This document shows positions 1-64,000 of a stretch of DNA of 64,000 bases, piece after piece. The notes below the pieces were generated by a model, which saw only the letters and a program-made list of their open reading frames with translations, was not told the origin of the DNA and ran no database searches. A program made the translations under genes and the position numbers. Origin of the DNA: Prevotella sp. (GTDB lineage Bacteria > Bacteroidota > Bacteroidia > Bacteroidales > Bacteroidaceae); assembly GCA_017554145.1 (NCBI GenBank), contig JAFZIZ010000002.1, positions 1 through 64,000 on the forward strand, read 5' to 3'. Within the stretch, counting starts at the first letter, position 1. Each line of letters starts with the position of its first letter.

Positions 1-1
1 C

Positions 2-385
2 AACACTGTCGGACTATTTACTAACGACAACAAGGCTACCGTCGATTTCTACACGAAAGCCTTTGGTTTTAACACATCATGGGATGGCGAACAGCCGAAT
101 GTAGAGATGTTCCTTGGAGATTGTAGGATCATCCTCTTCCCACGTGGTGCATTTGAGCAGATGGTCTCACAAAAGTTCCAATATCCTCAAGGGCTAAATG
201 GAACAATAGAGCTGAGTTTCGATGTGCCGTCGTTCGCCGACGTTGACAAAGAATATCAGAATGCCCTAAACCATGGTGCAAAGTCTGTTCTCCCTCCGAC
301 GACAGAACCTTGGGGACAACGCACTTGCTACATTGCTGACCCAGATGGAAACCTCATAGAAATAGGATCGTTTGTAGAAAAATAA
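2..385 (+). CDS. VOC-family (glyoxalase/bleomycin-resistance fold) protein, 5' truncated by the window edge
   Basis: The reading frame is open from base 2, so the gene starts upstream of the window; about 127 residues are visible. The first visible residues (NTVGLFTNDN, then VDFYTKAFGF) are the beta-alpha opening of a vicinal-oxygen-chelate module, and the end (YIADPDGNLIEIGSF) is the classic VOC closing strand with the metal-ligand Glu. VOC proteins are small soluble enzymes or antibiotic-binding proteins; the substrate cannot be read here. It is followed after 7 bp by an unknown gene, in a run of closely spaced small genes reaching 2430. Family call is firm; function is unknown. Confidence 0.85.
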   Translation, partial: NTVGLFTNDNKATVDFYTKAFGFNTSWDGEQPNVEMFLGDCRIILFPRGAFEQMVSQKFQYPQGLNGTIELSFDVPSFADVDKEYQNALNHGAKSVLPPTTEPWGQRTCYIADPDGNLIEIGSFVEK

Positions 386-392
386 AATTAAT

Positions 393-752
393 ATGGGTTA
401 TAAAGAAGAGGCTATAGAATGCGTCAAGGATCATGTCCTCCCGTTACATAAGCAAATCTATGCCAAGTATGATGGGAATTTCGACAGGATCTACTCGGAA
501 GGATACAACAGCAAGTCGTATCAGGGGCGGGTTATTGAGCCAGGGAAGATTTATGAACTGAGTTATTCGGAATGTTCATGCCCCAAGGTAAAATGTGGAC
601 TCAGGAGCAATCCGGAACAATGCGAGTGCTCCAGGCAAAGCATTTTATATATTTTGTCGCAGCTTGAACCTGACAGCCAGTTCGATGTCCGGATTGAGAA
701 TACGATTCTAAGAGGAGGTGATAGTTGTACTTTCAGGATAGCGAGGCGTTAA
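393..752 (+). CDS. Cys-rich conserved hypothetical protein, ATC-hydrolase/V4R-like C-terminus
   Basis: 119 residues with no signal peptide or membrane segment. The middle is rich in cysteine (YSECSCPKVKC, then CECS; six cysteines within about 20 residues), which suggests a metal or Fe-S site or a thiol switch. The C-terminal ENTILRGGDSCTFRI resembles the last strand of small-molecule-binding domains in L-2-amino-thiazoline-4-carboxylate hydrolase-like and V4R proteins, where a Gly-Gly-x-x-Cys-x-Phe pattern closes the pocket. This likeness is by eye only. The gene lies 7 bp after the VOC gene and 6 bp before the acetyltransferase gene, so it is probably cotranscribed with both. I do not assign a function. 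Confidence 0.7.
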   Translation: MGYKEEAIECVKDHVLPLHKQIYAKYDGNFDRIYSEGYNSKSYQGRVIEPGKIYELSYSECSCPKVKCGLRSNPEQCECSRQSILYILSQLEPDSQFDVRIENTILRGGDSCTFRIARR

Positions 753-758
753 TAGATT

Positions 759-1376
759 ATGAAGAGAGAAATAAACCTTCAAGAGAGTAATCGTGCTGAA
801 GCATTCCGTCTGTGGATGTCGTCGCCCATGCCAATGGTGACGCTGGTGAAAACGCTGGATGTCAGCCGTTTGGTAAAGGTCGGCAAGAAGAGTGGCTTGA
901 AGTTCACCACTCTGATGTGCTGGTGCATCGGAAAGGCGGCGAGTCAGATTGAGGAGTTTTACACCCTGCCAGAAAACGGCAAACTGTTTCAATATGACAG
1001 GCTCGCCATCAATGTCATCGTGAATAATAAGGATGGCGGCATCAACTCCTGCGACATTCCTTTCTCTGATGACATACAGCAATTCAATCGCGACTATTTG
1101 GAACTGACCAAGCAAGCAGCGAATGAATGTAAGAGTTCCTTCCTTGACGACTACATGGTTATCGGCACATCTGCCATAATACAAACGGAGCTCGACTGCA
1201 TGGTCAACCAATACACCGACCAGTTCTGCAATCCAATGGTGATGTGGGGCAAATATCGCAAGGGTCTGTTCAAGACCACGCTGCCCGTATCGTTCCAATT
1301 CCATCATGTCCAGATGGATGGAGGCCATGCTGCACGGTTCCTTCAGCGTTTACAGAATGAAATTAATAATTTATAA
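759..1376 (+). CDS. CatA-like chloramphenicol acetyltransferase-family O-acyltransferase
   Basis: 205 residues, close to the usual 210-220 of type A chloramphenicol acetyltransferases. The signature is FHHVQMDGG at residues 181-189: His183 matches the catalytic base of the HHxxxDG motif, with Asp187 and Gly188. The N-terminal helix and the strand LAINVIVNNKDGG also fit the fold. The Ser/Trp region around residues 137-145 (GTSAIIQTE) departs from true CATs, so the acceptor may not be chloramphenicol; xenobiotic or sugar acyltransfer is equally possible. The family normally works as a cytoplasmic acetyl-CoA-dependent trimer. It sits 6 bp after the Cys-rich gene and 7 bp before the isochorismatase-like gene, in the same unit. 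Confidence 0.8.
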   Translation: MKREINLQESNRAEAFRLWMSSPMPMVTLVKTLDVSRLVKVGKKSGLKFTTLMCWCIGKAASQIEEFYTLPENGKLFQYDRLAINVIVNNKDGGINSCDIPFSDDIQQFNRDYLELTKQAANECKSSFLDDYMVIGTSAIIQTELDCMVNQYTDQFCNPMVMWGKYRKGLFKTTLPVSFQFHHVQMDGGHAARFLQRLQNEINNL

Positions 1377-1383
1377 ACCATAT

Positions 1384-1869
1384 ATGCGAACAAAAGCACT
1401 TGTCGTTATCGACATCCAGAATGACATCACGAAACACTACCGCGACATTGTTGACAACATCAATGCTGCTATCGACTGGGCGGTAAACGAGGGGATGCAC
1501 GTCGTCTATATCAAGCACAACAACATCACAGCCAGCACACGGACCTTTAAGCCCGGCACTCGTGGCGAGGAATTGGCACCAGAACTGAAGGTGGTATCGG
1601 ATAACGTCTTTGTGAAGACAAAGAGTAATGCTTTGACGAGTGAGGCGTTTGCCACATTCATAGCGGAAAATGGAATCACGGAGTTCTATGTTGTTGGTGC
1701 TGATGCTACCGCCTGCGTGAAGTCCACCTGTTTCAACATGCGGAAAGCAGGCTATATTGTGCACGTTCTCTCTGACTGTGTCACCAGTTATGACCTAAAG
1801 AAACTGTCAGAGATGCTGGCATACTATGCCAAGCAGGGTTGCGAATTGATTACTTTACATGAACTATAA
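1384..1869 (+). CDS. Isochorismatase-family cysteine hydrolase
   Basis: 161 residues when started at the ATG at 1384 (MRTKALVVIDIQND); the frame is open further up to 1306, but that part overlaps the acetyltransferase gene and lacks family likeness. The Asp-Lys-Cys triad is visible: Asp10 in VVIDIQND, Lys78 in VKTKSNAL, and Cys111 in GADATACVKST. These enzymes are small Rossmann-like cytoplasmic hydrolases acting on isochorismate, nicotinamide or other amides through a Cys nucleophile; the substrate here is unknown. There is a 7-bp gap to the gene before and 33 bp to the reductase after it. Confidence 0.88.
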   Translation: MRTKALVVIDIQNDITKHYRDIVDNINAAIDWAVNEGMHVVYIKHNNITASTRTFKPGTRGEELAPELKVVSDNVFVKTKSNALTSEAFATFIAENGITEFYVVGADATACVKSTCFNMRKAGYIVHVLSDCVTSYDLKKLSEMLAYYAKQGCELITLHEL

Positions 1870-1902
1870 GAAATGATAGGTATTACCATTGTCTGATTAG
1901 TA

Positions 1903-2430
1903 ATGAACATATTGATTATATCTGGAAGCCCACGTAAAGGCGGAAATACAGAACTGTTGGCTGAAGCTTTTGCCAAAGGAGCTGCAGAGCATCATGTGGA
2001 GATAGTCTCTGTACGTAATTATCAGGTGAACCCATGTCTGGGTTGCAACGCTTGCTTCAAAACGAACGGTATCTGTGCTCAGAAGGATGACATGGACATC
2101 ATCTATGAAAAGATGAATCAGGCAGATATGCTTGTCATTGCCTCGCCAGTCTATTTCTATGGTATTAGCGCTCAGTTGAAAGCCGTCATCGACAGGTTCC
2201 ACAATCCCATCCGTGACACTTTCCACATCAAGAAGATGGCATTGCTGCTTGTTGGTGCCGCATCGCTGCCAGAATTGTTTGATGCCATTCTGACGGAATA
2301 TAACCTCTGCTTGAAATTCTTCAATATTGAGGATGCGGGCAAGGTACTTGTCAGAGGTGTAAAAGACAAAGGTGACATCAAAGGAACACGATTTATAGAA
2401 GAAGCCTATCAGTTAGGCGCATTAATATAG
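1903..2430 (+). CDS. NAD(P)H-dependent flavodoxin-like oxidoreductase (iron-sulfur flavoprotein type)
   Basis: 175 residues. The N-terminus MNILIISGSPRKGGNT is the FMN-phosphate loop of NADPH-dependent FMN reductases. CLGCNACFKTNGIC (about residues 47-60) is the cysteine cluster of the iron-sulfur flavoprotein-like subgroup, and ADMLVIASPVYFYGISAQLK is the flavin ring-binding loop. The likely role is cytoplasmic FMN-dependent reduction of quinones or other acceptors. It ends the small-gene cluster; the next 116 bp contain the regulatory region of the outer-membrane gene at 2547. Confidence 0.88.
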   Translation: MNILIISGSPRKGGNTELLAEAFAKGAAEHHVEIVSVRNYQVNPCLGCNACFKTNGICAQKDDMDIIYEKMNQADMLVIASPVYFYGISAQLKAVIDRFHNPIRDTFHIKKMALLLVGAASLPELFDAILTEYNLCLKFFNIEDAGKVLVRGVKDKGDIKGTRFIEEAYQLGALI

Positions 2431-2439
2431 ACCCCGTCC

Positions 2440-2508
2440 TACCATTCGTCACAGAATTGTACCATTCGTCACATATTGGAGCTAAGTCGCAACTTTAGCA
2501 TATCTCTG
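2440..2508 (+). promoter_or_regulatory. Two 14-bp direct repeats plus -7 box: candidate LytTR operator/promoter for the gene at 2547
   Basis: TACCATTCGTCACA occurs exactly twice, at 2440-2453 and 2460-2473, with a 20-bp period. The core CGTCACA starts at 2447 and 2467. A -7-like box TATCTCTG (one mismatch to TAnnTTTG) lies at 2501-2508, 34 bp after the second core start. The same geometry recurs upstream of 5047 and 7064. LytTR proteins are known to bind direct repeats about two helical turns apart, and a LytTR gene lies at 5939-6817; the link between them is inferred. Confidence 0.65.
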
Positions 2509-2546
2509 TATCGTCAAACTGGCAAATTATTCAAAATTGCAGAGTT

Positions 2547-4934
2547 ATGAAAAAGTTAAGTTTGAAAATGATAGCCTTGATAGCTACAGTGATGATGAGC
2601 CTGACAGCTCAGGCTGAAACTCAGGACGTAGGTGGACGAATAATAGACCAGAATGGCGAGCCGCTACCGTTTGTCAGTGTGGCGCTGCTTTCGGCAGACT
2701 CTACTTATATCCAGGGGGCTACGAGTGACGAGAATGGAGTGTTTATGATTCAGACAACGGATGCGTGTTGCATCCTGCGACTTTCGTATATCGGCTATCG
2801 TACGCAATACGTGGATGTAAAAGGTGCGGATATGGGTACCATCCAGATGGAGGAAAACCAGCCGATGCTCAGTGAGATTATCGTAAAAGGCCAGATGCCA
2901 AAGACGAAACTTACGGGCAACTCAATGGTGACCATCATTCAGGGCACCATTCTCTCGCAATCAGGAACGGCAAAGGAAATGCTGGCGAAGGTGCCCGGTA
3001 TGACAGCCAAGGGTGACGATCTGGAGGTGCTGGGCAAAGGTACACCTATCTTTTATATTAACGGACGCAAGATGCACGACAAGGAAGAACTGAAGCGGCT
3101 GCGTTCGGAGGAGATTGCGAGTGTGGAGGTGATTACCAATCCTGGTGCACAATACGATGCTACGATATCATCAGTCGTGAAAATCAAGACTATCCGCAGG
3201 GAGGGCGACGGCTTTGGCTTTGACTTGAATACAGGTTTAAATCAAGATCTAAAATTTGGCGAGAGCGACCCTAATGCCCAGTTGAACCTGCGTTACCGCC
3301 ATAACAACCTCGACCTGTTTGGTATGCTGAACTACTGGAAATGGGACCAGACGACACTTTTCTACGACGACCAGTCAAACTATCTGCCTACTGACAAGGG
3401 AGTTTTGAACATCGTTCAGAATTCTCATTCGAGAAATCATTTTAAGAACAATGGGATTGACTATAATCTGGGGTTCAACTGGCAGATAGCAGAAAATCAT
3501 TCTGTTGGTGTCAGAATCCAACGCAATGACCGCTTCAATGCCACCACAGACCTGATGGTGGAAACGGACATCGAACGCCAGCCTCTCCAGCAGAAGGAGC
3601 ACAATTATTCTACTCAAGACGAGCATCGCCACACCTTCTACAATTGGGAGAGCAATGCCTATTATAACGGTCAGGTAGGTAAGATGGGCATTGACTTGAA
3701 CGTGGATTTCCTGACGGACAAGACTGTTGTGGATAATCATATCAATGAACTCGTTAATCATACAGACCATCATGCTATGGAGCAGGACAATAGCACATTT
3801 ACTCGTCTGTGGGCTACGAAACTAGTGCTGACCTACCCCATCTGGAAAGGACAGTTGGAGGCAGGAACGGAGCTCTCGTTTGTGACGCGCAGCAACAGTT
3901 CCTCTATCACCAACTATCCCCTGCCCGCTTCCGATTCGAAGGTGAAGGAAAACAATATCGCTGCCTTCGTGGCCTACAACTTCAACCTCGAGAAACTGGG
4001 TAACCTCAGTGCTGGTTTGCGCTATGAGCATGTGGGATTCGACTATATGGATCATCTCGATGCAAAGAACAATATGAATCGCTATCAGGACGAGTTCTTC
4101 CCCAGTCTGTCGTGGGCCAGACAGTTCGGATCCGTGCAGACTTCGGTAGCCTATAGTTTCAAGACCATCCGTCCCGACTATAACAGCTTGAGCGACCGCA
4201 TTACATATATCAACTCCTACACGCTGTTGCAGGGCGACCCGACGCTGAAGAATGCTACGATGCAGGAGGTGAGCCTCAATGCCCGCTATAAGTGGCTGAA
4301 CCTCTTTGCGGCCTACGAGCGTCGTGATAACACGTTGTCGCAACTGCCTTACGCCTATAGCAATGAAGGCATGATTATAATTAAACGCGTGAATCTGACA
4401 GACCCAGTTCGTAATCTGGCTGTCTTCCTCTCTGTCAATCCCACCTTCGGCATCTGGAGTCCCAACTGGACTGTTGGTGGACAGAAGTTCTGGAACACGA
4501 TGGAATTTGACGATCCGCGTTCTGCGACAGGCAAAGTCAAGGAGACCTACACCAAGCCCATCTTCTTCATCGACCTGAACAACACCTTCCGCCTGCCACA
4601 CCGTTTGCAACTGGAGGCCAACATGAACATCATGACCAAGGGTGATGTCATCAACTTCCGGATGCAGTCAGCCTCATATAATCTTGGCTTCGTGGTTCAG
4701 AAATGTTGGCTGAAGAATGACGCTCTCTGTCTGCGCGCCAGCATCAACGACGTGTTGCAGCGTAGTGTTCAGACCATACACATGGACTGTGGCGGTTATC
4801 AGATGACAGAGAACGCTGTGCGCAGCAACCACCGTCTGAACATCTCGCTGCGCTACACCTTCAACGCCTCGAAGAGCAAGTACAAGGGCACTGGTGCCGG
4901 ACAGGCTGAGCGTCAGCGAATGAGTGGTAACTAA
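2547..4934 (+). CDS. Outer-membrane beta-barrel protein with N-terminal carboxypeptidase-like domain (TonB-receptor-like)
   Basis: 795 residues. A signal peptide (MKKLSLKMIALIATVMMSLTAQA) is followed by a carboxypeptidase-regulatory-like beta-sandwich at about residues 27-105 (VGGRIIDQNGEPLPFVSV, LRLSYIGYRTQYV), a plug-like domain at about 110-220 (LAKVPGMTAKGDDL, IASVEVITNPGAQYDA), and a long barrel. The C-terminal tail SKYKGTGAGQ is shared with the paralogue at 7064. The architecture matches the Bacteroidetes OMP beta-barrel family related to TonB-dependent receptors; there is no SusD partner, so a SusC role is unlikely. The ligand is unknown. Repeats upstream suggest LytTR control. Confidence 0.85.
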   Translation: MKKLSLKMIALIATVMMSLTAQAETQDVGGRIIDQNGEPLPFVSVALLSADSTYIQGATSDENGVFMIQTTDACCILRLSYIGYRTQYVDVKGADMGTIQMEENQPMLSEIIVKGQMPKTKLTGNSMVTIIQGTILSQSGTAKEMLAKVPGMTAKGDDLEVLGKGTPIFYINGRKMHDKEELKRLRSEEIASVEVITNPGAQYDATISSVVKIKTIRREGDGFGFDLNTGLNQDLKFGESDPNAQLNLRYRHNNLDLFGMLNYWKWDQTTLFYDDQSNYLPTDKGVLNIVQNSHSRNHFKNNGIDYNLGFNWQIAENHSVGVRIQRNDRFNATTDLMVETDIERQPLQQKEHNYSTQDEHRHTFYNWESNAYYNGQVGKMGIDLNVDFLTDKTVVDNHINELVNHTDHHAMEQDNSTFTRLWATKLVLTYPIWKGQLEAGTELSFVTRSNSSSITNYPLPASDSKVKENNIAAFVAYNFNLEKLGNLSAGLRYEHVGFDYMDHLDAKNNMNRYQDEFFPSLSWARQFGSVQTSVAYSFKTIRPDYNSLSDRITYINSYTLLQGDPTLKNATMQEVSLNARYKWLNLFAAYERRDNTLSQLPYAYSNEGMIIIKRVNLTDPVRNLAVFLSVNPTFGIWSPNWTVGGQKFWNTMEFDDPRSATGKVKETYTKPIFFIDLNNTFRLPHRLQLEANMNIMTKGDVINFRMQSASYNLGFVVQKCWLKNDALCLRASINDVLQRSVQTIHMDCGGYQMTENAVRSNHRLNISLRYTFNASKSKYKGTGAGQAERQRMSGN

Positions 4935-5002
4935 CCATTCATCACAAATAAGTGCAGATTATCCCAAATTTTTGGCTATATCCGCGACTATATGTACCTT
5001 TG
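4935..5002 (+). promoter_or_regulatory. Candidate LytTR operator and promoter of the PhzF-family gene
   Basis: ACCATTCATCACA at 4935-4947 is a near copy of the repeats at 2440-2473. A weaker second half-site (core TATCCCA, 4961-4967) follows 20 bp later and is part of TATCCCAAATTTTTGG (4961-4976), which recurs with two mismatches at 6944-6959. The -7 box TACCTTTG is at 4995-5002, 34 bp after the second core start. Binding by the LytTR protein encoded nearby is inferred. Confidence 0.65.
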
Positions 5003-5046
5003 CTGTCGAAATAAAATGATAAACAAACAATCAATAAACAGAGATA

Positions 5047-5925
5047 ATGAAACAATACAGATATGTTAAGAGCAACGCCTTTACATCAGGCGATTCGCTC
5101 GGCAATCCTGCGGCATGCATTTTTACAGGGCAAGAGGATTTAACTCCAGAACAGATGCAGGCAATAGCTGCCGAGCATAAGGGGTTTGTGATGGAAGTGG
5201 TGTTCTGTGGTCAGTCCGATATGGCTGATTGTAAGCTGACCTATTATTCATCAGAATGCGAAGTGGAGTTCTGTGGACATGGAACCATCGCAACCATGTA
5301 TACGATGGTGAAGGAGACGCCAGAACTGATGGCAAAGCCCGTCATAACAGCCGAGACTAATCGCAAGGGAATCATCGAAGTGTTCAATGCCATAGAGGAT
5401 GAGAATGCCGTTTATATCACAGCTCCTGATCCCATAGAGCATCCGATGAAACTTTCTGTCGCACAAATCGAGGATGCGCTTAGTATGCCTCATGGTGCCA
5501 TTCGAAAGGATCTTCCTATCCGAATTATCGATGCAGGTTTGCGTACGCTCCTTGTTCCCATTGCAGACCTCGATACAGAGATTTCTGTCTATCCTAACGA
5601 ACAGAGCCTGAAGACGTTCTGCGAGAACAATGATATCGACATCATCCTTGTATTCTCCAAGCAAACGGCAGACACAACGGCCTTTGCCCACACCAGAGTC
5701 TTCGCTCCCAAGTTCGGCTATCTGGAAGACCCTGCTACTGGTTCTGGTAATAGCGCCTTCGCCAACTATCTGCTGAGCGAAGGACTTTGGAACGGAGAGC
5801 CAATCACCATAGAACAAGGTGGCAATGATCGCATCTTCAACTCCGTAAAGCTTAAATGTCAGGATGGAAAAGTTCTGTTCGGCGGTAAAGCCACCAAAAA
5901 GATAGATGGAGAATATTTAATTTAG
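5047..5925 (+). CDS. PhzF-family isomerase
   Basis: 292 residues, the normal length for the PhzF/diaminopimelate-epimerase-fold family. The N-terminus (YVKSNAFTSGDSLGNPAACI) gives the first half-barrel; EVEFCGHGTIAT and EDPATGSGNSAFANY are the paired glycine-rich substrate-binding loops, and Glu about residue 51 in GFVMEVVF is the expected acid/base. PhzF itself isomerises a phenazine precursor, but most homologues have unknown substrates, and no other phenazine gene is present. It lies between two outer-membrane genes and faces the LytTR gene convergently (13 bp between stops), with its own LytTR-like upstream site. Confidence 0.9.
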   Translation: MKQYRYVKSNAFTSGDSLGNPAACIFTGQEDLTPEQMQAIAAEHKGFVMEVVFCGQSDMADCKLTYYSSECEVEFCGHGTIATMYTMVKETPELMAKPVITAETNRKGIIEVFNAIEDENAVYITAPDPIEHPMKLSVAQIEDALSMPHGAIRKDLPIRIIDAGLRTLLVPIADLDTEISVYPNEQSLKTFCENNDIDIILVFSKQTADTTAFAHTRVFAPKFGYLEDPATGSGNSAFANYLLSEGLWNGEPITIEQGGNDRIFNSVKLKCQDGKVLFGGKATKKIDGEYLI

Positions 5926-5938
5926 GAAATATAGAATC

Positions 5939-6817
5939 CTATCCCAGGAGTTCCTTCAATTTATGGACATTGCTGCGCGAAACGGGGATAGCATCATGAG
6001 TATGATGCATCACGAGCTGCATAGCACGGGAATTGGAGGAGATCTGTTCCACCTGACCGAGATTGACCATAAAGGCACGATGGCAACGGACTATCATAGG
6101 ATAAGCCTGCAGCGCGTCTTCCATCTGTTTCATCGTGGCACGAAGCATATTGGTCTTTACTTCGCCATCGTGTTTGTTCACGACCTTAACATAATTACCG
6201 ACTGCTTCAATATATAACAAGTCGGAAATCTCGAGGGATACATGTTCATTGGTAGTTCCTTCGAGTATTATCTGCGAAACCTGATTGGTGCTACCCTCCT
6301 CTGTTATTTGTGAATCCTGACCAGAATTCTGCAATTTCTTCAGTTGTTCGTTCAGCAGTCTGGTTTCTTCGAGTTCTGCAGCCAAATAACGGCTACGGAA
6401 CTTGAATCGCCAGTAGAGTCCGATGGCAAAGGAAAGGAAAGCGATAATCACCAACGTCTCGAGATAATTGCTCAAAGACAGTTTGTTGCCCTCTACCACA
6501 TCGCTCATCGCAAAGTGGCGGTAGAGGCAGATGAGCAGTGACACCAATGGTGTATTGATACATTGGAAGCGGAGATTGCGACTGATGATATAGCCGACAC
6601 CACGATCGTAGGAACGAGGCATACGGACAACAAATCGCAAAATGACTTCAGTCAGAAAACAACTGAACATGCCTAATGCAAAGATCGCCAACAAATGAAC
6701 ATAGGCCTGCCATTGCCATACTCCGAGTCCAAAGGGCTTGAAGATGGCTATCGCCAGCACCATGAAGGCACAGCTGACAAAACGGATTCTGATGGTTTCT
6801 TTGTGAGTATTGTTCAT
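5939..6817 (-). CDS. Membrane-anchored LytTR-family transcriptional regulator
   Basis: 292 residues from the ATG at 6817. The frame continues upstream to 6889, but those 24 codons translate a 7-bp-period intergenic repeat and the -7 box, so they are probably not coding. Four hydrophobic segments fill about residues 10-160; a coiled coil (AELEETRLLNEQLKKLQN) leads to a LytTR DNA-binding domain at about 200-292 (ISDLLYIEAVGNYVKV, MIVRCHRAFMVNLGQVEQI). There is no receiver domain, so it is a one-component membrane regulator. SQITEEGSTNQV then SQIILEGTTNEHV looks like an in-frame duplication just before the LytTR domain. Likely targets are the direct repeats before 2547, 5047 and 7064, including its own divergent upstream region. 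Confidence 0.88.
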   Translation of the reverse strand: MNNTHKETIRIRFVSCAFMVLAIAIFKPFGLGVWQWQAYVHLLAIFALGMFSCFLTEVILRFVVRMPRSYDRGVGYIISRNLRFQCINTPLVSLLICLYRHFAMSDVVEGNKLSLSNYLETLVIIAFLSFAIGLYWRFKFRSRYLAAELEETRLLNEQLKKLQNSGQDSQITEEGSTNQVSQIILEGTTNEHVSLEISDLLYIEAVGNYVKVVNKHDGEVKTNMLRATMKQMEDALQAYPMIVRCHRAFMVNLGQVEQISSNSRAMQLVMHHTHDAIPVSRSNVHKLKELLG

Positions 6818-6825
6818 ACAGTTGG

Positions 6826-6833
6826 CAAAGATA
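6826..6833 (-). promoter_or_regulatory. -7 box of the LytTR gene, close to its start codon
   Basis: TATCTTTG reads on the minus strand at 6833-6826. Only 8 bases separate it from the ATG at 6817, so the transcript would begin at or just before the start codon (leaderless or nearly so). Confidence 0.6.
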
Positions 6834-6837
6834 GTAA

Positions 6838-6872
6838 ATAATTGATAATTGACAATTGGTAATTGATAATTA
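6838..6872. repeat. Five-copy 7-bp tandem repeat (ATAATTG family)
   Basis: ATAATTG, ATAATTG, ACAATTG, GTAATTG, ATAATTA follow one another at 6838-6872 with an exact 7-bp period. On the other strand the unit is CAATTAT, the same unit as the repeat at 44831-44858. It lies just upstream of the LytTR -7 box. Confidence 0.85.
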
Positions 6873-6883
6873 TTTCCTCCACT

Positions 6884-6986
6884 CATCACATTTAAGCCAT
6901 TTCATCCCACTTTCATGACCGTTTATCACTAAACTACGCAGAATATCCCAGATATTTGGAGGGTTAGCTGACACGTCATAACTTTG
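6884..6986 (+). promoter_or_regulatory. Four phased half-sites and -7 box: candidate LytTR operator/promoter for the gene at 7064
   Basis: Related cores occur at 6884 (CATCACA), 6903 (CATCCCA), 6924 (TATCACT) and 6944 (TATCCCA), spaced 19, 21 and 20 bp. The last lies in TATCCCAGATATTTGG (6944-6959), nearly the same as 4961-4976. The -7 box TAACTTTG is at 6979-6986, 35 bp after the last core start. The array also sits upstream of the divergent LytTR gene, so autoregulation is possible. Confidence 0.6.
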
Positions 6987-7063
6987 CGGTCGAAAGGTGC
7001 CCACTGCAACTTTTTAAAACTATACAACGTCTAACAGGCAAATAGAATTAAATATTTTAGTTT

Positions 7064-9424
7064 ATGAAAAAGATTGTTTTTAGGTTAACAGCCCTTATGG
7101 CTTTAATGATGATCACAATGACAGCCCAAGCTAAACAAGACTGGGGCGGACGAATCATCGATGAGAATGGCGAGCCCATGCCCTTTGTAAATGTAGTATT
7201 GCTGTCGCTTCCTGATTCTGCTTTCGTACAGGGTGGCACAACTGATGATCAGGGTATGTTTAAGATTGTGACGAATGTAAATGAGGGACTCTTTAAGGTA
7301 ACCAGCGTAGGTTATCAGACCTTATATATTCAAGCTGGTCAGGACTTGACCATCCAGATGAAGGAAGACAGTCAGCTACTGCAAGAAGTTGTGGTGAAAG
7401 GTCAGCTGCCAAAGACTCACGTGAAGGGCGATGCTATGCGCACCACCGTTGCAGGAACCATCTTGGAAAAGGCAGGAACCGTGAGCGATGCGTTATCCAA
7501 GATACCTTCATTGGAGGCAGAGCGTGATGGTGCCGTGAAGGTACTTGGACGTGGCAATGCTGAGATTTACATCAACGGACGCAAGGTACAGGATAACAGC
7601 GAACTCACTCGTTTGCGCTCTGACCAAATCCAGCATGTGGATGTTGTTCACAATCCTGGTGCCCGCTATGCCGCCACAACGAAGGCCGTCGTTCGCATCA
7701 CGCTGAAGAAGGCACAGGGCGAGGGCATCAGCTTCCGCGATAATGCAGGGGGCATCTATCAGTATGGTCACACGCTGACCAACAACCTTGACGTGAACTA
7801 CCGCACTGGCGGTCTCGATATTACCGCCTCATTCTGGGCAGGTCGCTATGGCCACTCTAAGTCGTTGCAGGAGAATGATATTACGTATTACGTAGGCCCC
7901 GACTTCATCCTCGGACGCAGCAATCAGGAAACTACGAATGTGTGGAAGGGATGGTCGCCACAGCTGCAGCTGAACTACATGGTGAACGAAAACCACAGTT
8001 TCGGAGCATTCTACAAGTACGACCGCCATCCGGGCAGCGATGTCAACAGCCTTTTCTGCACCGACAACTATGTCAACGGCGTCTATACAGAGCGCTCTGA
8101 GAGCCACATCACTGGCGATGATAACTTCCGCAAGCACATCTTCAACGCCTACTACAACGGAAGAGTGGGACAATTGGGCATCGACTGGAACTTAGACGGA
8201 CTTTTCGACAATACCTCTAACAACAACAGCACAGACGAGCTGACCGTAGATGCTGAGAAGAACATCAGCAAGCACGGCATCAAGAGTCAGACCAATAGCA
8301 GCAACAACTTCTGGGCCACGAAGCTCATCCTCAGCTACCCTGTGTGGAAAGGCAACCTCAGCGTAGGCGGTGAATACTCCTACAACCATCGCACCGATGC
8401 CTACACTTTCAGCTCTGACGAGATGTTGCCCGTGAAAGCCACCGACACGGAAATCAACGAGAAGTCGATAGCGGGCTTCGTGGAGTACGGACGCGCCTTC
8501 GGAAAGCTCTACGCACAAGTGGGCCTACGTTATGAGCACCTGCAGAACGACTATTACAATTTCGGGAAACGCGAGGATGAGGTATGCCGCAACTATGGTG
8601 ACTGGTTCCCCACCGCATCGATCTCCATGCCTGTGGGTAAGGTGCAGCTCTCGCTCTCCTATCGCAAGGACATCGAGCGCCCGGCCTACTCTAACCTGAC
8701 CAGTTCGACGGTTTACATCAACCGATACACCTACCAGAGCGGCAATCCTTACCTGCGGCCTACCTATACGCACAACGTCGTGCTCAATGCCGCCTACAAG
8801 TGGGCAGGCATAGTGGTGACCTACTCGCGCACCAAGGACAATGTGACGATGGCTACCGAGCCCTTCCCCGGATCCGATGATCCCCTCATCAGCCTCGTGC
8901 GTACCGTCAACGGCAGCGACGGCTACAACCAGCTGAGCCTCAACCCATACGCCCGCCCCACTATCGGCTGTTGGCATCCCACATGGTTCATCTATGCCCA
9001 ATGGCAGAACTACAAGTCACCCTGTGCCAACGGTAATGAGATCACCCTCAACCATCCGTATGCAAACTTTGGATGGGACAACACCATAGAACTGCCTCAT
9101 GGCTGGCGATTGAACGCAGGCCTCCGCTATTCGACGAAGGGCGATGTCACCAACTTCCGTCTCACGCACAACGCCTTCAGGAGCGACTTGGGCGTGCAGC
9201 GCGACTTCAACTTGCGCCGTCTCGGATCGTTGACGCTTGACCTGCGTTGCTACGATGTATTCAATACCAACAAAAACGGCGGCATCGTCTATGGCATCCG
9301 TGAGATAAATAGCTATAATCCAGCCCGTCGTACCTTCACACTCGACCTTACTTGGAAGTTCAACGAGGCCCACTCGAAGTATCGTGGCTCTGGTGCTGGC
9401 GAGAAGCAGAAAGCAAGAATGTAA
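7064..9424 (+). CDS. Outer-membrane beta-barrel protein, paralogue of the 2547 gene
   Basis: 786 residues: signal peptide (MKKIVFRLTALMALMMITMTAQA), carboxypeptidase-like domain at about 28-105 (WGGRIIDENGEPMPFVNVVL, FKVTSVGYQTLYI), plug-like region at about 108-215 (VSDALSKIPSLEAERDG, DVVHNPGARYAATTK) and a barrel to the C-terminus, ending SKYRGSGAGEKQKARM. It is colinear with the 2547 product throughout, so the two arose by duplication or form a two-barrel set. It has its own promoter with four LytTR-like half-sites and a terminator at 9456. Ligand unknown; a TonB-dependent uptake or sensing role is inferred from family only. Confidence 0.85.
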   Translation: MKKIVFRLTALMALMMITMTAQAKQDWGGRIIDENGEPMPFVNVVLLSLPDSAFVQGGTTDDQGMFKIVTNVNEGLFKVTSVGYQTLYIQAGQDLTIQMKEDSQLLQEVVVKGQLPKTHVKGDAMRTTVAGTILEKAGTVSDALSKIPSLEAERDGAVKVLGRGNAEIYINGRKVQDNSELTRLRSDQIQHVDVVHNPGARYAATTKAVVRITLKKAQGEGISFRDNAGGIYQYGHTLTNNLDVNYRTGGLDITASFWAGRYGHSKSLQENDITYYVGPDFILGRSNQETTNVWKGWSPQLQLNYMVNENHSFGAFYKYDRHPGSDVNSLFCTDNYVNGVYTERSESHITGDDNFRKHIFNAYYNGRVGQLGIDWNLDGLFDNTSNNNSTDELTVDAEKNISKHGIKSQTNSSNNFWATKLILSYPVWKGNLSVGGEYSYNHRTDAYTFSSDEMLPVKATDTEINEKSIAGFVEYGRAFGKLYAQVGLRYEHLQNDYYNFGKREDEVCRNYGDWFPTASISMPVGKVQLSLSYRKDIERPAYSNLTSSTVYINRYTYQSGNPYLRPTYTHNVVLNAAYKWAGIVVTYSRTKDNVTMATEPFPGSDDPLISLVRTVNGSDGYNQLSLNPYARPTIGCWHPTWFIYAQWQNYKSPCANGNEITLNHPYANFGWDNTIELPHGWRLNAGLRYSTKGDVTNFRLTHNAFRSDLGVQRDFNLRRLGSLTLDLRCYDVFNTNKNGGIVYGIREINSYNPARRTFTLDLTWKFNEAHSKYRGSGAGEKQKARM

Positions 9425-9455
9425 ATATGAATAATGAAAATTATAGGTAAACATT

Positions 9456-9479
9456 AGGAGCCCACGTGGCTCCTTTTTT
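9456..9479 (+). terminator. Rho-independent terminator after the 7064 gene
   Basis: AGGAGCC (9456-9462), loop CACGT, GGCTCCT (9468-9474), then a T run to 9479. It ends the unit 31 bp after the stop codon and before the convergent gene at 9493. Confidence 0.88.
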
Positions 9480-9492
9480 CAAATGAAACAGA

Positions 9493-9909
9493 TCAGAACC
9501 TTCCTAAGACCTCAATCACTTTAACCCAATCCGTCTCAGGTTCAAAGCCGAACTTATCATCTATTCCAACATTGAAATAGAGCTTTGCTTCAAAGTTCTG
9601 AAAACTTGTATTACCTACTTCTGGATTCTCGTTGGAATAGTCGAAACGAATGCCTTCCTCCGCAAAACGATTTCTGTATTCGTCCATTTTCTCCTCATAG
9701 CATCCACTCCAAAGAATCAAGCAGATATCCTCGCGAGTTGTCATCAACTGCAGGGCTTCTCTTGCATACGGATAGTAGTCGTAGGTCTCCTCATTCTCGT
9801 AACAGGTCTTCAAAATGGTATCATGAATATCCACTATCACGTAGATCTTCTCCCATTTCTTCTCCTTCTTACGATTGAACGCGACCTCAAATGCCCTTGT
9901 TATATCCAT
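9493..9909 (-). CDS. HAD-like hydrolase-fold protein with altered first motif
   Basis: 138 residues. IYVIVDIHDTIL (residues 22-33) is placed like HAD motif I, but the usual DxD reads Asp27-Ile-His29, so the general acid/base Asp is replaced by His while the nucleophile Asp27 and Thr31 stay. ICLILWSGC matches motif II with its Ser, and VGIDDKFGF resembles motif IV. There is no cap domain. It may be a minimal phosphatase with changed chemistry or a catalytically impaired member; the substrate is unknown. A -7 box (TACTTTTG, minus strand 9949-9942) lies 32 bp upstream. Confidence 0.7.
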   Translation of the reverse strand: MDITRAFEVAFNRKKEKKWEKIYVIVDIHDTILKTCYENEETYDYYPYAREALQLMTTREDICLILWSGCYEEKMDEYRNRFAEEGIRFDYSNENPEVGNTSFQNFEAKLYFNVGIDDKFGFEPETDWVKVIEVLGRF

Positions 9910-9941
9910 ACCAAATACTAATATATCTCAAAACTTGGATG

Positions 9942-9949
9942 CAAAAGTA
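9942..9949 (-). promoter_or_regulatory. -7 box for the HAD-like gene
   Basis: TACTTTTG on the minus strand matches TAnnTTTG and lies 32 bp before the start codon at 9909, divergent from the promoter at 9972. Confidence 0.55.
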
Positions 9950-9971
9950 ACGAAATTCCCCCGAATATCAC

Positions 9972-9979
9972 TATCTTTG
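9972..9979 (+). promoter_or_regulatory. -7 box for the CPBP protease gene
   Basis: TATCTTTG is an exact TAnnTTTG match, 29 bp before the ATG at 10009. Confidence 0.65.
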
Positions 9980-10008
9980 CAAATATAAATAAGTCATAAT
10001 CCAATAAG

Positions 10009-10794
10009 ATGAACAGACTTAGCCACATCCTCAAGCCCATTATGCCACTACTTGCGGCAGCTTATGGCCTCATGCTGATTTACGTGACAGCAATGCCGAT
10101 GGCAGGTGGAAACGAATCCATCGGCAGCCATGTGTTGTCGTGGATGCTCACACTGGTAGCTATTGCACTGACCTATGTACTGGTTCGTCAAGTAGAACCA
10201 AGAGTATTCCCAGAGGCAAAACATTTCTCACTGAAATTGCCAATGCCAGCAGCCCTGTTAGGATTGCTATTGTCGGCCCCACTATGGAGTGTCGCAGAAG
10301 GATACGTTGTCTATGGTCTTACATCGCTTCTACACTCTGTGCAGATGGAACCGATAACCTATACGCTTGAAGAACTGCGCGAAGACCTGTTAGCCAGCGT
10401 TCATGCCGTGTTGCTCGCACCCATTCTCGAAGAACTATGTTACCGACAGATGGCTATCTCGCCCTTCCGGCGACGTAGGGCACAAATAATAGTCTGTGTT
10501 GTCATGGCCTTACTGTTCGGCATCCTCCATGTACGCAATTTCCTTGGTGCATCCATTGATGCTATGCTTTATGGACTGGTGTTTATCTGGACGCGAAACA
10601 TCTGGTACGCGGTTATACTCCATGTGGGGCACAATCTGATGGCCACCCTGCTTGCCGTGTACTGCATGTTGGGCTTTGGCGAGATACAAATGTCAAAAAT
10701 GCCCGTCATCATCCTACCCGAAACAAAGGTTGTTCTTGCTGCTGTAGTCATGGCCATCATCGGTTTGGTGGTATTAAAAAAGTTAAGAATTTGA
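10009..10794 (+). CDS. CPBP-family intramembrane glutamic endopeptidase
   Basis: 261 residues with about seven hydrophobic segments. ILEELCYRQ (about residues 142-150) is the EExxxR motif of CPBP (Abi) proteases, LFGILHVRNF supplies the FxxxH-type His and VILHVGHNLMA the HxxxN motif, so all three catalytic motifs are intact. In other bacteria such proteins process peptide pheromones or confer bacteriocin immunity; no peptide gene is visible here. The gene stands alone, with its own promoter and a different promoter 30 bp after its stop. Confidence 0.88.
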   Translation: MNRLSHILKPIMPLLAAAYGLMLIYVTAMPMAGGNESIGSHVLSWMLTLVAIALTYVLVRQVEPRVFPEAKHFSLKLPMPAALLGLLLSAPLWSVAEGYVVYGLTSLLHSVQMEPITYTLEELREDLLASVHAVLLAPILEELCYRQMAISPFRRRRAQIIVCVVMALLFGILHVRNFLGASIDAMLYGLVFIWTRNIWYAVILHVGHNLMATLLAVYCMLGFGEIQMSKMPVIILPETKVVLAAVVMAIIGLVVLKKLRI

Positions 10795-10823
10795 TGTCAC
10801 TCGTTTGATATTGCAACAAAATG

Positions 10824-10831
10824 TATCTTTG
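10824..10831 (+). promoter_or_regulatory. -7 box for the broken GNAT gene
   Basis: TATCTTTG followed by CTGTCGAAA, a context also seen after the -7 box at 4995; 20 bp before the ATG at 10852. Confidence 0.6.
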
Positions 10832-10851
10832 CTGTCGAAAACTTATAAAAC

Positions 10852-11260
10852 ATGAAACTAAACAGAGCAACAATTGAGGATTTCGAGCCCATTATCGTAT
10901 TCTATGATGATGTGATAGAGCGTACTCCTGACATTAAACTGTATGCCCGATGGCAGAAACGTAAGCACCCTACCCTCGATGGTATCAAAGCCTATATTGA
11001 GGAAGGGAACATGTACACGTATAAAGAGAATGACGTTATTGTTGGAGCAATGGCTGTCACAATGTATCAAGGCGAAGACTATCATGCCATCGAGTGGTCT
11101 CAGCAGGTAGAAGATGACAAAGTGGCTGTGATTCACATCCTTGCGGTGAGTCCTGATGTTCAGGGTAAAGGCATCGGGTTTTGAATACCGTGGCCAGCAG
11201 CATCTCTATGCCGAGAATACAGGTTGGACAGACTTCTATTTCTTTGAGTTTAAGGAGTGA
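10852..11260 (+). pseudogene. GNAT N-acetyltransferase, broken by an internal deletion
   Basis: The first frame (10852-11184) encodes a GNAT N-terminal half up to the acetyl-CoA loop (LAVSPDVQGKGIG), then stops at once. In another frame, directly after the same Gly codon, the sequence reads GFEYRGQQHLYAENTGWTDFYFFEF and a stop at 11258-11260; this is the normal last strand and tail of the same family. The roughly 35-40 residues that usually lie between the CoA loop and the GFEY-type strand are absent. The simplest reading is a single deletion of about 110 bp that also shifted the frame. The promoter is still present. Probably non-functional. Confidence 0.75.
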
Positions 11261-11308
11261 CAGACGGGCTTTTTAGAAAAAATATTTGGTAGTTTAAAAT
11301 ATTATTCC

Positions 11309-11316
11309 TATATTTG
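11309..11316 (+). promoter_or_regulatory. -7 box for the sensor/kinase pair at 11337-14765
   Basis: TATATTTG matches TAnnTTTG, 20 bp before the ATG at 11337. Confidence 0.6.
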
Positions 11317-11336
11317 CAACGCATAAACCTCTATAA

Positions 11337-12839
11337 ATGCTTCGACTACCGAGAATCACTCGGACTCTTTCCTTCAGACTGAGTCTGACGCTACTCTCAG
11401 CTTTGGCGACGTTGCTGATAGTAGCATTAGGTATTATGTTCTATTTTTCACGTAAAGCAGTGAAGGAAGAGGCATCACTGAAAGCCACACAGACGCTGGA
11501 GGCAACGCAACAGAGAATCGACAATATCCTGTTGAGCGTTGAGCAGTCAGCGGGCAATATCTACTTGAACATCCTCAATCACATTGACCAGCCGGAAAAG
11601 ATGGATACCTACTGCCGTAAGTTCGTAGAGGGTAATCCGTATAGCAACGGATGCGCCATCGCCTTTGAACCTGACTTCTATCAAGACCACCCTAACCTGA
11701 TTGTTTTCTATCGCAAGTCTGGCATCAAGGATGCCGATGGAAAAGAGGTTCTCGTCGAAGCTAAGACGGAGAGCGGTCTTCCCTATTACAAGCAGACATG
11801 GTATATCAGCACCCTCGAAAAACGCGTACCCGACTGGTTGGAACCCCGAGAAGACAACGCTACGAATGGAGAGCCCGTCACCGTCTTTACCTTACCTATT
11901 TATATTAATGAGAAGAAGGCAGGCGTGATGGCTGCCGGCGTACCACTTAATCTGTTGTCGAAAATTGTGGAGGACGCGAAACCATCTCCCAACTCTTTCT
12001 GTGCACTGTTAGGCGAAGACGGCTCCTACATCGTACACCCCGACACCAGCAAACTGAATTACAGGAATGTCTTCTCACTGAAAAGCCCTACGGCAAAAGA
12101 GGCTGCAAAGGCGATGATGGCTGGCGAGACAGGTTATAAGAAGTTCAAGCAGAATGGTGAGAACTACTATGTGTTCTACAAGCCTTTTGAACGCTCCGTC
12201 GCCCCTGGTCGCTCAATGGAGAAGCTGAACTGGAGTATCGGCATCATTTATCCGGAGGACGATATCTTCGGGGACTACAGGCGCCTGCACTATGCAATTA
12301 TCACCATTGCTGCAGTAGGACTGCTGCTGTTGCTGCTGCTCTGTTATACCTTCATCCACCGTCAGCTATTGCCACTTCGCATGCTGTCACTATCGGCACA
12401 GCATATTGCCGAAGGACACTACGACGAGCGTATCCCCGATACGCGTCAGCAAGACGAAGTGGGGCGGTTGCAGAAAGACTTCCAGCACATGCAGCAGGCG
12501 CTGAACCTGCGTGTGGGCGAGATGGAACAGCTGACACAGACCCTGGAGGAGCGAGGCAAGGAGCTGCAGGCGGCTTACGAACTGGCACAGTCGGGCGACC
12601 GTATGAAGACAAACTTCCTCTATAATATGTCGAACCAGATGATATCACCTATCAATGAGATCTGTTCGAGTGTAAAAGAATTCAGAGACCAGATAGGCAA
12701 TATGACGGAAGATACCAACAAAGAACTGGTGGACAACATCCTGACACAGGGTGAGAAAATTACGTCGATGCTCCAACAACTGCTCAATGAGTCGGAAAAG
12801 AAAAAGGATACTACAGAGAATACAGAGTTGGTAATATAA
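11337..12839 (+). CDS. Cache-HAMP sensor with a histidine-less HisKA-like domain (no ATPase domain)
   Basis: 500 residues: TM1 at about 15-37, a large periplasmic Cache/PDC-type domain at about 40-315 (ends TYIVHPD-like and NWSIGIIYPEDDIF motifs), TM2 at about 320-340, HAMP at about 341-393, coiled coil, then a dimerisation-helix region at about 425-490. Where the neighbouring kinase has NVSHQIRTP, this protein has NMSNQMISP: the phospho-acceptor His is Asn433. The protein then ends; there is no HATPase domain. It cannot be an active kinase. The gene is 16 bp upstream of a full paralogous kinase, so a heteromeric partner or signal-input role is inferred. A second such pair lies at 18392-20970. 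Confidence 0.82.
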   Translation: MLRLPRITRTLSFRLSLTLLSALATLLIVALGIMFYFSRKAVKEEASLKATQTLEATQQRIDNILLSVEQSAGNIYLNILNHIDQPEKMDTYCRKFVEGNPYSNGCAIAFEPDFYQDHPNLIVFYRKSGIKDADGKEVLVEAKTESGLPYYKQTWYISTLEKRVPDWLEPREDNATNGEPVTVFTLPIYINEKKAGVMAAGVPLNLLSKIVEDAKPSPNSFCALLGEDGSYIVHPDTSKLNYRNVFSLKSPTAKEAAKAMMAGETGYKKFKQNGENYYVFYKPFERSVAPGRSMEKLNWSIGIIYPEDDIFGDYRRLHYAIITIAAVGLLLLLLLCYTFIHRQLLPLRMLSLSAQHIAEGHYDERIPDTRQQDEVGRLQKDFQHMQQALNLRVGEMEQLTQTLEERGKELQAAYELAQSGDRMKTNFLYNMSNQMISPINEICSSVKEFRDQIGNMTEDTNKELVDNILTQGEKITSMLQQLLNESEKKKDTTENTELVI

Positions 12840-12854
12840 AAGACAGGTACACAG

Positions 12855-14765
12855 ATGCGCAACTTGATGACACATATCCGACAGTCACTGGCACTGAAGC
12901 TCAGCATCGGCATTCTGCTGATGGCGGTGCCTGTGTTCCTCGTGGCGATGGGTGTCCTGTTCGTGGAATCGAGACGTCATATAAAACAGGAGGCGATGGA
13001 TCATGCCAACGCAGTGCTCTCCACCACCATGCAGCACATCAGCCGTTATATGAAGAATGTGGAGACAGCTACCGACATCAACGACTGGGAGGTGACGGCA
13101 AACATGAATTCTGACTCCATACTCACCCTTTCACGCTTCATCGTTGAGATGAACGGTAATCTCGACGGCTGCTCCATCAGTACCGAACCCGATATCTTCC
13201 CCAAATACGGCCGATACTTCTCCGCCTATTCCGTCAGAGAACAGGACACCGTCACGACAGTGGTAGAGGGGGAATATGATTATTTCGACAAGGTATGGTA
13301 CAAGAAACCCAAAACGCTGGGCAAGCCCTGCTGGGTGGTGTACTACGATGAGAGCGACTCGCTGGAGGTGACCATCAACGGTCTGATTGCCTCCTACAGC
13401 AAACCTCTCTACGACAACAACAAACGCTTCGTGGGAGTGATCTCCACCGACCTCTCGCTGAAACACCTCTCTGAGATTATCTCGGCAACAGAGAAGCCCT
13501 ACCCCAACTCCTATTTCGCGATTATCGGCGACGAGGGACGCTACTATCTGCATCCTGACACCACGAAACTCTTCAACAAGACCATCTTCAGCGACTTCAA
13601 TGCCAAGAGCCATACCGACCTCATCACGCTGGGGTATGAGATGACGACTGGCAAGGAGGGAAACATGAACGTGAAGATATACGAAAGATCATGTCTCGTC
13701 TGCTACCAACCCGTACCAGACACAAACTGGAGCCTCGCCCTCATCTGTCCCGACGATGATATCCTGCAGAGCTACAAACGTCTAAGCTATATCGTCTCTG
13801 GAATCATCATCGTAGGTCTGCTGCTGATACTCTTCTTCTCGTTTTTGCTCGTCACTCGTACCATCCGACCGCTGAACAGGCTGGCCGAGAGAGCGCAACG
13901 TATCACTTCCGGAGAATACGACCAGGAAATCTTACCAAGCCCCTCTCAAGATGCCGTAGGACGACTACAGAACAGCTTTGTCACCATGCAGAAATCACTA
14001 AAAGAACACGTCAACGAAGTGCAGCAGATGAACGAGGAAGCCGCACAGCGTAACGAGGAACTGGTGAAAGCCAGTAAGCTCGCCGAGGAAGGCAACAGAC
14101 AGAAAGACATCTTCATCCAGAACGTGTCGCACCAGATACGCACACCAATGAACATCATCATCGGCTTTGCACAGATACTGCACGAGAGCAAGAGCATGAT
14201 GCCGGAAGAGGAGCTGAAGAACGTGACGAACTCGATGTTCTATAATGCGAGGGTTCTCGACCGTATGAATAAAATGCTCATCGACAGTTCAACAAGAGGC
14301 TCCATGCGAGAACTCTATGCAAACAAAAACGACAGGGTGTTCTGCAATGAGGCTGCACAATACGCCATCGAGAAGAACCGTGAGTTGTTCCCGCTGGAGA
14401 TCAAATTCGAGACGTCGTTGCCCGACAATTTCTATATCCATACCAATCGTACGTACCTCACACTAACCATCCAGGAGCTGCTCTTCAACGCCTCCAAGTA
14501 TTCCGACGGACAGAACATCTCTCTGCAACTCTCCAAAACGGAACGGACAGTTTGCTTCATCGTCGAGGATACAGGACCAGGATTCCCAGCAGAGGACAGC
14601 GACCGTCTTTTCGAGCTGTTTACGAAAGTCAACGACCTGTCAGACGGTCTTGGACTTGGTCTCCCGCTATCCAAGCGCCACATCACCAGTCTGAACGGTA
14701 CGCTGGCTATCGACCCGAGTTATCAGAGCGGCTGTCGTATCATCATAGAACTTCCCATCGTTTAA
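12855..14765 (+). CDS. Cache-HAMP sensor histidine kinase
   Basis: 636 residues: TM1 at about 15-38, periplasmic Cache/PDC domain at about 40-300 (GRYYLHPDTTKLF, NWSLALICPDDDI), TM2 at about 315-337, HAMP at about 338-390, coiled coil, HisKA with His426 (NVSHQIRTP) and HATPase_c with Asn545 (QELLFNASKYS), G1 DTGPG (572-576) and G2 GLGLGL (598-603). All catalytic boxes are intact. There is no receiver domain and no response regulator next to it, so the phosphate acceptor is encoded elsewhere. It is colinear with the kinase at 19066: both have exactly 211 residues from the catalytic His to the end. Likely cotranscribed with the dead sensor upstream. Confidence 0.88.
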   Translation: MRNLMTHIRQSLALKLSIGILLMAVPVFLVAMGVLFVESRRHIKQEAMDHANAVLSTTMQHISRYMKNVETATDINDWEVTANMNSDSILTLSRFIVEMNGNLDGCSISTEPDIFPKYGRYFSAYSVREQDTVTTVVEGEYDYFDKVWYKKPKTLGKPCWVVYYDESDSLEVTINGLIASYSKPLYDNNKRFVGVISTDLSLKHLSEIISATEKPYPNSYFAIIGDEGRYYLHPDTTKLFNKTIFSDFNAKSHTDLITLGYEMTTGKEGNMNVKIYERSCLVCYQPVPDTNWSLALICPDDDILQSYKRLSYIVSGIIIVGLLLILFFSFLLVTRTIRPLNRLAERAQRITSGEYDQEILPSPSQDAVGRLQNSFVTMQKSLKEHVNEVQQMNEEAAQRNEELVKASKLAEEGNRQKDIFIQNVSHQIRTPMNIIIGFAQILHESKSMMPEEELKNVTNSMFYNARVLDRMNKMLIDSSTRGSMRELYANKNDRVFCNEAAQYAIEKNRELFPLEIKFETSLPDNFYIHTNRTYLTLTIQELLFNASKYSDGQNISLQLSKTERTVCFIVEDTGPGFPAEDSDRLFELFTKVNDLSDGLGLGLPLSKRHITSLNGTLAIDPSYQSGCRIIIELPIV

Positions 14766-14769
14766 GCAC

Positions 14770-14820
14770 ATTTTTGCGCAACGCGTTGCGTACAAATTCT
14801 TAGAAGTGTTGCGCAAAAAT
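14770..14820. promoter_or_regulatory. Nested palindromes: candidate LacI-family operator
   Basis: ATTTTTGCGCAAC (14770-14782) and GTTGCGCAAAAAT (14808-14820) form a perfect 13-bp inverted repeat with a 25-base gap. Inside the left arm starts a separate perfect palindrome, CGCAACGCGTTGCG (14777-14790), with the central CG typical of LacI/GalR operators. TTGCGCAA, itself palindromic, occurs at both ends. It lies between the kinase stop and the promoter of the LacI-type gene, so autoregulation through one or two operators is likely. Confidence 0.65.
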
Positions 14821-14835
14821 ATGAGTAAAACAGCG

Positions 14836-14843
14836 TAATTTTG
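14836..14843 (+). promoter_or_regulatory. -7 box for the LacI-type regulator
   Basis: TAATTTTG lies one base before the ATG at 14845, so that ATG is unlikely to be the true start; the in-frame ATG at 14875 fits a leader of about 25 nt. Confidence 0.6.
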
Positions 14844-14874
14844 TATGGCAAATCTAATCAATATCGATGGAAGG

Positions 14875-15882
14875 ATGAAAAGAATCTCACAGCGTGACAT
14901 CGCAAAGATATTGGGAATCAACGTCTCTACCGTCTCTCGTGCACTGAGAGGCGTGGAAGGTGTGGGACCTGAACTGAAAGAGAAGATTGCGCAACTGGCT
15001 AAGGAACAAGGATACACCCCTAACCCGTTTGCCCTGAGTCTTCGCTACGACACTACCCGTACGATAGGTGTCATAGTGCCTAATGTGTCATTCAGTCATT
15101 TTGCGCATATCGTGAAATACCTTGAAATGGAGGCCAAGAAGGCGGGATATATGTGTATCATCACCGACTCTGACGACAAATACGAGAACGAGGTAGCTAT
15201 TGTCGAGCACATGATGAGCATGCATGTGGACGGCATCATTGTCTGTCTTGCACAGGACACGACCGACTACAGTCATCTGTTCAGAGTGAAAGAGCGTAGC
15301 GTTCCCATTGTCATCTTCGATCGTATAGCCGACGTCAATCTCTCAACAGTGGTTATCAACGATACAGATTCTGTACGCCAAGTGACCCACTACCTGATTG
15401 ACTGTGGCGCCAAGAGAATTGCCTTCTTAGGTGGTTCAAACCGTATGAAACAAACTGCAGACCGCAAACACGGTTATCTGGAGGCTCTCCGTGAGCGTAG
15501 GATTCCCATCCGGAAAGAATTGGTGAAGTGTCATAATACCAGTTTCAACTCAGGATTGACAGATATGATGGACCTGCTCGACTTGCCAGAACCACCTGAC
15601 GCTATCATCGCAGCACACGGTCTGCTTGCCAATGCTGCCTTCAAAGCCATTAACAGCAGAGGTCTGCGCATCCCTGAGGACATCGCTTTGGTAGGATATA
15701 TGAGCGACTGGGTATCGGACATCATGACACCCAGAATCACCTTCGTAAAACAGAACCTGCGCGATATCGGTGGTAAAGCGTTCAAGTTGCTGAACGACCA
15801 GATCAATGGTGACTTCAGCGTCAAGCATATCGTGCTGAAGGCACGACTGGAACTTCGTGAGACAACAAAAAAAATTACCTAA
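14875..15882 (+). CDS. LacI-family transcriptional regulator
   Basis: 335 residues from the ATG at 14875; an upstream in-frame ATG at 14845 adds ten residues but abuts the -7 box. The helix-turn-helix RISQRDIAKILGINVSTVSR is followed by the hinge (YTPNPFALSLR) and a periplasmic-binding-protein-like ligand domain (IGVIVPNVSFSHFAHIV, VDGIIVC, IPEDIALVGYMSDW). It lies 20 bp before the GH9 gene and after a strong palindromic site, so it probably controls itself and the downstream glycan genes in response to a sugar. The effector cannot be deduced. Confidence 0.9.
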   Translation: MKRISQRDIAKILGINVSTVSRALRGVEGVGPELKEKIAQLAKEQGYTPNPFALSLRYDTTRTIGVIVPNVSFSHFAHIVKYLEMEAKKAGYMCIITDSDDKYENEVAIVEHMMSMHVDGIIVCLAQDTTDYSHLFRVKERSVPIVIFDRIADVNLSTVVINDTDSVRQVTHYLIDCGAKRIAFLGGSNRMKQTADRKHGYLEALRERRIPIRKELVKCHNTSFNSGLTDMMDLLDLPEPPDAIIAAHGLLANAAFKAINSRGLRIPEDIALVGYMSDWVSDIMTPRITFVKQNLRDIGGKAFKLLNDQINGDFSVKHIVLKARLELRETTKKIT

Positions 15883-15901
15883 CACAAAAAAGACTATCAT
15901 A

Positions 15902-18379
15902 ATGACTAAGAAAAAGAAACTATTACTCCTGATGCTCCTGCTGACGACAACCGTCAGCAAGGCTCAGGACTTACAACTGAACGACCTCGAATATTTCGAG
16001 CGACAGGGCGTCAACGTGCTCGTGTTCAGTAACAGCTTTAATGGCGGCTTCAATGACGAGAAGAATTCGGGTATTGAGATTATCCATCATGGCGTACGTA
16101 CTGTGCAGGGCGGGGCTGTCCGACTGAACAACACCCCTGAGCAATGGGATCTCGTACCGAAGATGACAAGTAGAAAGGTGAATCGTGAGAACAGTAGTAT
16201 TGAGGTGGCTTTACGCTACGACGACTATGATTTCGACAGTCGCATCGTGGTCACTGCCAAAGGACAGGCAGTAGAGATTGCCGTCTATCTCGATAAGCCC
16301 GTTCCTGAGAAACTGGCTGGCGAGGCCGGCTTCAATCTGGAGTTCTTGCCCTCACAATACTGGTTGAAGACTTTCATGATGGACGGACGCTTAGGTCGTC
16401 TGCCCCGTTACGCCACCAGTCAGACGATTACCCGTCCTAATAGTGAGAAGCCCCGTCAGTTCAAAGGTTTCAAAACCTACGATGACAGAGGTACCAACCG
16501 TTTCATCGACCCACTACCTATCGAGACAGGTCATCAGATCATCATGGCGACAGACAATCCTGAACGGATGATCAAGATCAGCAGTGACGATGCAGAACTA
16601 AAACTCTTCGACGGACGTATGCTGGCACAGAACGGTTGGTTCGTGTTGCGTAGCGTACTGCCCAAAGGAAAAACGGGCAAGGTCATCACATGGATGGTAG
16701 AGCCTCACGCCATTCCTGGTTGGATTCGTGAACCGAATATCGGGTTCTCACAAGTAGGCTATATCCCTGAACAACCCAAGGTGGCTGTCATCGAACTCGA
16801 CAAGAAAGACCAGCCACTGGCTACTGCCACGTTGATGCGCATCAATCCTGATGGTACGACAGAACAGGCTTATCAGGGCAACATCAGCACATGGGGTCCT
16901 TATTTTAAATATAATTATGTAAAGTTTGACTTCAGTTCCGTCAAACAACCTGGTGTCTATTACATCCAGTATGGCAAGACGAAGACCAATGATTTCCTCA
17001 TTGACGAGCATGTCTATGACAAAATCACGGATGCAACGACGGATGTCTGGGTTCCTATCCACATGAACCACATGTATGTGACGGAAGGGTATCGCACTTG
17101 GCACGGAGAACCTTTCAAAGAGGGTTATCTACAAGCACCAGAGAGTGACCACTTCGACCTGCATAGTCAGGGAAAGACTACCGATACAAAATACAAACCG
17201 CTGGAACTCATTCCAGGTCTGAATGTTGGCGGATTCTTCGATGCAGGTGACTTTGACATTGAGACGAGTTCAAATATCAATGTGGTACAGAACCTTATCC
17301 GCGCTTGGGAATTGTTTAAGCCTCAGCGCGACGAGACTTTCGTGAGTCAGGAACAGCGCTATGTCGAGCTGCACCGCCCTGACGGTGTACCCGATATCCT
17401 ACAGTTTATCGAGCATGGAACGCTGAACCTCGTGGCACAAGCAGAACAGATCGGCCACATGTCACAGACACTCTCAAACTCCGTTCTCGACAACTATCAT
17501 CACCTCGGCGATGCTGCTTCGATTACAGACGGACTGCACTACGACCCCAGTCTGAAACCCTATGAGGTAAGTGCTGATGGTAAGCGTAGTGGTACTCCCG
17601 ACGATATGTGGGCATTCACTACCCGTAATCCACGTCTCGACCTACAGGCAGCAGGTATCTTCACTTCGGCAGCCCGCGTACTTAGAGGCTATAATGACGA
17701 CCTCGCCGACAGGGCACAGAAGCAGGCTGACCGCTTACGTAAGGAAGCTGAGCAGTTACTCAAACGAAGCCCACATCGTCGTAATGCACAGGCTGATGCC
17801 GACTTTGACTGGCTCACAGGCACTGGTGACGGTAACTATCGGAATGTGGCACGTAACCTACAAACGATGCTCGACTCCATCCCGATGAAGGATGATGTCT
17901 ATAAACAGCAATTACGCCCTGCTGTCCAGCAATATGCCGAATATATCAAGAGCTTCGATACACAGAATCCTTATGGTGTACCCATCGGACTGGGGAACTG
18001 GGCTGGTGTTAATGCCGTCCTGAACTTCGGCATCACTGTCAACTACGCCCATATCTACTTCCCCGATATCGTTGGCAAGGATGAGATCTATCGCGTAGCC
18101 AACTGGCTCTACGGCTGTCATCCATATCATAATTATTCGTTTGTAGCTGTTGTGGGTGCTGCCCGTCCGAAACAGGTGTTTTACGGCAACAACCGCGCTG
18201 ACTTCTCGTTCATCCCTGGTAATGTGGCTCCGGGGTTGCTGTTCCGCAAGCCCGATCATTTCGAGAACTTCGACGACTGGCCTTTCCTCTGGGGACAAAA
18301 CGAAGGCACCATCGCAGGTAACACACAGTATATCATTTTCGGCTCTGCCTTTAAGAATATCATCAACAACGAAAAATAA
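15902..18379 (+). CDS. Glycoside hydrolase family 9 (endoglucanase-type) with N-terminal extra domain
   Basis: 825 residues from the ATG at 15902; upstream in-frame codons overlap the regulator gene and precede the signal peptide (MTKKKKLLLLMLLLTTTVSKA), so they are excluded. Residues about 23-275 form an uncharacterised beta-rich region, about 278-375 the Ig-like CelD-N domain (IGFSQVGYIPEQPKVAVI), and about 380-825 the GH9 (alpha/alpha)6 barrel. Catalytic residues are visible: DAGD at 447-450 and Glu801 in WGQNEGT. HRPDGVPDILQF also fits. Family members hydrolyse beta-1,4-glucans or related glycans by inversion; the product is probably periplasmic or surface located. It is flanked by the LacI regulator and a sensor pair, suggesting induction by its own glycan. 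Confidence 0.9.
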   Translation: MTKKKKLLLLMLLLTTTVSKAQDLQLNDLEYFERQGVNVLVFSNSFNGGFNDEKNSGIEIIHHGVRTVQGGAVRLNNTPEQWDLVPKMTSRKVNRENSSIEVALRYDDYDFDSRIVVTAKGQAVEIAVYLDKPVPEKLAGEAGFNLEFLPSQYWLKTFMMDGRLGRLPRYATSQTITRPNSEKPRQFKGFKTYDDRGTNRFIDPLPIETGHQIIMATDNPERMIKISSDDAELKLFDGRMLAQNGWFVLRSVLPKGKTGKVITWMVEPHAIPGWIREPNIGFSQVGYIPEQPKVAVIELDKKDQPLATATLMRINPDGTTEQAYQGNISTWGPYFKYNYVKFDFSSVKQPGVYYIQYGKTKTNDFLIDEHVYDKITDATTDVWVPIHMNHMYVTEGYRTWHGEPFKEGYLQAPESDHFDLHSQGKTTDTKYKPLELIPGLNVGGFFDAGDFDIETSSNINVVQNLIRAWELFKPQRDETFVSQEQRYVELHRPDGVPDILQFIEHGTLNLVAQAEQIGHMSQTLSNSVLDNYHHLGDAASITDGLHYDPSLKPYEVSADGKRSGTPDDMWAFTTRNPRLDLQAAGIFTSAARVLRGYNDDLADRAQKQADRLRKEAEQLLKRSPHRRNAQADADFDWLTGTGDGNYRNVARNLQTMLDSIPMKDDVYKQQLRPAVQQYAEYIKSFDTQNPYGVPIGLGNWAGVNAVLNFGITVNYAHIYFPDIVGKDEIYRVANWLYGCHPYHNYSFVAVVGAARPKQVFYGNNRADFSFIPGNVAPGLLFRKPDHFENFDDWPFLWGQNEGTIAGNTQYIIFGSAFKNIINNEK

Positions 18380-18391
18380 ATAACGCCCACA

Positions 18392-19063
18392 ATGGTTCTA
18401 CTCTCATATATCCGCCGTTCCCTGTCTACCCAGATGGCTCTCTGGGTAGCAGGGGTCGCTGCGGTCATTTTCGCAGGAATCTATATCTGTACAGAGTATT
18501 ACCATTTGCCCTTCTTCACACTGCCCGTTGCCATCATCAGCTTCATCGTACTGGTGGCTATCTGCTGGTATGTGATTGCCCATCACCTGCATCCGCTGAG
18601 TCTGTTGGCAACCTCTGCCCAGCGTATCACAGACGGACATCTCGAAGAGGCAATACCAGACAGTGGGCAACAAGACGAGATTGGACAGTTGCAAAACAGT
18701 ATTGCTACCATGCAACGCTCGCTGGCTGACTACCTTTCGGAGATGAATCAGAAACAGGAGACGCTCAGCCTACAGAACGCAGAACTCCAAGAAGCCTACA
18801 AACAGGCGCAGGAAGCCGACGGGGTGAAAGCGAAATTCCTGAGTAATATGACAGATCAGATGGCTCAAGCCGTCAATACCATCTCTTCGCTGACGAATAC
18901 GCTCTGCGACAACTACCAAAATCTCTCCAAGACGGAGATGGTGAAGATTCAGGTACAGATGTTGACAGAGACGGATATCGTTACAAGACTACTGAACCAG
19001 ATGTTGGATGTATCCCAGCAGGATGAGTCGCAACGTACACACTATAACCATGATATCCTCTGA
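18392..19063 (+). CDS. Short HAMP protein with histidine-less HisKA-like region, no sensor domain
   Basis: 223 residues. Two hydrophobic segments (about 15-34 and 42-63) lie close together, so the periplasmic Cache domain found in its relatives is missing. HAMP covers about 64-115, a coiled coil about 115-145, and the dimerisation helices about 146-215. The acceptor position reads NMTDQMAQA: Asp155 replaces His, and the Arg-Thr-Pro that follows in true kinases is lost too. No HATPase domain. It is related to the 11337 product but shortened at the sensor end. It starts 12 bp after GH9 and ends 2 bp before the full kinase at 19066, so it is almost surely made together with that kinase. Confidence 0.82.
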   Translation: MVLLSYIRRSLSTQMALWVAGVAAVIFAGIYICTEYYHLPFFTLPVAIISFIVLVAICWYVIAHHLHPLSLLATSAQRITDGHLEEAIPDSGQQDEIGQLQNSIATMQRSLADYLSEMNQKQETLSLQNAELQEAYKQAQEADGVKAKFLSNMTDQMAQAVNTISSLTNTLCDNYQNLSKTEMVKIQVQMLTETDIVTRLLNQMLDVSQQDESQRTHYNHDIL

Positions 19064-19065
19064 CC

Positions 19066-20970
19066 ATGAAGCGACTCATCAACTATATCAAACAACACCT
19101 CACGCTGCGGTTGGGTCTGCTGATTCTAGTCATCATCACTATGGTCTTTGCGGTGTCTTTCAGTATCTCATTCTACCATACAAGACAATACGTACAGAAA
19201 AACGCCATCAGCCATGCTACCACGATATTAGATAGTACGATGCTTCGCGTAACCAACATCCTGGACAAGACAGAGAAGATGACCTCTGACATGGAGAATA
19301 GGATACGTCATCACGTACATCCTGACTCCCTGTTAGCATATACCCGTCAGATGCTGGAAGAACATCCAGATGTACTCGGCTTCACCATTTCCATGAAACC
19401 CGGATATTTTCCAGAGCATGGACGTTTCTTCTCTGCCTATTCACTCAGACAGGGTGATTCTATCACTTCTGTGGTGGAGGATATCGATTACAGTGAACTG
19501 GTATGGTATAAGAACTCGATGGAACAGCGGAAAGCATGCTGGTTGGAGCCTTATATAGATAATGTAGAGGGAGAATTGACTTCCCACGAATATAATTTCT
19601 CGTATACCAAACCATTGTTTGATGAGAATGAAGAACCCGTCGGTGTTTTGTGTACTGATTTGGGACTGAAATGGTTGTCACAGACAGTGACAGCTGTTCA
19701 GCCCTACCCCCACTCTTCAGCTATTGTATTGGGACATGACGGTAGTTATATCGTACATCCTGATACTACTAAACTGGTTAAGGCATCCATCTTCTCTGAC
19801 CCCGATCCACAGGCAAGACAGGCTGTCGTACCCCTCGGAGAAGCAATGTTGGCAGGTTATACTGGTTTCCAAGAACTGGTTGTTGACGGGCAGGATGCCT
19901 ATGTGTTCTATCAACCGCTGAAACGGACGGGAGGCAGTATCGCAATCGTATGTCCTGCCAGCGATATCTTCAACGAATATAATAATCTTATCTATGCAGT
20001 ATGGATTATCAGTGTCGTAGGTCTGTTACTGTTGCTTTTCTTCTGCTATCAGACGATTCGAAGAGCTGTAGTACCTATCAACCAACTCGCCCGACAGGCA
20101 CAACGTATTGCCGCCGGACATTTTGACGAGCCACTACCCCATAGCAACCGACTGGATACCATCGGACAACTGCAGAATAGTTTTATCCTCATGCAGCAGT
20201 CATTGGCAAAAAACGTCAGCGAGATACAGCAAATCAATGCCGAAATGGAGCAGCATAACCAAGAACTTATTCATGCCAACCAACTGGTTCATGAGGCAGA
20301 CAAGCGGAAAACGGCATTTATGCAGGATATGGCTCACCAGATACGTACACCACTGAATATCATCAACGGTTTCACACAGGTATTCTCGGAAATCTTCAAT
20401 AACATTCCTGAGGATGAATTGATGGACATCACTTCTCGTATGAAATCCAGTGCCAAGGCCATCAGTCATATCACCCGCATGTTGATTGCTTCATCCAATA
20501 GTGACAGTCAGCATACCACGGAGCGTACGACGTTCCCCTGTAACGCACTCTGTCAGGAAGCCGTATCAGCAATCACACTCCGTCATCCTGATACTGTCAG
20601 TATTGCTGTTGAGACCAGTGTAAATGATACGTTTACCATATATACAGACCGCCAGGCATTACTGTCGATTCTCGAAGAATTGCTCGACAACGCCAATAAG
20701 TTCACTACCGAGGGAACGATTACGCTTGGATGTCGACTGGCGGATGCTGACACAATTCTATTTACTGTCAGCGATACAGGACCTGGCATTGCCCTTTCAG
20801 ACCATGACCGTATCTTTACCCAGTTCACCAAACTTGATTCATTTACAGAGGGAATAGGACTTGGTCTCTTCCTGAGTCGCCATACGGTCCATCTGCTGGG
20901 TGGCGATCTCACGCTGGATAACACCTATCACCCTGGAGCCCGTTTTTGTATCACATTACCCACACAATAA
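19066..20970 (+). CDS. Cache-HAMP sensor histidine kinase, paralogue of the 12855 kinase
   Basis: 634 residues: TM1 at about 12-36, periplasmic Cache/PDC domain at about 38-300 (GSYIVHPDTTKLV), TM2 at about 310-333, HAMP at about 334-388, HisKA with His424 (DMAHQIRTP), HATPase_c with LDNANKF N-box, SDTGPG G1 and GIGLGL G2. It is complete and matches the 12855 kinase in domain order and spacing. It follows a histidine-less HAMP protein by 2 bp and precedes an outer-membrane receptor gene by 20 bp, which ties it to GH9 and the barrels. No receiver domain or adjacent response regulator. Confidence 0.88.
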   Translation: MKRLINYIKQHLTLRLGLLILVIITMVFAVSFSISFYHTRQYVQKNAISHATTILDSTMLRVTNILDKTEKMTSDMENRIRHHVHPDSLLAYTRQMLEEHPDVLGFTISMKPGYFPEHGRFFSAYSLRQGDSITSVVEDIDYSELVWYKNSMEQRKACWLEPYIDNVEGELTSHEYNFSYTKPLFDENEEPVGVLCTDLGLKWLSQTVTAVQPYPHSSAIVLGHDGSYIVHPDTTKLVKASIFSDPDPQARQAVVPLGEAMLAGYTGFQELVVDGQDAYVFYQPLKRTGGSIAIVCPASDIFNEYNNLIYAVWIISVVGLLLLLFFCYQTIRRAVVPINQLARQAQRIAAGHFDEPLPHSNRLDTIGQLQNSFILMQQSLAKNVSEIQQINAEMEQHNQELIHANQLVHEADKRKTAFMQDMAHQIRTPLNIINGFTQVFSEIFNNIPEDELMDITSRMKSSAKAISHITRMLIASSNSDSQHTTERTTFPCNALCQEAVSAITLRHPDTVSIAVETSVNDTFTIYTDRQALLSILEELLDNANKFTTEGTITLGCRLADADTILFTVSDTGPGIALSDHDRIFTQFTKLDSFTEGIGLGLFLSRHTVHLLGGDLTLDNTYHPGARFCITLPTQ

Positions 20971-20990
20971 AAATATAGATTTAACTATTT

Positions 20991-23912
20991 ATGACACGAA
21001 AAACTACTCTTTTATTCGTATTCTGGATACTCGCCCTCTCTGGTATCTACGCACAACCAGAGCCCGAAGACAGGAAACTGACGATACGCGGACAACTGCT
21101 GGATGCCGACTTGAAAGAGCCGATGATACAGGCTACTATCCAGTTGTTTACTGCTACAGACAGTATCTTTGTCGGAGGTACGGTGAGTGACAATAGAGGA
21201 AATTTTTATGTCGAGGCACCTCGTAGCGGTACTTACCGACTCAGAATCTCGTCGGTAGGTTTCCAAACTATCGATCGCGAGGTAACATTACGACGCAACG
21301 AGAATCAGGACTTAGGCAACCTGTTGATGGAATCAGAGAGTTTTATGCTCCAAGAAGCTGTTGTCACAGGACGTGCCGCACAGGTGATTATCAGAAAAGA
21401 CACGATTGTCTATAACCCTGAGGCTTTCCGCACGCCAGAAGGTTCCCCCATTGAAGAACTCATCAAACGCATTCCTGGTGCAGAAGTTGATGAGGATGGT
21501 AATATCACTATCAATGGTAAAGAGGTGAAAAAAATCCTGCTTGATGGTAAGGAGTTTATGTTGGGCGACGTAGAGACAGCCCTGAAGAATATTCCTGTGA
21601 ATATCATCCAAAACCTGAAGTTCTATGACCAACAGAGCGACCAAGCCCGTATCACAGGTATTGAGGACGGTGAGAAAGAGACGGTGCTCGATTTCTCTAT
21701 CAAGAAAGGAATGAATCACGGATTTATGACCAATCTTGACTTGGCGGGCGGTACAAAACATCGCTATGCCTCACGTGGTATGGGGAGTATCTTCACAGAT
21801 CAGGTACGTTTCGTTCTCTTGGGTAACTTCAATAACAAAGAGGAGAATGCGGGTTGGTGGAACCGCCGAGGACTGAATGCCCGAAAGATGCTGGGCACCA
21901 ACCTAAACTACGACGACGGAGATAAACTGAAGGTAGATGCCAGCATCCGATGGAACCACCGCGACGGTGACAACGTAACACAAACAGCCGTCCAAAACTT
22001 CTATAGTGAGACGGCACGTACCTTCTCAAACAGTTCGGCATCCAACGACACCCGAAGCAACAACTGGTGGGGAAATATCCGCGTAGAGTGGAAACCTGAC
22101 TCCCTGACGAATGTCTTGTTGCGTGCCAATGGCAGTTATGGCACCAACGACGGTACGACGAACTCTATCTCTGCGACGTTCAATGATGACCCCTATCTCT
22201 ATGTATCCGATCCATTGGAACCGTATGACCCATCGAGTCCTTTGTCTCCTTATTTCATCAATCACAATCTAAACACAAGCCTAACTTATGGAGAGAACAA
22301 AAATGCTTGGGCGATGCTTCAGTTCTATCGCCGTCTGAATCCCAGAGGAAGGAATATCGTAGTCCGCTTAGAGGCCAACGTAGGAAAGAATCAGAACGAG
22401 AATGTATCGAATAACGAGGTATATCTCTTCAAGGTGAAGAATCAGGCAGGACAGGATTCTACCTATTATACAGCCCGATATAATACGACACCTTCGGATA
22501 ACAGCGGTTACGTGCTCAGCACCACCTATAGTGAACCACTCTGGAAGGGTGCTCACCTGCAGTTCAACTACGAGTTACGCTATAGTCAGAACAAGAGTGA
22601 CCGACTGACCTACGACTTCAGTCACTTGCCAGAGAATATCTTTTCTGGTATCGTACCTGCATACCGCGACTGGGATCCATGGCTCTCCACAGTCTATGAC
22701 GAGATGGATGCCCACCTTGACAGGAACCTGAGTCGCTATTCCGAATACAAGAACTATACACATAACCTACGTCTTACTCTGCGTCACCGCGTGGAGAAAT
22801 ACGATTTCAATGTCGGTTTCCTCGTACAGCCTCAGCACTCCAACTTCATTCAAGACTATCGAGGTGTCTATGTGGATACCATCCGTAATGTCACTAATCT
22901 GACACCGACATTCGACTTCCACTATAAGTTCAATGACCAGAGTAACTTCTGGTTACATTATCGCGGTGATACGCGTCAACCAGAAATGACACAGTTACTT
23001 GACATCACCGATGATTCCAATCCTCTCTATATTACAAAAGGTAACCCAGGGTTGAAACCGCAGTTCACCAATTCGCTCAATGCGTATTTCAACACTTATA
23101 TCGTTCGTTACAAGCGCAGCATCGTAGCGTATTTGAACTACCGTCATATCCGTAACAGTATTTCTAATATGGTGCGCTATGATGCCAATACAGGTGGAAG
23201 TACATCACAACCAGAGAATATCAACGGTAACTGGAACATGAATGGTGGATTCACCTTCAATACTGCCCTTGATTCGACAGCCCACTGGAATGTGGGTACA
23301 GATACCCGTATCCGTTATAATAATTTCGTGAGTTATGTAGCACAGCAACAGGCAGATGCAGCGAAGAACACGACGCGTACCACAAATCTCAACCAACGAC
23401 TGACGGCAGGTTACCGTAACGACTGGTTAGAAATAACGCTCGACGGTCAGTTGAACTACCAGCACTCACGTAACGAGTTGCAACCCAATGCCAACCTCGA
23501 TACATGGCAGTTTAACTACGGTGGGCAGTTTCTCGTACGACTGCCTTATGACTTCGAGGTCAGTATGAACATGCACGAACGCAGCAGACGAGGCTATAAC
23601 GATGCATCAATGAATACGAACGAGTTTATCTGGAACGGTCAAATATCCAAACCTTTCCTCAAAAACAAGTCACTCATTGTGGCTCTTAACTTCTACGACC
23701 TGCTCAGACAACAGAGCAATTATGAGCGTTGGGTCAATGCCACAGGGCGTACCGATACTCAGTATAATAGTGTCAATTCCTACGTAATGCTCCACGTACG
23801 CTTCCGTCTAAATATGTTTGGCGGTAAGATTGACACAGAAGGTCGTTACGACAAGAAATGGGGCAATCGTGACAATAATAACAGAAATAATAACAATCGC
23901 CGCAGATGGTAA
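20991..23912 (+). CDS. Large outer-membrane beta-barrel protein, TonB-receptor-like
   Basis: 973 residues: signal peptide (KTTLLFVFWILALSGIYA), carboxypeptidase-like domain at about 30-115 (LTIRGQLLDADLKEPMIQA, LRISSVGFQTIDREV), plug-like domain at about 120-240 (EELIKRIPGAEVDEDGN, KKILLDGKEFMLGDVETA), then a long barrel ending in an Asn/Arg-rich tail (about 955-973). The family differs from SusC and there is no SusD gene beside it. It may take up or sense a product of GH9; that rests on context only. It is 20 bp after the kinase and 8 bp before the next receptor gene. Confidence 0.83.
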   Translation: MTRKTTLLFVFWILALSGIYAQPEPEDRKLTIRGQLLDADLKEPMIQATIQLFTATDSIFVGGTVSDNRGNFYVEAPRSGTYRLRISSVGFQTIDREVTLRRNENQDLGNLLMESESFMLQEAVVTGRAAQVIIRKDTIVYNPEAFRTPEGSPIEELIKRIPGAEVDEDGNITINGKEVKKILLDGKEFMLGDVETALKNIPVNIIQNLKFYDQQSDQARITGIEDGEKETVLDFSIKKGMNHGFMTNLDLAGGTKHRYASRGMGSIFTDQVRFVLLGNFNNKEENAGWWNRRGLNARKMLGTNLNYDDGDKLKVDASIRWNHRDGDNVTQTAVQNFYSETARTFSNSSASNDTRSNNWWGNIRVEWKPDSLTNVLLRANGSYGTNDGTTNSISATFNDDPYLYVSDPLEPYDPSSPLSPYFINHNLNTSLTYGENKNAWAMLQFYRRLNPRGRNIVVRLEANVGKNQNENVSNNEVYLFKVKNQAGQDSTYYTARYNTTPSDNSGYVLSTTYSEPLWKGAHLQFNYELRYSQNKSDRLTYDFSHLPENIFSGIVPAYRDWDPWLSTVYDEMDAHLDRNLSRYSEYKNYTHNLRLTLRHRVEKYDFNVGFLVQPQHSNFIQDYRGVYVDTIRNVTNLTPTFDFHYKFNDQSNFWLHYRGDTRQPEMTQLLDITDDSNPLYITKGNPGLKPQFTNSLNAYFNTYIVRYKRSIVAYLNYRHIRNSISNMVRYDANTGGSTSQPENINGNWNMNGGFTFNTALDSTAHWNVGTDTRIRYNNFVSYVAQQQADAAKNTTRTTNLNQRLTAGYRNDWLEITLDGQLNYQHSRNELQPNANLDTWQFNYGGQFLVRLPYDFEVSMNMHERSRRGYNDASMNTNEFIWNGQISKPFLKNKSLIVALNFYDLLRQQSNYERWVNATGRTDTQYNSVNSYVMLHVRFRLNMFGGKIDTEGRYDKKWGNRDNNNRNNNNRRRW

Positions 23913-23920
23913 TAAATAAT

Positions 23921-25801
23921 ATGAAAACAAAACAATGGTTATTGATTCTCTGTGGGGTAGCGTTGAATACTCAAGCTGCCATCATCACAGAAAATGACTC
24001 TCTCTATTTACAAGAGATAGTAGTGACAGGTACACGCAATGCAACTGATGTGCGTTATTTGCCGATGACAGTATCAGTAATTGGGCGTGAGACACTGACA
24101 GAACAGCACCAGACTAATGTACTCCCGACGGTCATGCAACAGGTGCCTGGATTCTTCGTCACATCGCGTTCGATGATGGGTTATGGCGTTTCCACAGGTG
24201 CAGCAGGTGGTATTAACCTGCGTGGCATCACGGGTGGTTCAGGACAGTTGATGGTCCTTATCGACGGTCACCCACAGTATCAAGGCATCTATGGACACCC
24301 TATCAGCGACAGTTACCAGACACTGATGGCAGAACAAGTGGAAGTGCTTCGTGGTCCCGCCTCAGTACTATATGGTTCCAATGCCATGGGTGGTGTACTG
24401 AATATCGTCACCAGACAACCTGTAGGTCGCGATTATATTGCGACGAATATCAACCTCGGTGTAGGCAGTTACGGCACAATACAGGCTGATGCCTCCAATC
24501 AGCTCCGCAGTGGTAAATTCTCTTCTACAGTCTCTGCACAATACGGACGCACGGATAATCATCGTCCTCGAATGGGTTTCGAACAGTATGGTGGTTATGT
24601 GAAGTTAGGCTACGACTTCAATGCTCATTGGAATGCCTATGTGGATGCCAATATCACCCACTTCAATGCCAGCTATCCTGGAGCTGAGAGTAAACCGATG
24701 TATGAGGCCGACCAATGGATTACACGTGGAGTCGTCAGTGCTGCCCTGGAAAACCACTATGGCAAGACCAGCGGTGCACTGAGTGTCTATACGAATTTCG
24801 GTCGTCATAAGATTGACGATGGTACTACTGATCCTGAGAAACCTACGGCACGTTATTTCCGTTCAAAGGATGCCCTGATGGGTATCTCATGGTATCAGAG
24901 TGCCCAGTTGTTTGAAGGCAACCATCTGACTGTCGGTATTGACTATCAGCATATCTACGGTAATGCCTATTATACCTCAAAGGCTACAGACGAAGTGCTT
25001 GAGACACCCAACAAACAAAGCGGTGAATCCTATCGCAATGAAATAGCAGGATATGTAGATTTCCGTCAGGATCTGTTGTCGTGGCTCACTGTAGATGCAG
25101 GTATCCGACTGGATCACCATTCTATCACTGGAACAGAATGGGTTCCGCAATTCGGTGTTGTAGTTCGTCCTGTCAGCACCAGTGAGATGAAGGCGATGGT
25201 CAGCAAGGGCTTCCGTAATCCCACGATGCGTGAAATGTACCTCTATCCCCCCTCAAACACCGATTTGAAACCTGAGCGTTTGTGGAACTACGAATTGTCG
25301 TGGCGCCAACGTCTCAGTGATTTCACTTATGGCATCAACCTCTTTTACCTGAAGGGAGACAATATGATTCAAACGATGCCTGTAGATGGTAAACCGCGCA
25401 ATGTAAATACGGGAGAGATAGAGAACTATGGTCTTGAGGCAGAAGCAAAATATCTCATCAATCGATACTTCAGTATGACAGCCAATACTTCCTTCCTGCA
25501 CATGAAAAACAAGATTGTGGCTGCCCCCATATCGAAGTCGTTTCTGGGTGTGAACTATCATCAGGGAAGATGGTTTGCGACCCTTGGGTTGCAGTATATC
25601 AAAGACCTCTACACCGTTGTAGGCGAGACAGAGACCAAAGAAAGTTTCTGGCTCTTAGACGCTTCTGTGACATTCGCTGCCACGAAAGCGCTCAGTGTCT
25701 GGGTACGCGGTGAGAACCTCTTGGCTCAGAAGTACGAGATTAATCTCGGCTATCCGATGCCTCGTGCCACCTTCATGGGCGGAATCAGTGTGAACTTATA
25801 A
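23921..25801 (+). CDS. TonB-dependent outer-membrane receptor (BtuB/CirA type)
   Basis: 626 residues from the ATG at 23921, which begins a proper signal peptide (MKTKQWLLILCGVALNTQAA); an ATG at 23906 adds five residues but overlaps the previous gene. The plug domain is classic (LQEIVVTGTRNATDVRYLP, VLPTVMQQVPGFFV, INLRGITGG, VEVLRGPASVLYGSNAMGG, LNIVTRQ) and the 22-stranded barrel ends with a hydrophobic strand and final Leu. No carboxypeptidase-like domain, unlike the other barrels here. Such receptors import siderophores, cobalamin, haem or sugars by TonB energy; the ligand is unknown. A tandem repeat starts right after the stop. Confidence 0.9.
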   Translation: MKTKQWLLILCGVALNTQAAIITENDSLYLQEIVVTGTRNATDVRYLPMTVSVIGRETLTEQHQTNVLPTVMQQVPGFFVTSRSMMGYGVSTGAAGGINLRGITGGSGQLMVLIDGHPQYQGIYGHPISDSYQTLMAEQVEVLRGPASVLYGSNAMGGVLNIVTRQPVGRDYIATNINLGVGSYGTIQADASNQLRSGKFSSTVSAQYGRTDNHRPRMGFEQYGGYVKLGYDFNAHWNAYVDANITHFNASYPGAESKPMYEADQWITRGVVSAALENHYGKTSGALSVYTNFGRHKIDDGTTDPEKPTARYFRSKDALMGISWYQSAQLFEGNHLTVGIDYQHIYGNAYYTSKATDEVLETPNKQSGESYRNEIAGYVDFRQDLLSWLTVDAGIRLDHHSITGTEWVPQFGVVVRPVSTSEMKAMVSKGFRNPTMREMYLYPPSNTDLKPERLWNYELSWRQRLSDFTYGINLFYLKGDNMIQTMPVDGKPRNVNTGEIENYGLEAEAKYLINRYFSMTANTSFLHMKNKIVAAPISKSFLGVNYHQGRWFATLGLQYIKDLYTVVGETETKESFWLLDASVTFAATKALSVWVRGENLLAQKYEINLGYPMPRATFMGGISVNL

Positions 25802-25802
25802 A

Positions 25803-25844
25803 GTTAAGAGTTAAGAGATAATAGATAATAGATAATAGTTAATA
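25803..25844. repeat. Six-copy 7-bp tandem repeat (GTTAAGA/GATAATA)
   Basis: GTTAAGA twice, GATAATA three times and GTTAATA once run from 25803 to 25844 with an exact 7-bp period, directly after the stop at 25801 and 9 bp before the ATG at 25854. Confidence 0.85.
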
Positions 25845-25853
25845 GAATCGATT

Positions 25854-27038
25854 ATGAAAGACTTTAATTACTATGCACCGACAGAAGTGGTGTTTGGAGA
25901 GAAGAGTGAAGAGCAGGTCGCTCAGTTGGTCAAGAAATATGGCGGTACGAAGGTACTGGTACATTACGGTGGACAGAGTGCCGTACGCTCAGGACTGTTG
26001 GATAAGATATGCGGTCTGTTAAAAGAAGGTGGAATCAATTACATCACATTAGGGGGTGTAGTGCCTAATCCCCGTCTGTCTCTTGCTCAAAAGGGAATAG
26101 ATCTCTGTCGTCAAGAGGGTGTGGATTTCATCCTCGCCGTAGGTGGCGGTAGTGTTATCGACTCCTCGAAATGCATAGCGTATGGCGTACCATACGAGGG
26201 TAACGTTTGGGATTTCTATCTGGGTAAAGCCCAAGCGACGAAGATGCTTCCTGTTGCAACAGTGTTGACCATCCCTGCTGCTGGCAGTGAGATGAGTGAA
26301 TCCAGTGTCATCACCAACGAGGATGGTGACGTGAAATTAGGCTACAGCAATAACTTATCACGACCGAAGTTCGCCATCATGAATCCCAAGCGCACCTTTA
26401 CACTGCCCCCTTATCAGACAGCTGCTGGTGTGACTGATATGATGATGCACACGATGGAACGCTATTTCACGAAGGATGATGATATGGACTTGACGACAGA
26501 CCTTGCAGAGGCGATGCTGCGGAATATCAAGAATGCGGTATTTGCTGTACTGAAGAACCCAGAGGACTATCGCTATCGTGCCCAAATTATGTGGGGCGGC
26601 AGTCTGATGCACAACGGTCTGACAGGCTGTGGCGTGGCTGACGACTGGGCTACTCACCAGTTGGAACACGAACTCAGTGGTATGTTCGATGTCACCCATG
26701 GTGCTGGCTTGGCTGCCATCTGGCCGAGTTGGGCCCGTTATGTGATGCACGAGAATCTGCGCCGTTTTGTACGCTTCGCCGTCAATGTGATGGACGTTCC
26801 TAATGACTACACTGACCCGGAAGGTACGGCTCTTAAGGGTATCGAGGCGATGGAGCGTTTCTATCATGCCATCGGCATGCCGATTAATATCAAGGAACTT
26901 ATCGGGAAAGAAATCTCTGACGAGGAGATCAAGGAGATGACGCGTAAGTGCAGTCGTAATTACACCTCTACTTGTGGCTGTCTGAAAATGCTCCAGGCTG
27001 AGGATATGGAAGCAATCTACAAAATGGCAAGAGGATGA
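25854..27038 (+). CDS. Iron-containing alcohol dehydrogenase (BdhA/YugJ-like butanol dehydrogenase)
   Basis: 394 residues, normal for group III iron alcohol dehydrogenases. The N-terminal Rossmann part carries FGEKSEEQV and the NAD(P)-binding AVGGGSVIDSSK; the C-terminal helical domain carries the metal-binding residues in DMMMHTMERYF, HQLEHELSG and FDVTHGAG. It reduces aldehydes to alcohols in the cytoplasm, or the reverse. The downstream SDR gene starts inside its stop codon (ATGA overlap), so the two are translationally coupled and may act on the same carbonyl or sugar substrate. Confidence 0.92.
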   Translation: MKDFNYYAPTEVVFGEKSEEQVAQLVKKYGGTKVLVHYGGQSAVRSGLLDKICGLLKEGGINYITLGGVVPNPRLSLAQKGIDLCRQEGVDFILAVGGGSVIDSSKCIAYGVPYEGNVWDFYLGKAQATKMLPVATVLTIPAAGSEMSESSVITNEDGDVKLGYSNNLSRPKFAIMNPKRTFTLPPYQTAAGVTDMMMHTMERYFTKDDDMDLTTDLAEAMLRNIKNAVFAVLKNPEDYRYRAQIMWGGSLMHNGLTGCGVADDWATHQLEHELSGMFDVTHGAGLAAIWPSWARYVMHENLRRFVRFAVNVMDVPNDYTDPEGTALKGIEAMERFYHAIGMPINIKELIGKEISDEEIKEMTRKCSRNYTSTCGCLKMLQAEDMEAIYKMARG

Positions 27039-28063
27039 AGATATTAATGATAGGTGGTACAGGCACCATCAGTAGTGCCATCACCAGACAGTTAGCCTCC
27101 AGTGGGCATGAGTTATGGCTGTTGAATCGTGGTCATCGCAAGAACGAGGTACCAGCCAATGTCAAGCAAGTAATTGTCGACATCAATAATGAGACAGAGG
27201 TGCTTCGTCTTTTGGGCGATGCCCAGTTTGATGCCGTCTGTGAGTTCATCGGTTTTCTGCCAGAACAGGTAGAACGTGATATCCGTCTCTTCAAGGGGCG
27301 TACCCGCCAGTATGTCTATATCAGTTCAGCCTCAGCATACAACAAACCTGCTGCCAGTCATGTCATCACGGAAGGAACCTCTTTGGCCAATCCTTATTGG
27401 GAGTATTCCCGTAATAAGATTGCCTGTGAGGAACTGTTGATGCGTGAGTATCGGGAAAACGGCTTCCCTGTGACAATCATCCGTCCGAGTCATACCTACT
27501 GTGAACGTAGTGTACCTCTCAGCGTTCACGGGTTGAAGGGCAGTTGGCAGGTACTCAAGCGTATGATGGAAGGTAAACCTGTCATCATTCATGGGGATGG
27601 CAGTTCCTTGTGGACACTCACTTGGAATGAGGATTTCGCCAAAGGTTTCATTGGTCTGTTGGGTAATCCAAAAGCCATAGGGGAAGCCTTCCAGATTATG
27701 AGTGATGAGTCACTGACATGGAACCAGATCTATCAGTGTGTAGCCCAAACCCTTGGCGTGGAACTCAAACCATTCTATGTAGCATCTGATTACCTCGCAG
27801 CAATTGCTCCCAAGGAATACGACTTCACAGGGAATCTGTTGGGTGATAAAGCCGTCACAGTCGTATTCGACTGTACAAAACTCAAGCGGGCGGTACCTGG
27901 TTTCCAAGCCACCACCCGTTTCGACGAGGGAGTGCGCCAATGTGTGGCACATATCCTCGCCCACCCCGAATTACAAGAAGAGGATGCGGAGTTTGACGGT
28001 TGGTGCGATCGTGTAATAGAGAATCTTACAAAAGCGAGAGAAGCATTTCAATCGGGTATTTAA
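27035..28063 (+). CDS. NAD-dependent epimerase/dehydratase-like atypical SDR
   Basis: 342 residues. The nucleotide loop is IGGTGTISSAI at the N-terminus, the active-site YxxxK is in YWEYSRNKIACE, and IIRPSHTY is the usual strand after it. It resembles CSP41-type or sugar-nucleotide epimerases. The last 38 bp (28026-28063) overlap the 3' end of the convergent gene on the minus strand. It ends the long + strand block that began at 14875. Substrate unknown. Confidence 0.87.
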   Translation: MKILMIGGTGTISSAITRQLASSGHELWLLNRGHRKNEVPANVKQVIVDINNETEVLRLLGDAQFDAVCEFIGFLPEQVERDIRLFKGRTRQYVYISSASAYNKPAASHVITEGTSLANPYWEYSRNKIACEELLMREYRENGFPVTIIRPSHTYCERSVPLSVHGLKGSWQVLKRMMEGKPVIIHGDGSSLWTLTWNEDFAKGFIGLLGNPKAIGEAFQIMSDESLTWNQIYQCVAQTLGVELKPFYVASDYLAAIAPKEYDFTGNLLGDKAVTVVFDCTKLKRAVPGFQATTRFDEGVRQCVAHILAHPELQEEDAEFDGWCDRVIENLTKAREAFQSGI

Positions 28064-28982
28064 GGAAGAGACGGAAGAAATGATGCTTTCCGTTCATCAC
28101 CTCTTTCAGAATGATAGCGCCTTTGGTTTCCAGAGGCGCTATGATTTTGGTCTCTTTCTCCAATCCAAAAACTTCGTGCATGATCCACATAACACCCTGT
28201 GAGAAATGAAGCATACCAAAACTCTTCAAGATTTTCTCATAGTCGATTTCTGAAGACTGACCTACCGTTCTCTTGAAGGCAAAGAAACAATCCAACAGGT
28301 CTCGCAAGGAGATGCCTTTATACATAAACCGCCAATAGAGGTGCACCAGATGATAGATGACATCGCCCTCTGGAGATAATCTGTAACCCTCCCCTTCTTG
28401 GATGAAGAACAAACGACGGTTATGCTCATACCATTGATGAATCGCCCTGTTTTTCATAGGATTCTTACCCATATCCAACTGATAGTGGAGACGTACCTCC
28501 GTTCCCTCCCATATGCGGAGGAATACCTGTTGACTGTCATGCTCCACTTTTTCCTGACCAACGCGTTTAACAAAGGATTGGAGGTCTTCCAGGCTCACAT
28601 TGACCAAGACATCGATACCATCCAACTGGCGTAGAGACTGAAGTGTCTCTCCATAGTCACTGATAGTTCCAGGACCTGCCAACATACTGGCCCTATAACT
28701 TCTTCGCATCAAACGTTGCTGCACTTTCGCCCATCTCTTTGCCAACAAGCCGCTGCGTTCCTCTATCATCTCTGCCTCCGACATCCAGTCAATGGCTAAA
28801 TCCTGAGGAGCCCTCAAGCCAAACTCAAACAAGAGTTGTACTCCTCGGTAACAAATGCCCACCAGATGTTGCTGGCGAGCCATTTCATACAGTTCCTGCC
28901 ATTCCTCAGGTTCGGGTCCGCGACTCAGACAGTCTACCTGTCCCGTAGAGACCTGTATCAGTTCATAAAACAGTTTTTCCAT
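28026..28982 (-). CDS. Nucleotidyltransferase-fold protein (NTP_transf_5-like), possibly degenerate
   Basis: 318 residues, soluble. The order of blocks fits the uncharacterised NTP_transf_5 family: helical N-terminus, a strand-turn with LDGIDVLVN (residues 120-128), then VRLHYQLD and a long helical C-terminus (DVIYHLVHLYWRFMYKG, LRDLLDCFFAF). In the family as I recall it, the active-site reads GDIDLLV; here the first Asp and Gly are swapped (Asp121-Gly122-Ile-Asp124), and the usual Lys-Gly before it is missing, so catalysis is doubtful. Such proteins often sit near polysaccharide genes. It has its own promoter and overlaps the SDR gene by 38 bp at the 3' end. Confidence 0.72.
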   Translation of the reverse strand: MEKLFYELIQVSTGQVDCLSRGPEPEEWQELYEMARQQHLVGICYRGVQLLFEFGLRAPQDLAIDWMSEAEMIEERSGLLAKRWAKVQQRLMRRSYRASMLAGPGTISDYGETLQSLRQLDGIDVLVNVSLEDLQSFVKRVGQEKVEHDSQQVFLRIWEGTEVRLHYQLDMGKNPMKNRAIHQWYEHNRRLFFIQEGEGYRLSPEGDVIYHLVHLYWRFMYKGISLRDLLDCFFAFKRTVGQSSEIDYEKILKSFGMLHFSQGVMWIMHEVFGLEKETKIIAPLETKGAIILKEVMNGKHHFFRLFLKYPIEMLLSLL

Positions 28983-29002
28983 AGACTTCTCTCCTTTGGC
29001 GA

Positions 29003-29010
29003 CAAAGATA
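29003..29010 (-). promoter_or_regulatory. -7 box for the NTP_transf_5-like gene
   Basis: TATCTTTG on the minus strand (29010-29003), 20 bp before the start at 28982, divergent from the pepD promoter. Confidence 0.65.
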
Positions 29011-29072
29011 AGTAATTTTTTTGAAATGCCAACACTTTAAGGGTGGAAATTTGGTAATCAAAAAAAAATAAT

Positions 29073-29080
29073 TACCTTTG
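29073..29080 (+). promoter_or_regulatory. -7 box for pepD
   Basis: TACCTTTG, an exact consensus match, 26 bp before the ATG at 29107. Confidence 0.7.
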
Positions 29081-29106
29081 CATGAAAAATAGATCCGAAA
29101 GATAAT

Positions 29107-30549
29107 ATGGAAAAGATGATCACATCCGAAAGAGTATTCAGCATCTTCAAAGAATTGAATGCCATTCCACGTCCTTCCCATCATGAGGAGCATATTGCCG
29201 ACTATCTGTGTCAGTTTGCTGAACGACTCCATCTGGAGTATCAACGAGATGCACAGAACTGTGTAGTCATTCGGAAGGCAGCGACACCAGGATATGAAGG
29301 AGCAGAACCTATCGTACTGCTCAATCACATGGATATGGTCTGCGTGGGTATGAAAGATCCGCTGAGCAACCTTATTGATGCCTATACGGAGAATGGTTGG
29401 ATGATGGCAAAGGGTACCTCCTTAGGTGCTGACAATGGTATCGGACTCTCTATGGCACTTGCTGTCTTGGAGGATGACCGTATCATTCATGGTCCTATAG
29501 AAGTGATGACTACCACCAATGAGGAAGACGGCATGTCTGGAGCCTCGAATCTCGCCACAGACTTCATCAAGGGACGAAAAGTCATCAACCTCGACTCTGA
29601 GGATTACGATACCATCACCACAGGAGCAGCAGGAGCCTTCCTGCAAGAGCACCGTATTCCCATGAAACGTCTTCCTGCTCCAGGTGGCAAGCACCGTTGG
29701 TACCGCATCACGATAGAAGGTGGATTGGGTGGTCATTCGGGGGTAGACATCAACAAAGGGAGAGCCAGCGCTGTTGTCTTGACGTGGGCAATCCTTGCTG
29801 CCATCTATAACGAGTATGATTTCGACATAGCCTCTATGAAGGTGGGAGAAGCCAACGCCTCTATTGCCTCTTCTGCAGAAATCATCGTCTGTGTACCCTC
29901 TGGCGAAGCCTCAGAGTTTGTGAAGGCCCAAGAGGAGATGATGAACGAATGGATTAAGGAGGAATATGGTACGACCGATGCAGATATTCATTGCACCATC
30001 ACCAAGTGCGAAGCCCAGTCCACTGTCATCAACAAAGAGGCTTTCGAAGCACTGATGAGTTGTCTGGAACAGATTCCGCAAGGCGTGGTGAAGATGAGTG
30101 AGACAATGCAAGATACCGTAGAGACCTCGAATAACGTAGGACGTATTCTGATGGAAGAGAATCAACTCTTAGTAACCACCCATACCCGTAGTTTTATCGA
30201 TGCCGACATGAAAGCACTCGCTGACGAGATCAAGGAAGTGTTCGCAGCCTGTGGTGGAGCATCCACCACTATCATGGAAGCCCCTGCCTGGCAGGAAAAC
30301 CAACAGTCAGACTTTCTGAAACTGACCTCTGACGTCTTTAACGACCTATTAGGATGGCGCCCTCGTCTGGTAGCGATGCACTTCGTCTTGGAGGCAGGTT
30401 TCTTCGTCCAGAAATTCCCAGGCATGGAGATTGCTTGTATTGGTCCTCGTATTGTAGAGCCCCACTCCACCAGTGAACGCGTAGAACTGAAAACGGTGGA
30501 CGATATCTGGCACGTATTACAGGAATTGCTAATCCGACTGGCCGTATAA
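29107..30549 (+). CDS. pepD: Aminoacyl-histidine dipeptidase (PepD, peptidase family M20)
   Basis: 480 residues, the usual PepD length. Metal and catalytic motifs are in order: LNHMDMVC (His-x-Asp), GADNGIGLSMAL (bridging Asp), TTNEEDGMSGA (catalytic Glu and ligand Glu) and NLDSEDYD, with the dimerisation domain inserted at about 200-380. The enzyme cleaves Xaa-His and other dipeptides in the cytoplasm with two metal ions, which suits an organism living on peptides. It stands alone between its own promoter and that of the GH43 gene. Confidence 0.95.
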   Translation: MEKMITSERVFSIFKELNAIPRPSHHEEHIADYLCQFAERLHLEYQRDAQNCVVIRKAATPGYEGAEPIVLLNHMDMVCVGMKDPLSNLIDAYTENGWMMAKGTSLGADNGIGLSMALAVLEDDRIIHGPIEVMTTTNEEDGMSGASNLATDFIKGRKVINLDSEDYDTITTGAAGAFLQEHRIPMKRLPAPGGKHRWYRITIEGGLGGHSGVDINKGRASAVVLTWAILAAIYNEYDFDIASMKVGEANASIASSAEIIVCVPSGEASEFVKAQEEMMNEWIKEEYGTTDADIHCTITKCEAQSTVINKEAFEALMSCLEQIPQGVVKMSETMQDTVETSNNVGRILMEENQLLVTTHTRSFIDADMKALADEIKEVFAACGGASTTIMEAPAWQENQQSDFLKLTSDVFNDLLGWRPRLVAMHFVLEAGFFVQKFPGMEIACIGPRIVEPHSTSERVELKTVDDIWHVLQELLIRLAV

Positions 30550-30590
30550 GTCCCTGTCATGAAAAATTATTGTAAAATATTCAAGAATGT

Positions 30591-30621
30591 TTGTACCTTC
30601 TATTTGAAATTCGTACCTTTG
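30591..30621 (+). promoter_or_regulatory. Promoter of the GH43 unit
   Basis: A TTG at 30591-30593 and the -7 box TACCTTTG at 30614-30621 are separated by 20 bp, the usual Bacteroidetes -33/-7 spacing. The ATG is at 30659. Confidence 0.65.
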
Positions 30622-30658
30622 CACCCGCAAATCAATAAACACTAACAAAAAACATTTT

Positions 30659-32383
30659 ATGTTACCAATTAAACGCATTCGTCATCAGTTGACAATTTGT
30701 AGATTTCTGTTTGGAGCAATCCTCCTGTCTGCTTCATTACAAGCATCAGGAGCAAGTTACGCTAAGGGATACAAGAATGTCACTAATAGCAACCCCATCA
30801 GTGTCAGTGTGTTCTGTGCTGATCCCACGGCACTCGTATATAAAGGACGTTTGTATATATATGGTACTAACGACCATCAGGAGTTTATTGCCAATGGCAA
30901 AAAAGGCAAAAATTCCTATAACAAGATCAAGTCTCTCGTGGTATTCTCCACGGATGATATGGTGAACTGGACTTTCCATGGCACCATTGATGTAAAAAAG
31001 GTATGCTCATGGTGTGGAAATTCTTGGGCCCCTTCGGCGGTATGGCGCACCAATGCAGAAACTGGCGAAGACGAGTTTTTTATCTATTTTGCAAATGGTG
31101 GTAGTAATGTAGGAGTCCTTAAAAGCACTGTCTCTCCTGTTGGACCATTCATATCACCAAATAGTCAGGCTATGGTTCGTCACGGTATGCCTGGTGTGGA
31201 TCCCTGTACCGCTCTGTTCGATCCAGGTGCAGTAATTGATGAGAACGGTACAGGTTGGATTACCGTTGGTGGTTATTCTCCTAACGCACAAGGCAGCAAA
31301 CTTCAACCCAACAATGTCAGTATTATTAAACTGAAACCTTCAATGACTGAAATCGATGGCACGGCTGTCAAAATTCCGGCCCCTTATCATTTCGAGGCCA
31401 ACGAACTGAACGTCATCGGAGGAAAGTACGTATTTACTTATTGTTCTCATTGGGATCGCGATCCAACGGAGTGGAACACTTACAAAAGTGAGCATAACAT
31501 CAATGCCAACATGCCTGACTTAGGTACCATGTGCTATATGGTCAGCGATACACCTATGGACCCTGACTCATGGGAATTCAAAGGCTATTACGGTCCAGGG
31601 GTGCAAGGCAACAACCACTCACACCTACAAAAGTTCCAAGATAACTACTATCACATCTACCACAACCATGGAAGTGTCCTGTTGGATGCCATGAAAAGTG
31701 GAGGTGACGTAGATGTCAGTGCTGATGATTACCGCTCTATCTGCATAAATGAAGCAATAGTGGACGAATCAACAGCGACTATTAAGCCTGTCACGCTAAG
31801 CCTCTCCGGCGTCAAGTCTATCAAGAACTTAAATCCCTACCAACTCCAACAGGCAGAGACGATGGCAACCTCTGGCGGTATCATGTATGAGAATTTCAAA
31901 AATATCACGAAGGTTACTTCTATCAATACACTGGGCAACGACGCTTCCGAGAATCTGTATATCAACATTTCAAAAGGCGATTGGACGATGGTACGTGATG
32001 TGGATTTTGGTGAGGATGGTGCGAAGGCTTTTATCCTCAGAGCCAAAGGCGCTGGTAAATTGGAAATCAGGTTGAATAAAATCAATGCAGATGCTGCCGC
32101 TACAATAGCATTTACCTCAGATGACTTTACCGAACATCATATCGCCGTTGACCAAACCCTATTCAATGGTGTACAGAAAGTGTTTTTCGTATTTACTGAC
32201 TCATACAAAGTCCAGTTTGACGCTTGGCGGTTCTCACAAGATGAGGCAGACAACATCAAATACATGAAAGCTGTACCACAAAAAAAGAAGTCTTCTGGCA
32301 TCTACGACCTGTCTGGTCATCGTATACAACAGCAACAGGGTCGTGGTGTTTACATTCAGAACGGAAAGAAATATGTAAAATAA
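30659..32383 (+). CDS. Glycoside hydrolase family 43 with CBM6-type domain
   Basis: 574 residues: signal peptide (about 1-32), a five-bladed GH43 propeller at about 45-380, a CBM6-like beta-sandwich at about 395-530 (YQLQQAETMATSGG, FDAWRF) and a short C-terminal tail (GIYDLSGHRIQQQQGRGVYI) like the C-terminal modules of many Prevotella secreted proteins. Active-site residues fit GH43: base Asp55 (CADPTALV), modulator Asp188 (LFDPGAV), acid Glu246 (HFEANEL). The usual activity is on arabinose or xylose side chains or xylo-oligosaccharides. First gene of a four-gene unit ending at 37267. Confidence 0.9.
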   Translation: MLPIKRIRHQLTICRFLFGAILLSASLQASGASYAKGYKNVTNSNPISVSVFCADPTALVYKGRLYIYGTNDHQEFIANGKKGKNSYNKIKSLVVFSTDDMVNWTFHGTIDVKKVCSWCGNSWAPSAVWRTNAETGEDEFFIYFANGGSNVGVLKSTVSPVGPFISPNSQAMVRHGMPGVDPCTALFDPGAVIDENGTGWITVGGYSPNAQGSKLQPNNVSIIKLKPSMTEIDGTAVKIPAPYHFEANELNVIGGKYVFTYCSHWDRDPTEWNTYKSEHNINANMPDLGTMCYMVSDTPMDPDSWEFKGYYGPGVQGNNHSHLQKFQDNYYHIYHNHGSVLLDAMKSGGDVDVSADDYRSICINEAIVDESTATIKPVTLSLSGVKSIKNLNPYQLQQAETMATSGGIMYENFKNITKVTSINTLGNDASENLYINISKGDWTMVRDVDFGEDGAKAFILRAKGAGKLEIRLNKINADAAATIAFTSDDFTEHHIAVDQTLFNGVQKVFFVFTDSYKVQFDAWRFSQDEADNIKYMKAVPQKKKSSGIYDLSGHRIQQQQGRGVYIQNGKKYVK

Positions 32384-32410
32384 ATAATATCTCTTTTACA
32401 AAAATAGAAA

Positions 32411-34228
32411 ATGCTACAATTCATTTACAAGAAAGGAATATGGCTCATTGCCCTGATTGCTGTTACAATAGCGTTAGTGGCCTACGAACCTGATTGGCTT
32501 TGGAAAATACAGAGTCGTAACTTGTTCCTATACACCAGTTTATTCTTTAAACAACAGATGGTAGTGGTAGGAGGTTTCTTGTCATATATCAGCATGTTCT
32601 TCACTCAATTCCTATATCATCCCTGGTTAGGCGTGCTGTTGCTCTGCGGCTGGTGGTGGATCTTGATGGAGGTGACAAAGCGTGCCTTTCAAATCAGCGA
32701 TTCGTGGAATGTGTTGATGTTGATTCCCATAGCCCTGTTACTGATTGCCAACGGTGAGTTAGGCTATTGGATCTACACATTAAAATTACATGGATATTTC
32801 TTTGTAGCCACTATCGGGACAACCTTTGCCATAGCCAATATATGGTGTTTTAGACTTTTACCTGATAAGTATTTTCTTAGAACCACATACATCGTCCTCA
32901 TAGGGCTGATAGGCTATCCGCTCTTCGGAGTCTATGCCTTATTCGCAATCCTGTTGATGGCAATCGTGACATGGCGACAGAAAGGCTCACGCGCTCATGC
33001 ATTCATCAACACCTTCGTAGCTATTTTAGTCATTGTAGCAATTCCTCTACTCTGTTATCGATATATATACGATCAGACGAGTATGGATAAAATCTATATG
33101 ACGGGACTACCTATATTTGCTATCTTAGAGGATTATCTTATCTATTATCTGCCTTATATCCTTTTAGGTATTATCTACTTATTATTTGCTTTGACAACAG
33201 GAAAACTGACAGAAAACAAATGGACAGAAAAGAAACTGATTACAGGACTGTTGCAAGTGGCAATAACGATTGGTTTGGCAATTGGTGTTATACACTATTG
33301 GTTCAAAGATGAGAACTACCATCATGAGTTAGTCATGCAACATCGTATTGAACAGACTGATTGGGAAGGTGTACTTCAAGAAGCCATCCAACAGGATGAC
33401 GAGCCAACTCGAGCAATTGTCATGATGCGTAATCTTGCCTTGACGAGACTCGGAATGGCTACCCAGATGTACAACTATCCAAACGGAGCAAAAAAAATAG
33501 AAGCTCCGTTTAATACTAATTCCTCACTGGTATGTGGTAAACTCATCTACTACAATTATGGCATGTTGAATGATTGTCACCATTTGTGTATAGAGGAGGG
33601 TGTGGAATATGGATTATATGTGGAAACTCTTCAATACCTGACACGTAGCGCTTTGCTTTCCAAAGAGAAACAGGTAACAAAAAAATATCTGAATTTATTG
33701 AAGCAAACCTTGTATTATGATCAATGGGCAACAGAATTTGAACAGATGCTCAATAACTCCCAACTCGTCAAACAATCTGCTGAAACAGGACCTATTCTGC
33801 ATATGCTACATCCTCATAACCAATTAGGGATAGATGATGGTGATACAGAGAGTTATATGATGAGATATCTGTCTATTCTTGATTCCGATGATCCATATTT
33901 GCAGGAACAGGCATTGTTGGCCGCACTATATGTAAAGAAACCAAACCGTTTTTGGAAACATTTCATAAAATATATCCGGATACACTCTCAAGAGCCTATC
34001 CCGCAGGTGTTTCAGGAAGCCGCTTTCCTCTATGCCAATCTGGAACCGCATGGGGATATCAATAAACTTCCACTCAAAAAGGAGGTCAAGAAAAACTATC
34101 GCGCTTTTATAAAAGAACTTCAGCGATATAACAATCAAGATATCCAACAAGTACAACAAATACTTAACTTGCAATATGGAAATACCTACTTTTATGATTA
34201 TTACTTGAGAAATAACAAGAATGATTAA
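32411..34228 (+). CDS. Large polytopic membrane protein with helical C-terminus (DUF6057-like)
   Basis: 605 residues. The first about 300 hold roughly nine to eleven hydrophobic segments; about 310-605 is soluble, helical and TPR-like (EGVLQEAIQQDDEPTRAIV, QEQALLAALYVKKPNRFW). I associate this layout with Bacteroidales proteins labelled DUF6057, from memory and not checked. No catalytic motif is seen. It lies 27 bp after GH43 and overlaps the next gene by 8 bp, so it is translationally coupled to the haem-motif lipoprotein. Function unknown; a membrane partner of the lipoprotein is a reasonable guess. Confidence 0.75.
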   Translation: MLQFIYKKGIWLIALIAVTIALVAYEPDWLWKIQSRNLFLYTSLFFKQQMVVVGGFLSYISMFFTQFLYHPWLGVLLLCGWWWILMEVTKRAFQISDSWNVLMLIPIALLLIANGELGYWIYTLKLHGYFFVATIGTTFAIANIWCFRLLPDKYFLRTTYIVLIGLIGYPLFGVYALFAILLMAIVTWRQKGSRAHAFINTFVAILVIVAIPLLCYRYIYDQTSMDKIYMTGLPIFAILEDYLIYYLPYILLGIIYLLFALTTGKLTENKWTEKKLITGLLQVAITIGLAIGVIHYWFKDENYHHELVMQHRIEQTDWEGVLQEAIQQDDEPTRAIVMMRNLALTRLGMATQMYNYPNGAKKIEAPFNTNSSLVCGKLIYYNYGMLNDCHHLCIEEGVEYGLYVETLQYLTRSALLSKEKQVTKKYLNLLKQTLYYDQWATEFEQMLNNSQLVKQSAETGPILHMLHPHNQLGIDDGDTESYMMRYLSILDSDDPYLQEQALLAALYVKKPNRFWKHFIKYIRIHSQEPIPQVFQEAAFLYANLEPHGDINKLPLKKEVKKNYRAFIKELQRYNNQDIQQVQQILNLQYGNTYFYDYYLRNNKND

Positions 34229-35729
34229 GATGAAACAATTATATATTTTTTTCGTCTCAGCACTCATGCTGACTGCCTGTGGAAAGCAGGTGCCAACGGT
34301 TTTCAGTCAATCTGGAAAACTACCCAGTATCTATCCTGACTATACCAATGTCACCGTTCCCATCAATATGGCACCGCTGACCTTCCAGTTGGAAGAGGCT
34401 GCAGATGAGGTAGTGGCACGCTTCTCTGTCGATGGAGAAGAGATGATATGTGGAGGCGACCAAGTACAACCTGACATCGATGACTGGCAACAACTTGCAG
34501 AGCGAGCCAAAGGCAAGGCGATGACGGTAGAAGTATATGCTCGCAACGACGACAAATGGATACGTTTCAAGCCCTTCAGTATCTTCGTATCACCTGACAG
34601 CATCGACCCCTATATCAGTTACCGTCTCATTCCTCCCTCGTATGTCAGTTATGAGGTACTGACGCTCAACCAGCGTTGTCTGGAGAATTACAACGAACAG
34701 GTGATGGTCAACAATATGTTGTGCAACACACCATCCGCCGAACAATGTGTCAACTGTCATCATTATCAGAAAGGCAATCCCCAACGCATGCAGTTCCATG
34801 CCCGCCAAAATCATGGTGGTACGGTGATTGCCTACGACGGAAAGGTGTGGAAAGTAAATATGAAGAATGACTCTATCCTCTCTGCTGGTGTCTATCCCGC
34901 CTGGCACCCTTTCCTGAACCTGATTGTCTACTCAACCAATAAGACCCATCAGATGTTCCACACCACAGACCCCAACAAAATAGAAGTTCTTGATACGGAG
35001 AGTGACATGATTGTTTATGACGTAGAGAAGAATGAAGTGACCAACATTGAAAACGACCCGAATGAATTTGAAGTATTCCCTGGTTGGGCTCCTGATGGCA
35101 AAACACTCTACTATTGTAGTGCTCACTTTGAGGTGACGGACTCTACCAAAAACCGTTCTATGGAAGTCTTTGGGAATTCACCTGACATTCATTATAATAT
35201 TTATCGCAAGACCTTTGATCCCACGACCAAGGAGTTCGGGCCTCGCGAACTGGTGTTCGATGCCGCTGCCCAAAATATGAGTGCTACCCTGCCTCGAGTT
35301 TCTCCTGATGGTCGTTTCCTGATGTTCACCATGGGTAAATATGGTGTTTTCCATATCTGGCACCACGATGCGGATTTGTGGCTAATGGATTTGACAACTG
35401 GCGAGACTCATCCTATGAAGGAGATTAATTCCACCGATACTGAGAGCTATCACACTTGGTCGAGCAATGGTAGATGGGTGGTCTTCAGCAGTCGCCGTGA
35501 TGACGGTAACTTCACACGTCCGTTCTTTGCCCATATCGACAAGAATGGTAAGGGCACCAAGCCCTTCGAACTTCCGAGTGCTGATCCCGACTATCACCGC
35601 CAGTTCATGAAGTGTTATAATATTCCTGAGTTCATGACAGGTCCTGTCACAATCAAGCCACAGGAGTTTGCCGACGTACTGAAGGGTGACGGAAAACCGC
35701 CAGTGACATACCGTTCTCAGAAAAAATGA
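34221..35729 (+). CDS. TolB/PD40 beta-propeller lipoprotein with a CxxCH haem c motif
   Basis: 502 residues. Signal peptide with lipobox LTAC (Cys20), so a membrane-anchored lipoprotein. An N-terminal beta domain (about 35-145) precedes CVNCH at residues 176-180, a covalent haem c attachment motif, with several further His nearby (HHYQKGNPQRMQFHARQNH). PD40-type propeller repeats follow (AWHPFLNLIVYST, GWAPDGKTLYYCS, RVSPDGRFLMFT, TWSSNGRWVVFSS). Propeller plus haem c in one lipoprotein suggests electron transfer or redox sensing at the cell surface, but no biochemical role is known to me. Overlaps both neighbours (8 and 4 bp). Confidence 0.8.
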   Translation: MIKMKQLYIFFVSALMLTACGKQVPTVFSQSGKLPSIYPDYTNVTVPINMAPLTFQLEEAADEVVARFSVDGEEMICGGDQVQPDIDDWQQLAERAKGKAMTVEVYARNDDKWIRFKPFSIFVSPDSIDPYISYRLIPPSYVSYEVLTLNQRCLENYNEQVMVNNMLCNTPSAEQCVNCHHYQKGNPQRMQFHARQNHGGTVIAYDGKVWKVNMKNDSILSAGVYPAWHPFLNLIVYSTNKTHQMFHTTDPNKIEVLDTESDMIVYDVEKNEVTNIENDPNEFEVFPGWAPDGKTLYYCSAHFEVTDSTKNRSMEVFGNSPDIHYNIYRKTFDPTTKEFGPRELVFDAAAQNMSATLPRVSPDGRFLMFTMGKYGVFHIWHHDADLWLMDLTTGETHPMKEINSTDTESYHTWSSNGRWVVFSSRRDDGNFTRPFFAHIDKNGKGTKPFELPSADPDYHRQFMKCYNIPEFMTGPVTIKPQEFADVLKGDGKPPVTYRSQKK

Positions 35730-37267
35730 GAAAGATTCTTTATATCATGCTATGGTGTCTGATGACATCATCTGCTGTGATGGCAGACAATCAGGCAGAA
35801 CAGTTGTATGAGTCTGCCGATGCTGCCTATGCCAAGCAAGACTACAAAGAAGCTGCAAAACTCGCTAAAGAGGCCTTGCCTTTGTGTAAAGGAACGGAGA
35901 TAGAGGCCGACTGTCTGAACTTGTTGGCTATCATCCATATCCGCCTGTCTGACTATGACGAGGCGGCAAAGTATGCCAAACAGTGTTATGCACTGGATGA
36001 GAAGACGGGCGACCCTGACATCATGAGTTCTTCGCTCAACACACTGGCAGCCATCTATATGGGTGCCCATCAGGCGAAAGAGGCAGAACAGTATGTGCTG
36101 AAAGGCATTGAGATGGCAAAGAAAGCCAACAATCCAGCCCGTATGGCTGTCTTGCAGGCGATGGCATCAGAGGTCTATCACACGTTGAATGATGACCAGA
36201 AAGCACTACCTTATATCGAGAAAGCTTACGAAATCGACAAACAGGCTGGCAATGAGCCTCGTGCGATGGTACGCCTTGCCCAGAAAGCCTCCATACTGAT
36301 TGGGCTGCACAACTATCAAGAAGCGGAAAAGATACTGAAGGAGGTGATTCCTTTCCTGAGAAAGACGGAAGACCGCCAATCATTGGGTATTGCATGCAAC
36401 AAGATGGGTATGGCACTGTCCTCCCAACAACGGGAGGCAGAGGCAGTTTCCTACTATCAGGAAGCCGCCGATATCTTCATGCAACTGGGTGATCCCTACA
36501 ATGAAATACATGCAAGAAGAGGACTCTATGAGTTGCTTTGGAAAAGCAAGCCTGATGAAGCAAAGCAACAGTTTGACCGCTTCACCGAGTTGAAAGATTC
36601 TATATATAATAATGTGTCGGCAGAAAGACTCGCCCGTTATAATGCGGAATTCGGCAACGACTGGCTTCAGATTGAGAACCATGAGCAGCGCCAAGCGAAG
36701 TTCTGGGCAATGGTAGCCGCCGTGTTTGCCTTGATGCTTGCCATCGTTATCTGGCTTCTCATGCGTCTCCGCCATCAGAAACAACTGCGTATCAATGCCG
36801 AGCTCTGCAAGAATATCCGTGAACTGCGTGAGAAATACGATATCCTCAACGAACAGTACGACAACGCTATTGCCACCAGTACCCAGGAAGACACTACGGA
36901 ACTGAATGATGCCGACAGTGATTTCATCGAGAAGACGGTGAATATCATCAACGAGCTGATTCATACGGGGCAGATTGATGCCAACCATGTGGCAGAGCGT
37001 CTGAACATGAGCCTCTTCCAGTTCCGCCAGCGCATCACGGCTCTCACTGACGAGACACCCCAATCGTTCATCCAGACCGTTCGCATGCGACGTGCCCGTC
37101 ACTTGCTCGATAATCACCCCGAAATGACCATTTCGGAGATAGGTACGCTTTGTGCCTATAACGATACGCCCAACTTCACACGGGCCTTCAAGAAGACTTT
37201 TGGCATCACTCCCACGCAATATTTGGAGAAAAAAGGGCAAATTACACAAAATGATAACATAACTTGA
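35726..37267 (+). CDS. Membrane-spanning TPR protein with C-terminal AraC-type DNA-binding domain
   Basis: 513 residues: signal peptide (about 1-20), about six to seven TPR repeats at 25-310 (AEQLYESADAAYAKQDYKEA, ADCLNLLAIIHIRLSDYDEA), one TM helix at about 330-350 (AMVAAVFALMLAIVIWLLM), a coiled coil, and an AraC/HTH_18 domain at about 405-505 (VAERLNMSLFQFRQRI, ISEIGTLCAYNDTPNFTRAF, GITPTQYLE). This places TPRs in the periplasm and the DNA-binding part in the cytoplasm, a one-component design known in Bacteroidetes. ATGA overlap with the lipoprotein gene suggests it regulates this unit. Confidence 0.87.
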   Translation: MRKILYIMLWCLMTSSAVMADNQAEQLYESADAAYAKQDYKEAAKLAKEALPLCKGTEIEADCLNLLAIIHIRLSDYDEAAKYAKQCYALDEKTGDPDIMSSSLNTLAAIYMGAHQAKEAEQYVLKGIEMAKKANNPARMAVLQAMASEVYHTLNDDQKALPYIEKAYEIDKQAGNEPRAMVRLAQKASILIGLHNYQEAEKILKEVIPFLRKTEDRQSLGIACNKMGMALSSQQREAEAVSYYQEAADIFMQLGDPYNEIHARRGLYELLWKSKPDEAKQQFDRFTELKDSIYNNVSAERLARYNAEFGNDWLQIENHEQRQAKFWAMVAAVFALMLAIVIWLLMRLRHQKQLRINAELCKNIRELREKYDILNEQYDNAIATSTQEDTTELNDADSDFIEKTVNIINELIHTGQIDANHVAERLNMSLFQFRQRITALTDETPQSFIQTVRMRRARHLLDNHPEMTISEIGTLCAYNDTPNFTRAFKKTFGITPTQYLEKKGQITQNDNIT

Positions 37268-37300
37268 CGAAATGATAACGATTGTTTGTTGTTTTCGCCG

Positions 37301-37308
37301 TAATTTTG
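37301..37308 (+). promoter_or_regulatory. -7 box for the 37336-39308 unit
   Basis: TAATTTTG followed by CACCCG, 27 bp before the ATG at 37336. Confidence 0.6.
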
Positions 37309-37335
37309 CACCCGGAAACAACAAACATATCTGTT

Positions 37336-37503
37336 ATGATAAAGACCAACTATCAGAAAGCGGCCAAGGAATATGCCCAGCATTACGTGGAGTATCTGCT
37401 GGACATGGAGGGTATGTTGGGACAACAGGTTGAGAGGCGACTCAACGAGCTCATAGAGCAAAAAATAAAGGAATACATGAGTAACATAAACAATAAACAT
37501 TAA
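37336..37503 (+). CDS. Small helical protein, 55 residues
   Basis: Starts MIKTNYQKAAKEYAQHYVEY; an in-frame start at 37282 precedes the -7 box at 37301 and is rejected. The sequence is amphipathic, rich in Glu, Lys and Gln, with no cysteine and no membrane segment, so it is probably one or two helices or a coiled coil (GQQVERRLNELIEQKIKEYM). It lies 14 bp before an exported protein gene. No family recognised. Confidence 0.6.
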   Translation: MIKTNYQKAAKEYAQHYVEYLLDMEGMLGQQVERRLNELIEQKIKEYMSNINNKH

Positions 37504-37517
37504 ACATCAAAAGAACA

Positions 37518-38771
37518 ATGAAACAGAAAGAATTTATCGTTAAGGCTCTGACCGCACTGGTCATTGCTTTCGGAGTACAGACAACGGCTAATGCCCAGCT
37601 TGGTGGTCTGCTGAACAAGGCGAAGAAAGCCGGTAAGGACAAAGTAGAACAGAAAGTCGACAACACAAAGTCTCAGGCCGTCAATCAGGCCAGCAATGCC
37701 ACAGGTCTTAACGAGCCATCAGCCGAAGGTGTAGTTTGGCGCTGGCAAGGTAAGGAGAGTGAACTTGGTCAGTGGGCAGACAAGATCGTCTTCACTGGTG
37801 ACCGCAAGTCAGATGCCTACAAGCAGCAGGTGTTCCTACACATGAAAATATTTGGTGAAGTACTCGCAAGAGTCACCTCTACAGAAGCATATGGATTGCT
37901 GGATTATATCACTTCTGATGACAAGAAGACATGTGCTCCTATAGACGAAATCCCACGCTATGCTTGGACAAAGGCTTTTGTTGACAATCCCACAGTCGAC
38001 AACTTCAAGGTATTCGCAATGGTGCTGCTTTATGATAGCCCAACATACATGGTATACCTGCAGTATCCGATGAGCAATGCAGCAAGTGGTGTTGTAAATA
38101 CCGATAAGGGTTGGATGTTGGCTTGGCCGTCAGAGTCGGCAATGAATAACGAGCGCAGAGCCCGTGAGGATTATGCCATCGAGATTGCCAAGAAGAAGAT
38201 TCCCTTGAAAGACATCTGCGACTATACGCTTATGCAGTATCAGCGCGCTGAGGCAGCCATTGAACAAGGCAGTCCTAGTCTGGCTCACGGCTACTTCATG
38301 GCAGAGGAGTTAAAGAAGCGTGTCATCGCTGAGCATCCGCAGTACGACGCATCTGCTGAATGCGTTCGACTGGTCGAGGCTGAGAGTGCTAAGTGGCAAG
38401 CCAACCAGGGCGAGAAGTATCGCAACATGGTCGAAGCTTGTGCGGTTAGTTCGGCAAAACCTGTCGATGTTCCTGCTGGTGTTAACGTAAGTGCTGACAT
38501 CAAGACCAATGGCGATGCCGCTGCTAAGAAATGGGCTCAACTCAAGAACTTCGAATATGTGAAGACCATCTACCTTACCAATTCATGGCGTGCATTCAAG
38601 AACCCGAAGTTTCCATACAATGTGACCCATCACGCCATCGAGGCTGCAGTCATCTGTAAGACGGGCGGTAAATACGTGATGCAAAAGATGGACTTGCAGA
38701 AGTCACTGAAAGGCGAGTATAGCATGGTTGTTGGTCTCGGTGCCAAACTCACTCCCGTGAACTATAAGTAA
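37518..38771 (+). CDS. Exported hypothetical protein
   Basis: 417 residues with a signal peptide (about 1-27, ending ANA before QLGGLLNKAKKAG). A Lys-rich segment at about 30-60 (KKAGKDKVEQKVDNTKSQA) is followed by a globular domain with several Trp/Tyr-rich patches (VVWRWQGKESELGQW, RYAWTKAF, NSWRAFKNPKFPYN). No catalytic motif or known family seen. The Gly-Leu-Leu-Asn-Lys-Ala start is common in Prevotella exported proteins. It is cotranscribed with the lipoprotein gene 39 bp downstream. Confidence 0.7.
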   Translation: MKQKEFIVKALTALVIAFGVQTTANAQLGGLLNKAKKAGKDKVEQKVDNTKSQAVNQASNATGLNEPSAEGVVWRWQGKESELGQWADKIVFTGDRKSDAYKQQVFLHMKIFGEVLARVTSTEAYGLLDYITSDDKKTCAPIDEIPRYAWTKAFVDNPTVDNFKVFAMVLLYDSPTYMVYLQYPMSNAASGVVNTDKGWMLAWPSESAMNNERRAREDYAIEIAKKKIPLKDICDYTLMQYQRAEAAIEQGSPSLAHGYFMAEELKKRVIAEHPQYDASAECVRLVEAESAKWQANQGEKYRNMVEACAVSSAKPVDVPAGVNVSADIKTNGDAAAKKWAQLKNFEYVKTIYLTNSWRAFKNPKFPYNVTHHAIEAAVICKTGGKYVMQKMDLQKSLKGEYSMVVGLGAKLTPVNYK

Positions 38772-38810
38772 ACAAACAATATTAATCATTTAAAAAACTT
38801 TAGAAACGTT

Positions 38811-39308
38811 ATGAAAAAAGTTTTATTCAGTTTCGCCATTCTGGCTGTAGCAGCCATGATGGTATCGTGTGGTAACAAAACGGCGCAGAACGCCGAGGGT
38901 CAGGATTCAGCAGTAGCCGAGGAGCAGACGGAGGCAGCTGCAGAGGAGGTTTCAAACGACTATGACTGCGACTATTTCTCAGTAACAGGTCTGGAGGGTT
39001 GGAATCTGAAACCGGGTTCTGGCAGCCTGAGAATGGAGAAGGACGGTGCTTCTATCACTGTATCAAACTCTACGATTTCTTTTGACAAGTTGCAGGAGAA
39101 CTACACAAAGTCACATGAGAAGCAGGCCGACATGACCGTTGGCGACATCACATGGCTGGTATATGCCAACGAGAGCTCCAAGCTCTACTGCCTCATGACC
39201 GACCTTGCCAGTGAGCCCGAGAAGGCGATGATGGTAAAGACTTTCAAGGTAAAGCCAGACGACCCTGATCTCAAGAAAGTTCTCGAGTCAATCAAACTGA
39301 AGAAGTAA
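38811..39308 (+). CDS. Small lipoprotein
   Basis: 165 residues; signal peptide with lipobox MVSC (Cys20), then a low-complexity acidic linker (about 25-47, EEQTEAAAEEVSN) of the kind that tethers surface lipoproteins, then a compact domain at about 48-165 (YFSVTGLEGWNLKPGSGS, ITWLVYANESSKLYCLM). No known family. It is followed by a strong terminator at 39335. Confidence 0.72.
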   Translation: MKKVLFSFAILAVAAMMVSCGNKTAQNAEGQDSAVAEEQTEAAAEEVSNDYDCDYFSVTGLEGWNLKPGSGSLRMEKDGASITVSNSTISFDKLQENYTKSHEKQADMTVGDITWLVYANESSKLYCLMTDLASEPEKAMMVKTFKVKPDDPDLKKVLESIKLKK

Positions 39309-39334
39309 ATCTTACGATTTCGGTGAATATCTTT

Positions 39335-39358
39335 GGGAGCCTTTTGGCTCCCTTTTTT
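39335..39358 (+). terminator. Rho-independent terminator of the 37336-39308 unit
   Basis: GGGAGCC (39335-39341), loop TTTT, GGCTCCC (39346-39352), T run to 39358. Confidence 0.9.
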
Positions 39359-39422
39359 ATACTTTGGAAGATTTAAACAATAATTTGGTAGAAAAAAACA
39401 AGGATTATATCAAAAAATATTG

Positions 39423-39430
39423 TAACTTTG
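39423..39430 (+). promoter_or_regulatory. -7 box for the TMEM43 unit
   Basis: TAACTTTG, 53 bp before the ATG at 39484. Confidence 0.6.
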
Positions 39431-39483
39431 CAACCGAAATCTGAAACAAAACTTTAACATTAAAATATTAAAACTAATTTATT

Positions 39484-40932
39484 ATGGCTTACACAGAGAC
39501 AACAACAACTGGTTACGGGACCCGCGTAGGGAACTCGTTCAAGAGTATTGGTACTGGTTTCATCCTGTTCTGTGCCGCTACAGCCTTGCTATGGTGGAAC
39601 GAAGGACGTGCCGTGAAGACTGCTAAGATGCTCGAAGAGGCAGGAGGTGCCTGGGTCGAGATGCCTAACCCTGACAAAAAGGACGCCGCATTAGACGGCG
39701 AACTGGTATGTGGTACTGCAATGGCAACAACACAAGACTCACTGGGCGACGCTCAGTTTGGTGTCGGCGAGAAGGGTATCATTGCCCTAAAGCGTAAAGT
39801 AGAATACTACCAGTGGGTAGAGCATGCTGAGAGCAAGAGCGAGGACAAACTCGGCGGTAAGGAAGTTACGACGACCACCTACACCTACTCACAGCAGTGG
39901 GTATCAAGCCCCGTACAGTCAAGTCAGTTCAAGGATCCTGCCTATCAAAACAAGAACACTGTGCTAACCACCGTTGACGATCAGGATCAGTGGGCTGAGA
40001 ACGTGACCTTCGGTGCTTACAAACTGCCTGAGGGACTCATCCACAGCATTTCTTCCAGTGAGGCTTTCGATCTGGCTATCAACGAGAACCTGCTGGCTCA
40101 GTTCGACAAGAGCACACAGACTGCCTACGAGCGTTTCTATGGCGTCCAGACAAAGACTCAACAGCCCCAGCAGCCCGCTCAGCCTCAGCAGAACGTAGTC
40201 CTTTCTGACTCTGCCAAGGCAGTAGCTGACTCCCTACAGGCAGTCAACGACTCTATCAACAAGGCGATGGAGAATGCTCAGAACAAAAAAGACTTCGACT
40301 ATGTTCACCAGGCTGGCAATGTGCTCTACTTCGGTCGTGTACCCGGCTCTCCACAGGTGGGTGATGTTCGCGTAACCTTCGAGAAGATCGTTCCTGCCAA
40401 GGTAACGGTGATGGCCGTTGTTGACGGCGACAGCTTCAAGGCATTCAAGGCTAAGAACGGTAAGCGCTTCCAAACCCTCGTGATGGGTAAGAAGACCGGT
40501 GATGAGATTATTGAAGACGCCGAGGATGCCAACAGCACACTGACATGGATCCTGCGTATCGTCGGCATCATGCTCGTTATCTCTGCCCTAAAGATGATCT
40601 TCGGCTTCCTGACCATGATCCTCAAGGTCGTTCCTTTCCTCGCCAGCATCATGGGCTTCGGTGTAGGTATCGTATGCACTGTGATTGGTGTAGTATGGTC
40701 ACTCATTGTCATCGCTATCGCATGGATCTTCTATCGCCCAGTTCTAGGTATCATCCTATTGATACTCGCTGCCTTCCTCATCTGGGTATTCGCCTTCAAG
40801 GGTAAGGAGAAACTGAAGGAACTGGCAGCTAAGGCTAAGGAAAAGGCTCAGCAGCCTGCACCTGCCGCTGCTCCTGCAGCTCCTGCAGAGCCCGCTGGTA
40901 CAATTACTTCTAATGATAACATTGAAGCATAA
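39484..40932 (+). CDS. TMEM43-family membrane protein
   Basis: 482 residues. An early hydrophobic segment (about 18-38, FILFCAATALLWWNEGRAVK) with the WWNEGR signature, a large non-membrane region at about 45-350, then four close TM segments at about 355-440, and an Ala/Pro-rich tail (about 450-482). WWNEG and the TM layout identify the TMEM43 (LUMA) family, otherwise known for a human inner-nuclear-membrane protein and widely present in bacteria without assigned function. A Gln/Pro-rich insert (about 218-235) interrupts the domain. It is followed after 2 bp by the nucleoside hydrolase/kinase fusion. Confidence 0.8.
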   Translation: MAYTETTTTGYGTRVGNSFKSIGTGFILFCAATALLWWNEGRAVKTAKMLEEAGGAWVEMPNPDKKDAALDGELVCGTAMATTQDSLGDAQFGVGEKGIIALKRKVEYYQWVEHAESKSEDKLGGKEVTTTTYTYSQQWVSSPVQSSQFKDPAYQNKNTVLTTVDDQDQWAENVTFGAYKLPEGLIHSISSSEAFDLAINENLLAQFDKSTQTAYERFYGVQTKTQQPQQPAQPQQNVVLSDSAKAVADSLQAVNDSINKAMENAQNKKDFDYVHQAGNVLYFGRVPGSPQVGDVRVTFEKIVPAKVTVMAVVDGDSFKAFKAKNGKRFQTLVMGKKTGDEIIEDAEDANSTLTWILRIVGIMLVISALKMIFGFLTMILKVVPFLASIMGFGVGIVCTVIGVVWSLIVIAIAWIFYRPVLGIILLILAAFLIWVFAFKGKEKLKELAAKAKEKAQQPAPAAAPAAPAEPAGTITSNDNIEA

Positions 40933-40934
40933 GT

Positions 40935-42863
40935 ATGAGACAATTTATATTATCTATGATTCTGTGCCTGTGTGCCTCTGGTATACAGGCACAGAACGCT
41001 GAGTGTCAGGGAAAGCACCATGACTGTCAGCACCAGAAACAACAAAAGGTTCAGCCCATCCAGATGATCCTTGACTCCGATTTCGGTAGTTCTACGGACG
41101 ACCTGTTTGCGCTGATGATGCTCCACCACTATATTGACGACGGTCTCGTAGACCTGAAAGGTATTGTCGTAGACCGTGAAGGAGAGAAGAATGCCGGTGT
41201 CGTCGACATCTTTAATACATATTACGGACATCCTGACATTCCCGTAGGTCTGGAGCGCAACGGTGTGAAGAATCCCCGTTGCTTCATCCCCTATAATGGT
41301 ATCTGTGACCTGAAGGACGCTCAGGGCGCCCCCCTCTTCAAGCGTTCGCTGGATGTTAACAAGTTGCCCGACGGCTATAAGCTCTATCGTAAACTGCTCA
41401 GCAAGGCAGAGGACAACTCCATCGTGATTGTGGCCATCGGCTTTGCCACCACCCTCTCCCAGCTCTTTGAGTCAGGTGCTGACGAGTATTCCAAACTCAG
41501 CGGTTTGGACCTCTTCAAACAGAAGGTAAAGGCTGTCTATATCCAGTCTGGTCGTTTCGAGGCTGGCGATAGCCTCAGCGGTTATAACATGCGTGCCGCC
41601 TCCAAGCAGTCGGCCATTTTCTACAGCAAACTGCCTGAGAAGGTAGACCTCATCATGTCGCCCAGTAATATCGGTGACAAGATGAACTACCTGCCGCAGG
41701 ATGTAGTGGCAGACCTCTCTTATACAGACTGGAACCCCATCAAGGCGGTTTATACGAACTATACTTGTGACACGGGTCAGCGCATGTGGGACACCAACTG
41801 TCTGGTGAATGCCGTTCTCGGTGATAACGAGTATCACCTCTCCCCACGTGGTTGGGTGACCTTCGTCGACAAGGGTGAGATGTCGGAGATGCTGTTCAAG
41901 CCGGATCCCAATGGTAATGCCCGCTATCAGATGCCTGGTGACAGTTACTTCTTCGAGGAGAAACTGATGGACATCCGCCGTCACAACCGTATCAATAAAT
42001 ATCCTTCACGTTATACCATCGAGGCTCCCCAGCCTACTCTGCTCAGCGGTGCTGCCACAGAATGGGCTAAGCCCCGTATGGGTCTGCTGATCGACAAGTA
42101 TCTTGCTACTGCTGGCAATAAGCTCGATCCTGATGAATTCCGTCAGGTATTCCAGCCTATCGGTTACTATGGTGGCAACATCCTAGACTACCGTGAGGCC
42201 GAGAAGATGGTCGTTGACTCCCTCTATACTGTAATGCTTGATCGTGCTGCTCGTAATGGCAAGAACACCATGACGATTATCACGGGTGCTCCTGGTAGTG
42301 GTAAGAGTACTGCCGCCCGTCAGTTGAACCTGAAGGGCGAGGGCCTGGTCTACGACGCTGCCCTCTCTGGTGGTACCTCCCGCTTGGAGAATGTCATCCA
42401 GCGCGCCAAGGCCAAGGGTCTCGACAAGATCACGGTGATGCTCGTGTATAACGACATCCTCACCTGCTACACCAACTCCATCAATCGTGGTAAGAACACC
42501 AACCGCTTCTGTACCATCGACTATCTGATGCAGTCGTTTGAAGATAATAAGGGAAAGATTGAATGGTTGCAGAAACAGCATCCTGAGGTAACCGTCATCC
42601 CTGTGACCTGCGAGGGTAACAAGGGACCACGTAAGGTGACCATCGAGGAAGCCAAGAACTGGAAATACGACGTTTCTGAAGAGGAAGTCAACAAGATGAT
42701 GTCTACCCTGCTCGACGTCGTGAACAGCGGAGAACTCTGGGAGCAACAGTTGCCCTCTCTTGTGGGTGATATCATGGCAACACCGAATCTCAGCGACCGT
42801 AACAAGAAACTGGCCAAGGAAATCAACGATCGCGTAGAGGAGTTGCTGCACAATAGAAACTAA
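40935..42863 (+). CDS. Exported nucleoside hydrolase-like protein fused to a P-loop (zeta-toxin-like) kinase domain
   Basis: 642 residues. A signal peptide (about 1-19, LSMILCLCASGIQA) precedes a His/Gln-rich linker and a nucleoside-hydrolase-like domain at about 35-400; its Ca/ribose motif reads LDSDFGSSTDDLFAL, with Ser in place of one of the Asp of the DTDIGSDVDDA form. Residues about 445-642 form a P-loop kinase domain: Walker A GAPGSGKST (451-459), DKITVMLVYND, and a zeta-toxin-like helical lid. ATP is not expected outside the cytoplasm, which makes the pairing odd. Exact partner domains are confident; the substrates and cell location are not. Confidence 0.8.
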   Translation: MRQFILSMILCLCASGIQAQNAECQGKHHDCQHQKQQKVQPIQMILDSDFGSSTDDLFALMMLHHYIDDGLVDLKGIVVDREGEKNAGVVDIFNTYYGHPDIPVGLERNGVKNPRCFIPYNGICDLKDAQGAPLFKRSLDVNKLPDGYKLYRKLLSKAEDNSIVIVAIGFATTLSQLFESGADEYSKLSGLDLFKQKVKAVYIQSGRFEAGDSLSGYNMRAASKQSAIFYSKLPEKVDLIMSPSNIGDKMNYLPQDVVADLSYTDWNPIKAVYTNYTCDTGQRMWDTNCLVNAVLGDNEYHLSPRGWVTFVDKGEMSEMLFKPDPNGNARYQMPGDSYFFEEKLMDIRRHNRINKYPSRYTIEAPQPTLLSGAATEWAKPRMGLLIDKYLATAGNKLDPDEFRQVFQPIGYYGGNILDYREAEKMVVDSLYTVMLDRAARNGKNTMTIITGAPGSGKSTAARQLNLKGEGLVYDAALSGGTSRLENVIQRAKAKGLDKITVMLVYNDILTCYTNSINRGKNTNRFCTIDYLMQSFEDNKGKIEWLQKQHPEVTVIPVTCEGNKGPRKVTIEEAKNWKYDVSEEEVNKMMSTLLDVVNSGELWEQQLPSLVGDIMATPNLSDRNKKLAKEINDRVEELLHNRN

Positions 42864-42879
42864 TCCAATCCCGTAAGAG

Positions 42880-44355
42880 ATGAAGAGAATCCTTCTTTTT
42901 GCCCTGGCAGCCCTCACATGGGCTGCCTGTGGCAATAAGACCAACAAGGCGGACGATGCTGACTCTACCGCTGTCAGCGACTCTGCAGCCATAGCAGAGG
43001 AACAGAACGACACGACACCGCTGCCGATGTTCCTTTACTATATGAACCCCTCCTATATGCAGACCGTCTACTGGACAGGTGTGGAACAGCCGAAGAAGGA
43101 CAAGGATAATGCCGACTACTTTGACGGCATCTATGCCAGCTGGTCGCTGCAGGAGATGTCTCGCCGCAATGCCGCAGGCTATACGAAGATGCAAATGGGT
43201 GGCAAGTGGGTGGACATCAAGTATATCGGTGAACTGCTCAAGAACCCCGATGGCGAGGTGATGTATGGTGGAGAACTGCATGGTCGTTCCTCTATCCCCT
43301 CTCCAGGTCTGAAGTATGCCTTCGTCAATCCAAAAGACGCTCCTAAGAAAGACTACGACTACGGTGAGTTTTACCTCATTGTCCATCAGGACTATCTCGC
43401 ATCTCGTAAGATGTTGAAGTGCACATATATGGAGAGTGAGAAACCCCTGCCTCAGGCCGTTGTCAAGAAGATGGAACAGCAGTATAACATGAAAGCCAAG
43501 CGCTCTCAATTCTGCGCCAAGATGGAAGGTGGGTATACACAGGGTTACATCCAGTTTGACGGCGAGTATAAAGGGGCGCCCAAAGATCCTAACAGAGACT
43601 TCAAGAGTGCATTGGCATTAGAGTTAATCATCAAGGGTGACACCATCTATACTGAGGAGGTATTAGGCTATTACGACGAGGAGTCGAAAACCTGTACATG
43701 GAATGCAGACGATGGTGGTGACTACTGTTCTGTAGGCATCCATGCTGTCTTCGAAGGACCTAAGGGCTTGGAAATCTGTTATGAGAGAGGTGCTCCCGAA
43801 AGCAGAACGGTCGGTATGTGGTTCCTGCATGACGGCAAGATTGACAATCTGCAATACGAGTGCTACCATAGCATGATTGACGAGCAGACCCCGCTCTGGA
43901 AAAAGGATATCGCCCAAATGCGTAAACTCTTCGCTGCCAGCTCAAAAGGCACGCTGACCAAATACCAGTTCCTGTATCTGGACGATGACAATATCGAAGA
44001 GATCTGGATGCGTTCCCAAGACGACAAGTGTGGAGCCATCTTCACCTTTAAGGACAGAAAGCCCCAGCTGATTGCCATAGAGGATGACAAAACGGGTATT
44101 GCTTTCTACCAAGGGAATGGAAAGGGTGCTATCCAGATTACCAGTGAGAATGGTAATTTCAAGACGACGAAACTCTATGTCATCAAGGGCAGTCAGGTGA
44201 TAGAGCGCTTCTCCATGCAGGACTTGGACGGTGAGATTACAGATAGTAAACTCAATGGCAAGACGCTCACGAAATGGGAGGCTGCCGACTATCTCGACAA
44301 AACACCTTCCAACGAATACAAAACCTATCCCTACTGGATAGATTTCCAGCAATAA
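42880..44355 (+). CDS. Lipoprotein of unknown function
   Basis: 491 residues; signal peptide with lipobox WAAC (Cys16), acidic Ser/Asp linker (about 20-48), then a large mixed domain. YLDDDNIEEIWMRSQDD and LIVHQDYLASRKML are distinctive but match no family I know. It is 16 bp after the nucleoside hydrolase/kinase gene and ends the unit at a terminator shared with the tmRNA gene. Confidence 0.72.
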   Translation: MKRILLFALAALTWAACGNKTNKADDADSTAVSDSAAIAEEQNDTTPLPMFLYYMNPSYMQTVYWTGVEQPKKDKDNADYFDGIYASWSLQEMSRRNAAGYTKMQMGGKWVDIKYIGELLKNPDGEVMYGGELHGRSSIPSPGLKYAFVNPKDAPKKDYDYGEFYLIVHQDYLASRKMLKCTYMESEKPLPQAVVKKMEQQYNMKAKRSQFCAKMEGGYTQGYIQFDGEYKGAPKDPNRDFKSALALELIIKGDTIYTEEVLGYYDEESKTCTWNADDGGDYCSVGIHAVFEGPKGLEICYERGAPESRTVGMWFLHDGKIDNLQYECYHSMIDEQTPLWKKDIAQMRKLFAASSKGTLTKYQFLYLDDDNIEEIWMRSQDDKCGAIFTFKDRKPQLIAIEDDKTGIAFYQGNGKGAIQITSENGNFKTTKLYVIKGSQVIERFSMQDLDGEITDSKLNGKTLTKWEAADYLDKTPSNEYKTYPYWIDFQQ

Positions 44356-44356
44356 G

Positions 44357-44384
44357 AAAGGCTCCCGAAAAGGAGCCTTTCTTT
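44357..44384. terminator. Bidirectional terminator between the 42880 gene and the tmRNA gene
   Basis: AAAGGCTCC (44357-44365), loop CGAAAA, GGAGCCTTT (44372-44380), then CTTT. It lies between two convergent ends and has A-rich and T-rich flanks, so it can serve both strands. Confidence 0.8.
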
Positions 44385-44389
44385 GTTAG

Positions 44390-44789
44390 TGGAGCTGGAG
44401 GGAGTCGAACCCTCGTCCAAACAGGGAAACCATACGCTTTCTACATGCTTATTCCAGTCTTCATTTTCGTGATACGGCAAGACCTGGACCACCAACCGTA
44501 CCCTTATCCTCTAAATTTTCATCTCCCAGCCGAGACTTCCAAGAGACTATTTCCGATTTTCCCTGCACCGCTATACCTTCCTGATTCGGAACCACATCTA
44601 GAAGAGCGATGTCTCGTTCTCTCACCTAGTGAGAGAATAAAGCCAGTAATCTACTGTACTTCGATTAGGCAGCGAGAGCGTAATTGTTTTCGCCAATTAA
44701 TTTTCCGACCGAATGGATTATGGAGTATACAGCCGTCACTCCGCATGCTTACGTACCATCTCAGCCCGCTGTCAAATCCAGTCAACCCC
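44390..44789 (-). ncRNA. ssrA: tmRNA (transfer-messenger RNA)
   Basis: On the minus strand the RNA begins GGGGTTGACTGGATTTGACA (from 44789) and ends with a T-arm GGGTTCGACTCCCTC and CAGCTCCA (to 44390). The ends pair as an alanine-type acceptor stem (GGGGTTG with CAGCTCC). CCA is not encoded (CTA follows). The tag reading frame at 44695-44666 encodes GENNYALAA. The RNA with SmpB rescues stalled ribosomes and marks the product for proteolysis. Several open frames called across this region are not genes. Confidence 0.95.
44666..44695 (-). other. tmRNA tag reading frame (GENNYALAA)
   Basis: Ten codons on the minus strand: GGC GAA AAC AAT TAC GCT CTC GCT GCC TAA. The peptide ends in the ALAA degron used by ClpXP-type proteases and is the form I associate with Bacteroidales. 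Confidence 0.9.
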
Positions 44790-44810
44790 GAGATTTTTAC
44801 TTTTGCACTG

Positions 44811-44818
44811 CAAAGATA
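44811..44818 (-). promoter_or_regulatory. -7 box of ssrA
   Basis: TATCTTTG on the minus strand (44818-44811), 21 bases before the mature 5' end at 44789, leaving a short leader for RNase P removal. Confidence 0.7.
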
Positions 44819-44830
44819 ACAAGATTTTTT

Positions 44831-44858
44831 CAATTATCAATTGTCAATTATCAATTAT
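44831..44858. repeat. Four-copy 7-bp tandem repeat (CAATTAT)
   Basis: CAATTAT, CAATTGT, CAATTAT, CAATTAT at 44831-44858, exact 7-bp period, between the ssrA promoter and the capsule promoter. Same unit as the repeat at 6838-6872, opposite strand. Confidence 0.85.
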
Positions 44859-44862
44859 TTTG

Positions 44863-44870
44863 TACCTTTG
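44863..44870 (+). promoter_or_regulatory. -7 box of the capsule operon
   Basis: TACCTTTG, with a TTG at 44841-44843 about 19 bp upstream; 33 bp before the ATG at 44904. The -33 region lies within the heptad repeat. Confidence 0.65.
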
Positions 44871-44903
44871 CAATAAATTTTCGAAAAATCGGTTATTATA
44901 TAT

Positions 44904-45725
44904 ATGAAAGAATATAAAAGAAAACCACTGCAATGGGCATTCTTCGTCATGATGACTGTCCTCATTTTATCGGCTTGTGCTTCTGCTAAAAAGACGACGT
45001 ATTTTCAAGATGTAAGGAATCTCAGTCAGACCATTTCCTCGCAGGTATCGGAAATTAAGTTGAAACCCAACGACAAGATCTCTATCGTCATCAAGTCGAA
45101 AGACCCTACGATTTCAGAATTGTTCAACCTGCCTATCTCCCAACAGGTGGTTGGTCGTCGTACAGACCCCTCTTCCTATGAGAGTCAGACCCAGCAGAGC
45201 CAATATGCAGCCGGCTATACAGTGGATAGTGACGGTAATATCGACTTCCCCATGATTGGCAAGATACAGGTTGCAGGTTTGACACGTATGGAGACGGCAA
45301 AATATATCAAACAATTGCTGGAGGAAAAAGAGTTTGCCACAAATCCCATAGTGACTGTGGAATACATGAACCTACATATATCTATCTTGGGAGAAGTGAA
45401 GGAACCTGGACAGTATATCATTGACCAAGACAAGATTACCATACTGGATGCTTTGGCAAAAGCCGGTGACCTGACCATCTATGGACGTCGCGACAGTGTG
45501 ATGGTCATCCGTCAGGATGGAAGCAAAAACACCACCTATATGGTGAATATGACCTCTGCAAAGAACGTCCTTCAGTCTCCAGCCTATTTTCTCCAGCAGA
45601 ACGATGTAGTGTACGTGGCACCCAATGCCGCCCGTTCGCGCCAGACCAATGAGTTCCAGTCAACCTCATTCTGGTTGTCCGTATCCTCTCTGCTGACCAC
45701 CATTACTTTGTTTATCTTAAAATAA
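44904..45725 (+). CDS. Polysaccharide export lipoprotein (Wza family)
   Basis: 273 residues. Lipobox LSAC (Cys24) in the signal peptide; export-secretin-like PES domain at about 50-130 (LKPNDKISIVIKSKDP, GYTVDSDGNIDFPMIGKI), SLBB domain at about 150-235 (HISILGEVKEPGQY, DALAKAGDL), and a C-terminal hydrophobic helix (FWLSVSSLLTTITLFIL), the outer-membrane alpha-helix of Wza. It forms the outer-membrane pore for capsular polysaccharide. First gene of the capsule operon; 7 bp before wzz. Confidence 0.93.
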   Translation: MKEYKRKPLQWAFFVMMTVLILSACASAKKTTYFQDVRNLSQTISSQVSEIKLKPNDKISIVIKSKDPTISELFNLPISQQVVGRRTDPSSYESQTQQSQYAAGYTVDSDGNIDFPMIGKIQVAGLTRMETAKYIKQLLEEKEFATNPIVTVEYMNLHISILGEVKEPGQYIIDQDKITILDALAKAGDLTIYGRRDSVMVIRQDGSKNTTYMVNMTSAKNVLQSPAYFLQQNDVVYVAPNAARSRQTNEFQSTSFWLSVSSLLTTITLFILK

Positions 45726-45732
45726 GGAAAAC

Positions 45733-47328
45733 ATGGCTACAGAAACAGAAACCATACAGTACCAAACGTCAACAGACAACCTGAGCATCAAGGAATATCT
45801 ATCAAACTGTAAGAAGCATTGGAGATGGTTCCTCTATACCACCATCACGCTGGTATTACTCACCGTCCTCTACCTGCTTATCAAGAATCCAACTTATGAG
45901 CGTTCTACAAGTATCATGATCAAAGACAACAATCCTGCTGGTAACATTACAGCAGGACTGAGTGCATTCCAGAGCCTTGGTTTTTTAGGCGGGTCATCGA
46001 ATGTTAGCAACGAGTTGGTATCTATGCAGACCCCCTATGTGATGTTGGAAGTCGTCAAGCGCCTGAAACTCGACTATAATTATTATACTTGGGAGTTCAT
46101 ACGGAAGGTACCTCTCTATGGGAAAACCTTACCCATACAGACAGAGGTTGACGGACTGTCCGATGAGGATAAAGCCTGTTTTAAGATGGAACTGAAACAA
46201 GGGAATATCCGCATCTGGAATTTCAAGAAGAACAAAGAAAAATTCAGTGAGGAAGTCACAGGAACCCTCAATAAGCCTATCAAATCACCCATCGGTAACA
46301 TTACCATACGTCCGACAAAGGCTTATCGTAACGATGACGAGATGACCATAGAAGTCGAACGTCTTCAACCCTACGAACAAGCACAGGTCCAGAAAAAGCA
46401 ATTGTTGGCAGGATTGGATGATGAAATGGCGCAGGTAATCACACTGACATACGAAGACCCTATACCTGAGCGTGCCATTGACATCCTCAACATGCTCATT
46501 AAGGTCTATAACGAAGACTGGATGCGCGACAAGAATGATTTGGTAGTAGCTACAACCGACTTTATTGATGGACGTCTGAACTTTATTGAGAAAGAGTTGC
46601 AAACCGTTGAGGAAAATATCACAGACTACAAGAGTCAGAACCTTATTCCTGACATCGTGGAGGTCTCCAAACTCTACATGGCGAAAGTGGATGCCAACAA
46701 AGACCAATTGGTACAACTCAATAGTCAGATGTATATGGCAACCTATGTCCGTGACTTCCTGAAAGACAATTCCAACAAGAACGAACTGCTGCCTGCCAAC
46801 CTGATTATCAACGACCAGAACATTGAACAACAGATTGTGGACTATAACAATCTGCAGTTACAACGCAACAGACTCGCACTCAATTCCAGTGACAAGAACC
46901 CGTTGGTACTGGATATGGATAAGCAACTGAAATCTATGCGTCAGGCTGTCCTCGCTACGATTGACAATGTCGTGAAACAATTGAAGATACAAATCAATAG
47001 TATCACGAAAAGCGAACGTGAGAATCTCGACTGGATAGGTGCCAGTCCTGTGAAAGCAAAACACCTGCTCTCTGCAGAACGTCAACAGAAAGTAAAGGAG
47101 ACCCTCTATATCTTCCTACTTCAGAAACGGGAAGAGAATGTATTGTCTCAGGCATTCACGGCATACAATACCCGTATCCTGACACCTCCAATGGGTAGTG
47201 TCAAGCCTGCCTCCCCCCATAAGTTAAGACTGTTGGCACTCGCCCTGTTCTTAGGAATACTCCTCCCTGCTATCGTTATCTTTATGATGATGAGTTTCAC
47301 CACGAAGCCACAACGTGATGACAACTGA
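45733..47328 (+). CDS. Wzz-type polysaccharide chain-length determinant (no kinase domain)
   Basis: 531 residues: TM1 at about 34-55, Wzz domain after it (YERSTSIMIKDNNPAG), a long coiled-coil periplasmic region at about 240-470, and TM2 at about 495-520 (LLALALFLGILLPAIVIFMM). It ends shortly after TM2 without a Walker-type BY-kinase domain, so any tyrosine kinase is separate or absent. It controls polymer length and docks on Wza. The flippase gene overlaps its end by 14 bp. Confidence 0.92.
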   Translation: MATETETIQYQTSTDNLSIKEYLSNCKKHWRWFLYTTITLVLLTVLYLLIKNPTYERSTSIMIKDNNPAGNITAGLSAFQSLGFLGGSSNVSNELVSMQTPYVMLEVVKRLKLDYNYYTWEFIRKVPLYGKTLPIQTEVDGLSDEDKACFKMELKQGNIRIWNFKKNKEKFSEEVTGTLNKPIKSPIGNITIRPTKAYRNDDEMTIEVERLQPYEQAQVQKKQLLAGLDDEMAQVITLTYEDPIPERAIDILNMLIKVYNEDWMRDKNDLVVATTDFIDGRLNFIEKELQTVEENITDYKSQNLIPDIVEVSKLYMAKVDANKDQLVQLNSQMYMATYVRDFLKDNSNKNELLPANLIINDQNIEQQIVDYNNLQLQRNRLALNSSDKNPLVLDMDKQLKSMRQAVLATIDNVVKQLKIQINSITKSERENLDWIGASPVKAKHLLSAERQQKVKETLYIFLLQKREENVLSQAFTAYNTRILTPPMGSVKPASPHKLRLLALALFLGILLPAIVIFMMMSFTTKPQRDDN

Positions 47329-48760
47329 CACAACGAAGCAATCTGTTAATGGCACCTTATGGAGCATGGTTGAACGCCTGTCTACGATGGGCATTCAATT
47401 ATTATGCACCTTAGTCATTGCACAGTTTCTTCCTCCGTCAGAATTCGGACTAGTAGGCATGATGACCATCTTCATTGCCTTCTCGTATATCTTAGTGGAC
47501 AGCGGTTTCGGACAAGCAATTGTTCGTGAACCTCATGTGACGCCTACGGATTATTCGTCCATCTTCTATTTCAACATTGCATTGGGAGCACTCGCCTACG
47601 TCGTCATGTTCTTCTGTGCCCCTTGGATTGCACAATTCTATGAGGAGCCTCAACTGACCATTCTTCTGCGCGTCGACTTCCTGGCTGTTGTCTTTCAGGC
47701 ATTTACAGTGGTTCAGATGGCACAACTTCAGAAATCTGTCGATTTCGCACGTATCTCCAAGGTATCTTTCTTCTCGGTTTTTTGCTCTGGCATCATTGGT
47801 ATTTCCTTTGCTCTTTGGTTACATAATGTATGGGCATTGGTGGCACAGAATGTATCCTTTATCTTTATACGTGCATTTCTCTTCTGGGTATTCAGCAAAT
47901 GGCATCCTACCCTCACCTTCCAATGGCCATCGATACAGAAATATCTGAGGTTCTCCATGAATCTGTTAGGAGCCAGACTCGTTGCCGCTTTGACAGATAA
48001 TGCACCCAACCTCCTGATCGGAAAGAGTTACACCGCCACAGACTTAGGTAACTATACCGTGCCTAACAAACTACAAACATCCATCGCTGGTACCCTGTCG
48101 TTTGCCATCCATCGGGTATCCTATCCGATTATGGCAAATTTCCAGAATGATATTGACAGACTACGTAGTTATAGTCAAAAAGTGGTAGGAATGGCATTCT
48201 ATCTCATTGCCCCTATCATGCTCCTGCTCTTGGTAGAGGCAGATGATTTCTTTGCCATCATCCTGACACCTGAATGGGTTATAGCAGCCCAGTATTTCAA
48301 ATATCTCTGCCTGATTGGTGCTGTGTTCTGTTTTGCGGATATCAACATGGATATCCTGTTGGTAAGAAACAAGGCAGACTTGGTCCTCCGGATAGAGATC
48401 TTCAGGAAGGCCCTATTTATCATTCTGTTGGTCATCGGCATTTTGACTGACATGAGGACACTGATTCTCCTATTGGTAGTATGGAACATCTTCAATGCTG
48501 TCTTTGTCTCTTACTTTACCGGAAGAGAGATACATTGCTCTTTGATGAGCCAATTACACAACCTGACCCCAACCATACTCTGTCTATGTGTGGCAATGGC
48601 TGTATCATGGGCTATCTCCTATCTGATGAACGACAGCAATCTATACATTCGCTTCTTCCTTTCCATGCTGCTTGGATTAGGCACTTATCTCCTACTATCG
48701 TTTAAGGGAATCTATTTTCAGTATATTCGCTCTAACATAGGAATCTTGCTACGCCGATGA
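47315..48760 (+). CDS. Polysaccharide flippase (Wzx/MOP family)
   Basis: 481 residues with about 12-14 TM helices. The start (QSVNGTLWSMVERLSTMGIQ) and LPPSEFGLVGMMTIF match the MOP exporters that flip lipid-linked repeat units across the inner membrane, and GNYTVPNKLQ is the usual central loop. It overlaps wzz by 14 bp and the next gene by 4 bp. Confidence 0.92.
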   Translation: MMTTDTTKQSVNGTLWSMVERLSTMGIQLLCTLVIAQFLPPSEFGLVGMMTIFIAFSYILVDSGFGQAIVREPHVTPTDYSSIFYFNIALGALAYVVMFFCAPWIAQFYEEPQLTILLRVDFLAVVFQAFTVVQMAQLQKSVDFARISKVSFFSVFCSGIIGISFALWLHNVWALVAQNVSFIFIRAFLFWVFSKWHPTLTFQWPSIQKYLRFSMNLLGARLVAALTDNAPNLLIGKSYTATDLGNYTVPNKLQTSIAGTLSFAIHRVSYPIMANFQNDIDRLRSYSQKVVGMAFYLIAPIMLLLLVEADDFFAIILTPEWVIAAQYFKYLCLIGAVFCFADINMDILLVRNKADLVLRIEIFRKALFIILLVIGILTDMRTLILLLVVWNIFNAVFVSYFTGREIHCSLMSQLHNLTPTILCLCVAMAVSWAISYLMNDSNLYIRFFLSMLLGLGTYLLLSFKGIYFQYIRSNIGILLRR

Positions 48761-49920
48761 TCATCATATACATATATTTCCTGTTGTTCTTGGCTGTGGC
48801 TATTACTTCACAGTTCATCGGTTCAAAGACGATTAAGCGGAACTTTGAGATTGTTGCTTGTTTCATTCTGCTTTTTGGCTTTTTCGGATTTCGGGATATC
48901 ACCGTATTGAATGACACCCCACACTATTATGGTTTTTACTACAAATTAGCACGGTATAAAAGTTATTTAGAGGAATCTATCTTCGCTATCAACCCATATG
49001 ACCGTTTTGAATATGGCTATCAGGTGATTGTGCACTTCCTCATCAAATATGTTTCCCGTGATCCCTATACGATTATATGGTTTTCATCTTTGGTACTGAC
49101 TATTGGTAACCTTTGGTTTATCAGCAAACGAGTGGATAATATTGCCATCGTTACGTTTGCCATCCTGTTATCAGGTAATTTCTATACCCAGTACTGTTTG
49201 ATTCGCCAAGCCTTTGCTCTCATGTTCTTCTATATAGCCTTTGGCTATTTGGAAAAGAACCGTCCGTGGATCTATACGATCATCATGCTATTTGCTACTT
49301 TGTTTCATTATACGGCATTTGCCTTACTGGTATTACCACTCCTAAAACTATTGAAAATAAACCGTAGGAACATATTTATCCTTTTCGTCCTGACAGTTGC
49401 CTTTGCCATCTTGATTCTCCAAATCATGTCTATACTGGGAATCACTCATAATTCCTATTTCCAGCAGATGATTAAACGAGATAAAGCACCTTTGGCGGCA
49501 ATCCTGGACTGTCTGTTATTGGCAATGATTTACGGTACCTGCATCTTTGTGCACTACAAGATGCGATTGAAAGAAGTCGATAAGACCTACTTCTGGACCT
49601 GCCTGTTTTCTTTCTGCATTAGCATCATCACGATAGCTTTCCTCCCCTTGTTCCGCATCAACACCTATCTGTTGCCTATTGCCATCATACAGTTGATGAG
49701 GTATCTCACTGCTACCTATACCTTCAAGGAGGAGAAAAGCAGTGTAACGTCCTTCAAACAGAAAGAGTTACGCCGTTTCCTGCAATTTGCTTTTCTACTT
49801 TTTCTCTTTGTCAGGATTTCTGTGACCATGACCTTCCGCAATGAATGGAATCATGTGACACCTTATAGTTTCTATGATTTCAGTGACAGATATCATTATT
49901 ATCACCTATATTGGGATTAA
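48757..49920 (+). CDS. EpsG-family membrane protein, likely polysaccharide polymerase
   Basis: 387 residues with about 10-11 TM helices. FGFRDITVLNDTPHYYGFY and FEYGYQVIVHFLIKYVS are the EpsG-type signature region, and RQAFALMFFYIAFGYLEK a conserved helix. Such proteins act as Wzy-like polymerases in exopolysaccharide loci; none other is present in this locus, so it is the best candidate. ATGA-type overlap with the flippase gene. Confidence 0.88.
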   Translation: MIIIYIYFLLFLAVAITSQFIGSKTIKRNFEIVACFILLFGFFGFRDITVLNDTPHYYGFYYKLARYKSYLEESIFAINPYDRFEYGYQVIVHFLIKYVSRDPYTIIWFSSLVLTIGNLWFISKRVDNIAIVTFAILLSGNFYTQYCLIRQAFALMFFYIAFGYLEKNRPWIYTIIMLFATLFHYTAFALLVLPLLKLLKINRRNIFILFVLTVAFAILILQIMSILGITHNSYFQQMIKRDKAPLAAILDCLLLAMIYGTCIFVHYKMRLKEVDKTYFWTCLFSFCISIITIAFLPLFRINTYLLPIAIIQLMRYLTATYTFKEEKSSVTSFKQKELRRFLQFAFLLFLFVRISVTMTFRNEWNHVTPYSFYDFSDRYHYYHLYWD

Positions 49921-49938
49921 AATATAAAGCCTCATTTG

Positions 49939-51012
49939 ATGAAGATACTCCACATAGCAGCCTACAATACCCTTTACTTCAATGGGGTATATTCTGTATT
50001 GGTAGAACTCACCAAAGAGCAGATGGCATTGGGACATCAGGTAAGGATTCTTAACATAGACAACAACGAAGGTGAGGTACTCCCGATAGAACAAAAGGCA
50101 GGTAGTCAACAGGATTTCCGTCAACTGCTGGAAGATGAGCAACCTGATATCGCAATCCTGCATGGCATTTATAAGCCCTGTTACAGAGGCTATGTCCGTT
50201 CACTTGACCGCCTACACATACCCTATCTGGTAGAACCTCATGGCGGCAGTTCCGTTCAGAATGCCCGGAAGAGTCCTGTGAAGAAATGGATAGGCAGACT
50301 CCTCATCGCAAATCGCCTCATCAGTCATGCCAAGGCAGTCATCTACCTGAATCAGAAAGAAGCAGATGATTGCGCATACAAGAAGATTCGGAAGCAATCA
50401 CTCATCATTCCCAATGGCACTGTTCCGTATCCCCTTAAACCAGCAAGAACCAACCAGTATCCTGTTCGCTTTATCTTCCTGGCACGGATTGATGTCGACC
50501 AAAAAGCCCTCGACTTACTGTTTCCTGCCATCAAACGTTTTAACAACAGTGGCGACAAAGAGAAAGCAGAGTTTCATTTCTATGGGAAGGCACGAATGCC
50601 GGAATATGTGACCGCCTTCAACCAATACATCCAACAGGCAGACGACAATGTTTTCTACCATGGTCCTGTCTTCGGAAAAGATAAGCTAAAGGCATACCAT
50701 TCCTCGGATGTATTTATCCTAACCTCACGCTTTGAGGGAATGCCGATGTCTGTATTGGAAGCCCTGTCGTGTGGACTGCCTTGCTTACTCACCCCACAGA
50801 CGAATATGGCAGACGCCATCGAACAATATCATTGTGGATGGGTGACATCACTAAGTGTCGAGGCGATTGCAGAGAGCATCCGACAAATCCTCAAGGAATA
50901 CCCGACGAAAGCCGAAGAACTCTCTGAGAATGCCAGGAAAGCCGTGGCAGACTATTCATGGAGTCATATCGCTCAAAAGAGTGTCTCTTGCTATGAAAGT
51001 TTCATTATCTAA
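49939..51012 (+). CDS. Glycosyltransferase family 4
   Basis: 357 residues from the ATG at 49939 (MKILHIAAYNTLYFNGVYSV); a TTG three bases earlier is not needed. GT-B fold: the N-terminal half carries LVEPHGG, and the C-terminal half carries FIFLARIDVDQKALDLL, FILTSRFEGMPMSVLEAL and CGLPCLLTP, the nucleotide-sugar EX7E-type region. It adds a sugar to the lipid-linked repeat unit at the cytoplasmic face. Sugar specificity unknown. Confidence 0.92.
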   Translation: MKILHIAAYNTLYFNGVYSVLVELTKEQMALGHQVRILNIDNNEGEVLPIEQKAGSQQDFRQLLEDEQPDIAILHGIYKPCYRGYVRSLDRLHIPYLVEPHGGSSVQNARKSPVKKWIGRLLIANRLISHAKAVIYLNQKEADDCAYKKIRKQSLIIPNGTVPYPLKPARTNQYPVRFIFLARIDVDQKALDLLFPAIKRFNNSGDKEKAEFHFYGKARMPEYVTAFNQYIQQADDNVFYHGPVFGKDKLKAYHSSDVFILTSRFEGMPMSVLEALSCGLPCLLTPQTNMADAIEQYHCGWVTSLSVEAIAESIRQILKEYPTKAEELSENARKAVADYSWSHIAQKSVSCYESFII

Positions 51013-51024
51013 CATCGAATCATT

Positions 51025-51822
51025 ATGACAGAACTCAGACATCTCCAAATGGTGATTCTCGGAATCATGAAAGATATCGACGAACTATGCCAAAGAAACC
51101 ATATCGACTACTACCTAGACGGTGGTTCGACCATTGGAGCTGTCCGCCACCAAGGGTTTATCCCATGGGATGACGATTTGGACATCATGATGACCTACGA
51201 TAATTATGAGCGTTTCATTCAAGCCTGTCGTGAACAGCTGGACCCTGACAAGTATTATATCCAAGAGGGATTGAGGGACTGGCCTTTGAACTATTCGAAA
51301 ATCAAATTGAAAGGTACTTATTTTGAGGAGATAGAGAATAATAATGGGGGAAAGGACAACGAATACGGCATTTTCATTGACGTTTTTAAGATTGACAACA
51401 CGTCAGACAAACGCTGGCAACAACGCATACAATATGCTTTCGCAAAATATCGTGTATGCTATGGACAACTCTTACGCACCTACAAGACGGCATCATGGCA
51501 GAAGAAACTGTTCATGGCACTCTCCTATCCGATGAAGATAGGTTTCATTCGCCATTTTGTTATTCGCCAGTCAGAGCGCTATAATGGGAAGGATACGGAA
51601 TATATCGCCAGTTTCTATGAGCCAAGACGATTTAAAAATAGTTTTTTCAAACGTACCACTTTTGGTATCCCCCAATACATGCCCTTTGAAGACATACAAC
51701 TACCTGTTCAGGCTGATTACGATAACTATTTGACCACCACCTTTGGAAACTATATGCAACTACCCCCGATGGAAGACCGTCAACAGAAACACATGTTAAA
51801 CATAGATTTTGGGAAATACTAA
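51025..51822 (+). CDS. LicD-family phosphotransferase
   Basis: 265 residues. The nucleotidyltransferase-fold signature YYLDGGSTIGAVRHQGFIPW then DDDLDIMM is complete, and YDVFKID-type IDVFKIDNT follows. LicD proteins transfer phosphocholine or other phospho-substituents onto surface glycans, so the capsule may carry a phosphodiester decoration. Its stop codon shares one base with the start of the metallophosphoesterase gene (TAATG), so the two are tightly coupled. Confidence 0.92.
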   Translation: MTELRHLQMVILGIMKDIDELCQRNHIDYYLDGGSTIGAVRHQGFIPWDDDLDIMMTYDNYERFIQACREQLDPDKYYIQEGLRDWPLNYSKIKLKGTYFEEIENNNGGKDNEYGIFIDVFKIDNTSDKRWQQRIQYAFAKYRVCYGQLLRTYKTASWQKKLFMALSYPMKIGFIRHFVIRQSERYNGKDTEYIASFYEPRRFKNSFFKRTTFGIPQYMPFEDIQLPVQADYDNYLTTTFGNYMQLPPMEDRQQKHMLNIDFGKY

Positions 51823-52946
51823 TGAAAAAATTACTTTATATCCTAATAGGTTGCGTTTTTCTTCCTTCAATAGCCGGATGTGCCGAAGAACTCTCTTTCC
51901 ATCCAGAAGATGTGATGAATGAGAACGACCTGACACTTGGTTCTGGTCAGATGTCTTTCATCCATATCTCAGATGTACATCGCAGTAGTGCCAGCATCAC
52001 CCCTGCCTTGTATTACCTTAACCATACGCCATCAACCTTTGCCCTTTTGACAGGTGACATCATGGCATCAGACAACATGCTGAAAGAGATCCAAGAGTCA
52101 GATAAGCCGATACTCCTGATTCCAGGCAATCATGATGCCTATCCTTTTTATGCATTCTCAGTAGGACAGACTGGATTCAGGACACAAGTTCTGGATGCTG
52201 TCGAACAGGACAAGAAAGTAGTCTTCGCCAACGACCATGACAACTATTGGTATCAAGATTACCAGAAAGACGGATATACTTTGAGAGTCATCGGTATCGA
52301 CCAGTATGAGTTTGAAAGCGTCAACGAGGGTCCCAACTCACTCATCTGTGTGTATAGCCAGCCACAGATAGACTGGTTGATTCAACTTCTTGAGAACTCC
52401 GGTCATTGTGACGGTATCATCATGGCGATTCACGCAGGATTTGGAAACGAAAAAGTGATGAGTCGTGACAGGAATGTGACCAATGACTTTATTTCTATCT
52501 ATGCAAAAGGTTATGAAAACTCCTATGACTATGCTGGTGAGAAGAATATCAAAATCATTCCTGACATCATTGATGCCTACCAGACTGGCATTAACCTGAC
52601 AGAACAGAAATATGGCAACTCCAGTAATGGAGACACTCTCACCGTTTCCACCCATTTCCAAGGACCTCATCAAAACTTCATCGCCTATATGGGAGGACAC
52701 CTCCATTTTGATATTGTGGAATATCTGACAGACTATCCTCAGCAATTATTGGCACTGATTGCCTATTGTGGAGAAGGAACTGGTCATGATGATAATGATT
52801 TAATCAAAAGCACCAATAACAAGAACTTTTATAATTTCAACGTTAATATCATCGATTTTAAGAAACGAGAGCTGAAAATCATCCGCAAAGGAGCAAATGT
52901 TAAGGTTGACAATACTACCCGAGACTCTATTGTTTTCAACTATTAA
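51822..52946 (+). CDS. Metallophosphoesterase lipoprotein
   Basis: 374 residues. Signal peptide with lipobox IAGC (Cys20); calcineurin-like motifs in order: FIHISDVH, LTGDIMAS, PGNHDAY, AIHAGF and GGHLHFD, all metal ligands present. It is predicted to act outside the cytoplasm on a phosphodiester or monoester. Its position directly after LicD suggests it trims or turns over the phospho-decoration of the capsule; this is inference. It ends the first capsule unit; a new promoter follows at 52991. Confidence 0.88.
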   Translation: MKKLLYILIGCVFLPSIAGCAEELSFHPEDVMNENDLTLGSGQMSFIHISDVHRSSASITPALYYLNHTPSTFALLTGDIMASDNMLKEIQESDKPILLIPGNHDAYPFYAFSVGQTGFRTQVLDAVEQDKKVVFANDHDNYWYQDYQKDGYTLRVIGIDQYEFESVNEGPNSLICVYSQPQIDWLIQLLENSGHCDGIIMAIHAGFGNEKVMSRDRNVTNDFISIYAKGYENSYDYAGEKNIKIIPDIIDAYQTGINLTEQKYGNSSNGDTLTVSTHFQGPHQNFIAYMGGHLHFDIVEYLTDYPQQLLALIAYCGEGTGHDDNDLIKSTNNKNFYNFNVNIIDFKKRELKIIRKGANVKVDNTTRDSIVFNY

Positions 52947-52990
52947 AAGAAATTATAAGGAATTTCCATCCGAAAATGAAATAAAATGCT

Positions 52991-52998
52991 TACCTTTG
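52991..52998 (+). promoter_or_regulatory. -7 box of the second capsule unit
   Basis: TACCTTTG, 19 bp before the ATG at 53018, in the 71-bp gap between the phosphoesterase and the GT2 gene. Confidence 0.7.
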
Positions 52999-53017
52999 CA
53001 AAAAATTTGAAAAAACT

Positions 53018-53830
53018 ATGGATTTCTCAGTCCTGATTTCAATATATAGCAAAGAGCAACCTCAATATTTACAAGAAAGCCTTGACAGTATTTTCGGGCA
53101 AACATTACCACCCACAGAAGTAGTGATGGTATGTGATGGTTCTTTGACAGAGGCCTTGGATCAGATGATTGAGAAATACAGCCAGCAACATACTGAATTG
53201 AAAGTCATCCGTCTGCCTAAGAACGGAGGACTGGGCAAAGCCTTACAAGAAGGACTGAAACACTGTTCATACGAGATAGTTGCCCGAATGGATACGGATG
53301 ACATTTGTAAGCCCGACCGTTTTGAGACACAGATCAAATACATGGAAGAACATCCTGAGACGGATGTCGTAGGAGCATGGATTGATGAATTCTCAGAAAA
53401 CCCGTCAAAGATAGTGTCTGTTCGCAGACTTCCAGAGCAGCATGAGGATATCGTTGAATTTGCCAAGAAACGCAATCCCGTTAACCATCCGACAGCAGTC
53501 TTCAGACGTTCTGCTGTTGAGAAGGCAGGTAGTTATCGCCATTTTCTGTTATTCGAAGACTATGATCTGTGGGTACGCATGATACTCAATGGAGCCCGGT
53601 TCCATAATATCCAGCGTTCCTTGCTCTATTTCCGGATGCCCAATGATTTCTTCTATCGACGGGGAGGACAAATGTATCTGCAATCAGAGATACAATTACA
53701 GCGTCAATTCCACCAACTCCATTATATCACATGGGGACGAATGATGAAAAATATCGTTATCCGCACCACCATGAGATGTATCCCTAACCCATGGCGCAAA
53801 AAAGCTTATTTATTTTTCCTTCGTAGATAA
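53018..53830 (+). CDS. Glycosyltransferase family 2
   Basis: 270 residues, GT-A fold: FSVLISIYSKEQPQYLQESL at the start, VVMVCDGS, ARMDTDDICKPDR (DxD metal site) and FEDYDLWVRM (catalytic Asp region). It transfers a sugar from a nucleotide donor to the capsule repeat unit. No TM anchor apart from a weakly hydrophobic C-terminus. The sugar transferase gene follows after 42 bp. Confidence 0.93.
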   Translation: MDFSVLISIYSKEQPQYLQESLDSIFGQTLPPTEVVMVCDGSLTEALDQMIEKYSQQHTELKVIRLPKNGGLGKALQEGLKHCSYEIVARMDTDDICKPDRFETQIKYMEEHPETDVVGAWIDEFSENPSKIVSVRRLPEQHEDIVEFAKKRNPVNHPTAVFRRSAVEKAGSYRHFLLFEDYDLWVRMILNGARFHNIQRSLLYFRMPNDFFYRRGGQMYLQSEIQLQRQFHQLHYITWGRMMKNIVIRTTMRCIPNPWRKKAYLFFLRR

Positions 53831-53872
53831 TAAAAGACAGAACAACGCGTTAAATATTTAAAAGGATACTGC

Positions 53873-54502
53873 ATGGAGCAAAATTACACGTATATTTATG
53901 ATGGTATGAATGCTTTCGAACGGGAAGTTAAGCGATGGTTTGACTTTTTGTTTGCACTGATTTGCCTCATTCTGTCTTCTCCACTCTTCCTGATCTGCTA
54001 CATCGTCATTAGGCGTGATGACCCCAACGGTCCCGTATTCTACAAACAGGAACGTATCGGACGTTTTGGAAGACCGTTTATCATCTATAAGTTCCGTAGC
54101 ATGGTTGTCAATGCAGAGGAAAACGGACCAGAACTCTATAATGCTACAGAAGACAAGAGACTGACCAAGGCCGGTAAATTTCTACGAAGCCATCATTTAG
54201 ACGAATTGCCCCAGTTATTGAATGTCTTGAAAGGAGAAATGTCGTTCGTGGGGCCACGTCCCGAACGGAAATTCTATATCGACCAGATTATGAAACACGA
54301 CTGCCGCTATAAGTATCTCTATCAGATACGTCCTGGTGTTACCTCGTATGCCACCCTCTACAACGGTTATACGGACACCATGGAGAAAATGCTCAAGCGA
54401 CTGGAAATGGATTTGGACTACTTGAAACGAAGATCATGGTGGGAAGATGCCAAGATTATGGGCCTCACCGTCATGCACGTTGCCATAGGCAAGAAATTCT
54501 AA
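53873..54502 (+). CDS. Initiating sugar-1-phosphate transferase (PglC/WcaJ C-terminal type)
   Basis: 209 residues. One re-entrant or TM helix at about 24-45 (FDFLFALICLILSSPLFLIC) and then the catalytic domain: GPVFYKQERIGRFGRPF, YKFRSM, LRSHHLDELPQLLNVLKG, MSFVGPRPE. This short, single-helix form is a polyprenyl-phosphate phosphoglycosyl transferase that starts repeat-unit synthesis. Placing it near the locus end and not at the start is common in Bacteroidales. Confidence 0.93.
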   Translation: MEQNYTYIYDGMNAFEREVKRWFDFLFALICLILSSPLFLICYIVIRRDDPNGPVFYKQERIGRFGRPFIIYKFRSMVVNAEENGPELYNATEDKRLTKAGKFLRSHHLDELPQLLNVLKGEMSFVGPRPERKFYIDQIMKHDCRYKYLYQIRPGVTSYATLYNGYTDTMEKMLKRLEMDLDYLKRRSWWEDAKIMGLTVMHVAIGKKF

Positions 54503-54524
54503 AACTACTCTCCCATAGAAACCA

Positions 54525-56027
54525 ATGACATACCAACACTTCATACTTATCGGCTCTATGCTCTTGTCATCTTCTATCACAAGAGCCCAAGACACGCAGA
54601 AGACTCAAATCACTTATGACTTGTCGACAGAGACTGCTGTAGGTACAGGCGACTTTACAGCGTATCAGTTGACGGCAAACCGCCATCATGTTTTAGCAAC
54701 TCGTCCTAATACAGCCTATCTGCGAGGTGCTGTCAACGTGGAGCATGCATTCTCCGAAAGTCTCAAGTTATCTGGTGCTGTTGATGCCATCGCATCCGTT
54801 CACGCTGACCACAAGGCATATCTGCAACAGTGTTATGCCAATCTCTCCTACAAGTCCTTCTTTATTGAGGCTGGTAGTCGGGAACAGAAACAGGTGGTAC
54901 GTGACGAACAGCTTTCCAATGGCTCGTTTGCCAAGGGTACGAATGCCAAACCCATTCCACAGGTTCATTTTGGCACCAACGACTTCTGGACGGTACCCTA
55001 TACCAAGGGATGGCTACAGATTAACTTTGACTTCGGTTATGGCAAGTTGATGGACAATAACTACCATGAAAAGAAGTTCTATCAAGAAGGGAGTGTAAAC
55101 AGAAGATATACCACTGGAACCTATTATCACCAGAAACACTTGTATTTCCGCACGAACCCCGCCAAATCTATCTTCATCATTGCCGGTATGGAACATGTCG
55201 CACTGTTCGGAGGAACCCTCCACAAATATGAAAATGGGGAATTGATTACCCAAAAGAAACCTGCAAGTCTGAAGGCTTTCTGGAGAGCCATCTTCCCCAC
55301 AGGCGACAGTCAGTATTTTGAGAACGGCTCGAAGGATGACTGGATTTATGGTAACCACCTTGGTGTGATGACATTCCAAATAGGTTGGAACATTAACAAA
55401 GACCATCTGCTACAGGCGTATCTCGACAATCCCTTTGAGGATGGCTCTGGCATGAGAAAGGGTAATGGTTGGGACGGATTATGGGGATTACAGTACAACA
55501 ATAGGAAATCAGGGAGACAGTACGTCAGAGGTGTCGTATTGGAGTATTTCCAGACCACCAACCAGTCAGGTCCCGTCCATTGGGATAGTGGTGATTACCC
55601 AGAACCTATCCGCAGCCAGATTACGGATCTCGTAACGGGTAATGACAACTACTACAACCATTATACCTACGATGGGTATGCTCATTATGGCATGACTCCG
55701 GGAAATCCACTGATTCCCTCACCTATATATAATAAGGATGGGGACATGGTCTTCCGTGACAACCGTATCAAGGCATGGCATCTGGGTGTCAACGGTGAGA
55801 TTACGGACCGCTTGTCTTATATGGTCAAAGGTTCCTATCGGGAAGGATGGGGCAGCTATCCTACCCCACTTCCTACCAAAGATCACTCTTTTGATGCGAT
55901 GTTCCAAGGCATTTACCAGTTAGGCCCCTGGCAGTTCTCGGCCGCTTATGCCTTCGACAAAGGCAATATTTTCGGTGATTGTTCTACTTTCAACTTCAAA
56001 ATACAATTCCATGGCAAACTTCTTTAA
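54525..56027 (+). CDS. Wzi-like capsule assembly outer-membrane protein
   Basis: 500 residues; signal peptide (about 1-21, LLSSSITRAQ), then an aromatic-rich beta barrel (FIEAGSREQKQVVRD, YALGNHLGV-like DWIYGNHLGVMTFQIGWN, KGNGWDGLWGLQYNN). The layout fits the capsule assembly Wzi family, which binds nascent capsule at the outer membrane. The following lipoprotein gene overlaps its end by 17 bp. Confidence 0.88.
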   Translation: MTYQHFILIGSMLLSSSITRAQDTQKTQITYDLSTETAVGTGDFTAYQLTANRHHVLATRPNTAYLRGAVNVEHAFSESLKLSGAVDAIASVHADHKAYLQQCYANLSYKSFFIEAGSREQKQVVRDEQLSNGSFAKGTNAKPIPQVHFGTNDFWTVPYTKGWLQINFDFGYGKLMDNNYHEKKFYQEGSVNRRYTTGTYYHQKHLYFRTNPAKSIFIIAGMEHVALFGGTLHKYENGELITQKKPASLKAFWRAIFPTGDSQYFENGSKDDWIYGNHLGVMTFQIGWNINKDHLLQAYLDNPFEDGSGMRKGNGWDGLWGLQYNNRKSGRQYVRGVVLEYFQTTNQSGPVHWDSGDYPEPIRSQITDLVTGNDNYYNHYTYDGYAHYGMTPGNPLIPSPIYNKDGDMVFRDNRIKAWHLGVNGEITDRLSYMVKGSYREGWGSYPTPLPTKDHSFDAMFQGIYQLGPWQFSAAYAFDKGNIFGDCSTFNFKIQFHGKLL

Positions 56028-56412
56028 ATCCATCAGACGTCTTACATCAAACATCATACTTCTCACCTCTTCCTTCTTTCTTCTTACTTCTTGTCAAGAG
56101 GGAAGTGAAGCAGGAGATTTGCTTGGTCAGTGGCGCTTGGCAGACACAGAGGCGAACTATATGAATATCTCGGGCTCTGTAGTATGGCTCAGACATTATT
56201 CTGATGGAGTTTATGGAAATTTCCAACACGTGGGCGACAGTCTCTATATCCAGTGTTATTCTTCGTCAGCCCTGCCTATAGACACTGCTGTTGTTGAAAA
56301 GTCTTTTGGTTTCAAGCCTTTCAACAACATCCGTCTCAAGATAGAAGTGCTCGACGGTGATATCCTTGTGTTGAGTAAAGATAACCAGAAATGGAACTTT
56401 TATAAGTATTAA
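56011..56412 (+). CDS. Lipocalin-like small lipoprotein
   Basis: 133 residues from the ATG at 56011, which opens a signal peptide with lipobox LTSC (Cys28); an in-frame start at 55948 would lie deep inside the wzi gene. The mature part (DLLGQWRLADTEANYM, FKPFNNIRLKIEVLDGDILV, WNFYKY) is a compact beta-barrel like the lipocalin-like domains of Bacteroidales. It overlaps wzi by 17 bp and so is translated with it. Possible partner of the capsule machinery; role unknown. It ends the locus. Confidence 0.78.
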   Translation: MANFFKSIRRLTSNIILLTSSFFLLTSCQEGSEAGDLLGQWRLADTEANYMNISGSVVWLRHYSDGVYGNFQHVGDSLYIQCYSSSALPIDTAVVEKSFGFKPFNNIRLKIEVLDGDILVLSKDNQKWNFYKY

Positions 56413-56414
56413 AC

Positions 56415-56456
56415 CTTTAAACTCTAAACTTTAATCTTTAAACTTTAAACTTTAAA
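56415..56456. repeat. Six-copy 7-bp tandem repeat (CTTTAAA)
   Basis: CTTTAAA, CTCTAAA, CTTTAAT and three more CTTTAAA run at 56415-56456 with an exact 7-bp period, right after the stop at 56412. The same unit recurs at 63250-63277. Confidence 0.88.
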
Positions 56457-56465
56457 AACATATAG

Positions 56466-56500
56466 GGATTTCCCCCACATAGTTTAGGGGAAATCCTTTT
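56466..56500 (+). terminator. Terminator of the capsule locus
   Basis: GGATTTCCCC (56466-56475), an 11-base loop, GGGGAAATCC (56487-56496), then TTTT. It closes the second capsule unit. Confidence 0.82.
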
Positions 56501-56520
56501 CTTATGCCTCATTTTCTTCC

Positions 56521-56528
56521 TATTTTTG
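56521..56528 (+). promoter_or_regulatory. -7 box for the 56576 gene
   Basis: TATTTTTG followed by CATCG, 47 bp before the ATG at 56576. Confidence 0.55.
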
Positions 56529-56575
56529 CATCGTAAACAAGTAACAATATGTCGAACTAATAAAAAAGTACGAAT

Positions 56576-57583
56576 ATGAAGAAGATGATGATAGCCCTGG
56601 TAGCAATGCTGACAATCGCAGCAACGGGCAAGGCAATGAGCTACGAGCAGGCTCGCAACGAGGCCCTCTTCCTGACCGACAAGATGGCTTACGAACTGAA
56701 CCTGACAGAAGAGCAGTATGAGGCTGCTTACGAGATTAACCTCGACTATCTGATGGGTGTCACCAGTTATGATGATGTCTATGGTATTTACTGGGAGCGT
56801 CGCAACCTCGATCTGAGCTATATCCTACTTGATTGGCAGTTGAGCGCCTTCCGTGCCGCCTCTTATTTCTATCGCCCTCTCTACTGGGCTGACGGTTTCT
56901 GGCACTTTGCCATCTACGGACGTTATCCGCATCGTGACTACTTCTATTACGGTCGTCCCGTATTCTACGCATCCTATCGGGGTGGACATGCATGGCATGT
57001 AACAGGTCACAGCTGGTATCATGGTCGTCGTGATCACTATATCCACCATCACACCTCCTCTCACTTCGGAATGCGTGACGGCTGGAACCGTGGAGACTAT
57101 CGCCATCATCACAGTGGGAACCGTATGAGTTCTACACGTACCACAGTAAACCATCGTGACAGGGATCGCAATATGGATCGTGGCAATCGTGACATGAACC
57201 GAGGTTCTCGTGACAACAATCGCAATCGAGATATGAATCATGGTAATCGCGATAACAATCGCAGCAACCATGACATGAACCGTGGTCCTCGTGACAATAA
57301 CAACCGTCCTACGACACCCAGTACAACCCCAAGTACAAACAATAACACTCCACGCTCACTGGGCGGTCATCGCACCAATGGCATAACCTCACGCCCCAGT
57401 AGCAGCAGTACCACTCGTCCCAGCAGCCCTTCTCGCAGTGGAGGTTCTAGCTCAGGCATGCGTAGTGGCGGATCATTCAGCGGAGGCCACAGTGGTGGTG
57501 GAGCCAGAAGTGTTGGTGGAGGAAGCCATGGTGGCGGCGGTCGCAGCAGCGGCGGAGGCCATAGCTACGGAGGACGTCGTTAA
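56576..57583 (+). CDS. Exported protein with Arg/Asn-rich repeats and Gly/Ser-rich tail
   Basis: 335 residues. Signal peptide (about 1-20, ALVAMLTIAATGKA); an N-terminal helical part at about 22-60 (LTDKMAYELNLTEEQYEAAY) with a Spy/CpxP-like LTxEQ pattern; a Tyr/His/Trp-rich middle (about 95-185); imperfect repeats of R-D-M-N-R-G-N/S-R-D-N-N-R at about 190-245; and a Ser/Gly-rich end (about 275-335). The make-up suggests a disordered, strongly basic surface or periplasmic protein. No catalytic motif. Its last 111 bp overlap the convergent phosphatase gene. Confidence 0.75.
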   Translation: MKKMMIALVAMLTIAATGKAMSYEQARNEALFLTDKMAYELNLTEEQYEAAYEINLDYLMGVTSYDDVYGIYWERRNLDLSYILLDWQLSAFRAASYFYRPLYWADGFWHFAIYGRYPHRDYFYYGRPVFYASYRGGHAWHVTGHSWYHGRRDHYIHHHTSSHFGMRDGWNRGDYRHHHSGNRMSSTRTTVNHRDRDRNMDRGNRDMNRGSRDNNRNRDMNHGNRDNNRSNHDMNRGPRDNNNRPTTPSTTPSTNNNTPRSLGGHRTNGITSRPSSSSTTRPSSPSRSGGSSSGMRSGGSFSGGHSGGGARSVGGGSHGGGGRSSGGGHSYGGRR

Positions 57584-58078
57584 CACCCTCACCTCGGCAT
57601 TCATCATTCGTTGCACTTCCGACATCGTACAATGCGCATAAACGGCTAATATTGCTTTATTAATAATTCCGTGACCGACAGCCACCACTCGTTTTCCAGG
57701 GTAGGTGGCTGTCAACTTTTGTAGGAAGGTAAAGGCTCTTTGCAATAAAGCATCCTCGCTCTCTATATCATCAGGCCAAACTTCTCCTCGCAATCCTGGT
57801 ATAAAACGTCCCGTAAAACTCCCCCAATCACGCTCTCTTAACAAGGACATCGTTACGACGGGTAAACCGTGAGGTTGTGCAATAATCTCTGCAGTCTCAA
57901 TAGCTCGCTGCAGATCACTCGCCACTACGACATCAATAGGTTCACCTCGCAGTCGTTCTGCCACTTGCCGAGCCTGTTCCCTACCCTTCTCATTGAGTGT
58001 TCCTTGAGTCTGTCCTTGCATAATCTGACGGGCATTATCTACCGTCTCCCCATGCCGTACCAGATAGATTGTTGTCAT
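57473..58078 (-). CDS. Histidine phosphatase family protein with antisense-overlap extension
   Basis: 201 residues from the ATG at 58078 (MTTIYLVRHGET); an ATG two codons earlier lies too close to the -7 box. The catalytic His is in LVRHGET, the second arm in VASDLQRAIETAE, the acid in LRERDWGSFTG, and the second His in VVAVGHGIIN, so the enzyme is intact within about 165 residues. The remaining about 36 residues (Ala/Ser/Thr-rich) are encoded opposite the Gly/Ser-rich end of the 56576 gene, because the frame has no stop before 57473. Substrate unknown (phosphoglycerate-mutase-like or cobalamin-type phosphatase). Confidence 0.87.
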   Translation of the reverse strand: MTTIYLVRHGETVDNARQIMQGQTQGTLNEKGREQARQVAERLRGEPIDVVVASDLQRAIETAEIIAQPHGLPVVTMSLLRERDWGSFTGRFIPGLRGEVWPDDIESEDALLQRAFTFLQKLTATYPGKRVVAVGHGIINKAILAVYAHCTMSEVQRMMNAEVRVLTTSSVAMASAAAATAATMASSTNTSGSTTTVASAE

Positions 58079-58088
58079 TTTCATACTG

Positions 58089-58096
58089 CAAAGATA
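58089..58096 (-). promoter_or_regulatory. -7 box of the histidine phosphatase gene
   Basis: TATCTTTG on the minus strand (58096-58089); the ATG at 58078 is 10 bases further on, so the mRNA would be leaderless or nearly so. Confidence 0.6.
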
Positions 58097-58117
58097 GTCT
58101 TTTTTAAAATAAATGAC

Positions 58118-58125
58118 TATCTTTG
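58118..58125 (+). promoter_or_regulatory. -7 box of the HdeD-like gene
   Basis: TATCTTTG, 26 bp before the ATG at 58152; divergent from the promoter at 58089-58096. Confidence 0.65.
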
Positions 58126-58151
58126 TACCCGAAAATCATTAAAAAGAAGAC

Positions 58152-58856
58152 ATGAAACTACTACAGAGTTCCCTTTTCCGTGCAATATGCTCTATTATTA
58201 TAGGTGTATTGCTGTTGAAGTATCCCGATAATTCTGTCACTTGGTTGACCATGGCGATTGGAACGTTATTCCTGCTGTCGGGTATCATTGCCCTCATCTC
58301 CTACTGGAATGCCAAGCGTCACGCTGGTGATTACACCATCACTGATGCTGAAGGACGGGTGATTAGTGGCAGTCAGCCCACTTTCCCGATTGTCGGTATA
58401 GGCAGTGTCATCCTCGGTCTAACCCTCTTGCTCAGTCCCGACTTGTTTGCCCGTTGGCTGATGTACATCCTCGGAGCGATGATTATCCTGGGCAGCATCA
58501 ACCAGTTGATAGTACTGATTGCCGCTCGTCGTTTCGGTTCTATCGGTGCCTTTTTCTGGATAGCTCCCATCGTGTTGTTGATAGCAGGTATCTTCATATT
58601 CATCAAACCGATGGAGAGTGCAGGAACAGCCCTCCAGATTCTGGGATGGTGTATGCTGGTATATGGTATCACGGAGGTCATCAACTCTTTGATGGTTTAT
58701 AGCCTGCGTAAGCGGATGAAGCGCCAACAGGAGGAGAACACCACAGGAGTGGAGGTTGAAGAGATCAAAGAAATCCCTGAGAATCTCATTGAGGAGAAAA
58801 AAGAAGAAATCATCGAAGAGGTCCCTCAGAGTGATATCATCGTAGAAGAAGAATAA
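58152..58856 (+). CDS. HdeD-like (DUF308) membrane protein with acidic C-terminal tail
   Basis: 234 residues with six hydrophobic segments in about 1-190 (AICSIIIGVLLLKYPDNSV, WLTMAIGTLFLLSGIIALI, WLMYILGAMIILGSINQL), the two-repeat layout of HdeD/DUF308 proteins. A charged cytoplasmic tail at about 195-234 is very Glu-rich (ENLIEEKKEEIIEEV). HdeD is linked to acid resistance in enterobacteria; the role here is unproved. It is alone in its unit. Confidence 0.85.
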   Translation: MKLLQSSLFRAICSIIIGVLLLKYPDNSVTWLTMAIGTLFLLSGIIALISYWNAKRHAGDYTITDAEGRVISGSQPTFPIVGIGSVILGLTLLLSPDLFARWLMYILGAMIILGSINQLIVLIAARRFGSIGAFFWIAPIVLLIAGIFIFIKPMESAGTALQILGWCMLVYGITEVINSLMVYSLRKRMKRQQEENTTGVEVEEIKEIPENLIEEKKEEIIEEVPQSDIIVEEE

Positions 58857-58894
58857 AAATCACGAAAAAATTTGGCTGGCTCTAATTTTTTTCG

Positions 58895-58902
58895 TAATTT
58901 TG
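58895..58902 (+). promoter_or_regulatory. -7 box of the L31 gene
   Basis: TAATTTTG followed by CACCCTC, 49 bp before the ATG at 58952. Confidence 0.65.
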
Positions 58903-58951
58903 CACCCTCAAAGTGTAAGATAACAAATTAAATAATAAAAAAAAAGTAAAA

Positions 58952-59206
58952 ATGAAAAAAGGTATTCATCCAGAAAACTATCGCCCCGTCGTGTTTAAGG
59001 ACATGTCCAACGGTGATATGTTCCTTTCGCGTTCTACCGCAAAGACGAATGACACTGTAGAATTCGAAGGCGAAACTTACCCAGTGGTTAAAATCGAAAT
59101 CTCGAGCACCTCTCACCCGTTCTATACTGGTAAGAGTAAGCTTGTGGATACAGCCGGTCGTGTTGATAAGTTCATGAGCCGCTACGGTAAGGCTGCGAAG
59201 AAATAA
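58952..59206 (+). CDS. rpmE2: 50S ribosomal protein L31, type B
   Basis: 84 residues. [20 protein letters not shown] and the end [20 protein letters not shown] are typical of type B L31. It has no cysteine, so it is the zinc-free form. It binds the 50S subunit and bridges to the small subunit. Single-gene unit with its own promoter and terminator. Confidence 0.97.
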
Positions 59207-59235
59207 GATATCCATAGCGAAAATGAAATAAAAAG

Positions 59236-59278
59236 GTGCGCCGAGGTAGTTGCATATGCCAAGGACGCGCTTTTTTTT
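59236..59278 (+). terminator. Probable terminator of the L31 gene
   Basis: GTGCGCC (59237-59242 area) can pair with GGACGCGC (59263-59270), with one bulge and one G-U pair, across a loop of about 20 bases, followed by eight T (59271-59278). Imperfect but well placed. Confidence 0.6.
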
Positions 59279-59299
59279 ACTACCTAACCCAACACATAT

Positions 59300-59848
59300 A
59301 TGAAAACAATTTATGATTTCACTGTCAAGGACAGAAAAGGAAAAGACGTTTCGTTAAAAGAGTATGCCAACGAGGTATTGTTGATTGTCAACACGGCCAC
59401 GAAGTGTGGTTTCACCCCCCAGTATGACGAGTTGGAAGCCCTCTACAAGAAATATCACAGTCAGGGTTTCGAGATTCTCGATTTCCCCTGTAACCAGTTC
59501 GGACAACAGGCCCCAGGTACTGACGAGTCGATTCATGAGTTCTGTAAACTGAATTTTGGTACGGAGTTCCCCCGTTTTAAGAAAATCAAAGTCAATGGTG
59601 AGGATGCTGATCCGCTCTATAAGTTCCTGCAGGAACAGAAAGGCTTTGCCGGCTGGGATATGTCCCACCCCATCGCTCCCATCCTTGATGACATGCTCAC
59701 CAAGGTGGATCCCGACTACAAGCAGAAACCTGATATCAAGTGGAACTTCACCAAGTTCCTCGTCAATAAAAAAGGTCAGGTCATCGCCCGCTTCGAACCC
59801 ACCGAAAGCATCGCAAACATCTCTAAGCAAATTGAAGAGCTGTTATGA
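59300..59848 (+). CDS. Glutathione peroxidase-family thiol peroxidase
   Basis: 182 residues. The peroxidatic Cys36 is in ATKCGFTPQ, Gln in FPCNQFGQQ, and Trp/Asn in IKWNFTKFLV, giving the full Cys-Gln-Trp-Asn tetrad. It is a cysteine, not selenocysteine, enzyme. Bacterial members usually use thioredoxin; the thioredoxin reductase gene follows with a 4-bp ATGA overlap, which supports that here. It reduces peroxides in the cytoplasm. No clear -7 box in the short gap upstream. Confidence 0.95.
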   Translation: MKTIYDFTVKDRKGKDVSLKEYANEVLLIVNTATKCGFTPQYDELEALYKKYHSQGFEILDFPCNQFGQQAPGTDESIHEFCKLNFGTEFPRFKKIKVNGEDADPLYKFLQEQKGFAGWDMSHPIAPILDDMLTKVDPDYKQKPDIKWNFTKFLVNKKGQVIARFEPTESIANISKQIEELL

Positions 59849-60774
59849 AAACCAAGTGCCTCATCATTGGTAGTGGCCCTGCAGGATACACTGCAGCCAT
59901 CTACGCCTCCAGAGCAAACCTCAGTCCAATAGAATATAGCGGATTGCAACCCGGTGGACAACTCACACAGACCACCGAAGTAGAGAATTTTCCAGGCTAT
60001 CCCCAAGGTGTGGACGGTAATCAGATGATGATGGACCTCCGCGAACAGGCGGAACGCTTTGGAGCAGACATCCGTGATGGTTCCATCACGAAGGTCGACT
60101 TCTCGAAAGCACCTTATCATCTTTGGGCAGATGATGGTACAGAGATTGAGGCAGACACCGTGATTATCGCGACAGGAGCCTCTGCGAAATACCTCGGTCT
60201 GGATGACGAACGGAAATACAATGGACAGGGCGTCTCTGCCTGTGCTACCTGTGATGGTTTCTTCTATCGCAAGAAGACAGTAGCTGTAGTAGGTGGTGGT
60301 GACACCGCTTGTGAGGATGCCCTTTATCTCAGCCATCTGGCCAAAAAAGTATATATGATTGTACGCAAGCCTTTCCTGCGTGCCTCAAAGGTGATGCAAG
60401 AGCGTGTCATGGCGGCTGAGAATATCGAGATTCTTTTTGAACACAATACCCTTGGTCTCTTCGGTGAGAATGGTGTGGAGGGTGCCCACTTGGTGAAACG
60501 TAAGGGTGAACCCGACGAGGAGTTGGTGGATATCGCCATTGACGGTTTCTTCCTCGCCATTGGCCATCAACCGAACACGGATATTTTCAAGGAGTGGTTA
60601 GATACTGACGAAGTAGGATACTTTAAGAAGATTAATGGGACACCAAAGACGAAGATTCCCGGTATTTTCGTGGCAGGTGATTGTGCTGATCCTACCTATC
60701 GCCAGGCCATCACTGCCGCAGGCACTGGTTGTCAGGCCGCCATTGAAGCGGAGCGCTATCTCCTCAATCGCTAA
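59845..60774 (+). CDS. trxB: Thioredoxin-disulfide reductase
   Basis: 309 residues. FAD-binding IIGSGPAGYTAA at the start, the redox-active CATC (Cys133 and Cys136), the NADPH loop VVGGGDTACEDAL, and the C-terminal FAD motif IFVAGDCADP. It passes electrons from NADPH to thioredoxin. Translational coupling with the peroxidase gene points to one peroxide-detoxifying unit. Confidence 0.96.
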   Translation: MKTKCLIIGSGPAGYTAAIYASRANLSPIEYSGLQPGGQLTQTTEVENFPGYPQGVDGNQMMMDLREQAERFGADIRDGSITKVDFSKAPYHLWADDGTEIEADTVIIATGASAKYLGLDDERKYNGQGVSACATCDGFFYRKKTVAVVGGGDTACEDALYLSHLAKKVYMIVRKPFLRASKVMQERVMAAENIEILFEHNTLGLFGENGVEGAHLVKRKGEPDEELVDIAIDGFFLAIGHQPNTDIFKEWLDTDEVGYFKKINGTPKTKIPGIFVAGDCADPTYRQAITAAGTGCQAAIEAERYLLNR

Positions 60775-61251
60775 CCTCTTTCTTTTTCGAACTTCGTTCG
60801 ATTACTTTTTCGGAAAAGTAACAAAAAGGTTATGTCCTTTTCTTTGGTGCAAAGAAAAGAACTAAAAGAAACATCCACCTTCCCCCAACCCCTCCCTATA
60901 TGGAGGGGCTTAAACTCGAAATCGCAGAAACCGACGATTTCGAGTATGTTTTAGTAAGGCGGGACGACGCCTTGTTTTATCTACATCCCTGCCTTCTGCT
61001 GCCCCTTGGAAAGGGGCGAATAAAGTATAATGACAAAATATGGCGAACCCCGAAGGGGTGAAAGCTGGAGAGCCATACCAAAACCTTGATGGAGGGCAAT
61101 TTTGCCCGTAATCAATTAAGTCCCCTTTTGTGTAAAAGGGGATTTAGGGGAAATAGAATTTTCTTTTGCTTCTGTTTCTTTTTGAAAAGAAATAGAATGA
61201 AATGAGGTTTGGAGGTACCCTCCAGAATAGTTCGGGCTTGGGCCGAAAAAA
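60775..61251. repeat. Palindrome-dense non-coding stretch (about thirteen short hairpins)
   Basis: No gene was found between 60774 and 61513. Perfect inverted repeats follow one another: TTACTTTT/AAAAGTAA (60802-60821), CTTTTCTTTG/CAAAGAAAAG (60837-60859), CCCCTCC/GGAGGGG (60889-60908), ACTCGAAATCG/CGATTTCGAGT (60914-60945), AAGGCG/CGCCTT (60956-60973), GCCCCTT/AAGGGGC (61001-61017), ACCCC/GGGGT (61047-61059), GGGCA/TGCCC (61094-61107), TCCCCTTTT/AAAAGGGGA (61121-61142), TTTCTTT/AAAGAAA (61175-61192), GGAGG/CCTCC (61211-61223), TTCGG/CCGAA (61231-61247) and TCGAA/TTCGA (60787-60801). The arms differ from one to the next. Confidence 0.8.
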
Positions 61252-61280
61252 AAAGGACTCACTTCACAGTGAATCCTTTT
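61252..61280. terminator. Terminator-like hairpin before the hybrid kinase gene
   Basis: AAAGGA-C-TCACT (61252-61263), loop TCAC, AGTGA-A-TCCTTT (61268-61279) with one mismatch. A-rich before and T-rich after, so it may work in both directions. The next 230 bp hold a weak 7-bp-period A/C-rich repeat (61301-61335) and AT-rich DNA, then the promoter. Confidence 0.6.
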
Positions 61281-61481
61281 CATAAAAAACTAAATTAATC
61301 AACCATAAACCTTAACCATTAAAAATCTAAACAGAAATTTTGTTGATGCAAAAGTAGGTATAAAAATCTCTTTATGCGTTCATTTTCCGTTATTTAAGGT
61401 TCGAAATCCGTGATATTGACGATTTTCAAACCCTTTTTCACGATTTTTGAACATTTTCGAACCAAATACCAACTTTTTTAT

Positions 61482-61489
61482 TATCTTTG
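61482..61489 (+). promoter_or_regulatory. -7 box of the hybrid kinase gene
   Basis: TATCTTTG, 23 bp before the ATG at 61513. Its position rules out the longer in-frame start at 61447. Confidence 0.7.
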
Positions 61490-61512
61490 TGGCGAAGATA
61501 TTAACTACAAAG

Positions 61513-63210
61513 ATGAACTTAACCATTATTCTCATACTGGCAGGACTCCTACTATTGGTGGCACTCTTTCTGATTGGAAGACTGCTCTATCAGCGTAGTG
61601 TCCGTATCCGTAACAGGTTGCAGATGAGTTATGTGTTCACGAATATCACCCACGAATTGTTGACGCCACTGACCATTATCGCTGCTTCCGTGGAGAGACT
61701 GCGCAATCATGACCTGGAAAACAAACGGGACTATGACCTCATGGAACTGAATATCGCGCGTGTCGTCAGACTGTTGCAGCAGATTCTGGAAACCAGTAAG
61801 TCACAGTCGGGAGAACTGAAACTACGCGTAAGTAATGGTGATGTGATGGAGTATATCCGGGAGACAGCCCTTTGCATAGAACCCCTGATGTCGAAGAAAG
61901 GACTGGAATTCACGGTACACTGTCATCCCGAGAGTATGATGGGATGGATAGATACCGACAAGCTCGATAAGATTATCTTCAACCTCCTGTCAAATGCCGT
62001 GAAATATACTGGCGAGCACGGAAAAGTCGTCCTCGAAGTGTCCACGAGTCCACGTTACGACCGTGTCATTATCCGTGTCAGTGATAATGGTAGTGGTATT
62101 TCGCCAGAAAATATGAAACAGCTCTTCACGCGTTTCCACGATGGAGAATACCGTAAGAACCAGACTTTTGGAACGGGTATTGGTCTTTCCCTGACCCGTG
62201 ACCTTGTGTATCTGCATGGTGGAACGATACAGTGTCAGAGTTATGAAGGACAGGGTACGACCTTTATCGTAGAACTGCCCATCAAGAAGAACGCTTTCTC
62301 TGCCTCGCAGATTGATGAGAGTCATCAAATACAGATAAATCGTCCACACAGTAATATCATTGATCTGGCCACCTCGTTGTCAGGTCTGGAGGTAGAGGAT
62401 CTTCCAGAGGAAGTGATGCCTGAGGATGAGGATGCCTACACCCTGCTTGTGGTAGAGGATAATGTAGAACTGTTGATGCTCATGAAACAGTTGTTACAAC
62501 CACATTACCATGTGTTAACCGCCTCCAATGGAAAAGAAGCCTTGGATGCTGTCCATGCCCATGATGTCGATCTCATCGTGTCGGATGTGATGATGCCTGA
62601 GATGGATGGTTATGAGTTGACGAAGGTATTAAAGCAGAGTCCCGATTATAGTTATCTGCCTATCATCCTGTTGACGGCCAAGAATCAGGAGGAAGACAAG
62701 GAAGAGTCGCTGTTGATTGGTGCCGACGACCACATCAGTAAACCCTTCCGTATGAATGACCTGCGGTTGAGAATTGATAATATCATTGCCAACCGCCGTC
62801 GTATCCGACAAATTTTCCAGGAGCGTTCGACGGAAGAGAATATTGAGGAAATCAAGGCGACGGCCTCGACAGAGGATAATGAGTTTATACAACGTGCTAT
62901 CCAGTGTCTGGAGGAACACTTAGATGACAGTGACTACGACCGTGATGCCTTTGCCCGTGATATGGGAGCCAGTGCCTCGACGTTGTATAACAAACTTCGG
63001 GCTATGACGGGTATGAATGTCTCGGGTTTCATCCGTAACTACCGTATTAAAGTGGCATGTCGCATGGCGAAAGAGCAACACGGTCTGCGTGTCAGTGACA
63101 TCGCCTATCGTGTTGGTTTTAAGGATCCTAAGTATTTCGCTACCTCATTCAAAAAAGAAACGGGCATGCAACCCTCAGAGTATTTCGAACAGGTTCGTGC
63201 AAAAGGATGA
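61513..63210 (+). CDS. Hybrid two-component regulator: histidine kinase, receiver and AraC-type DNA-binding domain, no large sensor
   Basis: 565 residues. One TM helix at about 3-23, then HisKA with His47 (NITHELLTP), HATPase_c (FNLLSNAVKYTGE, VSDNGSGIS, GTGIGLSL), a receiver with phospho-acceptor Asp358 (IVSDVMMPEMDG) and Lys in ISKPF, and an AraC HTH at about 457-565 (FARDMGASASTLYNKLRAM, VSDIAYRVGFKDPKYFATSF). The order is that of Bacteroidetes hybrid two-component systems, but the periplasmic Reg_prop/Y_Y_Y sensor of those proteins is missing; only a short N-terminus precedes the helix. It stands alone, with no glycan genes beside it. Signal and targets unknown. Confidence 0.9.
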   Translation: MNLTIILILAGLLLLVALFLIGRLLYQRSVRIRNRLQMSYVFTNITHELLTPLTIIAASVERLRNHDLENKRDYDLMELNIARVVRLLQQILETSKSQSGELKLRVSNGDVMEYIRETALCIEPLMSKKGLEFTVHCHPESMMGWIDTDKLDKIIFNLLSNAVKYTGEHGKVVLEVSTSPRYDRVIIRVSDNGSGISPENMKQLFTRFHDGEYRKNQTFGTGIGLSLTRDLVYLHGGTIQCQSYEGQGTTFIVELPIKKNAFSASQIDESHQIQINRPHSNIIDLATSLSGLEVEDLPEEVMPEDEDAYTLLVVEDNVELLMLMKQLLQPHYHVLTASNGKEALDAVHAHDVDLIVSDVMMPEMDGYELTKVLKQSPDYSYLPIILLTAKNQEEDKEESLLIGADDHISKPFRMNDLRLRIDNIIANRRRIRQIFQERSTEENIEEIKATASTEDNEFIQRAIQCLEEHLDDSDYDRDAFARDMGASASTLYNKLRAMTGMNVSGFIRNYRIKVACRMAKEQHGLRVSDIAYRVGFKDPKYFATSFKKETGMQPSEYFEQVRAKG

Positions 63211-63249
63211 TTATTTAAATGTTAAAAACTCTAAAAGTGAAGATTTTTT

Positions 63250-63277
63250 CTTTAACCTTTAAACTTTAACCTTTAAA
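63250..63277. repeat. Four-copy 7-bp tandem repeat (CTTTAAC/CTTTAAA)
   Basis: CTTTAAC, CTTTAAA, CTTTAAC, CTTTAAA at 63250-63277, exact 7-bp period, running up to the -7 box at 63286. Same family as 56415-56456. Confidence 0.88.
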
Positions 63278-63285
63278 CTTTTTAT

Positions 63286-63293
63286 TACCTTTG
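63286..63293 (+). promoter_or_regulatory. -7 box of the trpB-like gene
   Basis: TACCTTTG, 37 bp before the ATG at 63331; the upstream part of the promoter overlaps the heptad repeat. Confidence 0.65.
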
Positions 63294-63330
63294 TCCCCCG
63301 GTAATATTCACTAACCAATTAAAATTAACA

Positions 63331-64000
63331 ATGGCAAAACAAAAAAAATTCATCCTTCAGGAGAGTGAGATTCCAACACAGTGGTACAACATCCAGGCAG
63401 ACATGCCTAACAAACCTATGCCCCCCATTCACCCTGCTACCAAGCAGCCGTTGGGCGTCGATGACCTCGCACATATCTTCCCTAGAGAGTGTTGCGTACA
63501 GGAACTCGACACGGAGCACCGTTGGATAGACATCCCCGAAGAAGTACTCGACAAGTACAAGTATTACCGTTCCACTCCCTTGGTTCGTGCTTACGGACTG
63601 GAGGAGGCTCTGGGCACTCCTGCCCACATCTATTTCAAGAACGAGTCCACCAATCCGTTGGGTTCTCATAAGATCAACTCTGCCTTGCCCCAGTGCTACT
63701 ATGCCAAGCAGGAAGGCACGACGAATGTCACCACAGAGACAGGTGCAGGTCAGTGGGGTGCGGCTTTGAGCTATGCTGCTAAAATCTACGGTCTTGACTG
63801 TGCCGTCTATCAGGTAAAGATTACCATGCAGCAGAAACCCTACCGTTCCAGCATCATGCGTACCTTCGGAGCTGTCGTAGAGGGTTCTCCCTCGATGTCC
63901 ACCCGTGCAGGTAAGGATATCCTGACCAAGGATCCCACGCACAGTGGTTCTCTGGGCACTGCCATCTCTGAGGCCGTTGAGCTCGCCACCACCACCCCTA
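63331..64000 (+). CDS. trpB: TrpB2-type tryptophan synthase beta chain (PLP-dependent), 3' truncated by the window edge
   Basis: 223 codons are visible, open to the window end. The PLP lysine is Lys114 in NPLGSHKINSA, and TTETGAGQWG (Trp where TrpB1 has His) marks the TrpB2 group. STPLVRAYGLEEALG and PYRSSIMRTFGA also fit. TrpB2 enzymes condense indole or other nucleophiles with serine; their in vivo role next to an ordinary TrpB is debated. No trpA is visible before it, and downstream cannot be seen. Confidence 0.92.
   Translation, partial: MAKQKKFILQESEIPTQWYNIQADMPNKPMPPIHPATKQPLGVDDLAHIFPRECCVQELDTEHRWIDIPEEVLDKYKYYRSTPLVRAYGLEEALGTPAHIYFKNESTNPLGSHKINSALPQCYYAKQEGTTNVTTETGAGQWGAALSYAAKIYGLDCAVYQVKITMQQKPYRSSIMRTFGAVVEGSPSMSTRAGKDILTKDPTHSGSLGTAISEAVELATTTP

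Follow-up and report, generated by a model that had tools for sequence, protein, structure and literature searches.

The window, the 64,000-nucleotide stretch of Prevotella DNA that was analysed, contains two tandem pairs of kinase-like genes, each of which belongs to an old and co-inherited two-protein sensor module. The most likely function of such a pair, to which we assign a probability of about 40%, would be that of a ligand-gated response-regulator phosphatase acting on a distant regulator. A pair may thus be a signal-controlled off-switch rather than a kinase.

Anatomy of the two pairs

The four open reading frames that an earlier, sequence-only reading had described are all present where it placed them (Table 1), with a gap of 2 bp in pair 2, as that reading had it, and of 15 bp in pair 1, for which it gave 16. 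Pfam comparison and residue inspection bear out its view that both upstream proteins have lost the phospho-accepting His, replaced by Asn433 and Asp155, respectively, as well as the ATPase domain. In partner 1, dCache_1 and HAMP scored above the cut-off, HisKA was sub-threshold (E 0.031) and HATPase was absent. In partner 2, HAMP scored above the cut-off, HisKA was again sub-threshold (5.9e-5), and both Cache and HATPase were absent; one dead partner has indeed kept its Cache domain and the other has lost it. The AlphaFold models have mean pLDDT values of 83.9 (partner 1, ending in a C-terminal two-helix hairpin) and 82.9 (partner 2, with the helix hairpin also present). The best 50 matches listed in a fold search with partner 1 are Cache-type or chemoreceptor structures.

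Both downstream proteins have HisKA and HATPase_c domains above the curated cut-off and, as had been noticed, catalytic halves of equal length, 211 residues from the His to the end. The residue after the His (His+1), which the sequence-only reading had overlooked, is Gln in both (Gln427, Gln425) instead of Glu or Asp; the His426-Gln427 dipeptide of downstream member 1 aligns with the His-Glu of a kinase of known structure. None of the four proteins carries a receiver domain and no response regulator adjoins them, in agreement with the first description.

Table 1 Features of the two pairs and their neighbouring genes in the window
Feature	Position	Strand	Remarks
Upstream partner 1, 500 aa	11337..12839	+	dCache-HAMP-coiled coil-DHp hairpin; without phospho-His, without ATPase domain
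Asn433 codon, phospho-His position of partner 1	12633..12635	+	
Downstream member 1, 636 aa	12855..14765	+	dCache_1, HAMP, HisKA, HATPase_c
His426-Gln427 of downstream member 1	14130..14135	+	phospho-His, then Gln replacing the kinase acid
HATPase_c of downstream member 1	14451..14759	+	residues 533-635
LacI-family regulator	14845..15882	+	homologues (E <= 1e-145) in pair-2-type loci L049, L056, L057, L089
GH9-like protein	15857..18379	+	CelD_N
Upstream partner 2, 223 aa	18392..19063	+	N-terminal membrane helices (by eye), HAMP, coiled coil, DHp hairpin
Asp155 codon, phospho-His position of partner 2	18854..18856	+	
Downstream member 2, 634 aa	19066..20970	+	dCache_1, HAMP, HisKA, HATPase_c
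His424-Gln425 of downstream member 2	20335..20340	+	
HATPase_c of downstream member 2	20647..20964	+	residues 528-633
Outer-membrane beta-barrel-type protein	20991..23912	+	close homologues in L044, L049, L057, L061, L064, L108

Recurrence and co-inheritance of the pairs

The sequence-only reading had allowed for the possibility that the two genes never occur together in other genomes, and for homologues of the upstream genes with an intact His and ATPase domain. Neither was found: four Prevotella-like genera yielded 214 non-redundant pairs that are built in the same way, with an ATPase domain in 0/214 upstream members and a phospho-His in 3 of the 212 that were scored (209/212 without). Asn or Asp occupies the phospho-His position in 181/212. 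With the DHp fold kept and the catalytic residues lost, the upstream members have the build of pseudo-histidine kinases. A swap of roles, with His upstream and Gln at the downstream His position, is seen in L139 and L348 only, too few to build on.

In a sample chosen via the downstream protein, the dead partner lies directly upstream in 79/80 loci, the exception being situated at a contig start. The intergenic gap, counted on mechanically chosen start codons, is 0 bp or less in 169/212 pairs, 82 of which have a gap of -4. In a tree of the cores a single branch splits the 212 upstream from the 212 downstream sequences, and this split also holds for 98 pairs with the H-box removed. The mirror-tree correlation (r) is 0.81, the largest shuffle value being 0.21. 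Median dN/dS is 0.089 upstream and 0.097 downstream (59 comparisons), and in 98 upstream members the packing positions are conserved while the catalytic face is variable. The fixed order, the overlapping or near-touching genes, the equal purifying selection and the clean tree split therefore show that the pairs are an old, co-inherited two-protein module that has undergone no decay. Together with their recurrence in 214 pairs, which goes beyond chance, this makes the dead proteins the conserved partners that they had been proposed to be.

The missing catalytic residues and the shortened partner 2 could suggest that the upstream genes are decaying kinases, but this is highly improbable in view of an upstream dN/dS similar to that of the downstream gene. 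Recent decay is also contradicted by the losses that are common to pairs of four genera and by the single tree split. Several pairs per genome are present in many genomes, and L202 is a single downstream gene for which no partner is present.

Residues kept and lost in the downstream protein

The status of intact kinase that the second gene of each pair had been given is doubtful. The phospho-His is present in 194/212 downstream members, and the N, G1, F and G2 motif residues for ATP binding are invariant in 47 aligned members, including both window proteins. Both observations argue for a downstream protein that is a true kinase, with Gln or another residue replacing the acid, and that is tuned by its dead partner in a mixed dimer, as the sequence-only reading had proposed; FasB/FasC, a mixed dimer in which one chain is a proposed pseudokinase, provides a precedent in the available parts of its description (PMC12675982). 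The invariant ATPase motifs fit a kinase and an ATP-stimulated phosphatase equally well. We consider a true kinase possible but somewhat less likely than a phosphatase, since several observations stand against it. The acid that a kinase has after the His is found in just 14/212 downstream members overall, and Gln is present in 171/173 ATPase-bearing members. This Gln is specific to the pair family among the kinases compared: Glu was found at His+1 in 10/10, plus one more, of the other kinases of the same genome that were readable, and Glu or Asp in 9/9 kinases in loci neighbouring pairs, a count that leaves out L265, itself a pair-family member. The same change removed kinase activity in CrdS (E372Q) and NtrB (E140Q), which remained phosphatase-competent; CrdS H371A retained most phosphatase activity, and in EnvZ and NtrB the DHp domain alone was enough, as far as the available sections of that study report (PMC3510030).

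The true-kinase reading also has to account for 17 complete downstream members without an ATPase domain, which retain the His and, in 17/17, the phosphatase Thr at His+4, and for 10 members with Leu or Ile in place of the His, which retain QIRTPLN including this Thr (10/10). Overall, the Thr is present in 206/212 downstream members. The six members that lack it are all without His, and therefore some pairs can have neither activity.

The 17 ATPase-less members mostly replace the Gln (Glu in 12, Asp, Arg and Lys in one each, Gln kept in 2), as if an acid had become useful again. This would suit a downstream protein that receives its phosphate in trans, from another kinase or, by back-transfer, from a phosphorylated regulator, and serves as a phosphotransfer or sink module, the Gln blocking self-phosphorylation only in the presence of the protein's own ATPase domain. 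Such a module is unlikely: members with Leu or Ile for His cannot be phosphorylated at that position, yet have low dN/dS (0.06 and 0.04 for L203/L204, but L325/L328, where dS is very low, gave 0.37 and 0.35), and inspection of 13 loci with ATPase-less pairs showed no linked second kinase gene of such kind. A separate ATPase gene was not seen either among the downstream ORFs of 13 inspected loci with such pairs. The number of ATPase-domain losses depends on the tree: the 157-leaf tree implies four or more, and the 424-leaf core tree gives a less clear picture, placing the 17 members in a weakly supported group (0.59) together with the ATPase-bearing L043, L047 and L048.

Proposed mechanism

Because the phosphatase Thr and the RTPLN motif are kept while the kinase acid is replaced by Gln, the pair is most likely a phosphatase. 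The upstream protein would supply a Cache input (none in partner 2), a HAMP domain and a DHp helix hairpin without catalytic residues, and would most likely pack as the second helix-bundle chain beside its downstream neighbour. The downstream protein would provide the RTPLN surface of its DHp domain, with the Thr that is used by HisKA phosphatases, and usually an ATPase domain too, the Gln taking the place of the acid needed in autophosphorylation. The sensors would set the conformation of HAMP and DHp, and the DHp domain of the downstream chain would take phosphate off a regulator encoded elsewhere. Several pairs probably have this target in common, and other kinases would phosphorylate it.

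More tentatively, kinase activity may have been lost in a large family of sensor "kinases" of Prevotella-like bacteria, which would now form two-gene, two-input ligand-gated phosphatase units. Each unit would combine a catalytically empty chain with a kinase-negative one, and many of the units would separately brake one common regulator. The losses within the family (the acid nearly everywhere, the ATPase domain in one group and the His in another, with the Thr staying) would then record this conversion.

Possible mixed dimers

A mixed HAMP/helix-bundle dimer of the upstream and downstream chains is plausible because of their homologous, in-register cores, their co-inheritance, the retained packing residues and weak in-register covariation. 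The covariation exceeds that of pair shuffles but not that of the best far-offset band (0.135 vs 0.146). Offset 0 ranks 8/201, and the peak at this offset fell from 0.284 to 0.201 in the larger set. This weak signal would also be compatible with two separate homodimers, the dead protein being an independent sensor or a regulator decoy, and sensors of the same Cache-HAMP family do work with a SpoIIE output and no DHp partner. Even so, the fixed order, overlap and co-inheritance of the genes and the DHp hairpin retained in the dead protein make separate homodimers quite improbable.

Search for the response regulator

A receiver protein is encoded within four genes on either side of just 5/157 pairs (lengths 1304, 1284, 250, 246 and 286 aa), and these five are not adjacent partners. 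The genome of the window as a whole gave 12 receiver hits. A 117-aa receiver protein (E <= 1e-36) was found in 54/60 pair-bearing (best E < 1e-20) and 26/140 pair-less genomes, and a control receiver (E < 1e-70) in 45/60 and 21/140, respectively, the tallies for the 117-aa protein being counted by hand from search listings. Since the control gives nearly equal counts, co-occurrence of the 117-aa protein is largely a clade effect, and we do not rely on it as the common regulator.

Comparison with known systems

Sensor kinases are usually viewed as homodimers with a balance of kinase and phosphatase activity, and, to our knowledge, couples of a dead and a live kinase are known mainly as single cases. 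RetS/GacS is a single unlinked pair, and DivL is not known to be a tandem partner that shares the sensor of CckA. The Prevotella pairs resemble FasBC of Streptococcus pyogenes in that two kinase-like genes are adjacent and co-inherited. The accessible account of the three-component system FasBCA describes a heterodimer without homodimers in two-hybrid experiments, a proposed pseudokinase that has the phospho-His, a partner with a working ATPase domain, and a regulator in the operon (PMC12675982). In the Prevotella pairs, in contrast, the upstream partner lacks His and ATPase domain, the downstream partner lacks the acid, a cognate regulator is absent from the operon and many genomes have several pairs.

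The remaining comparisons likewise draw on the accessible parts of the cited sources. In Caulobacter, the pseudo-histidine kinase DivL modulates another HisKA kinase, CckA (PMC9491836), as is putatively the case in the pairs; the solved DivL fragment (4q20), however, can still be aligned with the ATPase part of the window kinase. RetS and GacS of Pseudomonas illustrate control of one kinase through hetero-oligomerisation with another (PMC12675982, PMC9491836), comparable to the putative Prevotella heterodimer, but both can form homodimers as well (PMC12675982). An ATPase-truncated ChrS pseudokinase variant of Corynebacterium modulates the paralogous kinase HrrS, but it is a laboratory mutant and not a fixed family, and the truncated form gave no two-hybrid interaction (PMC9491836). 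In CrdS E372Q, HK853 E261A and NtrB E140Q the residue after the His is altered and the phosphatase Thr or Asn kept (PMC3510030); these mutants, which are kinase-negative and phosphatase-positive, were engineered, whereas the Gln state of the pairs is natural and conserved. The Cache-HAMP-SpoIIE phosphatases of Bacteroidales, two of which were confirmed by Pfam in the same genome, have a sensor of the same Cache-HAMP family, but their output is a SpoIIE/PP2C domain with HATPase_c_2 instead of DHp.

No description of the pair family was found in open-licence full-text literature, as judged by titles and the starts of abstracts. It is a conserved multi-copy family in which the dead partner is fixed and the "live" partner bears a natural version of a published kinase-off, phosphatase-on change. 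For studying how a DHp domain is gated by mixed dimers, and whether kinases give rise to dedicated phosphatase sensors, the family provides more than 200 natural pairs.

Neighbouring genes and locus type

The gene between the LacI-type regulator and pair 2 had been called a GH9 enzyme. A CelD_N domain is present, but no other domain at E <= 1, and we therefore label it GH9-like. Such genes, 83-87% identical, lie directly 5' of the pair in L044, L049, L054, L056, L057, L061 and L064. The conserved locus of LacI, GH9-like and outer-membrane-protein genes belongs to the type of pair 2 only, which does not agree with the view of a duplicated pair around a glycanase gene. Moreover, the midpoint root of the tree separates the two downstream members of the window, and local duplication as the origin of the two pairs was rejected. 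OMP_b-brl_3 was detected in 3/47 scanned downstream neighbours of pairs, a tally over neighbours that is not assigned per protein. Many of the pair-bearing records come from the rumen.

Two tandem couples and the family to which they belong

Four ORFs on the + strand of the window form two tandem couples, as the sequence-only reading had described apart from a single base in one gap. In a Pfam scan, dCache_1, HAMP, HisKA and HATPase_c were all above cut-off in the second genes of both couples; the first genes have HAMP above and HisKA below cut-off and no HATPase, and that of pair 1 additionally has dCache_1 and a PDC model above cut-off. The acceptor is His426 in downstream member 1 and His424 in downstream member 2. 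The corresponding site is Asn433 in upstream partner 1 and Asp155 in upstream partner 2, both of which keep the C-terminal helix hairpin in AlphaFold models (mean pLDDT 83.9 and 82.9).

Features of the window and of fetched loci (L-numbers; G000:C37 is a genome/contig handle)
Feature	Locus	Position	Strand	Basis
Pair 1	window	11337-12839 / 12855-14765	+	ORFs, Pfam
Pair 2	window	18392-19063 / 19066-20970	+	ORFs, Pfam
110-aa GNAT acetyltransferase ORF upstream of pair 1	window	10852-11184		partial domain-model match
Two complete pairs directly in tandem	L220	6632 onward		
Two complete pairs directly in tandem	L222	6476 onward		
Leu or Ile for His downstream	L203, L204, L321, L323, L325-L328, L330, L331			
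His upstream, Gln downstream	L139	7456-10712		
His upstream, Gln downstream	L348	1087-4468		
Stand-alone PDC/Cache protein, about 330 aa	L099	6318-7310		
Stand-alone PDC/Cache protein, about 330 aa	L136	9929-10918		
NMT1/THI5-like protein between two SpoIIE proteins	L138 (G000:C37)	7413-13227		
122-aa receiver protein	L305 (G000:C37)	3641-4009		

The arrangement is not a local layout of the window, since the neighbourhood search that had been proposed for it recovers the same pair in 214 non-redundant cases from four genera (g1, g217, g222 and g224 in our internal numbering). With upstream partner 2 as query, 121 of 200 same-genus genomes, the window's own included, gave matches at E <= 1e-3, general kinase matches counted in, and the best E was below 1e-20 in 60 genomes by hand count; 100 stretches fetched from that search listing, two of them from the window's own genome, yielded together with the window 98 tandem pairs, and four hits were single. 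With the downstream protein as query, the 80 top-ranking loci of a GTDB genome scan contained 81 pairs (59 new), none with His or an ATPase domain upstream. The dead partner lies directly upstream in 79 of these 80; in the remaining locus, L265, only 137 bases separate the gene from the contig start. All except two of the titles name Prevotella or Prevotellaceae, with rumen-type names on many MAGs, and the isolates are Xylanibacter ruminicola D31d and Prevotella sp. ne3005 and P6B1. A third sample of 62 loci, picked by upstream alignment or remaining from the first search, gave 59 pairs, 57 of them new. Residues were scored in 212 pairs, L056 and L340 being left out for gaps.

The pairs constitute a fixed two-gene sensor family, with several copies in many genomes and a catalytically empty partner. 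They would be a variant of heteromeric control of sensor kinases, and no description of the pair family was found in the open-licence papers searched.

In an order-wide sample (393 genomes), most strong non-family matches end at profile positions 401-413, i.e. after HAMP, and four longer non-family frames extend to 434-460. Less significant matches (E above 1e-40) extend to 486. A set of 38 such non-family frames, from this and two further searches, comprises 21 with a SpoIIE motif, four with a kinase motif and 13 unclassified. Among the matches listed for a family-wide sample (301 genomes), g1, g217, g222 and g224 have full-length upstream-type frames, and g212 has one full-length frame of 623 aa. 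Locus L138 encodes an NMT1/THI5-like binding protein between two Cache-HAMP-SpoIIE-HATPase_c_2 proteins, and the sensor half of the second clusters with upstream partners, not with downstream members, in a sampled tree.

Inheritance of the pairs and probable association of their products

The pairs are inherited as units. A single branch (support 0.89) separates the HAMP-DHp cores of 212 upstream from those of 212 downstream proteins with 0 of 424 misplaced; the same split is found in a 98-pair tree without the H-box (support 0.999), and with the first 60 columns only, 3 of 196 are misplaced. Upstream and downstream distance matrices correlate with r = 0.81, as compared to maxima in 500 shuffles of 0.15 (all pairs) and 0.21 (ATPase-bearing pairs). 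Intergenic gaps in the 212 pairs are <= 0 bp in 169, 1-50 bp in 42 and above 50 bp in one, some overlaps being overstated by use of the longest start codon. True orphans are rare: in L202 the downstream gene stands behind a porin-like gene and the partner is absent, in L088 the upstream partner is followed by only an N-terminal remnant, in L337 the neighbour is frameshifted, L041 is cut by the contig end, and L103 and L341 are near contig ends.

The sequence-only reading took the upstream proteins to be dead, and no upstream homologue with both His and an ATPase domain was encountered: the domain is absent from all 214 upstream members, and the His site (212 scored) is D in 96, N in 85, E in 8, G in 6, A, S, T and H in 3 each, Q in 2, and V, K and I in one each. 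Among 98 pairs, the catalytic-face positions 0 (the His site), +3, +4, +7 and +8 are variable upstream, and the packing positions -9 K, -6 F, -5 L, -2 M, +2 M, +5 P and +9 I are conserved. The median of dN/dS is 0.089 for the upstream and 0.097 for the downstream genes in 59 non-independent comparisons that passed filters (the closest 60 of 137 candidates were computed), with 0.37 as the highest upstream value. In L139 and L348 the ATPase-less upstream protein has His and the ATPase-bearing downstream protein has Gln at that site, possibly a swap of roles.

Both HAMP and DHp domains dimerise in parallel and in register. Pairing of the upstream with the downstream chain should then concentrate covariation at equal positions. 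A band of +-4 positions scored 0.135 versus 0.001 +- 0.032 in 60 pair shuffles (maximum 0.096); this is suggestive only, because the best far-offset band reached 0.146 and offset 0 ranked 8 of 201. A mixed dimer of the two chains is likely. FasB/FasC demonstrates that the products of neighbouring kinase-like genes are able to heterodimerise (PMC12675982).

Residues of the active site and the possible output

The term intact kinase, used for the downstream members in the sequence-only reading, sits oddly with the residue directly after the His position, which is Gln in 171 of 173 ATPase-bearing members. A pattern search found 10 other kinases in the window's genome, and all 10 have Glu here (the count leaves out five more HisKA-bearing frames of the same stretches that do not match the pattern). 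Glu is also present in a kinase near 61624 within the window, and the residue is E or D in 9 of 9 other kinases of neighbouring loci, a count without L265, itself a member of the family. In the best structural match, 4jas, presumably a form of HK853, Glu lies opposite Gln427 and Thr opposite Thr430.

According to PMC3510030, CrdS E372A, D, G and Q have no kinase activity and are phosphatase-competent, HK853 E261A, HK4262 E464A and HK1190 E214A behave alike, and NtrB E140A and E140Q have kinase-negative phenotypes. Phosphatase activity is lost in CrdS N375A and mostly retained in CrdS H371A (CrdA~P half-life 2.6 min versus 53.5 min without CrdS), unlike PleC H610A, which loses both activities. 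In EnvZ and NtrB a DHp domain by itself is enough for phosphatase activity, which the ATPase domain strongly raises (PMC3510030). According to PMC7005713, the acid after His serves as general base and the phosphatase activity is stimulated by ADP.

Over 212 downstream members, Thr at +4 is kept in 206, His in 194 and the acid at +1 in 14 (13 Glu, 1 Asp), and all six members without Thr also lack His. Seventeen complete members stop right after DHp; all keep His and Thr, with E (12), Q (2), D, R or K (one each) at +1. L056 and L268 were rejected as ATPase-less since their stretches simply end there. With regain excluded, a 157-leaf tree requires at least four ATPase losses (the L044/L046/L051 group by L043, L081 by L048, L045 by L047, and a large HE group), which are less resolved on the 424-leaf core tree. 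Ten loci, all from g217 genomes, have Leu or Ile for His with QIRTPLN kept, and an ATPase domain in the eight with a complete stretch; with L332 (Arg) they form a group of 11 (support 0.87). The order of retention, Thr over His over acid, matches the needs of a phosphatase and points in that direction; it is not proof, because 47 members show no variation in the ATPase motifs. A putative phosphatase-only output is our preferred, though unproven, reading.

Neighbouring genes and candidate regulators

Same-strand neighbours within 120 bp are a mixed set: the 64 of 76 upstream neighbours that were scanned include CelD_N (8), PDC sensor (7), NMT1 (6), GH43 (4) and RNB (4), and the 47 of 63 downstream neighbours GH9 (5) and CelD_N (4). 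In L099 and L136, whose downstream members have Arg or Pro in place of His, a stand-alone PDC/Cache gene directly precedes the pair, and some units may therefore be a three-gene version with a third sensor. The GH9 enzyme proposed for the window showed only CelD_N in the Pfam scan, as did its L054 homologue, and is better called GH9-like. A GH9-like gene, 83-87% identical, lies directly upstream of a pair-2-type pair in seven loci, and LacI and outer-membrane homologues are near the pair in several such loci; pair 2 of the window is part of a conserved locus. Pair 1 belongs to a different clade.

A receiver protein occurs within four genes on either side of 5 of 157 pairs, some stretches having fewer genes. 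The window's genome has 12 receiver hits and 20 HisKA hits, among the latter the downstream members as well as upstream partner 2. One candidate target, a 117-aa receiver protein whose gene follows those for a Glu-bearing kinase of TPR type and a transporter-like protein, showed strong co-occurrence with the pairs; the bias was similar for a control receiver, so that the co-occurrence does not single the candidate out. The uncharacterised single-domain 122-aa regulator of L305 has a protein identity of 95-100% across 66 of the 200 same-genus genomes. For approximately 2.4 kb of DNA that spans its gene and the surroundings, identity is 72-80% among seven genomes; given these two ranges, the regulator is under strong constraint at the protein level.
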